From: a bacterium
GTDB taxonomy: Bacteria > SAR324 > XYD2-FULL-50-16
Reading direction: 5' to 3'
DNA: 44,038 nt
Assembly: GCA_024275165.1 (NCBI GenBank)
Contig: JAJRZQ010000021.1
Location: 1-44,038 of the forward strand
Of the stretch, positions 1 through 44,038 are shown one piece after another. The position numbers and the translations under genes are program-made. Numbering within the stretch: position 1 is the first letter of the stretch; every line of letters begins with the position of its first letter. The notes under the pieces were generated by a model. That model was not told the DNA's origin. It did not search any database and saw only the letters and a list, made by a program, of their open reading frames with translations.

Positions 1-442
1 CGACTTCGGATTTTTCGGGCTCAACCGCCAAATCCATCTTTTCCCCCTTGGAGTTGTCAGTTTGCCTCGGCTCTGATTCGCCTTGGGCCCATTTTCTCTT
101 TGACTTGGTTTTTTCCAAGGGTTTTTCCTCCAGGAACTTCTCTTCTTCCACAAAGGCGTACCAGGTGGTGCGGTCCGTCCAATGTTCGCCCAGGTGATCC
201 TTGATCAGTACCCCTTGAGCCACCAGGGAATCCAATATCCGCCGAATCTGCCTTACCGACCAAAAGGGATAGATTTTATGGAAGGCCTCCAAGGTATGAT
301 AGGTCCAGGTTTTCCCCTTTTTTTGGTTGATTCCCGCCTTTTTGTTGTGCCGAATCCAATAAATGAAGTGTTGCAGAACGATCGCCTCGTCGGTGCCGTA
401 TCCGCAGGCGTGATCAAAGTCAAAGGTCAGGGTCATGTTCAT
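1..442 (-). CDS. Replication-type winged-helix protein, partial (runs off window start)
   Basis: An open frame of about 147 codons runs from ATG at 442 to the window edge with no stop, so the C-terminus is missing. The start is preceded by a G-rich stretch (GCTGGGGGGTTGAG) that can act as a ribosome site; a second ATG lies two codons in. The N-terminal half reads as a winged-helix domain of the kind found in phage and integrative-element replication proteins: EAIVLQHFIYWI, then TWTYHTLEAFHKIYPFWS, then RQIRRILDSL with Gly-Val-Leu, then a WTDRTTWYAF strand. The rest is a charged, Lys/Glu-rich linker. This pattern (helix, W[ST]xRxIxR recognition helix, DRTxWY wing) is what I base the call on. 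The exact role (replication initiator, helicase loader or regulator) cannot be decided. It lies downstream of the HTH/zinc-finger gene on the same strand, consistent with a mobile element. Confidence 0.7.
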   Translation of the reverse strand, partial: MNMTLTFDFDHACGYGTDEAIVLQHFIYWIRHNKKAGINQKKGKTWTYHTLEAFHKIYPFWSVRQIRRILDSLVAQGVLIKDHLGEHWTDRTTWYAFVEEEKFLEEKPLEKTKSKRKWAQGESEPRQTDNSKGEKMDLAVEPEKSEV

Positions 443-573
443 CTCAACCCCCCAGCGGCAAAGGGGATGAAGTTTGCTGTCGATTTTTCTTGCCTGTTTG
501 GAAGGATCATGAGATTATTTCTCCATCAATCAGTAGTTGTTTTGTAGCGACGGCAATCGCTGCAAAAGAAATC

Positions 574-599
574 AGCCCGGTTCATCCGGGCTTTTTTTT
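574..599 (+). terminator. Rho-independent terminator pointing rightwards
   Basis: A perfect 7-bp stem (AGCCCGG / CCGGGCT) with a 5-base loop (TTCAT) is followed by eight T residues. The T-run lies on the plus strand, so it ends plus-strand transcripts, yet both neighbouring genes are on the minus strand. It sits in the 229-base gap between them, where I see no other gene. Confidence 0.75.
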
Positions 600-671
600 G
601 TTTAAAACTTGCCTCTCTCTGGTGAGGGAAGCTCCTCTCGCCAGCTTCCCTAAAAAAAATTTTCTTCCTTT

Positions 672-1025
672 TCATTTCTGGTTTCCTGTTACGCTTGTTA
701 CGGATAACCGTAACAATGCTCGTGAACGATAGGCCGCTTGTCGGCAGCGATTGGAACAATATTGCTTATCCAGTCTGCCTGAGAGAGGCGCGCCGCAGGA
801 AAGGCAGACTCTGCCTTGCTTGGCCCGGTCCGTCGATTGCTCGTTCTTGTGGTATTCAAGCCAATCCAGCACTTCTTTTTTTGCGTAATACTCTCTTCCT
901 CCCAAGGGGTAAGCCGGGGGAGTCAATCCTTTTGTTTTCCATCTTTGAAAGGTTCTGGGAGTAATCGAAAGCAAATCCGCCGTTTCTTGCAGCGTCAACA
1001 GGTCGGTTTGGTTCCGCGAATTCAA
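672..1025 (-). CDS. Excisionase-like HTH protein with C-terminal zinc finger
   Basis: Small DNA-binding protein (117 aa). The N-terminus is a MerR/excisionase-type helix-turn-helix: LLTLQETADLLSITPRTFQRW followed by GREYYAKKEVLDWLEYH, the pattern of 'helix-turn-helix domain-containing' Xis/AlpA-like proteins. The C-terminus carries a four-cysteine finger, CLSCGAPLSG...YCSNRCRQAAYRSR, a small zinc-binding motif often found in mobile-element proteins. The frame is open from a TTG at 1043, but I place the start at the TTG at 1025, because a perfect GGAGG lies five bases upstream of it; no ATG is available. It probably regulates or helps excise the element that also carries the winged-helix gene downstream. 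Its partner integrase is not seen in this window. Confidence 0.75.
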   Translation of the reverse strand: MNSRNQTDLLTLQETADLLSITPRTFQRWKTKGLTPPAYPLGGREYYAKKEVLDWLEYHKNEQSTDRAKQGRVCLSCGAPLSGRLDKQYCSNRCRQAAYRSRALLRLSVTSVTGNQK

Positions 1026-1526
1026 GGCACCCTCCGGACACAACTAGACCAAGCAAAAGGTCGCTGAAAAGCGTTTAAAAAAAGCGGAAAATAAATTGGA
1101 GGGAACAGCCCTAAAACCGAACCGGAAGAGGAAATCACGATTTTCATTGCCGACCCCCGAAAAGAGGTTGGGCAAGGTCGCCGCCGAAAACTTAAAGCCC
1201 TAAACGCAAGAAGACCTTAAGAATTCGGCGGTGCAGAAACACCATCACGCTGGTTAGGGGCCGACGCTGCCAAATCCTTAAGGCCTTCTTCCACCATCCT
1301 CAATCGCGACCGGGTTCTTCAGGCCCTATAAAGATTGTTTCTGCAATCTTTTAATCACATCGGGTGGTGAAATCCGCCATAAGAGACGAATTGCTGGGAT
1401 AGATATTGCATTGCCCACACCACCTGTCAAGAGAATGACAAGTTTGTTAATCATTCCTAATTGTTTTTGAAGGCTGGAAAAATTAACTCCAACCACTTGA
1501 AAACAATTAGGTTTTTTATTTTTAAC
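1026..1526. other. Gene-free stretch between the element genes and tRNA-Leu
   Basis: No frame here has a credible start, ribosome site and composition. Two overlapping plus-strand frames around 1050-1220 read as short Lys/Arg/Glu-rich peptides without start codons and could be a decayed gene. The stretch next to the tRNA (about 1330-1526) is AT-rich. An integrase would be expected near a tRNA attachment site; none is intact. Confidence 0.5.
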
Positions 1527-1611
1527 TGGTGCGAGAGGGGAGACTCGAACTCCCACATCCGAAGACACTAGAACCTGAATCTAGCGCGTCTACCAATTCC
1601 GCCACTCTCGC
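1527..1611 (-). tRNA. tRNA-Leu (anticodon CAG), CCA encoded
   Basis: The minus strand folds as a class II tRNA. The acceptor pairs GCGAGAG with CTCTCGC and is followed by A and an encoded CCA (1527-1529). The anticodon arm is CTAGA-TTCAGGT-TCTAG, giving anticodon CAG. A long variable arm (GTCTTCGGAT) and a GGGAGTTCGAGTCTCCC T-arm follow. The long variable arm plus CAG anticodon identify tRNA-Leu reading CUG. Its 3' end faces the mobile-element-like genes at 1-1025. Confidence 0.95.
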
Positions 1612-1770
1612 GCTCTTTTGCCCGAAGGCCCAGAACATCTAAAAAGGCTAGCGGGGGGGCTCTTTTTTGTAAAGGGAATTTTGTTTTCTGCCCAGAGGGT
1701 TTTTTTTGCGTGCCTTGGCCGAGGCCCAAAGCTTGATCCTAGCCCTGGCGTGGGATCGGAGCCCTGAGAC

Positions 1771-2955
1771 TCACACTAAGGAGAGCAAGGCGGCAATCAA
1801 CTTTTCCGGGTCAATCTGCTGGGTGTCTGGTGAAACGAGATCTAAGTCGAGCACCTGGATGCCGTGACGCTCTAAGCGCGGCAAGTCTTGAAGTCCCGCA
1901 TACTGCCCTTGGGACAAATCCAGCAACAGATAGTTGAGAAAAGGGTTGCCGGGGGCTTTGGCGCTGGAGTTTTGCGCTAAAATATCCAAGAGCTTTTCAA
2001 CCAAATGAGGTAAGTCATAACCTAATTGCTCGGGGTCATGGCCTAAATTGGGCACATAGACCTTTGGAGCCGGGTTTTTGGCAATGGCATCGGCCACCCC
2101 TTGGATTAAAAAATTAGCGCATAAACTGGAGAAAAAGCTCCCCATCGGATAGACGATCAATTCGGCCTGCTGGATGAATTCGCCTACCTTGGTCTTGAGT
2201 TTGGGGCGTTTGACCTGTTCTTTTTCATTGACCAACTCCAAGTGACGAATGGGGCTGGAAAGTCGCGGTTGTTCTTTCCCCGTCAGGTTGTGTTGCCCCA
2301 CCACCACCGCGCCGTCTTGCAAGGTCGCGCGCAATTGCAAATCAGAGGAACTGGTCGGGCGAACGATCCCTCTTGTTTCCACCAAGCGACTTAAAAGATA
2401 AAGCACCGGGTCAATTTGGCGGCGGTTGTTGAGGTAGCCCCCGACTAAGATCAGGTTGCCCAGGCTGGCCCCGGCCAACTGAAAGCTGTCGGGCATGGCC
2501 TGTTGAAAGTAGCCTAAGTGATTGCGAATGATTTTTCGTAAAGGGTCGGGTACGGCGCGCATCAAGGGGTGCCTCCCTTGAACCAAGCTGTCCAGCTCCG
2601 CCTTTAAATATTGTGGGTCGCTGTTGGGCCTGAAGCGGGTCGCAAAGAGTTGAAAGACCTCTTGATTGCCCTGTAGGGATTGATCCGCCAGACTCAGCAA
2701 GCGGTGTCGGAGGTCCCCCACAGCGAGCATGTTAAAATGTTTGCGAATTTCTGCGCTACTCCCACCCGAATCAAAGGGGGTACAGAGGTGAACGCTGTTA
2801 TGCGTATAGGCGATGAGGTTTTTGGAGAATTCGGCAAGCGCAGAGCCTCCTGTAAAAAAAAGGATGCGCGGGCCGAAGGAGGGTAAGCGGCGGCAACGCT
2901 CGACCTTGTAAGAGTCGGGCACCTGTAGGGCCTTGTTCAAGGTAACTAGAGGCAT
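1771..2955 (-). CDS. CofD-like protein of the GAK system
   Basis: Member of the CofD/YvcK fold (394 aa). CofD transfers 2-phospholactate to a deazaflavin; YvcK relatives bind nucleotide sugars. Visible family motifs are the glycine-rich first strand FFTGGSALAEF (about 33-43), DSGGSSAEIRKHF (about 62-74), GDLRHRLLSLAD (about 80-91), a central LAGASLGNLILVG (about 160-172), and YPMGSFFSSL (about 269-278), matching the GPGS/xTS segment of YvcK. The substrate of GAK CofD-like proteins is unknown to me. This is the last gene of the minus-strand GAK operon, 18 bases after the second amphi-Trp gene. The start at 2955 is the only ATG ahead of the first strand. It ends in TGA; no clear terminator follows before the tRNA. 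It is unlikely to be coenzyme F420 CofD, since no other F420 gene is nearby. Confidence 0.85.
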   Translation of the reverse strand: MPLVTLNKALQVPDSYKVERCRRLPSFGPRILFFTGGSALAEFSKNLIAYTHNSVHLCTPFDSGGSSAEIRKHFNMLAVGDLRHRLLSLADQSLQGNQEVFQLFATRFRPNSDPQYLKAELDSLVQGRHPLMRAVPDPLRKIIRNHLGYFQQAMPDSFQLAGASLGNLILVGGYLNNRRQIDPVLYLLSRLVETRGIVRPTSSSDLQLRATLQDGAVVVGQHNLTGKEQPRLSSPIRHLELVNEKEQVKRPKLKTKVGEFIQQAELIVYPMGSFFSSLCANFLIQGVADAIAKNPAPKVYVPNLGHDPEQLGYDLPHLVEKLLDILAQNSSAKAPGNPFLNYLLLDLSQGQYAGLQDLPRLERHGIQVLDLDLVSPDTQQIDPEKLIAALLSLV

Positions 2956-2973
2956 TTTTTTTCCGCCAAAAGC

Positions 2974-3291
2974 TTACTTAGCTGCCATCTCAGCTTTTTT
3001 TGCGGCTGTCGCGGAAGCGGCAAGCTGCTTGCTGCTGATCTTGAGGCTCGGCTCGGGTAGGCTGGTCTCTTCAATCGCCCAAGAGAACTTTAAGGCCAGC
3101 TTGCTCTTTTCTTTTTTCGCGGTGGCATCGAGTTCTAAGGTGATTAAAGCGGTGGGCTCGAGCAGTACCGTATCGTCACCGTATTCTAAGTTCAATCGGC
3201 CTGTTTTTAAGCCCTTGGCCAATTCTTCTAAATAATGAGCTACATCTTCACGCTTCATTAAAGACTTCGATTCTATGGATTGCTTTGCCAT
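2974..3291 (-). CDS. Amphi-Trp domain protein of the GAK system (copy 2)
   Basis: Small protein of 105 aa. The start at 3291 is chosen because AAGGAG lies five bases upstream; the open frame extends further but without support. It overlaps the 3' end of the HprK-related kinase gene by about 19 bases, so translation is probably coupled. Residues about 10-70 form the amphi-Trp domain: a helix with YLEELAKGLKTGRLNL, then a strand with LLEPTALITLELDA, then LALKFSWAIEE, whose Trp ends a strand of alternating hydrophobic residues. The tail is rich in Ala, Lys and Ser. It shares this architecture with the gene at 6935-7198. Amphi-Trp proteins have no known activity; small size and pairing with kinases and an ATP-grasp enzyme suggest a carrier or substrate (inference). 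Confidence 0.8.
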   Translation of the reverse strand: MAKQSIESKSLMKREDVAHYLEELAKGLKTGRLNLEYGDDTVLLEPTALITLELDATAKKEKSKLALKFSWAIEETSLPEPSLKISSKQLAASATAAKKAEMAAK

Positions 3292-4409
3292 ACAGGCTCC
3301 TTGGTTTGACTTCGTGATTGAGATGACCCCGTACCGCACAACCGAGAGATAAACCGCTCCGCCTTTTTAAAATCCACAGATCCCGTAATTTCATAGACGG
3401 TTACGCGGTCTAAGTGGTGGAGGTAGTCTTCTACCGGTTGCAGGTAGTGAGGTGAGAATTCCCCAGGTTGATAAAAGAGCCCAGGCTCTTTCATAAACGC
3501 GCGGAGAAGGTCTTGACGGGTTTCCAGCGAGACGGGATGAATCTCGGTGGGCCCTGCTTGATGTTGCCAGTTCAAGATAAAAAGATAGTCCATGGGGCTT
3601 TCTAAAATAAAATGACCGGGCCGGAAACATTGGTGTAAAAATACATCAAATTTTTGTTCGTGCTGCCATAAGACATTTCTCGGTAAGCGAGAGAAATAAC
3701 TGATCTCTTCCATGCTTAAAATAGCGAGTAGGTCTTTATTGTTTAAGGCGGTGCCGGGGTTGATGCGGGGTAACTTCGGAACGCCTCGCATCCAGGTCTG
3801 GTTTTCCACCTTATTGCTTAAAAGCCGGTCATTGCTGACAAAATCAGCCCCCTTACTCATCAAGTGCAGGGCTAGGGTTGACTTGCCCATTCCGGAAAAA
3901 CCGGCAATGGCGACCCCCTTCCCCTGGAAACGAACCGCGGAGGAATGACCCAAAACCCCGCCTTGAGAAAGGTAATACTCAATATAGCGATTATTGATGA
4001 AGTTGATGACTTGGCTTTCGTTTTCTAAACATTGCCCAAAAGCAAGGTTGATGGTTCCCCCACCAAATAGGAGAGAGAGCCCGGTGAGGCGTTTGCGTAC
4101 CACCCTGCCCCCCTCGAGGTCGCAATATTCTTCTTTAATTTTGCTTTTGTTGGGAGAGGGTTCCCGCAGGCGAAAGGGGATGTCTAAATCCAGATTGTCG
4201 GCTTGATACAGGGTTAGGGTGATGTCTTTTTGGGTTGCGCTGCCCAAAAAGGGACGATAGTAAAAGCGCAACTTACTGATCAGCCGTTTGGAGTTGGAAA
4301 GCACCCGCACCCTGCATTCACCAAAACGCAGGTCTAGATAATGTTCGGTTTGCGTGCCCGCTAGCAGGGCAGTGTACAATCGCTCTAAACTGGGAATTTG
4401 CTTTTTCAT
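3273..4409 (-). CDS. HprK-related kinase (type B, GAK system)
   Basis: 378 aa. The C-terminal half resembles the kinase domain of HPr kinase/phosphorylase: a conserved His in GHSSAVRF (about 154-161), a P-loop GFSGMGKST (about 170-178) and the downstream GADFVSNDRLL (about 187-197), where HprK carries its acidic residues. The N-terminal 150 residues are not a recognisable HprK N-domain. HprK proper phosphorylates a serine of HPr; no HPr or PTS gene is present, so this enzyme has another, unknown substrate. The gene begins one base after the stop of the ATP-grasp gene and overlaps the following amphi-Trp gene, placing it firmly in the operon. TIGRFAM's 'HprK-related kinase B' in GAK loci is the best match from memory; I could not run the model. 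Confidence 0.85.
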   Translation of the reverse strand: MKKQIPSLERLYTALLAGTQTEHYLDLRFGECRVRVLSNSKRLISKLRFYYRPFLGSATQKDITLTLYQADNLDLDIPFRLREPSPNKSKIKEEYCDLEGGRVVRKRLTGLSLLFGGGTINLAFGQCLENESQVINFINNRYIEYYLSQGGVLGHSSAVRFQGKGVAIAGFSGMGKSTLALHLMSKGADFVSNDRLLSNKVENQTWMRGVPKLPRINPGTALNNKDLLAILSMEEISYFSRLPRNVLWQHEQKFDVFLHQCFRPGHFILESPMDYLFILNWQHQAGPTEIHPVSLETRQDLLRAFMKEPGLFYQPGEFSPHYLQPVEDYLHHLDRVTVYEITGSVDFKKAERFISRLCGTGSSQSRSQTKEPVWQSNP

Positions 4410-4410
4410 G

Positions 4411-5295
4411 TTAATTTTGGTTGAGTTGTTGAATTACATGACGAGCATAGAGACGCGCCGCGTTGATGTGGTTGGCGTCCTTTAAGCCCTTAAAACCACC
4501 AAAGGCGCTTACCTCATAGATCATGGGGCCCTCTGCGGTTTCCACCAAGTCAACGCAGGTGAAGTCTAAATCAAAGGGGGAAATAGCCCTTTGGGCTAGG
4601 TCGATATATTCTTGGGGTGGGTCAAAGGCTTGGTAGGAGCCTCCATAAAAGGTTGAGGTCGTCCAGGAGGAGTTGTTTTTTCGCCTGGCATAGGTTCCTA
4701 AATATTGTCCGCCTAAAAAGGAGATCCCGAGGTCTTGCTTGGCGGAGTCCACAAATTTTTGCAAATAGAGGATGGGGTTGTTTTGTTGGTAGGCCAAGAT
4801 GTCACTCAAGTTTGTATTTTTTGCCTCCATCACTTCCATTCCCCTTGCCTTAGAGGTATACAGAGGTTTAAAAACCGCCTTGCTGAATTTTTTCAGCTCC
4901 TCATAGGCCTCTTCCGCGGACTCGGTAATCAGGGTCGCGGGCATGGGGATGTTTAATTTAGCTAAGGTAACCGTGCAGCTTAAACGGTCGATCAACTGTC
5001 CTAGGGCATGGGTGGAAGAGAAGATGCGAACTCCTTGATCCTCTAAGAGTTTTAATATACTCAAGCGTTGATTCATCTCGGGGCTGTATTGATTCCCCAA
5101 TTTTTTCACCACCAGGGCGTGGAACTCGGTCAAGTCGACCTTGCCGCAAAAGACGCGCCGCTCGGATATATCTAGGCGAAGTTGATGCACGCTAAAGAGG
5201 TGCCGTTCTCCGGTCATTTTTTCCAACTCTTCTGCCAGAATTTCACTGGACCACTTTCCCGGTAGTCCCAAAACGCCAATTTTCAACATATTCAT
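4411..5295 (-). CDS. RimK-like ATP-grasp enzyme, GAK system
   Basis: 294 aa, ATP-grasp superfamily: enzymes that form an acyl-phosphate and ligate an amine or thiol, as RimK does with glutamate. Visible features are an N-terminal Rossmann-like strand (KIGVLGLPGKWSS), a linker into the central domain (LAKLNIPMPATLIT, about 111-124), the nucleotide-binding lysine in KAVFKPLYTSKARGMEV (K143), an RRKNNSSW loop (about 204-211) and the metal-binding acidic strands CVDLVETAEGPMIYEVSAF (D249, E261). The start ATG follows the stop of the PhoU fusion directly (TAA-ATG), with another ATG two codons later, so translation is likely coupled. Substrates are unknown; the amphi-Trp proteins are candidates, which is inference. 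Confidence 0.87.
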   Translation of the reverse strand: MNMLKIGVLGLPGKWSSEILAEELEKMTGERHLFSVHQLRLDISERRVFCGKVDLTEFHALVVKKLGNQYSPEMNQRLSILKLLEDQGVRIFSSTHALGQLIDRLSCTVTLAKLNIPMPATLITESAEEAYEELKKFSKAVFKPLYTSKARGMEVMEAKNTNLSDILAYQQNNPILYLQKFVDSAKQDLGISFLGGQYLGTYARRKNNSSWTTSTFYGGSYQAFDPPQEYIDLAQRAISPFDLDFTCVDLVETAEGPMIYEVSAFGGFKGLKDANHINAARLYARHVIQQLNQN

Positions 5296-6951
5296 TTAAT
5301 AAATAAAGGTTTCATCAGGGATGACAAATTCATCTAATTCGCCTCGTTGCCATAGCTCTAGCCGATCAATCAGGTAATTGGCCCGCCAAAACATGCTGTA
5401 GGCCAAACCGCTTTGAAACTCAAAACGAGTCGAGGTGATCAGGTTGCGGATCAGACCTAAGGCGAGTCGTACTTCGAAATCCGGGTCTTGGTTTTCTTGG
5501 GCAAACTTCCGAGTAAAGCTCAGCATCTCACCGATACATTCTTGAATTCGCAGCCGGGTGGTGCGATCAAAAACCTTTTGGCGAAAACCAGAGACGAGGA
5601 ACACGGTTACATCTTGCACATAATCCCCAGGTTCGCTGCGATGCACATCAATAAATTGAATCTTGTTGGATTCACTGAGATGGAAGATATTATCTAAGTT
5701 GAAATCACCATGGACCCAGACCTGAAAGGGTAATTTTAATTTTGCCTCCAACTTGCGCAAGCGTTCTAGTTTCTCGCCGATGCTGGCTAATTGAAGGTCT
5801 CCGATTTGCTTGGCCGATTCTTCAAAGTAGGGGTGAGCCCGAAACACATCGGGCACCCGTTGCAGCAATTGCTCAATTAAGCGACTGGAGCGCTTTGTCG
5901 GTTCTTTGGTTTTAGTCCAAATATATTGCAGCGTTTCTAAGAGTCGCCGCAAGGCTAAGCGAAAGGCTAGGCCGTCTTTGTGGTGCAGCTTTTGTTGCAG
6001 CGTTCTCCCGGTAATAAACTCGGTCATCAAGCTGGCATGGTCTTTATCTGACTGAAACTCTAAAACTTTAGGCGTAATTCCAGGCATGATGCCGTGCCAA
6101 TGCTCAATTTTGTTTTTTTCCGCCTCGATTTTTTTTCGTTTCCCTTCTTTAAAAACGAAGTTCATGGGCAAGCCGTCTCCACCTTTAGTGCGCGCCAAAC
6201 CAATGCGGCAGCCCGAGCGGGTACCCAAAAACCCTTCTAATTCCAATTGATTGAATTTACCGGCGTCTAACTTATCCAGGCCTTTTTTCAAGCGGTTAAA
6301 CTGCTCGTACTTTAAACGATCACCGACAATAGAAAACAAAATCGCTTCCCCAATGTTGAGCAGGCAATCCCCAATCCGCTCTAGGTAGCGTAAAATAAAG
6401 CTGGCGGTTAAGTGGTTTTCCACTTCCTTGCCATTGCGCAAGGCTTCTAAAATATCGTTAAAATTGCGGATATATTCTTGATCTAGCGTTTCTTCGGCTT
6501 TGCAGATTTTCATCGCTTGATCTGAGTTTCGATTAAACAAGGCCTTACTGATTCGTTGCAGGCTGTCATGAATCAGCTTAAAGCTTTTATGATAATGCCA
6601 GCCGTGCATAAAAGCGGGGTTTTTTAAATAAACGGTCTGACGGGCAATATTGACCGTGTGGTCGCCAATGCGCTCTAAATTCCCCGCGATAATGCCTACC
6701 GCGCGGATCAGATTGGTTTGCCGTTTTTTTAAGCTTGCTTCTTGATACATCAGGTTAAAGCAATTGTTTCCCAGGTAGAGTTTTAAGCTATCCACATAGT
6801 CGTCTCGATCTACGATGGATTCGCGTAGCGTTGTTTCTCCCCGATCTAAGAGTTCCAAGGCCTGTTCCACCTGGCGGGTGACTTCCACTACCAATGCTCG
6901 TAGGCCGTCTTCTAAAAGGGAGGTGGAATAGGGTTTAGTCTTCATCCTCAT
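5296..6951 (-). CDS. PhoU domain fused to an aminoglycoside-phosphotransferase-like kinase
   Basis: About 551 aa with two domains. Residues 1-210 form a PhoU-type helical bundle with its two metal-binding signatures, LERIGDHTVNIARQ (about 93) and YLERIGDCLLNIGE (about 190). After a linker, residues about 250-551 resemble APH/choline-kinase phosphotransferases: TEFITGRTLQQKL, the catalytic VHGDFNLDNIFHL (about 413-425) and the metal-binding FIDVHRSEPGDYVQDV (about 433-448). All catalytic residues of the APH signature (HxDxxxxN and the later Asp) are present, so the kinase is probably active. Start choice is uncertain: an upstream TTG at 6966, ATG at 6951 and ATG at 6945 are all in frame, and none has ideal spacing to a ribosome site. 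It overlaps the amphi-Trp gene by about 17 bases. There is no phosphate transporter nearby, so classical Pho control is unlikely. Confidence 0.85.
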   Translation of the reverse strand: MRMKTKPYSTSLLEDGLRALVVEVTRQVEQALELLDRGETTLRESIVDRDDYVDSLKLYLGNNCFNLMYQEASLKKRQTNLIRAVGIIAGNLERIGDHTVNIARQTVYLKNPAFMHGWHYHKSFKLIHDSLQRISKALFNRNSDQAMKICKAEETLDQEYIRNFNDILEALRNGKEVENHLTASFILRYLERIGDCLLNIGEAILFSIVGDRLKYEQFNRLKKGLDKLDAGKFNQLELEGFLGTRSGCRIGLARTKGGDGLPMNFVFKEGKRKKIEAEKNKIEHWHGIMPGITPKVLEFQSDKDHASLMTEFITGRTLQQKLHHKDGLAFRLALRRLLETLQYIWTKTKEPTKRSSRLIEQLLQRVPDVFRAHPYFEESAKQIGDLQLASIGEKLERLRKLEAKLKLPFQVWVHGDFNLDNIFHLSESNKIQFIDVHRSEPGDYVQDVTVFLVSGFRQKVFDRTTRLRIQECIGEMLSFTRKFAQENQDPDFEVRLALGLIRNLITSTRFEFQSGLAYSMFWRANYLIDRLELWQRGELDEFVIPDETFIY

Positions 6952-7198
6952 CGCAACTAATGGCAACCTTGCCGCTTTCTTTCCAGGATAATTTTAAATG
7001 CAGTCGGCTTCCCTTGCTTTTTGCTTTGGCGGTGAGTTCCAACTTGATCAAGCCCTTGGGGTCTAAAATGATTTTTTCCCCATTGCTGGCTAGGGTCAGT
7101 TGTCCTTGGCGAAAGCCTTTGGTCAGGGTCTCTAAATATTGCACAATGGTTTGTTGATCCACCATGGAGGTAAAATCAAACTCTTGAGCCTTAGACAT
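6935..7198 (-). CDS. Amphi-Trp domain protein of the GAK system (copy 1)
   Basis: 87 aa, almost entirely one amphi-Trp domain: IVQYLETLTKGFRQGQLTL, a turn, IILDPKGLIKLELTAKAK, then RLHLKLSWKES and an acidic tail ending DEDED. The pattern YLExLxKGxxxGxLxL...LxPxxLIxLELxAxAK...LxLKxSW is shared with the protein at 2974-3291. The start at 7198 has AGGAG seven bases upstream; that sequence lies within the last codons of the preceding PHP-like gene. The 3' end overlaps the PhoU fusion. Role unknown; probably a substrate, carrier or assembly partner of the GAK enzymes. Confidence 0.8.
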   Translation of the reverse strand: MSKAQEFDFTSMVDQQTIVQYLETLTKGFRQGQLTLASNGEKIILDPKGLIKLELTAKAKSKGSRLHLKLSWKESGKVAISCDEDED

Positions 7199-7200
7199 GT

Positions 7201-8346
7201 TTACACTCCTAATCGGGATTTATATTCGGGGATTACTTGAGCTTTCAGCCCCCCCGCTTGGATGAGCGCTTTTTGGATTCTCATATCGTTCCACAAAGGC
7301 TGCACCCCGACTTCTCGACTCGCTTTTTCTCGGTTGAGCTCACGGGGCGGGTTGAGCTTTTCCCCTAGATGGGTGTCATCGCCCATAAAGATCAGCAGGG
7401 GCTTTTGGCCTCGTTTGCGGCGTTTGTTTTGTTTTTGTACCACCTGAATGAGAAATTCGGTGTAGGTGAAAGATTGCGGGTTCCAGACCTCAATTCCATC
7501 CACATCATATTCAGCGAGCAAGACAGGCCAAAACTGTTCGGGGTGGGGGATGACAATTCCACCGCCTAAAGAGCGGGTCTCCTCTATGATTTCTTGAGTT
7601 TTGTAAAAATAACTGAGATCAAAGGAGGATTTCACTTGTTTTTTTACTTCCTTGGCAAAGGCTTGCGCTAGGTCAATGAAGCTGTCGTTTTCGCCTGTTC
7701 GTTGCTCTTCGATAAAATTACGGATCAATTTATTTTTGATCACATCGGGGGGTAGATTATCGCTATGGCGATCAATCAGGGTTTCCAGCTTTTGCGCTAT
7801 GGCGCGGCAGAATTCAACGACTTCCTTGCTGGCTCCGGTATTGCTAGCGGCCTTTTGCAATTCAAAGTCAGCTGATTTAACGGCGAGTCGATGTAAAAAG
7901 CCAAAGAGTTGACTGGAGCGGTAACGAAAGGTGTGGTCCAACATCTGTTTGAGTACGCTTGCCTCTTTGATCTTACCTGGATGAAAGTGCAATAAAAGCT
8001 GCACCTTGGTGCCAAATTCAGGGGACCAACAATCCACCTCCACCCCAGCGTAAAAGTCATAGACCATTAAATGATTGTGCTGAGTGGGAATGATTAAGGA
8101 CTGCTCCATTTTAGGAAAGGTGTGTTCTACCCGTTGGCGAATCAAGTTGAGGGGTAGATACTCAGGGTGCCAATGTACGGCGACCACTTCGGTTTCTTTA
8201 GGAAAAACCTCCAGGGGCTGGGCGAGCAACCTTTTTTCTTCCACCGTGAGGCTTTGTCGAGTGATTTTCAAAAAGGTTTTTTCGTCTCGCGCCGTGACCT
8301 CTCCGGTTGGTTTGCTGGGGCCTTGTTTCATGGTGGCTTTACTCAT
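7201..8346 (-). CDS. PHP-like metal-dependent hydrolase, first gene of the GAK operon
   Basis: 381 aa. It is a divergent PHP-superfamily protein, judged from His/Asp clusters in the expected order: HWHPEYLP (H58, H60), PTQHNHL (H90, H92), GVEVDCW (E103), LLLHFHPGK (H120, H122), then after a helical insert VIPHPEQFW (H268) and FMGDDTHLGE (D323, D324, H326). PHP enzymes use such clusters to bind up to three metals and cleave phosphoesters or pyrophosphates. The order differs enough from standard PHP phosphatases that the assignment is moderate. The start at 8346 has an AGG about ten bases upstream; a second ATG lies five codons in. As the first gene it would be transcribed from the AT-rich divergent region 8347-8685. 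The substrate is unknown, but a phosphoester hydrolase fits with the kinases of the operon. Confidence 0.7.
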   Translation of the reverse strand: MSKATMKQGPSKPTGEVTARDEKTFLKITRQSLTVEEKRLLAQPLEVFPKETEVVAVHWHPEYLPLNLIRQRVEHTFPKMEQSLIIPTQHNHLMVYDFYAGVEVDCWSPEFGTKVQLLLHFHPGKIKEASVLKQMLDHTFRYRSSQLFGFLHRLAVKSADFELQKAASNTGASKEVVEFCRAIAQKLETLIDRHSDNLPPDVIKNKLIRNFIEEQRTGENDSFIDLAQAFAKEVKKQVKSSFDLSYFYKTQEIIEETRSLGGGIVIPHPEQFWPVLLAEYDVDGIEVWNPQSFTYTEFLIQVVQKQNKRRKRGQKPLLIFMGDDTHLGEKLNPPRELNREKASREVGVQPLWNDMRIQKALIQAGGLKAQVIPEYKSRLGV

Positions 8347-8685
8347 GGGGTCAACCTAGTTGTTCGGGTTTAAGCGGAGCATACACCTTTTTCTCTGGAG
8401 CGCTGTGAAGCTTAGGTTAAATTTATGTAAAACCATCGCAAGGGTACTTGGCGTAATATTTTTTATATAAGTTATTGATTATATAAAATATCACCTTATT
8501 TTAAAAGATGATTTTCTTTAGTCGCGGCAAACTTAACCTTGAAAAAAGCGAGAGATCAGGGTTGCCAAATCGGGGCAGCAGAGAAGTTTACAACAATTTA
8601 ACTCTACAGCCGCCACTGGGTGGGATAAAATAAAATTCTAGATCATTCAAATATCCATTGTACCCCCCCAGTCTAGGGAGCTTAG
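8347..8685. promoter_or_regulatory. Divergent control region between the GAK operon and the chemoreceptor gene
   Basis: 339 bases with no gene. The centre (about 8455-8515) is strongly AT-rich and holds two identical self-complementary octamers, TTATATAA at 8463-8470 and 8479-8486, starting 16 bases apart. -10-like hexamers occur on both strands (a TATAAT reads leftwards across 8478-8483), but no strong -35 pairs with them. AGGGAG lies seven bases upstream of the chemoreceptor start. The region must carry the GAK promoter; the exact start sites cannot be told. Confidence 0.55.
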
Positions 8686-10806
8686 ATGAATACAAGCTTA
8701 AAGATTTCTCCTCACAAGCAGCGCAGTAAAGCCCTACGCTTGTTTTTATATAATTTCAGACGAGCGGTCCGTTTACTGGCAAATCAATATGGTTTTCTTA
8801 GTATTGGTAAAAAAATTACGCTGCTGGTGTTTTTATTTGCCCTGCTCTTTTTGGCGGAGGTGGGCATAACCAATTGGGGGTACGGTATCGTTATTGGGGA
8901 AGTGGCGAAATTGCAAGAGGCCCAAGAGGCGCAAAAGGCGACCGCTAAGATTCAAACTTTAGCCTTGGAAGCGCGCACTTTGGAAAAGGAATTTTTTCTT
9001 CGCCCCGGCTTAGAAACAAAAGAGCGCTTTTTAGAAAAGTTGCAGGCCGCAGAAAACGCGGCCGAGCGGTTGACCTTGTCCGGGGTCACCCCTCAGGTCG
9101 AGGCTCACTTGGCTCAACCGACGGTGGAGGCCGAAGAGGAATTAACCAGTGTATTTGATGAAAACTTTGACCCTGCGAGCGAAAAACCCTCCATCCCCGC
9201 CCCGGAAAAAACCGCACCCTCCAAGGAATTACCCCCCTTGAGCCCTAAAGAGGAAGAGGTATTGAAATTCCTGCAAGCCAATCAGGGGGTGCGACAGATT
9301 TTAAGTGAGTACCGCCAATCCTTTGAGCAGGTCTTTAGTCTGAATGAAAACATGGGTTTTGATTTTGCTTCCGGTTACCGAGGTCGCTTTATGGAGAGCG
9401 CGGCCCGCATTGAGGCAGAGCTGAAGCGATTGAAGCTGAAGGGTTTATTGGAACAGTTTCATTTGCTGCGAAACCAAGAAAAAGATTACTTTCTCGGGGA
9501 CGCGAGCGCGGGCAAGCGGGTCGGTAAAAGCGCGGAGTTGTTGCGGGCTCGCTTAACGCGCCGCCTAGGAAGCGACCACCCCTTGGTACGCCCTGCCGGC
9601 TTGTTGGACGGCTACCTCTCAAATTTCGACCGGGTGCGAACCTATACCATGAAAGCCTTTGAAATGAGTGAGCAGTTTCAGGAAGACTTCTTGAGGCTGC
9701 CCCAACTCTTACAAACTCTAGATGAGGTCACCTTACAACGGCAAATGATGATTGGGAGTCGGGCCAACAAAGTCATGGCCCAAATTCGCGCCCGTTTGCT
9801 CTGGGGCGGATTAATCGCCTTGGCCTTGATCTTTTTGGTCAGTTGGGCGTTGAGTTATTCCATTATCGAGCCGATCCGTCAGGTTTTTGCCCTCACCCGC
9901 AAACTGAGCCAAGGCGATTTGGCGATTCGGCTCAACGACCGACGCCGGGATGAAGTGGGCGCCATGTCCAAGGGTTTTAATGGTTTTATCGTTTACTTGC
10001 GGGGAATGATTCAAACCATCCATCAAAATACCGCAAACCTCTCCACCGCGGCGGTGGAGTTGGCCGCGACCACCAGCGAGATTGAAAAGACCACCCAAGG
10101 GGTAAACCAGGGAGTCGATCACTCCCATCACAGTTTACAAACAACGGCGCAAAATATTGATGTCTTGGCAGAAACCATTAGGGGCATTACCCATGAAATC
10201 GTCGAGTTGCGAAACAGCACCCAGGCGGTTGAAACCAAAACCCAGTTGGGGCAACAAACCATGCTGTCCGCTCAGCAGGCAATGGGAGAAATCGAGTCTT
10301 CCAGCCACTTGATCGGCAAGATCGTCTACCAGATTAAAACCATTAGCCAGCAAATCAGCATGTTCAGCTTCAACACCGCTATTGAGGCGGCAAGAGCGGG
10401 GAACGCGGGAAAAGGCTTTCAGGTTTTGGCGGCGGAGGTCCGCCGTCTAGCCGAAGCGAGCCATGAGTCGAGCGAAGAGATCGGGCTACTCGCGGCGGGG
10501 AGCCAAGAAAAGGTTTTATTGGGGAAAGAAGTGGTGGAGGTGGCGCAAAACCAGTTCAGCGAGATCACCCTTGATGTTAGCGGGATTCGGCAACGGCTGG
10601 ATCGGATGAGTCAAAGCCTGATTCAGCAGGATCAAAAAACCCAAAGCTTAGCCCAAGAAACTCAATTGATTCGCTCGATCAGTAAAGAAAACTCAGAAGC
10701 CATGATGGGCTTGGCCATTGCCATTCGCCAGGTGGATCAAACCACGACCGAGTTGACCAAAATGGCCGATTTTCTCCATTCCAAGGTTCAGGTCTTTAAG
10801 CTTTAA
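8686..10806 (+). CDS. Methyl-accepting chemotaxis protein with a large helical sensor domain
   Basis: 706 aa. Membrane segments lie at about 44-61 and 371-391, enclosing a roughly 310-residue periplasmic domain. The latter has two similar elements, LEKEFFLRPG (about 99) and NQEKDYFLGD (about 263), which resemble the paired helical bundles of HBM-type sensors that bind organic acids. Between them, residues about 145-190 are acidic and Pro-rich, probably a disordered insert. HAMP follows at about 392-445, then the signalling hairpin with tip SMFSFNTAIEAARAGNAGKG (about 558-577); the usual LALNAAIEAARAGE is altered to FSFNTAIEAARAGN. No C-terminal CheR-tether pentapeptide is visible. It starts at ATG 8686 with AGGGAG upstream. 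It stands alone, next to GAK and carbohydrate genes and far from the che operon at 35-44 kb. Confidence 0.93.
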   Translation: MNTSLKISPHKQRSKALRLFLYNFRRAVRLLANQYGFLSIGKKITLLVFLFALLFLAEVGITNWGYGIVIGEVAKLQEAQEAQKATAKIQTLALEARTLEKEFFLRPGLETKERFLEKLQAAENAAERLTLSGVTPQVEAHLAQPTVEAEEELTSVFDENFDPASEKPSIPAPEKTAPSKELPPLSPKEEEVLKFLQANQGVRQILSEYRQSFEQVFSLNENMGFDFASGYRGRFMESAARIEAELKRLKLKGLLEQFHLLRNQEKDYFLGDASAGKRVGKSAELLRARLTRRLGSDHPLVRPAGLLDGYLSNFDRVRTYTMKAFEMSEQFQEDFLRLPQLLQTLDEVTLQRQMMIGSRANKVMAQIRARLLWGGLIALALIFLVSWALSYSIIEPIRQVFALTRKLSQGDLAIRLNDRRRDEVGAMSKGFNGFIVYLRGMIQTIHQNTANLSTAAVELAATTSEIEKTTQGVNQGVDHSHHSLQTTAQNIDVLAETIRGITHEIVELRNSTQAVETKTQLGQQTMLSAQQAMGEIESSSHLIGKIVYQIKTISQQISMFSFNTAIEAARAGNAGKGFQVLAAEVRRLAEASHESSEEIGLLAAGSQEKVLLGKEVVEVAQNQFSEITLDVSGIRQRLDRMSQSLIQQDQKTQSLAQETQLIRSISKENSEAMMGLAIAIRQVDQTTTELTKMADFLHSKVQVFKL

Positions 10807-10902
10807 AAAAATACGCCTAGGTTTTGCTTTCATTTTACAGAAGTTTTGCATTTTTCCCTTTTGTCTCAGCTAAACTAGAAGGAAAAAGGGAAAAAGTCGT
10901 TT

Positions 10903-13299
10903 ATGGGAATTATTGGAAAACTACTCTCCACCAAACAAGTTGAGCGGGCCCTGCATTATCTTTTGCGCAAAAGAGGCCTAGACTACTTGATCCCTTTTTT
11001 AAAGGGGCTCAGTCATGTGGGTCGGCCTACCCAGGTTTTTTTTCCGCCCGAGCTTTTAGAGCAGGGTCTGGCCATGTTGCTTTCGGGGTTAAACAACACG
11101 CTCGCTGTGCAGACCTATCCGCATTGGGTATGGCCCCACTGGATCGAGGCGCAAAAAGACCCTCACAACCCCGCCTTCATCCCCACGGGGGTGAACCTCC
11201 TGACCCCCAACTTGACCGAACGCAATTGGTGTTCCTTGGGTCTGCCCGGTAGCCGCCATGAGATCATGGTAGACCGCCAAGGCCTGTTGACGCCTCATGC
11301 CTTTGGCTGGTCTCTGTTACCCTACCTCAAGGTGGAAAATCAGAGCTTTGTCCCCCCTCGCCTGCCTGAGATCAAGCAGCGGCTTACCCCACAAGGCCCG
11401 GGGGTGAAAACCTATTACTTCCTGCCCTTTGCCTTAAGTTGGAAGACCCATATCCAGGTACTTTGCTTTGAGGGGGAAGAGGTGGCGGTGATGACCCAAA
11501 AGCTGCGCAACCAAAGTGAAACCTTGATGGAAGTGGTTTTAGGTTTTAGTTTGCGCCCCTACAATATGCTCACGGTGGGGCATATCAATAAGGTTAAAGT
11601 CAAAAACGGGCTTTGGCGGATCAACCGCAAGCCCGCTCTCTTTATGCCTTTAAAGCCCACTCGCTTAGGGGTCGTTTCCTCGGAGATGCAAGACCCCATT
11701 TTAGAGGCCTTCCAACTCAATACGACCCAAATGCGGAGTGCCTCCGGTCTTTTAATCGGCTACTTTGAGTATGAAATCCGCTTAGCCCCTGGAGAAAAGC
11801 AGGAAGTCTCGGTAATGTTGCCGGTTCATCGGTCTTTCCCGAACCGTAATTTCAGTCATTACAGCTTGGAAAATTTGCAAGGAGCCAAAAAAGAGGCGCA
11901 AAAAGAAACCCAGGCGAGAACCCAAAAAGGCTTTTGTCTGCGACTGCCCAACAAGGTCTGGGTTCAAGGGTTCGAGGCGATTAAATCTCGTATCCATGTC
12001 TTTGACGACCAGGATTATTTTACGGCGGGGTCCTATTTTTATCATGAGCAATGGTTGCGGGATTCCTCCTTTTTGGCGCTGGCTCACTTACAGCTTGGCT
12101 GGTTTGCCCAGGTGGAGTCAAAGCTTAAGGCTATTTTGGCGCTGCAAACCCGTGAGGGGTTTTTTAAAAGTCAAGATGGAGAATGGGACGGGGCCGGCCA
12201 GGGAATTTTTATTTTTTGGAATTATATTCGTTACAGTGGCGATCTTTCCACTCTCAAGCGTTATTATCCGGCAATGCGCAAGGCCGGGGCATGGATTGAT
12301 AAAACCCGCAAAGAAGAACCCGATAGCCGAAGCCTTCATTTTGGGTTGTTGCCCGCGGGTTTATCTGCCGAGCATTTTGGCCCCAACGATCATTATTTTT
12401 GGGATAACTTTTGGGGGCTTTGGGGCTTGCGGGCTCTGGTCGAGGCGGCAGAGGCTCTGGGCGACTCCCAGGATCAAGCCGAGTTTGAGGCCCTGGCCGC
12501 CGCTTATGAGGCCGACCTTTTATCGGCTTTGGAGAAAGCTCTGGCTCGCGAGGGAACCTTGTGCCTGCCCCCTTCGCCTTATCGTCAGATGGACGCGGCG
12601 GCGGTCGGCAACTTGGTGGCTTTAAGCCCCTTAAACCTTTTTTCCCCGCAGGAGGCTTGGGTCAAGCCTACCTTAGATTGGCTCTGGGAAAACAGCCTAC
12701 AGGAGGGGCTTTTTTTTCAGAGCATCATTCATACGGGTTTTAACGCCTATCTCAGCGCTCAGGTAGCCCGCGCCTTTTTAATGCGGGGCGACCCCAGGCT
12801 ATACCCTATTTTAGAGGCTTTAAGCGCAGCGGCAGGGCCTCTTTGGACTTGGCCCGAAGCGATTCACCCTCATACGGGCGGGGGGTGCATGGGGGATGGA
12901 GATCACGGCTGGGCAGCAGCGGAATGGATCAATCTCATGCATGATCTTTGTGTGTTGGAAACGGCATCGGGCCTGATTTTAGGCGCCGGGTTCGACCCCG
13001 CCTGGTTTGTCGAAGGATTGCGGATCAAGGTGGAAGAAGCCGCTACCCCCTTAGGCAGCCTAAGCTACGAGCTGCGACAAGAAAAAAAATTTCTGACATT
13101 CACCTGGAAGCTGGAACGAGGAAGTTGTTTCGCGCGCCAACCCCTTTTTTTAGCCCTCCCCCAAAACCATTTTGCCATCCCTAAGGGTCTATCTCCTTTT
13201 GGTGTCTTACGCAGCCTGTTCCCCTTAGAAGGGGAGCAGGGTCAAATCATTTTACCCAAAAACCTAAACCATGAACCGAAGCTTGAACTTAAACCCTGA
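10903..13299 (+). CDS. Six-hairpin (alpha/alpha)6 glycosidase, amylo-alpha-1,6-glucosidase-like
   Basis: 798 aa. The N-terminal half (to about 350) is beta-rich, as in the N-domain of debranching-type enzymes. The C-terminal half (about 365-700) is a helical barrel with HEQWLRDSSFLALAHL, TREGFFKSQDGEWDGAGQG, FWNYIRYSGDLSTLKRYYP and, near the end, GGGCMGDGDHGWAAAEW, motifs typical of glycogen-debranching/trehalase-like six-hairpin glycosidases. Candidate acids lie in DGEWDG and in the GDGDHGWAAAEW segment, but I cannot assign catalytic residues. There is no signal peptide, so it is cytoplasmic. The gene overlaps the next one by 29 bases, indicating a two-gene unit with the PHP-glycosyltransferase. 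Together they could turn over an alpha-glucan or a glycoside (inference). The start at 10903 follows a purine-rich AAGGGAAAAAG. Confidence 0.75.
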   Translation: MGIIGKLLSTKQVERALHYLLRKRGLDYLIPFLKGLSHVGRPTQVFFPPELLEQGLAMLLSGLNNTLAVQTYPHWVWPHWIEAQKDPHNPAFIPTGVNLLTPNLTERNWCSLGLPGSRHEIMVDRQGLLTPHAFGWSLLPYLKVENQSFVPPRLPEIKQRLTPQGPGVKTYYFLPFALSWKTHIQVLCFEGEEVAVMTQKLRNQSETLMEVVLGFSLRPYNMLTVGHINKVKVKNGLWRINRKPALFMPLKPTRLGVVSSEMQDPILEAFQLNTTQMRSASGLLIGYFEYEIRLAPGEKQEVSVMLPVHRSFPNRNFSHYSLENLQGAKKEAQKETQARTQKGFCLRLPNKVWVQGFEAIKSRIHVFDDQDYFTAGSYFYHEQWLRDSSFLALAHLQLGWFAQVESKLKAILALQTREGFFKSQDGEWDGAGQGIFIFWNYIRYSGDLSTLKRYYPAMRKAGAWIDKTRKEEPDSRSLHFGLLPAGLSAEHFGPNDHYFWDNFWGLWGLRALVEAAEALGDSQDQAEFEALAAAYEADLLSALEKALAREGTLCLPPSPYRQMDAAAVGNLVALSPLNLFSPQEAWVKPTLDWLWENSLQEGLFFQSIIHTGFNAYLSAQVARAFLMRGDPRLYPILEALSAAAGPLWTWPEAIHPHTGGGCMGDGDHGWAAAEWINLMHDLCVLETASGLILGAGFDPAWFVEGLRIKVEEAATPLGSLSYELRQEKKFLTFTWKLERGSCFARQPLFLALPQNHFAIPKGLSPFGVLRSLFPLEGEQGQIILPKNLNHEPKLELKP

Positions 13300-15982
13300 G
13301 GACTTTCGTCAAGAGGTTCGCCTCGAGTTGCAGCAATTCGCGAACTTAAAAGAGTTGTGCTTTCAACCCGAACATCGCTTGAAAATCGACTTGCATTGCC
13401 ACGACCACAACAGCCGCGAACCGGACGAGCTTTGGGGGCGTATCTTGGGGCTGCCCGAAACCTGGTTGAGTACCGAATCCTTGGCAACGGTGCTGAAGAA
13501 AAATCAATGCGATTTAATAACCGTCACCAACCACAATAACGCGGATTCTTGCTGGCAACTCTTGGATCAGGGGCGGGATGTATTGGTGGGGGCGGAATTC
13601 ACCTGTACCTTTCCCGAATACGGGATCAAGGTGCATGTTTTGGCCTACGGTTTTACTCCGCGCCAAGAAGAACAGTTCAAAGTCTTGCGCAAAAATGTTT
13701 ATCGCTTTTGCGCCTATGCGGCAGAACAGAGCATTCCCTTGATCTTGCCGCACCCTCTGTTTTTTTACAGTGGGGCCAAGCAACCCCCCTTGGAACTTTT
13801 AGAAAAGTTTGCCTTACTTTTTAGGTCCTTTGAGGTCTTAAACGGCCAACGCAACGCTTGGCAAAACTACCTGACCTTGGAATGGGCGCGGGGGTTGAAG
13901 GAAGAAAAGATCCTCCAGCTAGAAAAAAAACATGGAATTTCAGCGCATTATTTTTTAGAGGAGCCTTATAAAAAGGTTTTAACCGGAGGGTCGGATGATC
14001 ACCTTGGGGTTTTGGCAGGTTATACGGGCTCTTATCTCTCGGTTCCCAACCTAGCGCAGCGCCGCCAGGAAGAACCCCTTTCCGCCTTGGCTTTAGAGGC
14101 GATTCGAGAGGGCCGCATAGCGCCTTACGGCCTCCCTGGTGAAGAAGAACGGCTCAACTTAGCCTTTTTGGATTACTTTGCCCAAGTGGGCCTCAACATG
14201 AACGATCCCGGGCTGCTCAGGATGTTTTTGCACCGTGGCGAAATCCAAGACAAGCTGTTTTGCTTCGGGATCGGCAACGCGATGATGGAGATGCGTCGAC
14301 ACAATCACACCATGAAGTTTTTAAAAACCTTTCACGAGGCCTTAGGGGGGAAGCGACCCGGGTTTTTGCTGAAACGAGGGGTCGCTAAGGGCTACCGGCC
14401 CGTGATGGAGGTGTTGGACCAGCTTGCTCAAGAGAAGAAGAAGCATGCTATAGGCTACCAGGGGCAAATTGGCCCCCTCTTAGAGAAATTCAACCAAGAG
14501 ATTCACCGCCTTTTAAACCAACGGGTGGGGGAAAAGGTAAAACAAAATCTGCATTGGGATAAACTCCAATCCTTAAGTATGGAAGATTGGATTCAAAAGT
14601 TGGAGGTTCCCAGCAGCTTGCGCGATTTGTTTACCTCGGAGGGGAAAACAAAATTGGAGAGCAGCCGAGGCATGACCCCGGTCAACTTAAGTGATTTAAC
14701 CGATGGGCTTTCTTTTCCCAGTTTGATCTGGATGGTTTTAGCGGGTTCTTCTCTCGCGGCGACCCGGGTGCTGCACCAAAATCGTTCTTTTTTAGACAAA
14801 CTGGCAGAAGACCTCCAATGCCTTAAACCGAGGAAGCGCCTTTTGTGGCTTACCGATACTTTTTTTGATCACAATGGGGTCTCTTCGGTATTGCAGTTGA
14901 CCTTAGCCGAGGTGCGTCGGAGGAATTTACCGATTGATTTTTTGGTTTTGGATGAAAAAATGGAAACCAAGGATCACTTGATCGTGCTGCGCCCCGTCGC
15001 GCAATTCACCTTAGAAAATTTTGCGAATCAGGCCTTTCGCGTTCCCAACCTGTTGGAGGCGCAAAAGATTTTTTATGACAAGGCTTATGACGGGGTCATC
15101 ACCTCGACGGAACTTTTTATGGGGCCGGTCGCTCTTTTTCTCAAAGAGGCGTTTAATGTCCCCGCTTATTTTTATATGCATACCGATTGGATGGATTTTC
15201 TTGCCCGTACAACCGATTTGGATATTCATGCGCGAGACCGGATCCGGCGGATTTTGCGTTTTTTTTACCAGCGTTTTGACGGTATTTTTGCTCTGAATGA
15301 GGAACACCGTCAATGGCTGAGCAGTTCGGCGATGGAGATTCCAGCCGAAAAGATTCATACCACCGCTCATTGGGTATCGAAACGCTTTCAGCCTCAAAGG
15401 GCAAGCAAGCAAAAACTTTTTGGGGTGAGTGAAAACACACCGGTATTGATTTTTGCCGGGCGGATGAGCCGAGAAAAGGGGGTTTTTGAGGTGGTCAGCC
15501 TTTATCGGCAACTTAAATCGCGGTTTCCTGATCTGCGACTGGTTTTTGCGGGGGATGGCCCGGCCAAAGCGGAATTGGAGCAGGCAGTAGGAGCCGCGAT
15601 TTTTTTAGGCTGGGTTGCCTCGCAAGACTTGCCCCTTTATTATAGCGCGGCGGATTTATTGATCTTGCCCAACCGTTTTGACACCTTTGGTTGCGTGGTT
15701 TTAGAGGCGATGAGTTGTGGGCTCCCCGTTGCCGCTTTTGACTGCAAGGGGCCGAAGGATTTGATTCAAGATGGGGTCAACGGGGTGCTGGCAGAAGACC
15801 TCCCTAGCTTGACGGCAAAGGTCGGGAAATTGTTGCAAGAGCCAAAACAACTACAGAATTTAAGTGAAAAAGCCTTGCGACGAGCGGCGGACTATCAACC
15901 TGAGGGGATTATGGATCGCTTTTTGGCCGATTTGGGTTATGCCTCTCAGACTGCCCTGACCGAACGGGTTACCTTGGGTTAA
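13271..15982 (+). CDS. PHP phosphoesterase-GT4 glycosyltransferase fusion
   Basis: 903 aa with two enzymes. The N-terminal PHP domain (about 37-250) shows DLHCHDHNS (H42, H44), TVTNHNN (about 84-90), GAEF (E109), VHVLAYG (H122), LPHPLFF (H161) and GGSDDHLG (D242, H244), the complete PHP metal set. A helical region without recognised family follows (about 290-510). The C-terminal domain (about 515-890) is a GT-B glycosyltransferase of family 4: LWLTDTFFDHNGVSS, then IFAGRMSREKGV, VFAGDGP, AADLLILPNRFDTFGCVVLEAMSCG with the E-x7-E region, and GPKDLIQDGVNG. The combination could make a glycosyl phosphate or glycoside and remove a phosphate in one polypeptide, as synthase/phosphatase pairs do for compatible solutes; this is inference. 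The start at 13271 lies inside the preceding glycosidase gene. Confidence 0.88.
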   Translation: MNRSLNLNPEDFRQEVRLELQQFANLKELCFQPEHRLKIDLHCHDHNSREPDELWGRILGLPETWLSTESLATVLKKNQCDLITVTNHNNADSCWQLLDQGRDVLVGAEFTCTFPEYGIKVHVLAYGFTPRQEEQFKVLRKNVYRFCAYAAEQSIPLILPHPLFFYSGAKQPPLELLEKFALLFRSFEVLNGQRNAWQNYLTLEWARGLKEEKILQLEKKHGISAHYFLEEPYKKVLTGGSDDHLGVLAGYTGSYLSVPNLAQRRQEEPLSALALEAIREGRIAPYGLPGEEERLNLAFLDYFAQVGLNMNDPGLLRMFLHRGEIQDKLFCFGIGNAMMEMRRHNHTMKFLKTFHEALGGKRPGFLLKRGVAKGYRPVMEVLDQLAQEKKKHAIGYQGQIGPLLEKFNQEIHRLLNQRVGEKVKQNLHWDKLQSLSMEDWIQKLEVPSSLRDLFTSEGKTKLESSRGMTPVNLSDLTDGLSFPSLIWMVLAGSSLAATRVLHQNRSFLDKLAEDLQCLKPRKRLLWLTDTFFDHNGVSSVLQLTLAEVRRRNLPIDFLVLDEKMETKDHLIVLRPVAQFTLENFANQAFRVPNLLEAQKIFYDKAYDGVITSTELFMGPVALFLKEAFNVPAYFYMHTDWMDFLARTTDLDIHARDRIRRILRFFYQRFDGIFALNEEHRQWLSSSAMEIPAEKIHTTAHWVSKRFQPQRASKQKLFGVSENTPVLIFAGRMSREKGVFEVVSLYRQLKSRFPDLRLVFAGDGPAKAELEQAVGAAIFLGWVASQDLPLYYSAADLLILPNRFDTFGCVVLEAMSCGLPVAAFDCKGPKDLIQDGVNGVLAEDLPSLTAKVGKLLQEPKQLQNLSEKALRRAADYQPEGIMDRFLADLGYASQTALTERVTLG

Positions 15983-16198
15983 GCTTCCTTTTGCATTCAC
16001 GGGGTTTGCAGGCAAAAGCTTGCTTGGTGGATTTTTTGAGTGGAGTGGAGTGGCCGGTTCGGTTGTTTGGGTTGGAGTCTGCAAGACTTGGGTCAGAGAG
16101 CCCTCAAGCGGTTTGATTTTGATCGCCTGAGGTAGGTCGCTTTGCCTGGGAAAGCTCCTAGCGCAAGTCTCTGGCTTTAATGATAGCCCATGGGCGGT

Positions 16199-16273
16199 TG
16201 GTGCCGACTGGGAGAATCGAACTCCCAACCCCCGCTTTACGAAAGCGATGCTCTACCGTTGAGCCAAGTCGGC
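16199..16273 (-). tRNA. tRNA-Thr (anticodon CGT), CCA encoded
   Basis: The minus strand gives acceptor GCCGACT / AGTCGGC, discriminator A and CCA at 16199-16201. The D-arm is GCTC/GAGC, the anticodon arm TCGCT-TTCGTAA-AGCGG has anticodon CGT, and the T-arm is GGGAGTTCGATTCTCCC. Anticodon CGT reads ACG, so tRNA-Thr. Confidence 0.95.
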
Positions 16274-16570
16274 ATGCTCTAATTCCTAGCGGGTTGGGTG
16301 GGAGTTGTAAAGAGAACAGACACAAGGGGCCCTTTCCCTGTAAGAGGCGGGATTTGTGAATTGAGGCAAGCTTGGGCAGGCTCCCAAGGGAGCGCATAGC
16401 GGATGAAATAAAGAGCTAGGCAGCCCGCCCCGCTACTTATAATAGGTTCCGCAGGCTGGGGCTGAAAGCCCCAGACCCCAGTGGTTTTTTAAAATCAGGA
16501 ATTATATGCACATCGGATTAATGATTGGATAGGTTGAGGGGAAAGGCAACGCAAACCAAACGAGGTAAAG
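16274..16570. other. Intergenic stretch with a perfect hairpin
   Basis: No gene is visible. It contains the perfect inverted repeat described separately at 16456-16474. The last bases hold GAGGTAAAG, a ribosome site for the interrupted VOC gene. Confidence 0.4.
16456..16474. repeat. Perfect 8-bp inverted repeat with 3-base loop
   Basis: CTGGGGCT-GAA-AGCCCCAG, followed by ACCCCAGTGG and a run of six T residues. The T-run begins about 12 bases after the stem, too far for a classic terminator. It resembles the intergenic palindromes that occur in many copies in some genomes, but it occurs once in this window. Confidence 0.6.
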
Positions 16571-16948
16571 ATGAGTTGAGACGCCATTGGGATTATTGTG
16601 AAAGACTTGCAAGAATCAGTGCGGTTTTATGGTTACTTGGGGGTAAAGCTGAAAGAAATTGGCGCTTCCGGTCACTTTGAAGGCCAGACCCAGAGCGGGG
16701 TTAGGCTCATGCTCGATTCAGTTGAATTAATGAAAAAAATCAACTCTCTGTGGCAAGAACCTCAGGGGGTAGCGATTGTGCTTTGTTTTAAGCAAGCTTC
16801 TCCCCAGGCGGTGGATGAACTCTTTACTCAACTCGTTCAGGCGGGCTATCAGGGGGGCGCCCAACCTTGGGATGCCTTTTGGGGGCAACGCTATGGCTCT
16901 GTTTATGATCCCGATGGGAATCAGATTGATCTTTTCGCAGAATTGTAA
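16571..16948 (+). pseudogene. VOC (glyoxalase/bleomycin-resistance) family gene with an in-frame TGA at codon 3
   Basis: The frame has a good ribosome site (GAGGTAAAG) and ATG at 16571, but reads ATG-AGT-TGA and then continues as DAIGIIVKDLQESVRFYGYL, the normal first strand and helix of a VOC protein. The next usable start is GTG at 16598, which would drop the first residues of strand 1 and leave 116 aa. The remainder is intact: VALCF-like strand at about 60, then FWGQRYGSVYDPDGNQIDLF, the typical C-terminal betabeta with metal-ligand Glu/Asp near the end (LFAEL). Either a nonsense mutation has occurred or a sequencing error is present, or the GTG is used. TGA is a stop in other genes here, so recoding is unlikely. 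Substrate unknown. It is followed by a terminator at 17034. Confidence 0.65.
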
Positions 16949-17033
16949 AGGCGATGGATTTTAACCAAAGTCTGTGTTTGTTTGGAATATTGCAAATTAT
17001 TTATTCAGGCCCTGGTTTATAAAATTCGCTAAG

Positions 17034-17062
17034 CGCAAGGGCCTAGCTTTTGCGTTTTTCTT
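17034..17062 (+). terminator. Probable rho-independent terminator
   Basis: CGCAAGG pairs with TTTTGCG (two G-T wobbles) around a 7-base loop and is followed by TTTTTCTT. It lies 85 bases after the VOC gene and before the malic enzyme gene, so it would end the VOC transcript. Confidence 0.5.
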
Positions 17063-17115
17063 ATGCTAACCTGGTATAACTAATTGTTTGGCAAAGGGTT
17101 TAATTTAAGGGCAAG

Positions 17116-18423
17116 ATGAAGATACCAGAAGTGTTATTGATCGCGGTGGAGCATGCGCCAGGGCGTTTGGCAAAAGTATTGGCTGTGGTAGGCGAGGCTG
17201 AATTGACCATCGAAGGGTTGAGTACGGTCAACCGGACTCAAGATAAAACAATCTGGGAATTGACCATTGAATTAAATGAAGAAACCGAACTCGACTTGAC
17301 CTGCCGGATTAATGCCCTGGGCTTTGCCCAGGTTTTAGGGATGTCGGACCGCGTGTTTACCCAGCACCGCGGGGGGAAGATTGAAACTAAATCACGCATT
17401 ACCATCAATAGTTTACAAACCCTGCGTGACATTTATACCCCAGGGGTGGCCCGGGTTTGCCTCGCCATTCAAAAAGACCCTAAACTCGCCCAGGATTATA
17501 CGAGTATTCACAATACGGTGGCGATCATCACCAATGGTACGGCGATTTTAGGTTTAGGCGATATTGGCGCCGTGGCGGGAATGCCCGTAATGGAGGGAAA
17601 GGCGGCCCTGTTTAATGATCTTACCGGGGTGAGCGGGGTCCCCATTTTACTCCAAACGAAAGATACCGAAGAGATTATCCAGAGCATCAAAGCCATTGCT
17701 CCCACTTTTGGCGCCATTCAGTTAGAAGACATCGCGGCCCCCCAATGCTTTGAAATCGAGTGCCGCCTGCAAGAAGAATTAGACATCCCCGTCTTGCACG
17801 ATGACCAACACGGTACGGCGGTGGTCGTGCTGGCGGCGATTTTAAGCGCTTCGCGCCAAGTCAAACACAATTTGAGAAACAGCGTGGTGGGGCAGATTGG
17901 CTTGGGCGCGGCCGGTTTAGGGATCACTCGTCTTTTGCTGCAATACGGAGTGAAGGGGGTGGTGGGGGCGGATCTAAACCCGGAGGCGATTACCCATTTG
18001 GAAAAAATGGGGGGCAAGGGGGTGAGCCTGCCCGAATTAATGCAACAGGCTGATATTGTTGTGGCCACAACCGGCGTTCGAGGCCTGATTCAACCAAAGT
18101 GGGTGCGGGAGGGGCAATTGATTTTCGCCTTATCCAATCCGGAAGCGGAAATTGAACCGCTTTTAGCTTTAGAAAAGGGGGCCGCCTTTGCCGCGGACGG
18201 GAAGAATGTGAACAATGTTCAGGCCTTCCCCGGGCTTTTTCGGGGGGCTTTGGACGCCGGTGCGGTGCGTTTTACCGATGATATGCTTTTTGCCGCCGCG
18301 GAAGCCATTGCCGAAAATACCCCCGAGGGTCAATTGGTGCCCAATCCGCTGGATAAAAGCGTGCATAAAAAAATAGCTCAAGCGGTATGCCAGGTGGGCA
18401 AATTGCATGAAGCTCAGGCCTAA
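17116..18423 (+). CDS. NAD(P)-dependent malic enzyme with N-terminal ACT domain
   Basis: 435 aa. Oxidatively decarboxylates malate to pyruvate. The first 80 residues are an ACT-type regulatory domain (LLIAVEHAPGRLAKVLAVVG...TIEGLSTVN), then the malic enzyme body: DIYTPGVARVC with its catalytic Tyr (about 104-114), TNGTAILGLGDIGAVAGMPVMEGKA with the catalytic Lys, QLEDIAAPQCFEIE with metal-binding Glu/Asp, HDDQHGTAVVVLA, a Rossmann segment GQIGLGAAGLGITRLLL, and IFALSNPEAEI and NNVQAFPGLFRGAL. All expected residues are seen. The ACT domain suggests allosteric control by an amino acid or related ligand. A ribosome site AAGGGC lies upstream of ATG 17116. It is a single gene; the tRNA-Arg downstream is on the other strand. 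Confidence 0.93.
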   Translation: MKIPEVLLIAVEHAPGRLAKVLAVVGEAELTIEGLSTVNRTQDKTIWELTIELNEETELDLTCRINALGFAQVLGMSDRVFTQHRGGKIETKSRITINSLQTLRDIYTPGVARVCLAIQKDPKLAQDYTSIHNTVAIITNGTAILGLGDIGAVAGMPVMEGKAALFNDLTGVSGVPILLQTKDTEEIIQSIKAIAPTFGAIQLEDIAAPQCFEIECRLQEELDIPVLHDDQHGTAVVVLAAILSASRQVKHNLRNSVVGQIGLGAAGLGITRLLLQYGVKGVVGADLNPEAITHLEKMGGKGVSLPELMQQADIVVATTGVRGLIQPKWVREGQLIFALSNPEAEIEPLLALEKGAAFAADGKNVNNVQAFPGLFRGALDAGAVRFTDDMLFAAAEAIAENTPEGQLVPNPLDKSVHKKIAQAVCQVGKLHEAQA

Positions 18424-18455
18424 AGCCTTTTGGGGCACGAAAGGGGGGAATAAGT

Positions 18456-18530
18456 TGGTAGTCCCAGCGGGAATCGAACCTGCATCCTCGGCTCCGGAAA
18501 CCGATGTTTTATCCATTAAACTATGGGACC
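18456..18530 (-). tRNA. tRNA-Arg (anticodon CCG), CCA encoded
   Basis: The minus strand gives acceptor GGTCCCA with TGGGACT (G1-T72 wobble), A and CCA at 18456-18458. The D-arm is GTTT/AAAC, the anticodon arm TCGGT-TTCCGGA-GCCGA gives CCG, and the T-arm GCAGG...CCCGC has one A-C mismatch. It reads CGG, so tRNA-Arg. Confidence 0.9.
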
Positions 18531-18690
18531 TGCAAAAGGGAAATAGAAAAGATAGTCTGCCCGAAGTGAAACAAAGGGGCAAGCTCCTTTGCCCTGCCTC
18601 TCTTTTGGGCGACAAAAGAGAGCGCCTTTGCTAAGATGAGGCGTACCGCCTCTGAATAAAACCGGGTTGGGCCAGAAACGAAATGAGCTT

Positions 18691-19626
18691 ATGGAACTTC
18701 CACAGGCCGGTTGGAACGCAGACCCTCAGCCTCTGTCGCAGGCGCAAACCTCCTCCCCGACAAGCTATATAGGCCGCTTTGCCCCTACCCCCTCGGGCCC
18801 TTTGCACTTTGGCAGTCTCGTCTGCGCTCTAGCGGGCTGGCTGCAAGCCCGGTCATTGAATGGGCAATGGCGTTTGCGGGTCGATGACCTTGATTTGCCT
18901 CGGGTTGTGCCGGGGGCAGGGGATGAAATCTTGCGCCAATTAGAAGCTTTTGGTTTGGAGTGGGATGGCCCGGTAATCTACCAGCATCGGCGCATTCCCC
19001 AATACCGAGCTGTTTTAGAGCGGTTGCGGCGAGCAGGTTTCGCCTATGCTTGTCATTGTTCCAGAAAAGAGGTGGATGAGGCGGCGCACACGGGCCTGGA
19101 GGGCCCGATTTACCCCAGAACATGTCATTTTGAGCCCGATCCAAATCGGCCCTTTCGCCTTTGGCGTTGTCTTACCGATGGGGCGGTAGATTGGGTTGAC
19201 CGTCTTTTGGGGGAACAGCAAATCCAGTTGGAACAAGCTTTGGGAGACTTCCCCCTTTGGCGCGCCGAGGACATCCCCAGCTATCATCTGGCGACCGTGG
19301 TGGATGAAGAATTGGATCAAATCACGGAAGTGGTGCGGGGGCAGGATCTGCTTTTTTCCAGCGCGCGGCATATATACCTGGCGGGGCGGCTTGCTTATCA
19401 ACCTCCGCAATACCTGCATTTGCCCTTGGTAAAAAACAAAGAGGGGGAAAAAATTTCCAAGCAAACCAAGGCGCCCCCGCTTGAGCAAGCTCAAGCCCCT
19501 TATCTGTTGGTCCAAGCCTTGCGTTTTTTGGGTCAGCAACCCCCAAGGGGGTTGGGCGGCGTTGTTGAGGTATTGTCTTGGGCAAGGGAGCATTGGGACT
19601 TGGCTCAAGTGCCGCGACAGACTTAA
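18691..19626 (+). CDS. gluQ: Glutamyl-Q tRNA(Asp) synthetase
   Basis: About 311 aa. A truncated glutamyl-tRNA synthetase homologue that attaches glutamate to queuosine in tRNA(Asp). The catalytic signature GRFAPTPSGPLHFGSL (HIGH-like LHFG) and EKISKQT (KMSKS-like) are present; the C-terminal anticodon-binding domain of GluRS is absent, as expected. The zinc site CHCSRKEV...YPRTCH (C-x-C...Y...C) is recognisable. The open frame reaches back to a TTG at 18667; I prefer ATG 18691, although about 25 residues still precede the first strand, more than usual, and no strong ribosome site is seen. Its stop overlaps that of the convergent GST gene in the palindrome TTAA. Confidence 0.9.
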   Translation: MELPQAGWNADPQPLSQAQTSSPTSYIGRFAPTPSGPLHFGSLVCALAGWLQARSLNGQWRLRVDDLDLPRVVPGAGDEILRQLEAFGLEWDGPVIYQHRRIPQYRAVLERLRRAGFAYACHCSRKEVDEAAHTGLEGPIYPRTCHFEPDPNRPFRLWRCLTDGAVDWVDRLLGEQQIQLEQALGDFPLWRAEDIPSYHLATVVDEELDQITEVVRGQDLLFSSARHIYLAGRLAYQPPQYLHLPLVKNKEGEKISKQTKAPPLEQAQAPYLLVQALRFLGQQPPRGLGGVVEVLSWAREHWDLAQVPRQT

Positions 19627-20285
19627 AGAGAGATCAGGCCGGCTAAATGACCTTGTTGGTTTAAGATATAATTCAGGTACTTTTCCTTAAAACCTTCGGG
19701 AACAGAGGCCTGGATACTCGGTCTTTTGAGCAGATTGTTCGCCCATTTTGCCAGCTTCGGGTACGGGGTCAGCAGTTGCGGGGCCCCTGCTTGTTCTAAA
19801 AGCAGCAGGCGGTGAAAAAAGGGGGCAAAATTCCAATCGACCAAATGGGGTTGTTCCCCGGCGAAAAAGGGCCCTTGCGCAACCGGTTCCAGTCGGCTCA
19901 ACAGCTCTTTGAGCGATTCAAGTTGGTGGTCGAACAGGTTTTTGTCCGCTTGGCAAAGTTGGTATTGCGCCATGAACAATTGATTGGCGAACTCGGTGTA
20001 AGCCCGTTGCTTGGCTCGCGCTAAAGGGTCTTTCGGTTGCATGAAAGGGGCATACACCTCATCTAAATATTCCACGATAACCGCGGATTCAAATAAAACC
20101 TCTTCTCCTACTTTTAAGACCGGAACCTTGCCAAAGGGAGAAATTTTTAAAAACCAAGCGGGTTTTTTGGCAAGGTTTATGTATGTAACCTCGTAGGGGA
20201 CTTTTTTTTCCAGCAGAGTAATCACCGCGCGCTGTACAAAAGGACAGAGGTCAAAGCTGATGAGTTGCAAGGGGGGGGAAGTCAT
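19623..20285 (-). CDS. Glutathione S-transferase family protein
   Basis: 220 aa. The N-terminal thioredoxin-like domain (about 6-80) has LCPFVQRAVITLLEKK, with a Cys as the likely catalytic residue (CPFVQR), the cis-proline FGKVPVLKVG and the glutathione-contacting ESAVIVEYLDE. The C-terminal helical domain contains LVDWNFAPFFHRL. The CPF start resembles omega/beta-like or stringent-starvation-type GSTs. It transfers glutathione or reduces mixed disulfides in the cytoplasm; substrate unknown. The gene is convergent with gluQ and divergent from the envelope gene at 20419. Confidence 0.88.
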   Translation of the reverse strand: MTSPPLQLISFDLCPFVQRAVITLLEKKVPYEVTYINLAKKPAWFLKISPFGKVPVLKVGEEVLFESAVIVEYLDEVYAPFMQPKDPLARAKQRAYTEFANQLFMAQYQLCQADKNLFDHQLESLKELLSRLEPVAQGPFFAGEQPHLVDWNFAPFFHRLLLLEQAGAPQLLTPYPKLAKWANNLLKRPSIQASVPEGFKEKYLNYILNQQGHLAGLISL

Positions 20286-20418
20286 TTTTTTTATTGGAAA
20301 AAGCTAAGTAAATGCATAAAAAAACATTAAATAACAAGTGAGTAATCGGCGTATTTCTTTTCAAATAAAAAATGTGCTATGATTTATCCACATCTTGAAC
20401 CTGAGTATAGAGGGAACT

Positions 20419-20976
20419 ATGATTAAACTCAAATCCTTTTGGATCGCCTGCATGGCCTTATTGATTCTGCCTGGGGCAGCCTATGCCGATTTTTTTAGCG
20501 TCGGGGCCGGGGTGCCCATGAACCGCAGCTTTTCCAGTTCGGATATGAACAACGCGACCGTAGACAAGGTCAGCGGAAGCAGGATCTTTGCCCGCTTGCC
20601 TTTTTTGCTTGGTTTTGCCGTGGATTCGGTAAAAACCACCCTGGGGGATACAACCTCAACTTCAACCAACAACCTGCAAGAAAACTATTATAGTGTCTAC
20701 TATACCCTGCCGATTCCCTTGATTGAAATTGGTTTTGGCGCTGGGGTGGGGAGCAGCGAGATCACAAATTCAAGCTATTACAAAAAAGGCACCGGCACCC
20801 TGACTTACCTCACGGTGGGTTACAGTTTCGGTCTGGTGGCCTTGCATTACGGCCTGCATAATGTATCCATGACGCTTCCAGGGGATACGGTTACCGTTTC
20901 GGGGACCTCGGTCGCTATTTCCGATGTCAATATCTCAGGCAAGTATCAAAGTTTAAACCTCAGTATCGGTTTTTAG
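20419..20976 (+). CDS. Exported beta-rich envelope protein, unknown family
   Basis: 185 aa from ATG 20419, which has AGAGGGA just upstream; an in-frame TTG at 20395 is less likely. The signal peptide MIKLKSFWIACMALLILPGAAYA ends in AYA with a predicted cut before DFF. The mature part alternates hydrophobic and polar residues with Gly-rich turns, e.g. LIEIGFGAGVG and LTYLTVGYSFGLVALHYGL, and ends in Phe (SLNLSIGF), as outer-membrane beta-barrels do. I do not recognise the family. A -10-like TATGAT occurs about 30-35 bases upstream of the TTG. It is the first of three similar small exported proteins in this stretch. Confidence 0.75.
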   Translation: MIKLKSFWIACMALLILPGAAYADFFSVGAGVPMNRSFSSSDMNNATVDKVSGSRIFARLPFLLGFAVDSVKTTLGDTTSTSTNNLQENYYSVYYTLPIPLIEIGFGAGVGSSEITNSSYYKKGTGTLTYLTVGYSFGLVALHYGLHNVSMTLPGDTVTVSGTSVAISDVNISGKYQSLNLSIGF

Positions 20977-20980
20977 GTTT

Positions 20981-21484
20981 TTACTCCTCAAGAGGGGGTG
21001 GGGTAAAGGAAGCGAGCAAGGCCGCCTGAAAGCGGCGGATGCTTTTTTTATGCCCCAGGAGAAAGTGGGATATCCCCCGGAAGAGACGATGTTGGATCCA
21101 ACCTTTTTCGGTTAGGGTCAAGCGCGTGCCGAAGGGGGTTTGTTCCAACTGAAAAATCCACTCCCCTCCAAAGCCCTGCCCTTGGTCTTTTATCTTCCGC
21201 GCCAGGAGGAAAGGCGGTGCCGCTTCAAGAGTGCGGAAGATGAGCCGCCAGCGACCATAATCCTCTTCCCATAAATTGGGTTCAAGTTCTTGGACCGCTT
21301 TAATATGTTGTTGCCAGGTGGGATAGGTCGCAAAATCCGTTAGCTTTTCCCAACATACCTCTGGGGTACAGGCTAGCTCTATGGATTCTTGAACTTGATG
21401 GCGCAGCGGGGCTAAAAATCCTAAAATCCAGAACCCACTATAGGCTAAAGCGAGTAAGCTGAGAAAAAGGTAGATCAGTTCCAT
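20981..21484 (-). CDS. Membrane-anchored SRPBCC (polyketide cyclase-like) protein
   Basis: 167 aa. One N-terminal membrane helix (about 3-24, YLFLSLLALAYSGFWILGFL) is followed by an SRPBCC/START-like ligand-binding fold: IELACTPEVCWEKLTDFATYPTWQQHIKAVQEL, WEEDYGRWRLIF, WIFQLEQTPFGTRLTLTEKGW and a C-terminal helix FLLGHKKSIRRFQAALL. These are the usual elements (helix between first strands, long C-terminal helix). Function unknown; members bind lipids or other hydrophobic ligands. It ends 4 bases from the convergent envelope gene. Confidence 0.8.
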   Translation of the reverse strand: MELIYLFLSLLALAYSGFWILGFLAPLRHQVQESIELACTPEVCWEKLTDFATYPTWQQHIKAVQELEPNLWEEDYGRWRLIFRTLEAAPPFLLARKIKDQGQGFGGEWIFQLEQTPFGTRLTLTEKGWIQHRLFRGISHFLLGHKKSIRRFQAALLASFTPPPLEE

Positions 21485-21537
21485 CTCGAATAGGGAAACG
21501 GAGTTCTTTTCGGTCTAAAACCTGCATGATGTAGCCC

Positions 21538-22122
21538 ATGGTAAGCTTTTTTCGACATTTTTTGCTATTGTTTATCTTTGTAGGGTTTTTTTTGCCTTCT
21601 GCTCAAGCGGGCCTGTGGGCCGCGGCGAGTTTGCCGGCAGGTTTTACTTGGTCGAGCAGCGGCAGCGGGGCTTATAGCCACGATACCAACGCCAGTACAC
21701 AGCCTACGGGGAACTCGGTCCAGCTAAAAATCCCCGGTTTGCCACCGATGGGTTACAGCCAATGGACCATTCCGGTGACCTCTTTAGCCAGCACGGCGGT
21801 GTCCACCGAAAGCAGCAGTTTAAAGTTGGAACTCATCGACCTTTGGTGGGATTTATCCCCCGACGACTTTAATTTCTTGCTCGGCTATGGTTGGGGCTAT
21901 GGTAAGTTTGATTGTCAAGCTGCCGACTGCGCGGCCCTCAATTTTGAGTACAAAGAAAGTCATCAGTTTTCAGCCCTTTTGGGTGTGCCTTTGGGTGGGG
22001 GGGATTTTCACCTTTTGGCTGCCCGAGTCTTTGCGAAGGTGAGGGTGGTGAGCCCGACTACAGCAGAGACTCAAGCCTTTTCCGGGCTTTTGACCGGGTT
22101 CGGTTTTCGGATTGGTTTTTAG
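21538..22122 (+). CDS. Exported protein, possible small outer-membrane barrel
   Basis: 194 aa. Signal peptide MVSFFRHFLLLFIFVGFFLPSAQA, cut after AQA. The mature part contains strands with Gly and aromatic residues (LLGYGWGYGKF, FSALLGVPLGGGDFHLLAARVF) and ends GFGFRIGF, a typical barrel C-terminal Phe. Two cysteines (DCQAADC) could form a disulfide. Not recognised as a named family. It lies just before the next envelope gene on the same strand (26 bases between), so they are likely co-transcribed. Confidence 0.72.
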   Translation: MVSFFRHFLLLFIFVGFFLPSAQAGLWAAASLPAGFTWSSSGSGAYSHDTNASTQPTGNSVQLKIPGLPPMGYSQWTIPVTSLASTAVSTESSSLKLELIDLWWDLSPDDFNFLLGYGWGYGKFDCQAADCAALNFEYKESHQFSALLGVPLGGGDFHLLAARVFAKVRVVSPTTAETQAFSGLLTGFGFRIGF

Positions 22123-22147
22123 TGAATGCATTCATGAAGGTATAGAG

Positions 22148-22795
22148 ATGAAAAAGGGATTGTTATTGCTTCTTATCTTATCTTTCGCCTTCCCTCTTTA
22201 CGCTCAGCAAAATAGGGAAGAAGGAAAAAATAAGATGGGGGCCTCTTATTATGCCCATTCCGGCGCGCTTTATGTGCTGAGCAACAAGACGACCGGGTAT
22301 GAGGTCACGGGCGTAGGCCCCTTGATCGGCGCCGCGTTTTTTTATGAGCGGATTTTTTTAAGTCGCTTTTCCATGGGGCTGACCTACACCAGCTTAATGG
22401 AACGCAGCATGGATGTAAAAGACGGCGTAACGGATATTAATGTAGTGGAGAAGGTCGCCTTGGGCAGTGTGGATTTTCGCGCCTATTTTAAAAGCCACAA
22501 GCGAAACGGCTGGAAGCCTTATCTTGGGGTGAGTTTCGGCACCATGTCGGCTAGCGATACCCTAACCTTGACCACAGCGGGCTCTACGACCACGACTGAA
22601 GAGACCACCAAGGCGGTGGTTCCTGTTACCCTGTTGCGTGGGGGCTTTGACTTGATTATGGATTACGGCGGCATCCGCTTGGACTTCGGACAGGTTACCG
22701 GGGTGAGGCGTGATTTAGTGGGAAGCAACAGCTACCGCGCCAATTACAAAATGACCGGTTCATCCATGTCGATTGCCGTGTTCTCTCATTTTTAG
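22148..22795 (+). CDS. Exported outer-membrane beta-barrel-like protein
   Basis: 215 aa from ATG 22148, with AAGG about eight bases upstream; the frame is open further back but that part is not a signal peptide. Signal peptide MKKGLLLLLILSFAFPLYA, cut before QQNREE. The rest looks like an eight-stranded-type barrel: MGLTYTSLMERSM, VDFRAYFKSHKRNGWKPYLG, LRGGFDLIMDYGGIRLDFG, ending MSIAVFSHF with terminal Phe. The layout of alternating strands and 'W-K-P-Y-L-G' turn recalls OmpW/outer-membrane beta-barrel families, but I make no firm assignment. A strong terminator follows at once. Confidence 0.75.
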   Translation: MKKGLLLLLILSFAFPLYAQQNREEGKNKMGASYYAHSGALYVLSNKTTGYEVTGVGPLIGAAFFYERIFLSRFSMGLTYTSLMERSMDVKDGVTDINVVEKVALGSVDFRAYFKSHKRNGWKPYLGVSFGTMSASDTLTLTTAGSTTTTEETTKAVVPVTLLRGGFDLIMDYGGIRLDFGQVTGVRRDLVGSNSYRANYKMTGSSMSIAVFSHF

Positions 22796-22796
22796 G

Positions 22797-22827
22797 CAGA
22801 GCCAAACGCGCTCTGTTTTTCTTTTTT
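22797..22827 (+). terminator. Rho-independent terminator after the envelope gene pair
   Basis: CAGAGC (22797-22802) pairs with GCTCTG (22810-22815) around a 7-base loop, followed by TTTTTCTTTTTT. It begins two bases after the stop codon of the upstream gene. Confidence 0.82.
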
Positions 22828-22971
22828 AAATCTCACTCTTTCGGTAATCTCGGCAGAGGCTTTTTTCGTAAAAAGCGATATGCCGAAGTTTGTTTGGGTA
22901 AAAAGCATATAAAAGATCATAATTCTTATCAGGCCTTTCCCAGGGCTTTTTTAGAGGTAAATTGCTGGACT

Positions 22972-22999
22972 TTGATATTGTACTCTACTAAGGTAATAT
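22972..22999 (+). promoter_or_regulatory. Sigma70-type promoter for the OmpA-family lipoprotein gene
   Basis: TTGATA (22972-22977) and TAATAT (22994-22999) are separated by 16 bases, about 85 bases upstream of ATG 23084. The rest of the 288-base gap after the terminator is AT-rich and contains no gene I can see. Confidence 0.5.
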
Positions 23000-23083
23000 T
23001 AAGGAAGTTTTCAGGTGAGGATATTTATTTTTAAATATTTGTGAATTCTTTCAAGAGCGTTTAAACCTTGTCTTGAGAAAAAA

Positions 23084-23629
23084 ATGAAGCATAAACTAGG
23101 ATTGATTTTTTTGGTTCTTTTTGGGGTTGTCGCTTGCGCTGAAAAAGCCCCGGTAGCTAAGCCAGAGCCGCCGAAAGCGATTGCCCAAGAATTGCAATCC
23201 GCGGTTGCCAACGAACAGGTCACGGTGGAGGCGAAGCTTGCCCAAACCCAGATTAATTTACCAGAAACGATTCTGTTCGAGTCCGGTCAGGCCCGGTTGA
23301 CCGCAGAGGGGAAGAAAACCTTAAAGGAGATCGTAACCGTACTGGCAAAGCATGAGGGGTACTCCTTACAGGTGGATGGGCATACGGATTCCAAACCGAT
23401 TGGGGCGAAATTAGCCCGAACTTACCCTGATAATCTCTCCTTGTCCAAGGCGCGCGCCGAGCAAGTGGCCCAGTATTTAAAAAAGGAAGGCAAGATCCGG
23501 CAACGCCTCGTCGCGCTGGGGCACGGCGCTGAAGTTCCTCTTGGGTCCAATGAGACCGCCGCAGGGCGCAAACAAAATCGGCGTGTCAGCCTGACCCTCA
23601 TCCCCTTAGGTGAACCACCGCGACCTTAA
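23084..23629 (+). CDS. OmpA/Pal-family peptidoglycan-binding lipoprotein
   Basis: 181 aa. A lipoprotein signal MKHKLGLIFLVLFGVVAC has a VVAC lipobox, placing the lipid on Cys18. A short Pro/Ala/Lys-rich spacer follows, then an OmpA C-terminal domain (about 60-178): ILFESGQARLTAEGKKTLKE, LQVDGHTDSKPIGAK, NLSLSKARAEQVAQYL, LVALGHGAEVPLGSN and GRKQNRRVSL. The DGHTD and NRR residues bind diaminopimelate of peptidoglycan. It therefore tethers the outer membrane to the wall, or works like the domain in MotB/Pal. No tol or mot genes are adjacent. A promoter lies at 22972. Confidence 0.92.
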   Translation: MKHKLGLIFLVLFGVVACAEKAPVAKPEPPKAIAQELQSAVANEQVTVEAKLAQTQINLPETILFESGQARLTAEGKKTLKEIVTVLAKHEGYSLQVDGHTDSKPIGAKLARTYPDNLSLSKARAEQVAQYLKKEGKIRQRLVALGHGAEVPLGSNETAAGRKQNRRVSLTLIPLGEPPRP

Positions 23630-23803
23630 GGAAGCTTTGAAAAACGCGGAGGCTCCTTCATTTATTTGAAATGCGCAAGGGGCCTTGAGGCCTTTTGTGC
23701 TTGTGCCTTTTTGGCTCAAAGCGGTTTTTAAAGGTCAATCAAGGGGAGGGTTTGAACCCCTGTGAGTTAAGGTTGGAAGGGTTTTGAATTGTTTTAAGCC
23801 TCT

Positions 23804-24394
23804 TTAGCCCTCTTCTTTTTTAGTCAGTTGACCGAGAAAGGAAAAGCGAGATTTTTTAAGGGGATGCTGCCCCGCTAAGAGGCGTTTTTCACTTGCGTCT
23901 ACAGCGGCCCAGGGGGTTTCGAGTTTTAAGGCGTGACCGCTCCCTCTTTTGTTGGAAACCTCTTGCGGGCCCTGGCCCATCATGTTTTTAAAGTCGATCT
24001 CATTCACCTGCGAGGGGAGTTGGCCGGTTCCGATCCGGCTTTGGCTACAGGCGCCCTGTACCGCGCGGAGGATGTCGGTCGGTTCGTCATTGATGTCCAA
24101 CAGAGCGACTTGTTGAGGGAGGTTTTCCAACAAGGGGGGTTGCGCTAGGTCTCGGGTGATTAAAACCAAGGGTTGGGGGCTAAATTCGTTTAAACTTTGG
24201 GCTAAGTCTTCTGTCAAGGCGTGATCTTCTTCCCCATAAAGCCAGATGACTGCGTCAAACCGCAGACGCTGGGCCAGTTCTTTGATTTTGAGCCGCCCCC
24301 GCGCCTGTTCCATCATTAAATCAGCTTTCTCAAACAGATTCAGGAGCCGGGGCGGAAAACCCGAGCTGCTTAAAAGGAGCAAATGAAGCTTCAT
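23804..24394 (-). CDS. Unrecognised 196-aa protein with receiver-like N-terminal half
   Basis: I do not recognise this gene. Residues 1-120 read as an alpha/beta domain of alternating strands and helices: KLHLLLLSSSGFP, FDAVIWLYGEEDHAL, QPLVLITRDLAQPP, QQVALLDINDEP, spaced like a degenerate response-regulator receiver fold, but the usual acidic pocket is not clear. The rest (about 125-196) is polar, with many Gln, Gly, Ser and Lys residues, and probably disordered. There is no signal peptide or membrane helix. It is divergent from the pseudouridine synthase gene, with 77 bases between them that contain an imperfect inverted repeat (GCAGAAGGTT ... AACCTTTGC). Confidence 0.6.
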   Translation of the reverse strand: MKLHLLLLSSSGFPPRLLNLFEKADLMMEQARGRLKIKELAQRLRFDAVIWLYGEEDHALTEDLAQSLNEFSPQPLVLITRDLAQPPLLENLPQQVALLDINDEPTDILRAVQGACSQSRIGTGQLPSQVNEIDFKNMMGQGPQEVSNKRGSGHALKLETPWAAVDASEKRLLAGQHPLKKSRFSFLGQLTKKEEG

Positions 24395-24471
24395 GGGGCT
24401 TTACGATTTGAGGCAATGGAGTTATGCAGAAGGTTTGAACAAGCATAACCTTTGCGTATAAAAAAGCCAAG

Positions 24472-25416
24472 ATGCAAAGCATTCAATACATGCGGCCCAG
24501 TAAGAAGACAAAAGAGAGTTTGCTCGCCTTTTTATTGCGGCGTTTTCCCTATCATGATGAGGCGGGCTGGCGCGCCGCGATTGAGCGAGGCTCCATCTTG
24601 CTGAACGGAAAGCCTTCCTTTGCAGGCAAGGTTTTAGAGAGTCGTCAGGTGATCGGCTATCAAAGGCCGATTGGTGAAGAGCCAAAAGTCGATTCGAGCT
24701 TTAAGGTCCTGCTGGAGGACGAGCATCTTTTGCTGGTAGAAAAAAGCGGCAACCTCCCCATTACCGAGTCGGGCCGTTACCACCGCAATACTTTGGTCGC
24801 GATTCTAAAAGCGGAGCACGGCTACACCGACCTCTTCACCGTGCATCGGCTCGACCGAGAAACAAGCGGGATTGTGCTGATTGCCAAAACCAGCGAGGTG
24901 GCTCGGCGAATGGCGCAGCAGTTTGTGGAGGGCTTACCGAAAAAAATATACCACGCTGTTTTAACCGGGGTCATGCAACAAAGCGAGATCCTGCTCGATG
25001 CCCCCCTGGCGCCCATCGACCCGATGCCCGGGCGAGTGCGGATTCGCCAGATCGTTCGCCCCGAGGGGAAGGCCTGCAAAACCTTATTTCGTAAAATCAG
25101 AACCAGCGCCACAGCCACCTTGGTAGAAATTCAAACCTTTACGGGCCGCACCCATCAAATTCGCGCTCACGCGGAGCATTTAGGTCAGGCAATTGTAGGC
25201 GATAAGCTGTACGGTCAGCCCGATGAGCGCTTTTTACGCTTTTTAGATGGTTTGGAAGAGCCGATTTTCCCTCCCTTTGGGCGGATTCCCCGGCAATTGC
25301 TGCATGCCTCCAAACTAAGTTTTCAGCACCCGATTACAGGGCAAGAGCTGGTGGCGCAAAGCCCTTGCGAACCTGTTTTTTCTGTCTTTGGCTTTCCTGA
25401 GCTACTGGGTGCTTGA
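24472..25416 (+). CDS. RluA-family RNA pseudouridine synthase
   Basis: 314 aa. It converts specific uridines in rRNA or tRNA to pseudouridine. An S4-like RNA-binding domain (about 8-65, with WRAAIERGSILLNGKPS) precedes the catalytic domain, which has HRLDRETSGIVLIAKT (catalytic Asp in RLDRETSG) and TGRTHQIRAHAEHLGQAIVGDKLYG. These motifs define the RluA/RluC/RluD group; the target site cannot be told. Starts at 24472 or 24490 are possible; no strong ribosome site precedes either. Its TGA stop lies within the -35 element of the rplU promoter. Confidence 0.92.
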   Translation: MQSIQYMRPSKKTKESLLAFLLRRFPYHDEAGWRAAIERGSILLNGKPSFAGKVLESRQVIGYQRPIGEEPKVDSSFKVLLEDEHLLLVEKSGNLPITESGRYHRNTLVAILKAEHGYTDLFTVHRLDRETSGIVLIAKTSEVARRMAQQFVEGLPKKIYHAVLTGVMQQSEILLDAPLAPIDPMPGRVRIRQIVRPEGKACKTLFRKIRTSATATLVEIQTFTGRTHQIRAHAEHLGQAIVGDKLYGQPDERFLRFLDGLEEPIFPPFGRIPRQLLHASKLSFQHPITGQELVAQSPCEPVFSVFGFPELLGA

Positions 25417-25442
25417 CAACTTCCTCATAGGGAACCTATATT
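25413..25442 (+). promoter_or_regulatory. Sigma70-type promoter for rplU-rpmA
   Basis: A perfect TTGACA (25413-25418) is followed after 18 bases by TATATT (25437-25442). The -35 overlaps the stop codon of the upstream gene. The leader to ATG 25480 would be about 30 bases and has no strong ribosome site. Confidence 0.75.
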
Positions 25443-25479
25443 TTTAGTTTCCGTTGAATCATAAACTTTCGGACCGAAC

Positions 25480-25794
25480 ATGTACGCAATTATCCGCACC
25501 GGCGGCAAACAATACCGTGTAGCGAAGGACGCTCACATTGATGTCGATCTTTTGCCCTTGGAAGAAGGCGCCGACTTCAGTACCACCGAGGTCTTGTTTT
25601 TAAAGACCGGAGAAAATACCTTTAAGGTAGGCAGCCCTTTAGTGGCTGGGGCCAAGGTCACCGGCAAGGTCATTAAGAACTTTAAAGACAAAAAAATCCG
25701 GGTTTTCAAAAAGAAGCGGCGCAAGGGCTATCGCAAGACGCAAGGCCATCGCCAGCAGCACACCCGCATTCAAATCACCGGGATTGAGGGCTAA
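25480..25794 (+). CDS. rplU: 50S ribosomal protein L21
   Basis: 104 aa, the usual length. It begins MYAIIRTGGKQYRVAKDAHIDVD and ends with the conserved KKRRKGYRKTQGHRQQHTRIQI segment that contacts 23S rRNA. It is followed after 24 bases by rpmA, the classic pair; obg is not next in line here, since the opposite-strand ybeY operon follows. Confidence 0.97.
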   Translation: MYAIIRTGGKQYRVAKDAHIDVDLLPLEEGADFSTTEVLFLKTGENTFKVGSPLVAGAKVTGKVIKNFKDKKIRVFKKKRRKGYRKTQGHRQQHTRIQITGIEG

Positions 25795-25818
25795 CCTCTC
25801 CCTTGACAAGGTAAAACA

Positions 25819-26079
25819 ATGGCACACAAGAAAGGCCAAGGTAGTGTTAAAAATGGACGCGATTCCAACCCTCAATATCGTGGGGTGAAGCGCTATGGCG
25901 GGCAAGCCGTGACGACCGGCACCATTTTGGTTCGCCAAGTCGGCAACAGCTTTCACGCCGGGGAAAATGTAGGTACCGGAAAGGACTACACCCTTTATGC
26001 TCTTACCGAAGGAACGGTCAAGTTTAAAAAAGGGCGTAAGGATCGCTCCTTTATTGAGGTGATTCCCGCCAAAGCCTAG
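25819..26079 (+). CDS. rpmA: 50S ribosomal protein L27
   Basis: 86 aa. It begins [29 protein letters not shown], with the flexible basic N-terminus that reaches the peptidyl-transferase centre. The protein starts directly with Ala-His-Lys-Lys, so it lacks the cleavable N-terminal extension seen in Firmicutes L27. Co-transcribed with rplU. Confidence 0.97.
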
Positions 26080-26098
26080 TTTCGGCTAACGCGAGCAG

Positions 26099-26563
26099 CT
26101 ATTTACCCCCTGCCTTTTGCGGGGGGTAAATCGTCTTTAGGCCCACCGCCTCTAAAAGCCGCAACTCCAGCCGCAGCATTTCTTTTTCTGCTTCTGCTTT
26201 TTGGTGATCCATTCCCATTAAATGAGCCAAGCCGTGGGTCAAAAGGCGGAGGCACTCTGTTTCTATGTCCCAACCGTTTTCTCGGGCTTGGGCCTTAGCC
26301 ACTTCTACGCAGATTGCCAAATCCCCGATTAAGTCTTCTTTTAAGCCATATTCAAAACTTAGAATGTCGGTAGGGCGATCTTTCCCTCGATATTCCAAAT
26401 TCAGGCTTTGCATTCTGGATTTTTCAGCGAACAAGAGATTGACGCTTTTTTGGGGGAATCCCGCGACCCGCAAAAGGGTCGCAAAGTTTTTTTCTAAGCT
26501 GGTGAGGCTTCGCGGGGGCAGGGGGGGGAGGTCGGTCTCCCATTGGATGCAAAGGGGGGCCAT
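26099..26563 (-). CDS. ybeY: Endoribonuclease YbeY
   Basis: 154 aa. A zinc-dependent RNase of 16S rRNA maturation and ribosome quality control. The metal motif HGLAHLMGMDHQ (three His in HGxxHLxGxDH) is present, and the RGKDRPTDILSFEY segment is typical of the family. I start at ATG 26563, which shares one base with the stop of the upstream HD gene (TAATG), rather than farther upstream within it. The last gene of the operon; its final codons form a hairpin (26101-26131). Confidence 0.95.
   Translation of the reverse strand: MAPLCIQWETDLPPLPPRSLTSLEKNFATLLRVAGFPQKSVNLLFAEKSRMQSLNLEYRGKDRPTDILSFEYGLKEDLIGDLAICVEVAKAQARENGWDIETECLRLLTHGLAHLMGMDHQKAEAEKEMLRLELRLLEAVGLKTIYPPQKAGGK
26101..26131. 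terminator. Possible bidirectional terminator hairpin between rpmA and ybeY
   Basis: ATTTACCCCC (26101-26110) pairs perfectly with GGGGGTAAAT (26122-26131) around an 11-base loop. It lies 21 bases after rpmA and covers the last codons of ybeY, between two convergent operons. No long T-run follows on either strand, so termination is plausible but unproven. Confidence 0.5.
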
Positions 26564-29217
26564 TAAAGCAGGTTGCCTTGAACGGTAGCCCTTGCCAGAT
26601 GCGGTATGGAGGGTTTTTCTTGCTCCGGGTAGGCGATGCGGCTGTGGTGGACCTGGCAAAGCAGGTTGATGTATTCATCCACAATCTCTTTAAACTGCTT
26701 TAAACTCAAACCGGACTCGTCGAGTTGGCCTTCTTCCAAAAGCCGCCAGCAGACCTTATTGACCATGGCGGAGATGGCCTCTCTGGTGGGGGCCTCAATG
26801 CTCCTCGTAGAGGCCTCGCACACATCGGCCAACATGACCAAGGCGGCTTCAAAGGTTTGCGGTTTCGGGCCGTGGTAGCGAAAAAGTTCTTCATCTGGAG
26901 GGAGTACCCCCTGCGTCTTTGCCTGTTCGCGCGCTTTGGCGATAAAGTACTTTTGCGAGGTCGTACCGTGGTGTTGGAGCATGATATCCTTGATCGCCTT
27001 GCCGAGGCGGTGCTGATCGGCTAAAAGAGCCCCTTTGCGCAAATGGCCGACGATGATGTTGATCGACTCTAAAGGGGGGAGGTCATCATGGGGGTTGCGC
27101 ACATTGGGGGGTTTGTTTTCATAAAAATATTCGGGGTCTTCCCCCTTGCCCAAATCATGGTAGTAGGCACTGACGCGCGCTAAGAGGGGATTGGCCCCAA
27201 CGCGTTGAGCCCCTGCCTCGGCTAGATTTCCCACCACCACCGAATGCTGAAAGGTGCCCGCCGCGTTGGCGATCAATTTGCGCAAGGCGGGATGGTGCAG
27301 GTTGGAGAGTTCCAAGAGCTTTAAATTGGTGGTGATGTCAAAGGCGGACTCGAAAAAGGGAAGCAAGATGCCGGTGATGATTGCCGCTAAAATGCCGCCT
27401 AGAGCCGCTGCCCCTAAGTTGTACAGCAAGACCCCAGAGATTTTGTTTTGCTCAATGAGATAGAGCAGCAATACCATGGGCAGGTTGACACTGGCAATCT
27501 TCATTCCATGCAATAAAATGGAGTAACGGCTTACAAAACGGGTTAGGGGCAAGGTGGCGATGAAACTGCCCAAGAGGCTGAAAAAGAAGTAATAGAGGTT
27601 CGCCTGCAGCATAATGGAGACAAACAGACTGGTTAAGAGGGCGGTCATTAAGCCCGCCTCAAAGCTCAGCAATATACCAACCAGCATAGGGGCTAAGGCG
27701 ATCGGCAGAATATAGCGAAAGCTCTGCGAGTCGAGGTTGGTGTAGCGCATCTCGAGCATTTCAGAGAGAATCACCCCTCCTTTAACCAACACCAAGGTGA
27801 TGGTGAGGCTCACCCCGATTAAGAGAAGGCAGGTAAAATTTACCTTCCCTTGGCTTTCGTTGCGAAAGGCGAGATAGATGATTAAAAGAGCAAGGAAAAC
27901 CAATAGATTGATGCCGATAAATTTTGGAATTTGATCTAGGCTATATTGCATTTTATAATAGCCGTTGATCAACTCGACTTGATGGGGGGTGGCTCGATTC
28001 CCTGCCCGAGCGATGATTTCTCCTTTTTTAACCGAGAAGTAAACGGGGCTCATCTCGTTGAGGATTTTTGCCTTTCGGGTTTCCATCTCGAGTTTGTTGA
28101 GAGTCACGGTTGGTTGGAGCAGGCCTTCTGCTAAGTGTTGCAACAGGTTGCGTTTTTGCCCGGACCCGTCTTGGGGGAAGTTTTTTTGCAAGGTCATGGG
28201 GAGTTCTAAACGCAGTTGGGCCACATCGGGGAAGGCGCTTAAATCCTCGTATTTTTGGCTTTCTCCGTTGGCGAGATCGCGTAGGGTAATGTTGGTTTGG
28301 GTGCCCGGGATTTGCGGGATTTGCTGCTTGGAAAGAAGGATTTTTTTAGATAAAAGCTGACTTAAAATTGTGGTGAGTTCGTTTTCAATCTCTTTATCAT
28401 AAAAGGGGAAATTGAGCTTGGTGAGAAAATCCACTTTGATTTCTGCCTTGAGTTGACTGAGGAACTCTTCAGAAAAGGCGATTTTTTCTTGTTCCAATTC
28501 TTTGCGCAACTTCGCTGCGGACTGCTGCAGTTTTTTTAATTCCTTAAAATATTTTGCGGAGTCTTGTTGTTCAATCCGGGCCTTTTGGGTGAGGTCTTGA
28601 TTGAGTTTCAAGACGATTTGCAAGTCTTGGTCAAGCTTAGCCTTGCGGCTAAAGTCCTTTGGGCTGAGATTGCCGGAATTGGGTAGGTCTTGAATGCGTT
28701 GTTTCCAAACGGCGCGCAAGCTGCGGAGGTTGGTTATGTCTTGTGCTGCTTGGGCCTGGGTTTGTTGGCTATGAAAATAATTGAGTGCCACCTGGCGAAT
28801 GGCGTTGCTCTGGCTGAGCTTGCGGTTGGTGATTTGGGCAAAGCTTTGCCGGGTGGCGTTGAAAACTTGATGCACGCGCTCCATCACGCTGCCTGCCAGA
28901 TGGGGGTCGAAATCGAAGATCAGGCCTTGATCTTTGAGTAATTGCTCGGCCTTTAAGCGGGTGGAGACCTCATCGGGTAAGAGCAAGTCTTCATTGATGA
29001 CGATGGTGGTGCGGATGATATCTCCTTCTTGATACTCCACATCCTCTAAGAGGATTTTAGGCGCGATCATGTACCCGATGGTTCCGCTTAAGATCGCCAA
29101 GAGCAATACCTTGCCCCAGAACTTTCGGCTCTTAAAAAGCGCGGGATCAAAATAAAAGGAGGTGAACAAGTCGCTCGCTTTATTTTGAAAATCTTCTTTG
29201 AGGTTTTGCCAACTCAT
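26563..29217 (-). CDS. PgpH-type 7TM-HD hydrolase (cyclic-di-AMP phosphodiesterase family)
   Basis: 884 aa from ATG 29217, which overlaps the dapE stop as ATGA. One N-terminal membrane helix (about 36-55) leads to a large extracellular 7TMR-HDED domain (about 60-415), then about seven membrane helices (about 425-640) and a cytoplasmic HD domain. The HD signature is complete: HSVVVGNLAEAGAQRVG, AYYHDLGKGEDPEYF, the His in NIIVGHLRKG and IMLQHHGTT. In Firmicutes, PgpH with this architecture hydrolyses c-di-AMP to pApA; that role here is inferred from the family. It is next to ybeY and in one operon with phoH, as in many genomes. Confidence 0.92.
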   Translation of the reverse strand: MSWQNLKEDFQNKASDLFTSFYFDPALFKSRKFWGKVLLLAILSGTIGYMIAPKILLEDVEYQEGDIIRTTIVINEDLLLPDEVSTRLKAEQLLKDQGLIFDFDPHLAGSVMERVHQVFNATRQSFAQITNRKLSQSNAIRQVALNYFHSQQTQAQAAQDITNLRSLRAVWKQRIQDLPNSGNLSPKDFSRKAKLDQDLQIVLKLNQDLTQKARIEQQDSAKYFKELKKLQQSAAKLRKELEQEKIAFSEEFLSQLKAEIKVDFLTKLNFPFYDKEIENELTTILSQLLSKKILLSKQQIPQIPGTQTNITLRDLANGESQKYEDLSAFPDVAQLRLELPMTLQKNFPQDGSGQKRNLLQHLAEGLLQPTVTLNKLEMETRKAKILNEMSPVYFSVKKGEIIARAGNRATPHQVELINGYYKMQYSLDQIPKFIGINLLVFLALLIIYLAFRNESQGKVNFTCLLLIGVSLTITLVLVKGGVILSEMLEMRYTNLDSQSFRYILPIALAPMLVGILLSFEAGLMTALLTSLFVSIMLQANLYYFFFSLLGSFIATLPLTRFVSRYSILLHGMKIASVNLPMVLLLYLIEQNKISGVLLYNLGAAALGGILAAIITGILLPFFESAFDITTNLKLLELSNLHHPALRKLIANAAGTFQHSVVVGNLAEAGAQRVGANPLLARVSAYYHDLGKGEDPEYFYENKPPNVRNPHDDLPPLESINIIVGHLRKGALLADQHRLGKAIKDIMLQHHGTTSQKYFIAKAREQAKTQGVLPPDEELFRYHGPKPQTFEAALVMLADVCEASTRSIEAPTREAISAMVNKVCWRLLEEGQLDESGLSLKQFKEIVDEYINLLCQVHHSRIAYPEQEKPSIPHLARATVQGNLL

Positions 29218-30269
29218 AGAGGGTATAAAAAGCGGTTTAAAATCGTCAGGTTTTCCGCCAAGCTTTGCCGTTGGATCCATTCCCCCTGTTGGTGGGCCTG
29301 GGCGGGTTGCCCCGGGCCGAAGTTCGCCGCTTCGATGCCATAGAGGGCGAGGCGGGCGATATCGGTCCAGGCTTGTTTGGCTTTCAGGGTCAAATGGTTG
29401 TTTTCACACAGTTGATTGAGCATTGGGTTGTGCGCGATCACGGGGGCGGCAGGGCATTCGTCGATAAACTCAACCTCTGCGACCTCGCCAATCAACCTTA
29501 GCAATTCTTCCTTTGCCTGGTCTAGTGATTTACCGGGGGCAAAGCGATAATTTAAATTGAGTTCGAAACTCCCGGGGAGAGTGTTGCGGCTGTTGCTGGT
29601 TTTGGCTTGGGTGGCGTTGAGAACCTCGAAAAATTCCAATCCCCCAACTTGATGGGGGACGGGCTTGAGTTCGCTCAAGCGTTTTAAGAGGGGCCAGGCC
29701 TTGTGCAGGGCGTTTTCCCCTTGCCAGGGGCGGGCCGAATGGGCGGCCCTGCCCAAAAACCTCACTTGGGCGTGCAGCCCCCCGACACAGCCTGCTTGAA
29801 CCTGGTTGTCCGTTGGTTCCAAGGCCAGGGCCAAGTCGGCTTGGCGCAAACAAGCTTGTTGTTCTAAGACCGGGCCGAGGCCGTTTTGCTCGTAGGCGCC
29901 CTCTTCTTTATCGTAAAAGACACATTGCAGGTTGTAGGCCGCATTGTGGGGGTCGAAGTCTTTTAAGAGTTGGATCATGATCGCCAGACCCCCTTTCATA
30001 TCGCTGGCCCCGAGACCGTAGATTTTGCTTTCGTCGAAGGTCGGTTCTACTACGGGGGCTTCAATGCTGTCTAAGTGGCCGTAGAGGGCGAGGGTGGGCT
30101 TGCCTTTTTTTATGGGGCCGCAATAAATCAGACTTTGCCCCTGGCGGATGGAGTCAAGGCTGGTTGCCCCCGCTAGGGTTTGCTCGATATGGGCGCTAAT
30201 GACCGCTTCCTTCCCCGTGGGGCTGTGCATGGATAAGAGGGTTAAAAGTTCTTGTTCCAGCGGGGTCAT
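29214..30269 (-). CDS. dapE: Succinyl-diaminopimelate desuccinylase (M20 family)
   Basis: 351 aa. It removes succinate from N-succinyl-L,L-diaminopimelate on the way to meso-diaminopimelate and lysine. Zinc ligands and catalytic residues are visible: [11 protein letters not shown] (His and catalytic Asp), [12 protein letters not shown] (bridging Asp), [12 protein letters not shown] (catalytic Glu pair) and ALEPTDN (Glu). The sequence is closer to the actinobacterial-type DapE than to the enteric one, from memory. Other M20 amidases share these motifs; the dapA gene nearby at 34141 supports DapE. It overlaps ispF and the HD gene by four bases each (ATGA). Confidence 0.85.
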
Positions 30270-30742
30270 GGGGCCTTTTTGAGCAAAACCACCGCCTGGG
30301 CGGCAATTCCCTCGCCCCGTCCGGTAAAGCCGAGTTTTTCAGTGGTGGTTGCTTTTAGGGAAATTTGGTCTTGGTCCGCTTCCAGGGCTTGGGCGATTTT
30401 GGCCCGCATTTGAGGGAGGTAGGGCATTAGTTTGGGGGACTCGGCGATGAGGGTCGCATCGAGGTTGCCTAGGGTCAGGTCGTGGTCTTGGATGAGATCC
30501 CACACCCTGGCGAGTAGTTCTAAGGAATCGGCATTGGAGTAGGCGGGGTCATCGTCTGGAAAGTATTGGCCGATATCGCCTAGAGCCGCAGCCCCGAGCA
30601 GAGCGTCCATAATGGCGTGGCTCAAGACATCGGCATCGGAATGGCCCAAAAGCCCTTTGGCATAGGGGACTTCGACCCCGCCCAGAATCAATTTTCGCCC
30701 CTCAATGAGTTGGTGGACATCAAAACCTTGACCAATGCGCAT
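30266..30742 (-). CDS. ispF: 2-C-methyl-D-erythritol 2,4-cyclodiphosphate synthase
   Basis: 158 aa, the usual length. The fifth enzyme of the non-mevalonate isoprenoid pathway. Zinc site and active site: GQGFDVHQL (DVH), [29 protein letters not shown], the FPDDDP loop and [25 protein letters not shown]. All conserved residues are present. It starts three bases after rpe and overlaps dapE by four bases, so it is translated in a coupled series. No ispD is seen in the window. Confidence 0.96.
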
Positions 30743-30745
30743 GGC

Positions 30746-31393
30746 TTAAGCCTCCTTTAGTGCCCGAATCGCGGCGGCGTAATCGGTTTGCCCATAAACC
30801 GCTGATCCGGCCACGGCGATATCCATTCCCGCGTCGACCAAGCTGCGGGCCGTTTTTGCGCTGACTCCGCCATCGACCTGAATCTCGACGGACAAGCCTC
30901 GTTGTGCGATGCGCTCTTTTAGGCGTTCGACCTTCGGGGCCACGGTAGAGATAAACGATTGGCCTGAAAAGCCGGGGTTGACCGTCATCAAGAGAACCAT
31001 GCCCACATCGTCTAAAACCCACTCTAAAGATTCTAAGGGGGTGGAGGGGTTGAGGGCGACCGCGGGTAGGATGTTTTGCTCGGAAATAAGCTTTAAAAGG
31101 CGGTGGAGGTGGATGGTGGACTCCACATGAATGGAGATGCGATCCAGCCCAATACCAAAAAAGCTCTCAATGACCCGTTCTGGGTTTTGCACCATCAAGT
31201 GGGCGTCAAACTCCATGCCCGCGGGCTTGTTGAGGCTGGCGATCAGAGGCGGGCCAAAGGTGATGGCCGGGGCAAAATGCCCGTCCATGACATCTAAGTG
31301 AAGCAATTCCGCCCCTGCTTGGTGAACCGCTTGGATCTCTTGATCCAACTGTTTAAAATCCGCAGAGAGCAGAGAAGGGGCAATTTTTAACAT
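30746..31393 (-). CDS. rpe: Ribulose-phosphate 3-epimerase
   Basis: 215 aa. It interconverts ribulose-5-P and xylulose-5-P in the pentose phosphate pathway. TIM barrel with KIAPSLLSADF, LHLDVMDGHFAPAITFG, FDAHLMVQNPE, ISIHVEST, LLMTVNPGFSGQSFI and IQVDGGVSAKTA; both catalytic Asp residues (LDVMDG, VDGG) and the metal His are present. Start ATG 31393 is chosen over 31405 because TGAGG lies six bases before it. A 73-base gap separates it from rsmB. Confidence 0.96.
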   Translation of the reverse strand: MLKIAPSLLSADFKQLDQEIQAVHQAGAELLHLDVMDGHFAPAITFGPPLIASLNKPAGMEFDAHLMVQNPERVIESFFGIGLDRISIHVESTIHLHRLLKLISEQNILPAVALNPSTPLESLEWVLDDVGMVLLMTVNPGFSGQSFISTVAPKVERLKERIAQRGLSVEIQVDGGVSAKTARSLVDAGMDIAVAGSAVYGQTDYAAAIRALKEA

Positions 31394-31466
31394 GCGAGAC
31401 CTCATTAGTTTTATCTTAGGCTGGCATAGAAAGAAAAAAATTGCAAAGAGGGGTAGGCTATTTAAA

Positions 31467-32780
31467 TCAGAGATTTACCCTTTTTAATTGGGCGGCAAAG
31501 GCCCCCATTTGCAAGGGGCTGGGCAGGGCTTGGTAAAAGCCGGAGGGAGTGATTTCCAAACCTGCGCGAAAGGGCGCCAAGGCAAAGTCGGGGTGGGACC
31601 GTAAAAAGAGTTCGACCACGGCTTGGTTTTCTTCTCTTTCGAGGCTGCAGGTGCTATAGACCAAATGGCCCCCGAGGTTCACCTGTGGGGCGAGGCTGGC
31701 TAAAAGTTTGCCTTGGGTTTTCTGGTTGGCCATAAAGCCCTCTAGGTCGCGGGTCCATTTGATTTCGGGGTGCTTACGGATGGTGCCGGTTGCCGAGCAG
31801 GGCGCGTCAACTAAGATTAAGTCGAACTTTTCTCGATCTGTCCAGCTCAGGGCATCGCCCATCACCAAGCGGGCCTTAGAGCCCAGCCGCCGATGGTTGG
31901 CCTCGAGGCGGGCAAAACGGCCTTTTTCGGGCTCTAAGCCCACGAGGCGCTCAATCTCCCGGCCGTAAAGCCATTCCGCGGCAAAGAGTTTGCCCCCCGG
32001 GGCGGCGCAGGCATCGAGCCAGTTTGCTTTAGGCAAGTCTTGTAAAAGCTGAATCAATTTGTGGGCAGAAGGGTCTTGTATGAAGAAGGCCCCCTCTTTA
32101 AAGGCCGGAGTCTCGAACAAGCCATGCGCCTCTTCCACCCTCAGGGGGTTTTCTAAGGGGCGAAAGCCTTGGTCGGCCAGGGAACGGATGAAGGGCGCGG
32201 GATCTAGGCGGGGGTTTACAACCAAAGCGATCCCCGGGGGGCATTGGTCTGCCTGTAAAATGGATTGAGTGGTCTTTGCCCCATAAAGTTCTTGCCACCT
32301 TTGGGCAAGCCATTTCGGGTGACTGGTTTGCCGCCATAGGGGCTCTTGGCCTAAGGCGTGGAGCCAGCTTTCCTTTTCTCGTTGGTAGCGGCGGAGTAGG
32401 GCATTGAGCAGGCCGGTGAGCTGCGGTTTCCTGCAAAAGGGCATGAGATCCACCGTTTCTTTTAAGGCGGCGTGGGCGGGAACGCGTTCTTCTTCCGCTA
32501 ATTGGGTGATGCCTAAATGAAAGGCGGCGCGGACTTCTAAGTCCAATTTTTGCAGTTTTCTCTCCGCTAATTTTTCTAAAAGCCAGTCGGTGGCGGCGAG
32601 ATGGCGAACGCTGCGGAGTACTAAAAGCCGATAGAGGCTCACCTCTTCAGGGCGGGAAAAGGCGGCGGCCGGTTCGAGTTCGAGGCGGTTTTCTTGCCAA
32701 AAGAGCAGCAGGGCAACCAAGGCCTTTTGTCTGGAGCTTTTGGCCTTTGTTTTGAGTTCTTCTAAGTTGTGAGCTTGCAC
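31467..32780 (-). CDS. rsmB: 16S rRNA cytosine-967 C5 methyltransferase
   Basis: 437 aa with GTG start. RsmB (Sun/Fmu) family: a NusB-like helical RNA-binding domain (about 10-140, with AAFHLGITQLA and VPAHAALKETVDLM) is followed by the SAM methyltransferase domain. Its motifs are LDACAAPGGKLFAAEWL (SAM), LILVDAPCSATGTIRKHPEIKW (motif IV with PC-catalytic Cys) and LVYSTCSLEREENQAVVE (motif VI with TC nucleophile). Both catalytic cysteines are present. It starts 11 bases after the stop of the PIN-PhoH gene. Confidence 0.94.
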   Translation of the reverse strand: MQAHNLEELKTKAKSSRQKALVALLLFWQENRLELEPAAAFSRPEEVSLYRLLVLRSVRHLAATDWLLEKLAERKLQKLDLEVRAAFHLGITQLAEEERVPAHAALKETVDLMPFCRKPQLTGLLNALLRRYQREKESWLHALGQEPLWRQTSHPKWLAQRWQELYGAKTTQSILQADQCPPGIALVVNPRLDPAPFIRSLADQGFRPLENPLRVEEAHGLFETPAFKEGAFFIQDPSAHKLIQLLQDLPKANWLDACAAPGGKLFAAEWLYGREIERLVGLEPEKGRFARLEANHRRLGSKARLVMGDALSWTDREKFDLILVDAPCSATGTIRKHPEIKWTRDLEGFMANQKTQGKLLASLAPQVNLGGHLVYSTCSLEREENQAVVELFLRSHPDFALAPFRAGLEITPSGFYQALPSPLQMGAFAAQLKRVNL

Positions 32781-32791
32781 AGGGGGGTAGA

Positions 32792-34069
32792 TTAAAGGAT
32801 GTTGCTCGCCAATTCGGCTAAGGGGCTGCGTACCCCGTTTAAGAGGGTGACATGGCCTGCCATCTCGTAGCTTTGAAAGCGTTGGATGAGGTAGCTCAAT
32901 CCGTTGCTGCTCGGGTCGATATAGGGGTTGTCGACTTGGTAGGGGTCGCCTGTAAAAATTAGTTTTGTGTTTTCCCCCACGCGGGTGACAATCGTTTTGG
33001 TTTCATGGGCCGTTAGGTTTTGCGCCTCGTCGACGATCATGATCCGCTGGGGGATGCTTCGTCCCCGGATGTAAGTCAGGGGTTCGAGTTCGATTAATCC
33101 CTTTTCTTGCAGCCGTTCAAAGTTGCCCAGGTTGGGTTGGTTGGAAAATAAAAATTCGAGGTTGTCAAAAATCGGTTGCATCCAAGGAGCCATTTTTTCG
33201 TCGATGTCTCCCGGCAGGTAGCCCATATCGCGCCCCATGGGGAAGATCGGGCGGCTCACCAAGATTTTCTGATAGCGCCCTCTTTTGAGCAGCATCTCTA
33301 AAGCGGCGGCGAGGGCTAAGAGGGTTTTGCCCGTACCGGCCTTGCCCGCTAAGGTTACCAAGGGGACGGAGGGGTCCATCAAGAGGTCTAAGGCAGCTTG
33401 TTGCTCTAGGTTTTTGGGTTTTAAACCCCAAATCTCCTTTTCCCCGGGGGAGACCAAATGAAAGGACGCGCTCGCTAAATGGAAGCGGACGAGGGCTTGC
33501 TTGCCTTGGCAATGCAAGATCAGGTTTTGGTTGGCCCAATAGCCTGTTGGAGGCGGGGTCCAGATTTTTTTTTCCTGAAGTCGCTGAAAGGTTTCTGGAT
33601 CGACCTCCAGTTGAGGCAAGGCGTCATAGATCTCTTCTGGGAGTTTGACCTTTTCTTCATAGTGAATCGTCTCAATTCCCATGGCAGCGGCCCGCACCCG
33701 TAGGTTGATGTCGTTGGTCACCAAAGCGATGTGCCCTTGTTTTTTTAATTCCAAGGCGGCTGCGAGGATATTGCCTTTGCGCTGGTTGCGCAAAGCCCCG
33801 GTGGGGGTCGGGGTTTCCAGCAAGACGGACAACAGTGCCCCATTGCTCAGCTTGATGCCTTGGGTCAGGCTTCCCTCCTTGCGCAGTTGGTCTAACCTGA
33901 GGCTGACTAAGCGGGCGTTGCGACCTCGTTCGTTATAATCTCGTTTAAAGTGGTCCAATTCCTCTAAAACCATCAGGGGTAAGATGATTTTGGCGGCAGG
34001 ATAGGCGTAGATAGATTCTGGGTCTGCAAGCAGAACATTAGTATCTAGAATGAAGCTTTGAAGGGGCAT
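32792..34069 (-). CDS. PIN-PhoH fusion, PhoH2/YlaK-type ATPase with RNase domain
   Basis: About 425 aa from ATG 34069, chosen because the PIN domain begins right there; the open frame continues upstream over promoter sequence. N-terminal PIN nuclease: SFILDTNVLLADPES with its first acidic residue, then LEELD and VTNDINLRVRA with the second and third. C-terminal PhoH ATPase: TLAGKAGTGKTLLALAAALE (Walker A), IMIVDEAQNLTAHE (Walker B with DEAQ) and IFTGDPYQVDNPY. This architecture belongs to the PhoH2 group, RNA-unwinding ribonucleases. It leads the operon with ybeY and PgpH, a long-standing neighbour set linking RNA quality control and c-di-AMP. Confidence 0.9.
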   Translation of the reverse strand: MPLQSFILDTNVLLADPESIYAYPAAKIILPLMVLEELDHFKRDYNERGRNARLVSLRLDQLRKEGSLTQGIKLSNGALLSVLLETPTPTGALRNQRKGNILAAALELKKQGHIALVTNDINLRVRAAAMGIETIHYEEKVKLPEEIYDALPQLEVDPETFQRLQEKKIWTPPPTGYWANQNLILHCQGKQALVRFHLASASFHLVSPGEKEIWGLKPKNLEQQAALDLLMDPSVPLVTLAGKAGTGKTLLALAAALEMLLKRGRYQKILVSRPIFPMGRDMGYLPGDIDEKMAPWMQPIFDNLEFLFSNQPNLGNFERLQEKGLIELEPLTYIRGRSIPQRIMIVDEAQNLTAHETKTIVTRVGENTKLIFTGDPYQVDNPYIDPSSNGLSYLIQRFQSYEMAGHVTLLNGVRSPLAELASNIL

Positions 34070-34105
34070 AAAAGAGAATGGACAATTTGAACGGAAAATG
34101 CGATA

Positions 34106-34134
34106 AATATAACATTTCTTATAAAAACCAGCAA
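34106..34134 (-). promoter_or_regulatory. Leftward sigma70-type promoter for the phoH-ybeY operon
   Basis: Read on the minus strand: TTGCTG (34134-34129), 17-base spacer, then TATATT (34111-34106), ending 37 bases before the start codon at 34069. A weaker rightward pair, TTGAAC (34087-34092) and TAACAT (34110-34115) with 17 bases between, could serve dapA; the two promoters would overlap and might interfere. Confidence 0.5.
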
Positions 34135-34140
34135 GCATAG

Positions 34141-35046
34141 ATGGAACGGATTTCTCAAGCAAAATTGATTACGGCGATTAAAACTCCTTATCGGGGGGAT
34201 AATAAAATCGACTTTGAGGCTTTTGATCGCCATGTGGAGATGCAGATTGAAGGCGGGGTGCAAGGCTTGGTTCTTGGTGGAACCACTGGCGAAGGCCACC
34301 TGATGGACTGGCAGGAGCATGTCGCCTTGATCGCTCACGCGGTCAATCTCTTTGGGGATCGCTTGAGCATGATTGGCAACACGGGGAGCAACAACACCCG
34401 CGAAGCCTTGCGCGCTACCGAAGAAGGTTTCGCGGTGGGAATGCAGGCCAGTTTGCAGGTGCCCCCCTATTATGGAAAAACCAGTCAGGCGGGCTTACGG
34501 GCTCACTTTGACCGGTTGTTGAATCTCGGCCCCGCCTTGATTTATAATGTTCCCGCTCGCACGGGCCAAGACCTGCAACCCGATTTGATTCGGCACCTGG
34601 CGGGGCATCGGAATTTTCTTGGGGTGAAAGAATGCGCGGGCAATGACCGCATCGCCATCTATGAAAAAGAAGGGATTGCCTGCTGGTCGGGCAATGATGA
34701 TCAGGCCCATGATTCGGTTCATCTGGCGGGTTCTCACGGGTTGATTTCCGTTGCCAGTAACCTAGCGCCCAAAACCATGCGTCATTTGGCGGAGAATCGG
34801 GATGAGGTGCGCAACAAGGCCCTATTGCCCTTTTTTGATTGGCTTTTTAAAGAGCCCAATCCCATCAGCCTCAACAGCATCATGCCCATGCTGGGTTATT
34901 GTCAACCCGTGTTTCGCTTGCCCTATCTGCCCTTGGACGAGCAAGACCGCGCCATGGGCAAGACCCTGTTGGAAGGGGCCCCTTTACTGGATCAATTGCC
35001 CCCCATTGAGCTGATCAGTGATGAGCGTTATCTTATTTTAGCTTAG
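34141..35046 (+). CDS. dapA: 4-hydroxy-tetrahydrodipicolinate synthase, plant-like
   Basis: 301 aa. It condenses pyruvate with aspartate semialdehyde, the first step to diaminopimelate and lysine. Schiff-base lysine in LGVKECAGN, catalytic Tyr in IYNVPARTGQDL and the GGTTGEGHLM loop are all present. The N-terminal and middle motifs (AIKTPY, GNTGSNNTREAL, PPYYGKTS, CWSGNDDQAHDS, PVFRLPYLPL) match plant DHDPS closely, as far as I remember those proteins, rather than E. coli DapA. It shows no plastid-type leader, as expected in a bacterium. It is divergent from the PIN-PhoH operon that contains dapE. Lysine feedback residues could not be judged. Confidence 0.93.
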   Translation: MERISQAKLITAIKTPYRGDNKIDFEAFDRHVEMQIEGGVQGLVLGGTTGEGHLMDWQEHVALIAHAVNLFGDRLSMIGNTGSNNTREALRATEEGFAVGMQASLQVPPYYGKTSQAGLRAHFDRLLNLGPALIYNVPARTGQDLQPDLIRHLAGHRNFLGVKECAGNDRIAIYEKEGIACWSGNDDQAHDSVHLAGSHGLISVASNLAPKTMRHLAENRDEVRNKALLPFFDWLFKEPNPISLNSIMPMLGYCQPVFRLPYLPLDEQDRAMGKTLLEGAPLLDQLPPIELISDERYLILA

Positions 35047-35130
35047 GTTGAGTCGAGTCGCTACGCGCGCGTTGAGCAGGCAGGCAAAGTCAAAAAAGTC
35101 TGCCTCGCCTCAAAAGAAGGGGCGCAAATA

Positions 35131-35538
35131 TTAGGCTTGTTCTTGGGCTTTGTAGCCCATCTCTTCCATGAGTTCAAAGAGCTTTTTCTGCTGGATCGGT
35201 TTGACTAGGTAATATTCCGCCCCTTCGTTAAAGGCGCTCAGCACATTGCGCGAGTCGCCTAAGGCGGTAACCATGACGACTTTTGCCCCCTGCCCTAAGG
35301 TGACCCCCGCTTCTTGCTCTAATTGCCGGATTTGCTGGAGGGATTCATGCCCATTCATTTCCGGCATCATGATATCCAAAAAAATCACCTCAAAGGGGCG
35401 ATTGTCTTTAATGGAAAGGGCGACGGCGTCTACCGCTTCTTTTCCGTTGATGGCGATTTCACAAGCGCCAAAGGGTTTGATTAAGGCTGTCAGCAGTTTA
35501 CGATTGATCAAATCGTCGTCAACAATCAAAAATTTCAT
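35131..35538 (-). CDS. Stand-alone response-regulator receiver (CheY-like)
   Basis: 135 aa. A single REC domain: LIVDDDLINRKLL (acidic pair), IFLDIMMPEMNG (phospho-acceptor Asp), VMVTALGD (Thr) and YYLVKPIQQKKL (Lys). No output domain. It is the last gene of the minus-strand chemosensory cluster, 79 bases after the PP2C multi-receiver gene, and is the end of the run before convergent dapA. Likely a phosphate sink or diffusible messenger for CheA. Confidence 0.9.
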   Translation of the reverse strand: MKFLIVDDDLINRKLLTALIKPFGACEIAINGKEAVDAVALSIKDNRPFEVIFLDIMMPEMNGHESLQQIRQLEQEAGVTLGQGAKVVMVTALGDSRNVLSAFNEGAEYYLVKPIQQKKLFELMEEMGYKAQEQA

Positions 35539-35617
35539 AGGTTATTGTAAAAAAAATTATTTTCTTTTAGGTTAAGCATTTTACTTTAATTTGGCTAGAA
35601 GAATTCTTCTTCTCGGG

Positions 35618-38284
35618 CTAAAGAGGGCTAAAGTGCAGTAAGACCGTGCTGCCGTCAAAGGTGACTGCTTGGGCTATATGCTCAATGAGCATTAATCCGC
35701 GTCCTTGAATCCGCAATTGCCCTTCTGCCGCGATGCGTTTTTTTTCTCGACGCAAGTCAAAACCTTTGCCGCAGTCGGAAACGCGAATCTGTAGGGTCGG
35801 GGGCTCGGTGGGTAAGATTTCCGCGTCCACATCCACAAACTTTTTCGGATTGTTTCGGTTGCCGTGTTCCACCGCGTTGAGCAACGCCTCCTTGAGCGCG
35901 ACCGAGGTCATGGGCCAATCAAAGTCTAGGGGGGTGGCTCCATTCAACCAGGCCTTCATGCGTTGGACCTCGGCGTAGGTTTCTTCTAAGTCCGAGCTAA
36001 AGGAGTTGCGGTAGGCCCCGGGGGCCAGTTCCGGCCATTTGGGGTCAAATACCGCTAAGGTGAGGTCGTCGCTGACCTGCATGGAGCGCAAGATAAAATC
36101 CACCATCCCCTCTAGGGCTTTTTCCGCGTCGAGCTTGCCGGAGACTTGGCTTAAGCTGGCGATCACCTCTTCGGGGATTTGCTCTAAAACCCCATCAGTG
36201 GCCAAGAAGAGGCGGTCTCCCGGGTGGAAGTCGATTTCTCCATGTTCAAAGAGATCCTCCCCGGGGAACATGCCGACCGGAACCCCTTTCCAGTTGAGAA
36301 ACTCGACTTTACTGGTTTCTTTTTTCGTTAAGATCCCCCCGGGAATGCCGGCATTGGCGTATTTTAGTTTGTTGCGTAGAGGGTCCCAGAGTAGGGCTAA
36401 GGCGCAGACATAGCGTTTGTCTTCTTCTTCGGAATGGTCGGCCGAAAGGCTATTTAAGTGGCGCAAGAGGTCTAAGGGATCGGGTTTTTGAGCCCAAACC
36501 CCCTTGATCAACCCGGCAAACCAGGCAGCGGTATAACCCGATTGAATGTCATGGCCTGAAACATCGGCTAGGATTAAGCCAAAACGGCCATGGCGATTAA
36601 AACGATGGCTGATGACCAAGTCGCCGCCGATTTTGCGAAAGGTTTTTTGCCAAACCGCCAATTGCCCCTGCGAGCGTTCGATGGTTTCTTGAATATGGCT
36701 CTGCTCGCTGATCGCTTTTAAGGTGGAAAAATCCTCGACGAGGTAGCGGTTTCGTTTTACCTCTTTGATGTGAGTGGCATGATACCTTAAGAGTTGGGTC
36801 AAGCTCGCTAAATTAATCGGGTGGTGTAGGGATTGGGGTAAGCGCTTCACTAAAGCGGCGCTGCTTTCTGCATGATTGCAGAAAAGCGCGATTTCTTGAT
36901 TGGGGTAGGTTTCCCGGATGTAGATGACGAGTTGGGTTGCCTGCTGTACATCGAGGATTAAAAGGTCAAAGTCCCCTGTTTCAGCTTGGTTGATCACCGA
37001 GGCGTTGTCAAAGAGCAACTCGGTTTCATGGCCCATGGAGTCGAGCGCGGCTTTGAGTACCACTTGATAAACCTGATCCGGGGTGAAGATTCCGATTTTT
37101 TTGATTTCAAAAGGAGTTTTATGGGGGAGGTCGCAAGTCTCTGGAGTCTTGTCATTGATCATCTGGGTTACTACCGCGACTAAGTTGAGGTTGTCGATGG
37201 GTTTGGGGAGGTAGCTGTCGCAACCGGCCTCAAAGCAGCGATTTTGATCCCCTCGCATCGCCAACGCGGTGAGAGCTAAAATAGGTACCGCCTCTAATCC
37301 CAGCTCTTTTTCCTTGCGGCGGATTTGTTGGGTCGCCTCAAAGCCGTCCATAATCGGCATGTTCATATCCATGATAATTATATCAAGGGGCTTTTCTTTT
37401 TCCCAGACTTCTAAGGCTTCTTGTCCCTGTTTGGCTTCTAAAATATGCGGATGATATTTTTTTAAAATTTGGGTTAAAAGTATGCGGTTGTGGGTCATGT
37501 CTTCAACGATGAGAATCTTGCGTCCGGCCAAAACCTCAGCGGGTTGATCCTTTTTTTTGCTGGAAAAATAATCGAAACGGTTTAAAGCCTCAATGGCTTG
37601 GCATAACCGCGAAAAAACAGTTTGGAATTCTTGTTCCAGCCCCTTTTGCAGGGCCTCTTTGAATTGCCCTAAGTCGAGCAGGCGAATCGCGGAACCCAAC
37701 CAATGGGCGAGTTCTTCTGTGCCTAAAGACAAGGCGTTTTGCTTTAACTCATCTAAGATCGAAGGGGTGACCGAACCCCAATCCTTGGATAAGCTGGAGA
37801 TATTTTCGACTAAGATCTGCAAGATTTCAAAAAACAAATTTAAGTCGTGGTTGGAAAAAAGCTGGCCCTGGTTGAGGTCGATGATCTGTTTGTTGAAAAA
37901 GTTTTGCCCCGAGGTGAAGGGGGTGAGGCGCGCTTGCAACCGATAAATGGAGGTTAATTGGGCTTTGATTTGTGAGGGATTGTCACCCGATAAAACGAAA
38001 TCCATTCCTTGGAGTAAAATAGAGGCCTCGGTTTCCGGGGTTGCTTGTTCCAACCAGGCGAGATAAACCACCGAGGGGAATTTGCTTTTTAAGTTGTTGA
38101 CTAAAGTTAAAGCGTCATTTAAAGGCTGGCGGGTAATCAAAGCCCCGATGTCGGGGTGGCTTTGCAAGAGACTTAAGGTGTTGGTCGCTTCGGAAAAAGG
38201 GACCAGCAGAAGCGAATCGCTCTCTAATTGCGCAGCCCAGGTTCGCCCCCGTTGCGGATTGGGGTCTAGGAACAAAACTTTCAT
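35618..38284 (-). CDS. Multi-receiver PP2C phosphatase with C-terminal anti-sigma-type kinase
   Basis: 888 aa. Order of domains: an N-terminal receiver-like fold lacking a normal phospho-site (about 1-120); a helical region (about 130-245); a full receiver (about 255-380; ILIVEDMTHNRILL, IIMDMNMPIMDGFEAT, LALTALA, YLPKPI); a third, degenerate receiver-like fold (about 395-510); a PP2C/SpoIIE-type phosphatase (about 535-725; KIGGDLV, LILADVSGHDIQSGY, LATDGVLEQI with metal Asp residues); and an RsbW/SpoIIAB-like HATPase (about 760-885; LLNAVEHGNRNNP, VSDCGKGFD, GRGLMLIEHI). In partner-switching systems such phosphatases and kinases act on a STAS anti-sigma antagonist. None is visible here. The gene begins six bases after cheY, so CheA phosphorylation of its receiver probably drives the output (inference). 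Confidence 0.88.
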   Translation of the reverse strand: MKVLFLDPNPQRGRTWAAQLESDSLLLVPFSEATNTLSLLQSHPDIGALITRQPLNDALTLVNNLKSKFPSVVYLAWLEQATPETEASILLQGMDFVLSGDNPSQIKAQLTSIYRLQARLTPFTSGQNFFNKQIIDLNQGQLFSNHDLNLFFEILQILVENISSLSKDWGSVTPSILDELKQNALSLGTEELAHWLGSAIRLLDLGQFKEALQKGLEQEFQTVFSRLCQAIEALNRFDYFSSKKKDQPAEVLAGRKILIVEDMTHNRILLTQILKKYHPHILEAKQGQEALEVWEKEKPLDIIIMDMNMPIMDGFEATQQIRRKEKELGLEAVPILALTALAMRGDQNRCFEAGCDSYLPKPIDNLNLVAVVTQMINDKTPETCDLPHKTPFEIKKIGIFTPDQVYQVVLKAALDSMGHETELLFDNASVINQAETGDFDLLILDVQQATQLVIYIRETYPNQEIALFCNHAESSAALVKRLPQSLHHPINLASLTQLLRYHATHIKEVKRNRYLVEDFSTLKAISEQSHIQETIERSQGQLAVWQKTFRKIGGDLVISHRFNRHGRFGLILADVSGHDIQSGYTAAWFAGLIKGVWAQKPDPLDLLRHLNSLSADHSEEEDKRYVCALALLWDPLRNKLKYANAGIPGGILTKKETSKVEFLNWKGVPVGMFPGEDLFEHGEIDFHPGDRLFLATDGVLEQIPEEVIASLSQVSGKLDAEKALEGMVDFILRSMQVSDDLTLAVFDPKWPELAPGAYRNSFSSDLEETYAEVQRMKAWLNGATPLDFDWPMTSVALKEALLNAVEHGNRNNPKKFVDVDAEILPTEPPTLQIRVSDCGKGFDLRREKKRIAAEGQLRIQGRGLMLIEHIAQAVTFDGSTVLLHFSPL

Positions 38285-38290
38285 CGTAAT

Positions 38291-38671
38291 TCAAGGTTGT
38301 AGCTTGAGCACTTGAACCACTCGAGCCAGCAAATCCTCATGGGTAAAGGGTTTGGTTAAGTAATGGCGAATTCCTGCGCGAATGGCTTTGAGCATGGATT
38401 CTCGGCGGTCTTCAGCCGTGAGCATAATAACGGGAATTTGGGCATATTCCGGTTTGTCTTGGAGGAGTAAAAAGAGGTCGTAGCCTTCCATTTCGGGCAT
38501 ATGCCAATCCAATAAGATCAAATCAATGGGTTGTTTTTGCAAAATAGCCAAAGCCGGGGTTGCTCCTTCGGCCTCGTAAATATCGAAGTTAAAGATTTCC
38601 AAAGCCTGATGGACGATTTTGCGCAAGGTCGGACTATCATCAATGATGAGAATTTTTTTTACTTCTTCCAT
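38291..38671 (-). CDS. CheY-type response regulator
   Basis: 126 aa, one receiver domain: ILIIDDSPTLRKIV, LILLDWHMPEMEGYDL (acceptor Asp), VIMLTAED (Thr), YLTKPFTHEDL (Lys). The residues of a working phospho-acceptor site are complete. A strong AAGGAG ribosome site is formed by the last codons of the upstream cheR (Lys-Glu-stop) just before ATG 38671. Likely the diffusible output of this operon's CheA. Confidence 0.92.
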   Translation of the reverse strand: MEEVKKILIIDDSPTLRKIVHQALEIFNFDIYEAEGATPALAILQKQPIDLILLDWHMPEMEGYDLFLLLQDKPEYAQIPVIMLTAEDRRESMLKAIRAGIRHYLTKPFTHEDLLARVVQVLKLQP

Positions 38672-38673
38672 GA

Positions 38674-39513
38674 TTACTCCTTAACTTTGTAATAGACGCC
38701 ATTGCCAAAGGTATAGCTCTCAAAGCGATGATTTAACCCAAAAAGAGACTCGGTGGCGCCTAAGATCATACTGCCATCGGGCCTTAATACCTGCGCGATT
38801 TTTCCAAAAAGTTCTTCTTTAAAGCTTTTGGAAAAATAAATGGCCACATTGCGGCAAAAAACCAAGTCAAACTTGCCCAAGGGAGTAAAGTGATCCATGA
38901 GGTTGAAGGTTTGAAAACGAACCTTTTTTTTGTGATCCTCAATGATTTCATAATAAGAGCCCTGTCGAACGAAGTTTTGATCCCGTCGTTGTGGGGAGAG
39001 GCCACGACTGATGGTAAAGGCATCATAGCGGCCCTGCTGGGCTAAATACACCGCATAACGGCTGATGTCGGTGCCAATAATTTCAATGGAGTCGAAATAA
39101 TTTAGCTTTCCTGACTTTTGGAGCAGCTCGTTTAAAAGCATGATCAGGCTGTAGGCCTCTTGCCCTGTTGAGGAGGCGGCAGACCAGACCCGCACCTTTT
39201 GCCCCTGATCTATTTTGCCGATCAGTTCTGGGAGGTGTAAATGCTCAAGCGTGTGCCAAAAGGAATCATCTCGAAACCAAAGGGTTTCGTTGGTGGTCAT
39301 CAGGTCCACCACGCGGGGGAGGAGTTCTGGATCCCCTACAATAGAACGGTGCAGGTCGCTGAAGCTTGCCGCTCCAACCTCTACGGCCAATTCGGTGAGG
39401 CGGGTTTCGACCAGGTAATCTTGGTCGGGCTTTAAATCAATTCCACAGACCGAAACTAAGAGGTCTCGAATTTTAGTGAATTCGTGCTCGGTAATGGGGC
39501 TAATGCGTGCCAT
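38674..39513 (-). CDS. cheR: Chemotaxis protein methyltransferase CheR
   Basis: 279 aa, the usual length. It methylates glutamates of chemoreceptors with SAM. N-terminal helical domain (about 1-75), then the methyltransferase: VRVWSAASSTGQEAYSLIMLL, IIGTDISRYAVYLAQ, DLVFCRNVAIYF (with CRNV) and SMILGATESLFGL. It begins two bases after the stop of cheB, indicating translational coupling. The only chemoreceptor in the window is at 8686, without an obvious CheR-binding tail. Confidence 0.95.
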   Translation of the reverse strand: MARISPITEHEFTKIRDLLVSVCGIDLKPDQDYLVETRLTELAVEVGAASFSDLHRSIVGDPELLPRVVDLMTTNETLWFRDDSFWHTLEHLHLPELIGKIDQGQKVRVWSAASSTGQEAYSLIMLLNELLQKSGKLNYFDSIEIIGTDISRYAVYLAQQGRYDAFTISRGLSPQRRDQNFVRQGSYYEIIEDHKKKVRFQTFNLMDHFTPLGKFDLVFCRNVAIYFSKSFKEELFGKIAQVLRPDGSMILGATESLFGLNHRFESYTFGNGVYYKVKE

Positions 39514-39515
39514 AA

Positions 39516-40583
39516 TTAAGCCGAATGCTGAGTCAGTTCTAAGATGCGAGTTCCAATTTTTTGCAAGGGGAGCATTTCATCATAGGCTTTGGCTTCGTGT
39601 ATGCTTCCAGGCATGCCCCAGACCACACTGGTGCTTTCGTCTTGAATGAGGGTATAGGTGCCTTGCCGCTTTAAGGAGCGCATTCCGTCGGTGCCGTCGC
39701 GGCCCATGCCGGTCATGATCACCGAGAGGGTTTGAATCTGGTTGATCGCGGCGGCGGCGCGAAATAAGACATCGACAGAGGGCTTGCAATGGTTGACCGG
39801 CGGGCCGTCGGTCACCCCTAACTCATAACCCTTTCCCTTTTTGCGCAGCACCATGTGCTTGCCCCCAGGGGCAATGTAGGCGGTGCCCGCTTGGGGAACA
39901 TCCCCCTCCTTGGCTTCGACCACCGTCATGCAGCTAGTCGAATCCAGCCGTTCGGCCAAAGATTGCGTAAACATGGGGGGCATGTGTTGCACGATTAAAA
40001 CGGGGCAAGCAATCTTTGTGGGAAGCTCGTCAAAGAGGATGTGCAACGCGTTGGGGCCGCCGGTCGAGATTCCCAGTAAGACAAAATCGACTTGACCCTG
40101 AATGGTGGAACTATCTGCTTTATGTAAGGGCTTGGTGGGCGCTGTTTGGGTGGTGGCTCTGACCTGGGGGCCTTTGAGCTGTTGCGCTACCAACTCAATC
40201 AAGGGGGTAAGGGCCCCGGTGAGTTGCTTGATCCCTTCTTGCATATTTTGCGCAATGGGCTTGGCGATGAAGTCTAAGGCTCCGTTTTCCAAAGAGTGCA
40301 GGGTGGCCTTCGCGTTTTCCATATCAAAGGCGGAGATCATCACCACCTTGATGTGGGGAAAGTCTTTTTTGATGTGCTTTAAGGTTTCAATCCCGTCCAT
40401 TTCGGGCATCATGACATCTAAAAAGATGAGGTCGGGCTTTAAGCTGGGAATTTTCATCAAGGCATTTTTCCCGCTAGACGCGGTGCCGATTAAGTCGGCT
40501 TGGGGGAAGCCTTCAACGACTTTGGAAAGAATTTGTCGGTAGGTGATGGTGTCATCCACTACCATGATGCGTACTTGAGGCAT
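39516..40583 (-). CDS. cheB: Protein-glutamate methylesterase CheB
   Basis: 355 aa. N-terminal receiver (IMVVDDTITYRQIL, LIFLDVMMPEMDGIETL with acceptor Asp, VVMISAFD, FIAKPI) joined by a linker to the methylesterase domain: LLGISTGGPNALHILF (catalytic Ser), IVQHMPPMFTQSLAERLD (catalytic His) and IMTGMGRDGTDGMRSLK (catalytic Asp). All three catalytic residues are seen. It demethylates or deamidates chemoreceptors when phosphorylated by CheA. Confidence 0.95.
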   Translation of the reverse strand: MPQVRIMVVDDTITYRQILSKVVEGFPQADLIGTASSGKNALMKIPSLKPDLIFLDVMMPEMDGIETLKHIKKDFPHIKVVMISAFDMENAKATLHSLENGALDFIAKPIAQNMQEGIKQLTGALTPLIELVAQQLKGPQVRATTQTAPTKPLHKADSSTIQGQVDFVLLGISTGGPNALHILFDELPTKIACPVLIVQHMPPMFTQSLAERLDSTSCMTVVEAKEGDVPQAGTAYIAPGGKHMVLRKKGKGYELGVTDGPPVNHCKPSVDVLFRAAAAINQIQTLSVIMTGMGRDGTDGMRSLKRQGTYTLIQDESTSVVWGMPGSIHEAKAYDEMLPLQKIGTRILELTQHSA

Positions 40584-40621
40584 GAATTTCTAATTTATGA
40601 TGGTCAAAAAATAAAATAAAA

Positions 40622-41116
40622 CTAATTTATTTTGGTTTGTTGCGTGCACTTTTGGGCTAGGGCAACCACATCCAGTAAAATCACTAATTTTTTTTCCAGT
40701 TGGATTACTCCGGTGACAAATTCTTTTTTTCCTGCCGAAAGGTTGGATGGTGGTGGGGTGATTTTTGCGTTGTCTACTTCCAGCACATCGCCGACTCGGT
40801 CAATGACCAGAGCTAAAATATCTTGACTGACCCGATTTCCGGAGACCAGGTTATGCCGCCTTAGCTCTTCGAGTTCTTCTTCTGTTTTTAAGATGATGAG
40901 GCGGCGGGTAGAAGGGTCTACGGCGGAATTTTGATCTAAAAAGGCACCGGGGTCCATCAAGGTGACGATTTGCCCTCTTAGGTTCATGAGGCCTAAGATG
41001 TAATCGGGGGCCTCGGGTACACGGGTGATCTCTTGGATTTTACCGATCTCTTTGGTCATGAGAATATCAATGCCAAAGGTTTCGTCTCCGAGAAAAAAGG
41101 TAGCTATCTGGGGCAT
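40622..41116 (-). CDS. cheW: Chemotaxis coupling protein CheW
   Basis: 164 aa. A CheW domain that links chemoreceptors to CheA: IATFFLGDETFGIDILMTKEI, ITRVPEAPDYILGLMNLRGQIVTLMD, then VIDRVGDVLEVD and IQLEKKLVILLDVVAL. It follows cheA after four bases. A second, longer loop (about 65-95, ILKTEEELEELRRHN) is inserted between strands compared with short CheW proteins. Confidence 0.93.
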   Translation of the reverse strand: MPQIATFFLGDETFGIDILMTKEIGKIQEITRVPEAPDYILGLMNLRGQIVTLMDPGAFLDQNSAVDPSTRRLIILKTEEELEELRRHNLVSGNRVSQDILALVIDRVGDVLEVDNAKITPPPSNLSAGKKEFVTGVIQLEKKLVILLDVVALAQKCTQQTKIN

Positions 41117-41120
41117 AGGG

Positions 41121-44038
41121 TTATTTTAGATATTTGTTGATGGTGCTTAAGATTTGTTCTTTATCAAGTTTGACTAACCATTCGTTAAAACCGAAGCGCA
41201 AGCCCTGTTTGATGGTGTCTTGATCCGAGAGGCTGGTTAAGGCCAAAACGGGGAGGTTTTTGTATTTTTCTTGGGCGCGAATGGCCTTGATCAAGCCGAA
41301 GCCGTCTAAGACGGGCATTTCAATGTCGGATAAGACAAGGTCGAAATGCTCTTCTTGTAATTTATCCAAGCCCTTTTGCCCGTCCTCGGCCGTGACGACA
41401 TCCAATCCCACGGAGCTTAAATATTCTTTGACAATGGTCAAAAAGAGGGGGGTATCTTCCACCAGCAAGATTTTGGATTGGGCAATGATGGATTGTTCAA
41501 ACTTGATGCGGTGTAAGGCGTCGGGTTCGCCCATTTCTAAGATGGCATAGAGGTCTAAGAGCAGGGTGATTTTGGTGTCGATTAAGGTAGAACCTAAAAT
41601 TCCCTCTGCCTGAATGGCCCCGGCGGCTACATCAATGTGCATGGTTTTGGTGTCGATCACCTTGTGGATTAAAATTCCTACGGGGATGCGGGTTTCTTTG
41701 GGAATGATGATATGCGCGGTGGTCAACTGGTTGGTTGGTTTTTGAATGGGCAGGTAATCGCTTAAATGCAAGAGCCGCATCTGCTGGCCCCGGTATTCTA
41801 AATATTCTTTATCGCCTACTCGTTGTATGCGCGCAAGTTCCACTTCATCCACCCTTTGAATCAAAGGAATGGTGATGGCAAACTGCTCTTCGGTTCCATT
41901 GTCGAAAACCAGCAAGGATTGCATTTCGGAGGTGAGTTTGCGGTCGGTCAGTTCGGTGGCATGGGCATCGTTTTTGTAATCGGTAAAGAAAAGCTTGTTT
42001 TTTTGCACAAACCCTAAGGTGTCGATAATCATGGCCACGGTTCCATCGCCTAAAATGGTCGCCCCAGAGAATTGGGCCAGATATTTGAGGTATTCGGGCA
42101 TGGGTTTGACGACAATCTCTTCGGAACCCACAATGGAATCGACAATGATCCCGACCTTGTTGATTCCAATGGAGACGATCAGAATCCGCACCGCTTCTTG
42201 CGTGCTGTTACCGGATTCGGTTAGATTGAAGCCGCGTTTTCTTTGTAGGTTTTCATCTTCTTCGCTTTTATGTTCGACCTCGCGAATCGTTTGTTTGTAT
42301 GCGGGGGTTAGGGTGTTTTCGATGCCTAAACCTTCAGCGAGAGAGATGAGGGGGAGCAAGTCGCCGCGGAGTTTCAACACCTCTTTGTTTTGCACAAAAC
42401 CCAACTGGCTGCGGTAATCCTCGGGTTTGAGCATGACCAGTTCTTCTAAATTGATTTGGGGAATGGCAAAGCGCTGTTGCTCGGATTGTACGATGAGGCA
42501 AGAGACAATCGCCATGGTCAAGGGTAAGGTCATCTTAATCTGGGTGCCCTCGCCGATACGAGAGTTGAGCTCTACGGTGCCGCCGATGCTTTCGATATTG
42601 CTGCGCACCACATCCATGCCCACGCCGCGCCCCGAAACAGAAGAAACTTGCTCCGCGGTGGAAAACCCGGGTTTAAAGATGAGTTTGATTTTTTCTCGCA
42701 AAGGGAGGTTTTCTAGCTCTTCAGCCGTGATCAATCCCTTCTCAAAGGCGACCTGGGCAATGCGTTCTCCATCAATCCCCTTGCCGTCATCTTGAATGAG
42801 AATAATGACCTGACCGCTTTCGTGGTAGGCTTTGAGCAAGAGAGTTCCCTGCACGGATTTGCCGGCGGCCTTTCTTTCTTCCGGCATTTCAATGGCATGA
42901 TCGGCGGTGTTGCGAATCATGTGGGTCAAGGGGTCGCTGAGGGCTTCTAAAACGGTTTTGTCGAGTTCGACCTCGCCCCCTTCGGTGCTTAAGGTAATTT
43001 CTTTACCCAATTGGTTCCCCAGTTCTCGAATGAGTCTCGGGAATTTTCCAAATACGGTAGAAACAGGTTGCATGCGGGTATTTAAGATTTCTTCTTGCAA
43101 CTCGGTGGTGACAATGTTGAGGCTTTGCATGATGGACAAAACCCCGGGGTTTTGCTTGCTGATTTTTTCCCCTGTTTGCAAAAGCTGGTTTCTCACCAAA
43201 ACCAATTCTCCCGCCAAATCGACCAATTTATTGAGTTTGCCTACGCTTACACGGATGGACTCTTCTGCTTTTGTCCCTTTGCTGATGGTAGGGGGGGGGG
43301 CGACACTTTTACCCTGCTTGGTTGGGGGAGGCGGCGGCGGAGGGGCTGCCGGAGCTGGAGACGGGGCATTGGCCGGAGCTGGAATAGCGGGTTTTTTCGC
43401 TTCTGTTGGCGTCGTGGGCGCGCCTGTTGCCTTGACCTGATTTTCCGTGATTACATCTAAAAATTTGCCGGTTAAGCTTTCGGGGTCAATTAGGGTGATT
43501 TGGTTGGGGGCGATGGCTAAAGCGTCGGAGGCGTGAGCGGGTTCTAGGATGCTGGCAAAGATGAAGGTAAAGAGCAGGTCATCGCTAATCCCTTCATCTA
43601 AACTGCCCTGCAAGGCCGTATCCAAGTAGGAGTCGATAAAGCGACCGAGTTCTTCTAAGTCGGCAATGAACTGAAAGGGGGTTTTTCCCTTGGCGGTGAT
43701 GTCTCGATTTAAGTACATGGAGGCGGCGTAGAGGTGCATATGCTCTTTTTGCGCCAATGCCAGCTCCTCAGAAGAAATCTTAAAACGGCAAACCCGAGCG
43801 GCAGGCGCTGTCGCGGGTAGGTCGTCGGGGGCGGCCTCTTCGGGTTCGATGTTTTGTGTTTGGGCCTGCACTGCCTGGCGAGGGGTGCCGTCGGCGCCGA
43901 GAGACTCTAATAAGGCGATTTCTTGGGTGATGTCGAGGTTGTTGGAGTTGGCTGAATCATCAATCATTAAATTGAGGCGATCTAACCCGGTTAAAAGCGC
44001 GTCGATATGGGCCTTGGAAAAAATGAGCTTCCCCGTGC
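41121..44038 (-). CDS. cheA: Hybrid chemotaxis histidine kinase CheA, 5' end beyond the window
   Basis: About 972 residues are visible; the frame is open to the window edge, so the ATG at 43967 is internal. The first visible residues (TGKLIFSKAHIDALLTGLDRL) look like the end of an HPt domain, whose His lies outside. Then a spacer of unknown fold (about 60-185), a Pro/Ala-rich linker, dimerisation helix (VGKLNKLVDLAGELVLVRN), HATPase (HMIRNTADHAIEMPEER; IQDDGKGID; GRGVGMDVVRSNI), a CheW-like domain, a second CheW-like domain (about 690-820) and a C-terminal receiver (ILLVEDTPLFL; LVLSDIEMPVLDGF). Such double-CheW-like hybrid kinases occur in several non-enteric groups. A run of ten C residues lies in the Pro linker. 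Confidence 0.93.
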   Translation of the reverse strand, partial: TGKLIFSKAHIDALLTGLDRLNLMIDDSANSNNLDITQEIALLESLGADGTPRQAVQAQTQNIEPEEAAPDDLPATAPAARVCRFKISSEELALAQKEHMHLYAASMYLNRDITAKGKTPFQFIADLEELGRFIDSYLDTALQGSLDEGISDDLLFTFIFASILEPAHASDALAIAPNQITLIDPESLTGKFLDVITENQVKATGAPTTPTEAKKPAIPAPANAPSPAPAAPPPPPPPTKQGKSVAPPPTISKGTKAEESIRVSVGKLNKLVDLAGELVLVRNQLLQTGEKISKQNPGVLSIMQSLNIVTTELQEEILNTRMQPVSTVFGKFPRLIRELGNQLGKEITLSTEGGEVELDKTVLEALSDPLTHMIRNTADHAIEMPEERKAAGKSVQGTLLLKAYHESGQVIILIQDDGKGIDGERIAQVAFEKGLITAEELENLPLREKIKLIFKPGFSTAEQVSSVSGRGVGMDVVRSNIESIGGTVELNSRIGEGTQIKMTLPLTMAIVSCLIVQSEQQRFAIPQINLEELVMLKPEDYRSQLGFVQNKEVLKLRGDLLPLISLAEGLGIENTLTPAYKQTIREVEHKSEEDENLQRKRGFNLTESGNSTQEAVRILIVSIGINKVGIIVDSIVGSEEIVVKPMPEYLKYLAQFSGATILGDGTVAMIIDTLGFVQKNKLFFTDYKNDAHATELTDRKLTSEMQSLLVFDNGTEEQFAITIPLIQRVDEVELARIQRVGDKEYLEYRGQQMRLLHLSDYLPIQKPTNQLTTAHIIIPKETRIPVGILIHKVIDTKTMHIDVAAGAIQAEGILGSTLIDTKITLLLDLYAILEMGEPDALHRIKFEQSIIAQSKILLVEDTPLFLTIVKEYLSSVGLDVVTAEDGQKGLDKLQEEHFDLVLSDIEMPVLDGFGLIKAIRAQEKYKNLPVLALTSLSDQDTIKQGLRFGFNEWLVKLDKEQILSTINKYLK

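Follow-up and report, generated by a model that had tools for sequence, protein, structure and literature searches.

The closest described counterpart of the operon reported here is the GAK system, represented by the NCBIfam/TIGRFAMs models TIGR04354-TIGR04358 and hitherto a named system of undescribed function; no paper on the GAK system, on amphi-Trp proteins or on HprK-related kinases was found in the open-access literature. For several of its protein families, information comes from relatives. HprK enzymes use phosphate and pyrophosphate, and known HprK-type relatives carry out phosphate-reversible phosphorylation of serine. YvcK, a relative of the CofD-like protein, binds UDP-sugars, and loss of its residues Tyr265 and Arg301 strongly impairs UDP-GlcNAc binding (PMC5482804). 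A PHP domain with pyrophosphatase activity has been shown in one case (PMC4822814).

Within the window, the whole 44,038-nucleotide stretch of DNA that was analysed, seven intact open reading frames lie packed closely between positions 1771 and 8346, all on the minus strand, and adjacent genes are separated by 0-18 nt or overlap by up to ~20 nt, a spacing as in a translationally coupled operon. The features, in the order of transcription, are the following.

8347 to 8685, no strand assigned: intergenic region up to a divergent chemoreceptor gene, with no Pho-box-like repeat above chance
7201 to 8346, minus strand: predicted PHP-superfamily metallohydrolase, 381 aa, gene 1 of the operon (AlphaFold2 model compared with RNase AM 9etk and with 3e0f; invariant residues)
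6935 to 7198, minus strand: amphi-Trp protein 1, 87 aa, beginning 2 nt past the PHP stop codon (TIGR04354)
5296 to 6951, minus strand: PhoU-APH fusion, 551 aa from the ATG at 6951; the listed frame, 5296-6966, starts from TTG (Pfam PhoU and APH)
4411 to 5295, minus strand: GAK ATP-grasp enzyme, a RimK/MptN/LysX-like ligase, 294 aa (TIGR04356; RimK and LysX profile matches)
3273 to 4409, minus strand: HprK-related kinase B, 378 aa (TIGR04355; aligns with HPr kinase 1jb1/2qmh)
2974 to 3291, minus strand: amphi-Trp protein 2, 105 aa, with an LKISS motif and a low-complexity tail, overlapping the HprK gene by 19 nt (TIGR04354)
1771 to 2955, minus strand: GAK CofD/YvcK-like protein, 394 aa, last gene of the operon (TIGR04357; Pfam CofD; YvcK-family profile matches)

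The operon promoter presumably lies within 8347-8685. For the PhoU-APH fusion, an ATG at 6951 or 6945 is a more likely start than the listed TTG at 6966. The start of amphi-Trp protein 2 was moved from the listed GTG at 3339, which falls inside the HprK gene, to the ATG at 3291, the likely start judging from the alignment.

Five of the seven proteins match TIGR04354-TIGR04357, every score being above the curated cut-off: 62 and 70 bits for amphi-Trp proteins 1 and 2 (cut-off 31), 394 bits for the ATP-grasp enzyme (cut-off 300), 430 bits for the HprK-like kinase (cut-off 200), and 483 bits for the CofD-like protein (cut-off 340), which also contains a Pfam CofD domain (E 1.5e-35). In the fusion, Pfam PhoU (E 4.5e-26) and APH (E 1.6e-8) are found in a single protein. 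The operon belongs to the GAK system, as the first-pass annotation had proposed, and is a new member of it; all seven family names given there are borne out by the HMMs, the Pfam matches and the structural model of the PHP-like protein. Its description of the operon as complete is right as regards the GAK core together with HprK and CofD, but not for the XXXCH family (TIGR04358), which was not found in the operon or the genome in a search that gave no control-genome match either. The window shares neighbours and gene order with the GAK loci of Desulfovibrio and relatives. It differs from the system represented by the five models in lacking an XXXCH protein, and from GAK loci elsewhere in the position of amphi-Trp protein 2, which in Lambdaproteobacteria lies between HprK and CofD and in others follows CofD.

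The best relatives of the window are from Candidatus Lambdaproteobacteria, and a GAK CofD is present in only 4 of 52 genomes of the window's own phylum. Carriers, with lineage labels as in the records and metagenome bins included, are Desulfobacterota-type organisms (Desulfovibrio, Desulfarculus, Desulfobacteraceae, Desulfobulbaceae) and also Nitrospirae, Eisenbacteria, Coatesbacteria, candidate division GN15, a Spirochaetia bin, and Solincola and Geothermincola, which we take to be Actinobacteria. The order [XXXCH]-PHP-amphi-Trp-PhoU-APH-GRASP-HprK-CofD-amphi-Trp-[XXXCH] is shared by 34 related loci drawn from several phyla; at one exception, L012, PHP is missing from its place and PhoU-APH is split across two frames. 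This conservation of gene set and order excludes a chance grouping. HMM matches to unrelated families, or a lack of conserved co-occurrence, would have spoken against a GAK operon, and neither was observed.

Co-occurrence was scored in 148 Desulfobacterota-type genomes, taken from the phylum to which a Desulfovibrio locus belongs; as these genomes are phylogenetically non-independent, the pattern is given without a P value. PHP, PhoU-APH and ATP-grasp are found in an identical set of 11 of the 148 genomes and in none of the others, and amphi-Trp exceeds its cut-off in all 11 as well as in 15 other genomes. HprK_rel_B is present in 10 of the 11 core genomes, is over cut-off nowhere else, and is accompanied by amphi-Trp in all 10; CofD occurs in 9 of the 11 (in one of them frameshifts split the gene) and in another 5 genomes. 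Two intact operons are shorter: in L049 ATP-grasp is the last gene, with a chemoreceptor-like gene adjacent and convergent, and L045 ends after HprK, without CofD. Our results demonstrate that PHP, amphi-Trp, PhoU-APH and ATP-grasp form the core of GAK, inseparable in the genomes searched, and that HprK and CofD are dispensable add-ons. From the co-occurrence counts and the two shorter operons it follows that GAK can do without the kinase that contributes to its name. This structure of a four-gene core with add-ons is new, and for a system that had a name without a function, the nested pattern shows which genes to test first.

The PHP-like core protein has no Pfam or NCBIfam match. Its AlphaFold2 model (mean pLDDT 90.7, pTM 0.88), compared with the PDB by Foldseek, matches RNase AM 9etk (E 1e-5, prob 1.00) and the PHP phosphoesterase 3e0f (E 2e-5, prob 1.00). 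Residues H58, H60, E62, H90, E103, D105, H120, H268, D323, D324 and H326 are invariant in 26 orthologues, and so is an HxH, E, H, DxH pattern of candidate metal ligands. The predicted fold and these candidate motifs both fit the PHP superfamily, to which the model lets us assign the gene. Fold and metal-ligand pattern resemble those of RNase AM and PHP phosphoesterases, but sequence similarity to them is not detectable, the structural overlap is partial (TM 0.42/0.54), and long helical segments are the PHP-like protein's own.

In the PhoU-APH fusion, the PhoU E/D motif residues and APH residues K273, H419, D421, N426 and D440 are invariant in 26 orthologues. Like the PhoU of Pst phosphate signalling, the GAK PhoU has intact bundle motifs, and it shows genomic linkage to pst, pho and pit genes; it differs in being fused to an APH kinase domain, in falling below the PhoU equivalog cut-off (93 vs 130 bits) and, in the window, in lying outside any pst operon. 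The ATP-grasp enzyme aligns over its full length with RimK, MptN and LysX (profile matches to RimK 5zct, E 1.4e-24, and to LysX 1uc8) and retains the ATP-binding lysine and the metal-binding Asp/Glu. Unlike these enzymes, it has EVS in place of EVN at the metal site in 30 of 30 sequences, the third metal-ligand Asn being replaced by an invariant Ser263, and it stays under all equivalog cut-offs but its own. Apparent fusions of ATP-grasp and HprK in the initial ORF calls came from reading frames extended too far at GC-rich loci, and none was left once calling was guided by HMMs.

The HprK-like kinase retains H155, the P-loop residues K176-S177 and D194 in all of 30 orthologues, the equivalents of His140, the P-loop Lys/Ser and Asp179 of HPr kinase/phosphorylase. 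Its alignment with HPr kinase 1jb1/2qmh is restricted to the P-loop part, Asp178 is replaced by Asn in 30 of 30 sequences, the N-terminal domain is distinct and carries several invariant or near-invariant Lys/Arg residues, and the score of 38 bits does not reach the cut-off of 240 of the HprK equivalog TIGR00679. With the key residues of APH, PhoU, ATP-grasp and HprK invariant, the GAK enzymes look competent.

By profile, the CofD-like protein is nearer to YvcK than to 2-phospholactate transferase, matching the YvcK-family structures 2ppv and 2o2z. It belongs to the same profile family as YvcK/GlmR (UPF0052) and CofD and retains the GG, DxGGSS, GDxRN and GNL motifs, and a RKIIRNH stretch is specific to the GAK protein. 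Compared with YvcK in an HMM alignment, the position of Tyr265 is variable and that of Arg301 is Asp in 27 of 31 sequences. Since the equivalents of both residues are lost, the ligand of the GAK protein is probably different from UDP-GlcNAc, the ligand of YvcK.

These features bear on two alternative explanations. The strongest rival, which we consider somewhat unlikely, is a biosynthetic pathway to a phosphorylated, amidated small molecule, either a cofactor or a phosphate-storage compound, in which APH would phosphorylate a hydroxyl, ATP-grasp would add an amino acid, CofD would transfer a phospho-group from a nucleotide donor and PHP would trim the product, with amphi-Trp as carrier or chaperone and the phosphate link reflecting storage or supply, not signalling. 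The enzyme mix resembles that of the F420 and tetrahydromethanopterin pathways (a CofD fold with a RimK-family glutamate ligase), MptN is the next best model of the ATP-grasp enzyme after TIGR04356 (145 bits), and invariance of all active-site residues is expected of enzymes. However, CofD is dispensable, being missing in L045 and L049, and is nearer by profile to YvcK than to the transferase, and the presence of two to four small amphi-Trp proteins at each GAK locus is more easily reconciled with a protein as substrate or platform than with a metabolite. Quite improbable is a regulator of carbon metabolism or the envelope, in which the HprK-type kinase would phosphorylate amphi-Trp in the manner of HPr/Crh, the CofD-like protein would sense a UDP-sugar and the phosphate genes would be incidental. 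In Bacillus, yvcK and crh are neighbours, and the same three ingredients recur here, namely an HprK-type kinase, a YvcK-type protein and a small protein of ~85 aa; the UDP-sugar binding of YvcK (PMC5482804) would also fit. Against such a regulator, HprK and CofD lie outside the core, the Tyr265 and Arg301 equivalents are not retained, and the amphi-Trp fold matches no HPr structure.

The amphi-Trp proteins are predicted to adopt an alpha-beta-beta-beta-beta fold of a single helix and four strands; most of the domain is modelled at pLDDT > 90, and Foldseek gave no significant PDB match. An HPr homologue was ruled out by the different fold and the lack of a PDB match, HPr structures included. 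Only two residues stand out in the alignment, the invariant W72 and the near-invariant K60, and no obvious modification site is seen among the aligned residues. The C-termini vary, without a conserved LysW-like C-terminus, which rules out charging of the LysW type. For the tail with its LKISS motif, the prediction shows no regular structure and has low confidence. A stringent tail pattern occurs in 32 of 66 amphi-Trp tails, compared with 4% in shuffles, and several first-position proteins have a tail motif without Ser/Thr. As a shorter LxI form also terminates stand-alone amphi-Trp proteins, the LxI[S/G][S/T] motif was dropped as a GAK-specific feature and counts as no more than a weak candidate phosphosite. 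A RiPP-type or defence system with amphi-Trp as the modified peptide is highly improbable: ATP-grasp ligases and HprK-like kinases do occur in RiPP pathways, e.g. for lasso peptides, but there is no PADLOC match, the operon has no protease, transporter or leader peptide, amphi-Trp is a predicted folded domain, and the operon order is conserved across phyla.

Genes for phosphate uptake and sensing adjoin several GAK loci. In L033 and L036, a full GAK operon has pstS-pstC-pstA immediately upstream and a PhoB-like gene on its opposite flank. In L032, a convergent pst-phoU operon with PhoB/PhoR-like genes faces GAK, and the pstB-phoU end of this layout is also seen in L028. PhoB- and PhoR-like genes adjoin PHP in L019, and in L029 a PhoB-like gene is upstream and PstS downstream; the PhoB and PhoR names are tentative, these proteins being best or near-best to those models but under cut-off. 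In genome G204 (L044), a solo GAK-type CofD directly follows pstS-C-A-B-phoU and precedes mgtE, and its nesting within the GAK clade of the tree makes descent from a GAK system probable. More distant solo CofDs of one lineage (L043, L058, L059, L060) have a DUF47-Pit phosphate transporter pair in their vicinity, ~1.5 kb away in L058 with a pseudouridine synthase gene between. Of 39 genomes, most with one PstC copy over cut-off, 5 (from 3 lineages) have PstC within 10 kb of GAK or a GAK-type CofD, where ~0.23 would be expected if a genome has 3.7 Mb and 1.1 copies (P 5e-6, or ~0.002 counting only the three independent lineages). No phosphate genes lie close to most GAK loci, that of the window among them, and pst in the window's genome is on other contigs; an extra solo CofD in L041 sits beside trkH, which is not a phosphate gene. 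In most loci, again including the window, the best upstream repeats were not beyond shuffles in the search for a Pho box; L033 and L036 have in common an upstream TTGTTAC-type repeat (p ~0.1). The link is guilt by association. Our findings suggest that GAK is probably tied to phosphate uptake and sensing, the first such tie as far as we found. Its association with Pst, PhoU and Pit makes phosphate a defined condition for growth tests and provides a read-out.

The first-pass annotation had suggested that the operon modifies or loads amphi-Trp proteins or makes a phosphorylated cofactor, and each is compatible with the operon; it had noted neither the dispensability of CofD and HprK nor the phosphate tie. 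We tentatively favour, at a little short of an even chance, a cytosolic phosphate-homeostasis module, or phosphate-linked modification circuit, built on amphi-Trp proteins, for which we infer every reaction and its direction. The PhoU bundle would read phosphate or metal-phosphate status and gate the fused APH kinase domain. ATP-grasp would make an amide bond on an amphi-Trp protein or with its help, amphi-Trp serving as substrate or platform, and the PHP enzyme would reverse the phosphorylation or hydrolyse a pyrophosphate or phosphoester product. Among the add-ons, the HprK-type kinase would most likely target an amphi-Trp protein, possibly its conserved flexible tail, and the YvcK/CofD-type protein would couple a phosphorylated ligand to PhoU. 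Such an enzyme set would be chemically coherent, given the use of phosphate and pyrophosphate by HprK and the pyrophosphatase case among PHP domains. The phosphate circuit is supported by the PhoU domain with intact motifs in the core, the Pst/Pho/Pit neighbours, the PstC proximity, the core co-occurrence, the constant company of HprK_rel_B and amphi-Trp, and PHP pyrophosphatase activity (PMC4822814). Counted against it are the loci without phosphate genes, which are the majority, the lack of a Pho box above chance upstream of most operons, the trkH neighbour in L041, the lack of an obvious amphi-Trp modification site, and one genome with a core but no HprK. A more specific version is unlikely as it stands: phosphate-responsive protein modification, with amphi-Trp covalently charged by the RimK-type ligase and phosphorylated under control of the PhoU-gated kinase, would add to Pst-PhoU and PhoBR a third layer of phosphate signalling in anaerobes of several phyla. 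Should amphi-Trp proteins prove to be modified, sulphate reducers and other anaerobes would have a phosphate-linked protein-modification pathway of a new kind.

The XXXCH protein, where present, combines an N-terminal amphi-Trp-like domain with a degenerate cytochrome c'-like domain. The top PDB sequence matches of its C-terminal domain (the first two dozen) are cytochromes c' (E 9e-4), and the first haem-binding Cys is lost. No signal peptide was apparent by eye, which makes covalent haem attachment unlikely. The protein is encoded at 17 of 34 GAK loci and is a frequent accessory, not a defining part, of the system.

The XXXCH proteins (TIGR04358), accessory to some GAK loci, consist of an amphi-Trp-like domain and a degenerate cytochrome c'-like domain (compared loci L009, L010, L011, L013, L014 and others), and the motif CHxxY[KD] marks the end of the latter.

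In the compared locus L044, whose genome lacks the remaining GAK genes, a pst operon ends with a GAK-type CofD gene, which is probably GAK-derived.

L044 10313-11506: GAK-type CofD gene, between phoU and mgtE

Amphi-Trp genes occur without GAK in L046, L047, L048, L050 and L051. By eye only, the stand-alone gene of L046 adjoins anaerobic ribonucleotide reductase-like genes, and that of L050 adjoins QueE/QueD-like genes.

Within the window, three further features were recorded, the last of them by eye.

8686-10806, plus strand: chemoreceptor (MCP) gene adjoining GAK
10903-15982, plus strand: overlapping genes for a glycosidase-like protein (weak Bac_rhamnosid6H match) and a 903-aa protein
35618-43967, minus strand: chemotaxis-type signalling cluster (CheA, CheW, CheB, CheR, PP2C-type response regulator)

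An MCP gene also lies beside GAK in further loci, several of them unrelated: L008, L012 and L049, and probably L028 and L032; MCP genes are abundant in these genomes. The chemotaxis-type cluster looks ordinary. The 903-aa protein combines an N-terminal PHP-like region, recognized by eye, with a C-terminal GT4 glycosyltransferase, and relatives of it are also encoded near GAK in L029 and L036.

Three loci of differing origin carry, near GAK, a gene pair encoding a phosphatidylserine-decarboxylase-family protein and an LGT-like membrane protein.

L010 531-3458: phosphatidylserine-decarboxylase-family and LGT-like pair
L029 12492-14598: the same pair
L037 19767-21118: the same pair
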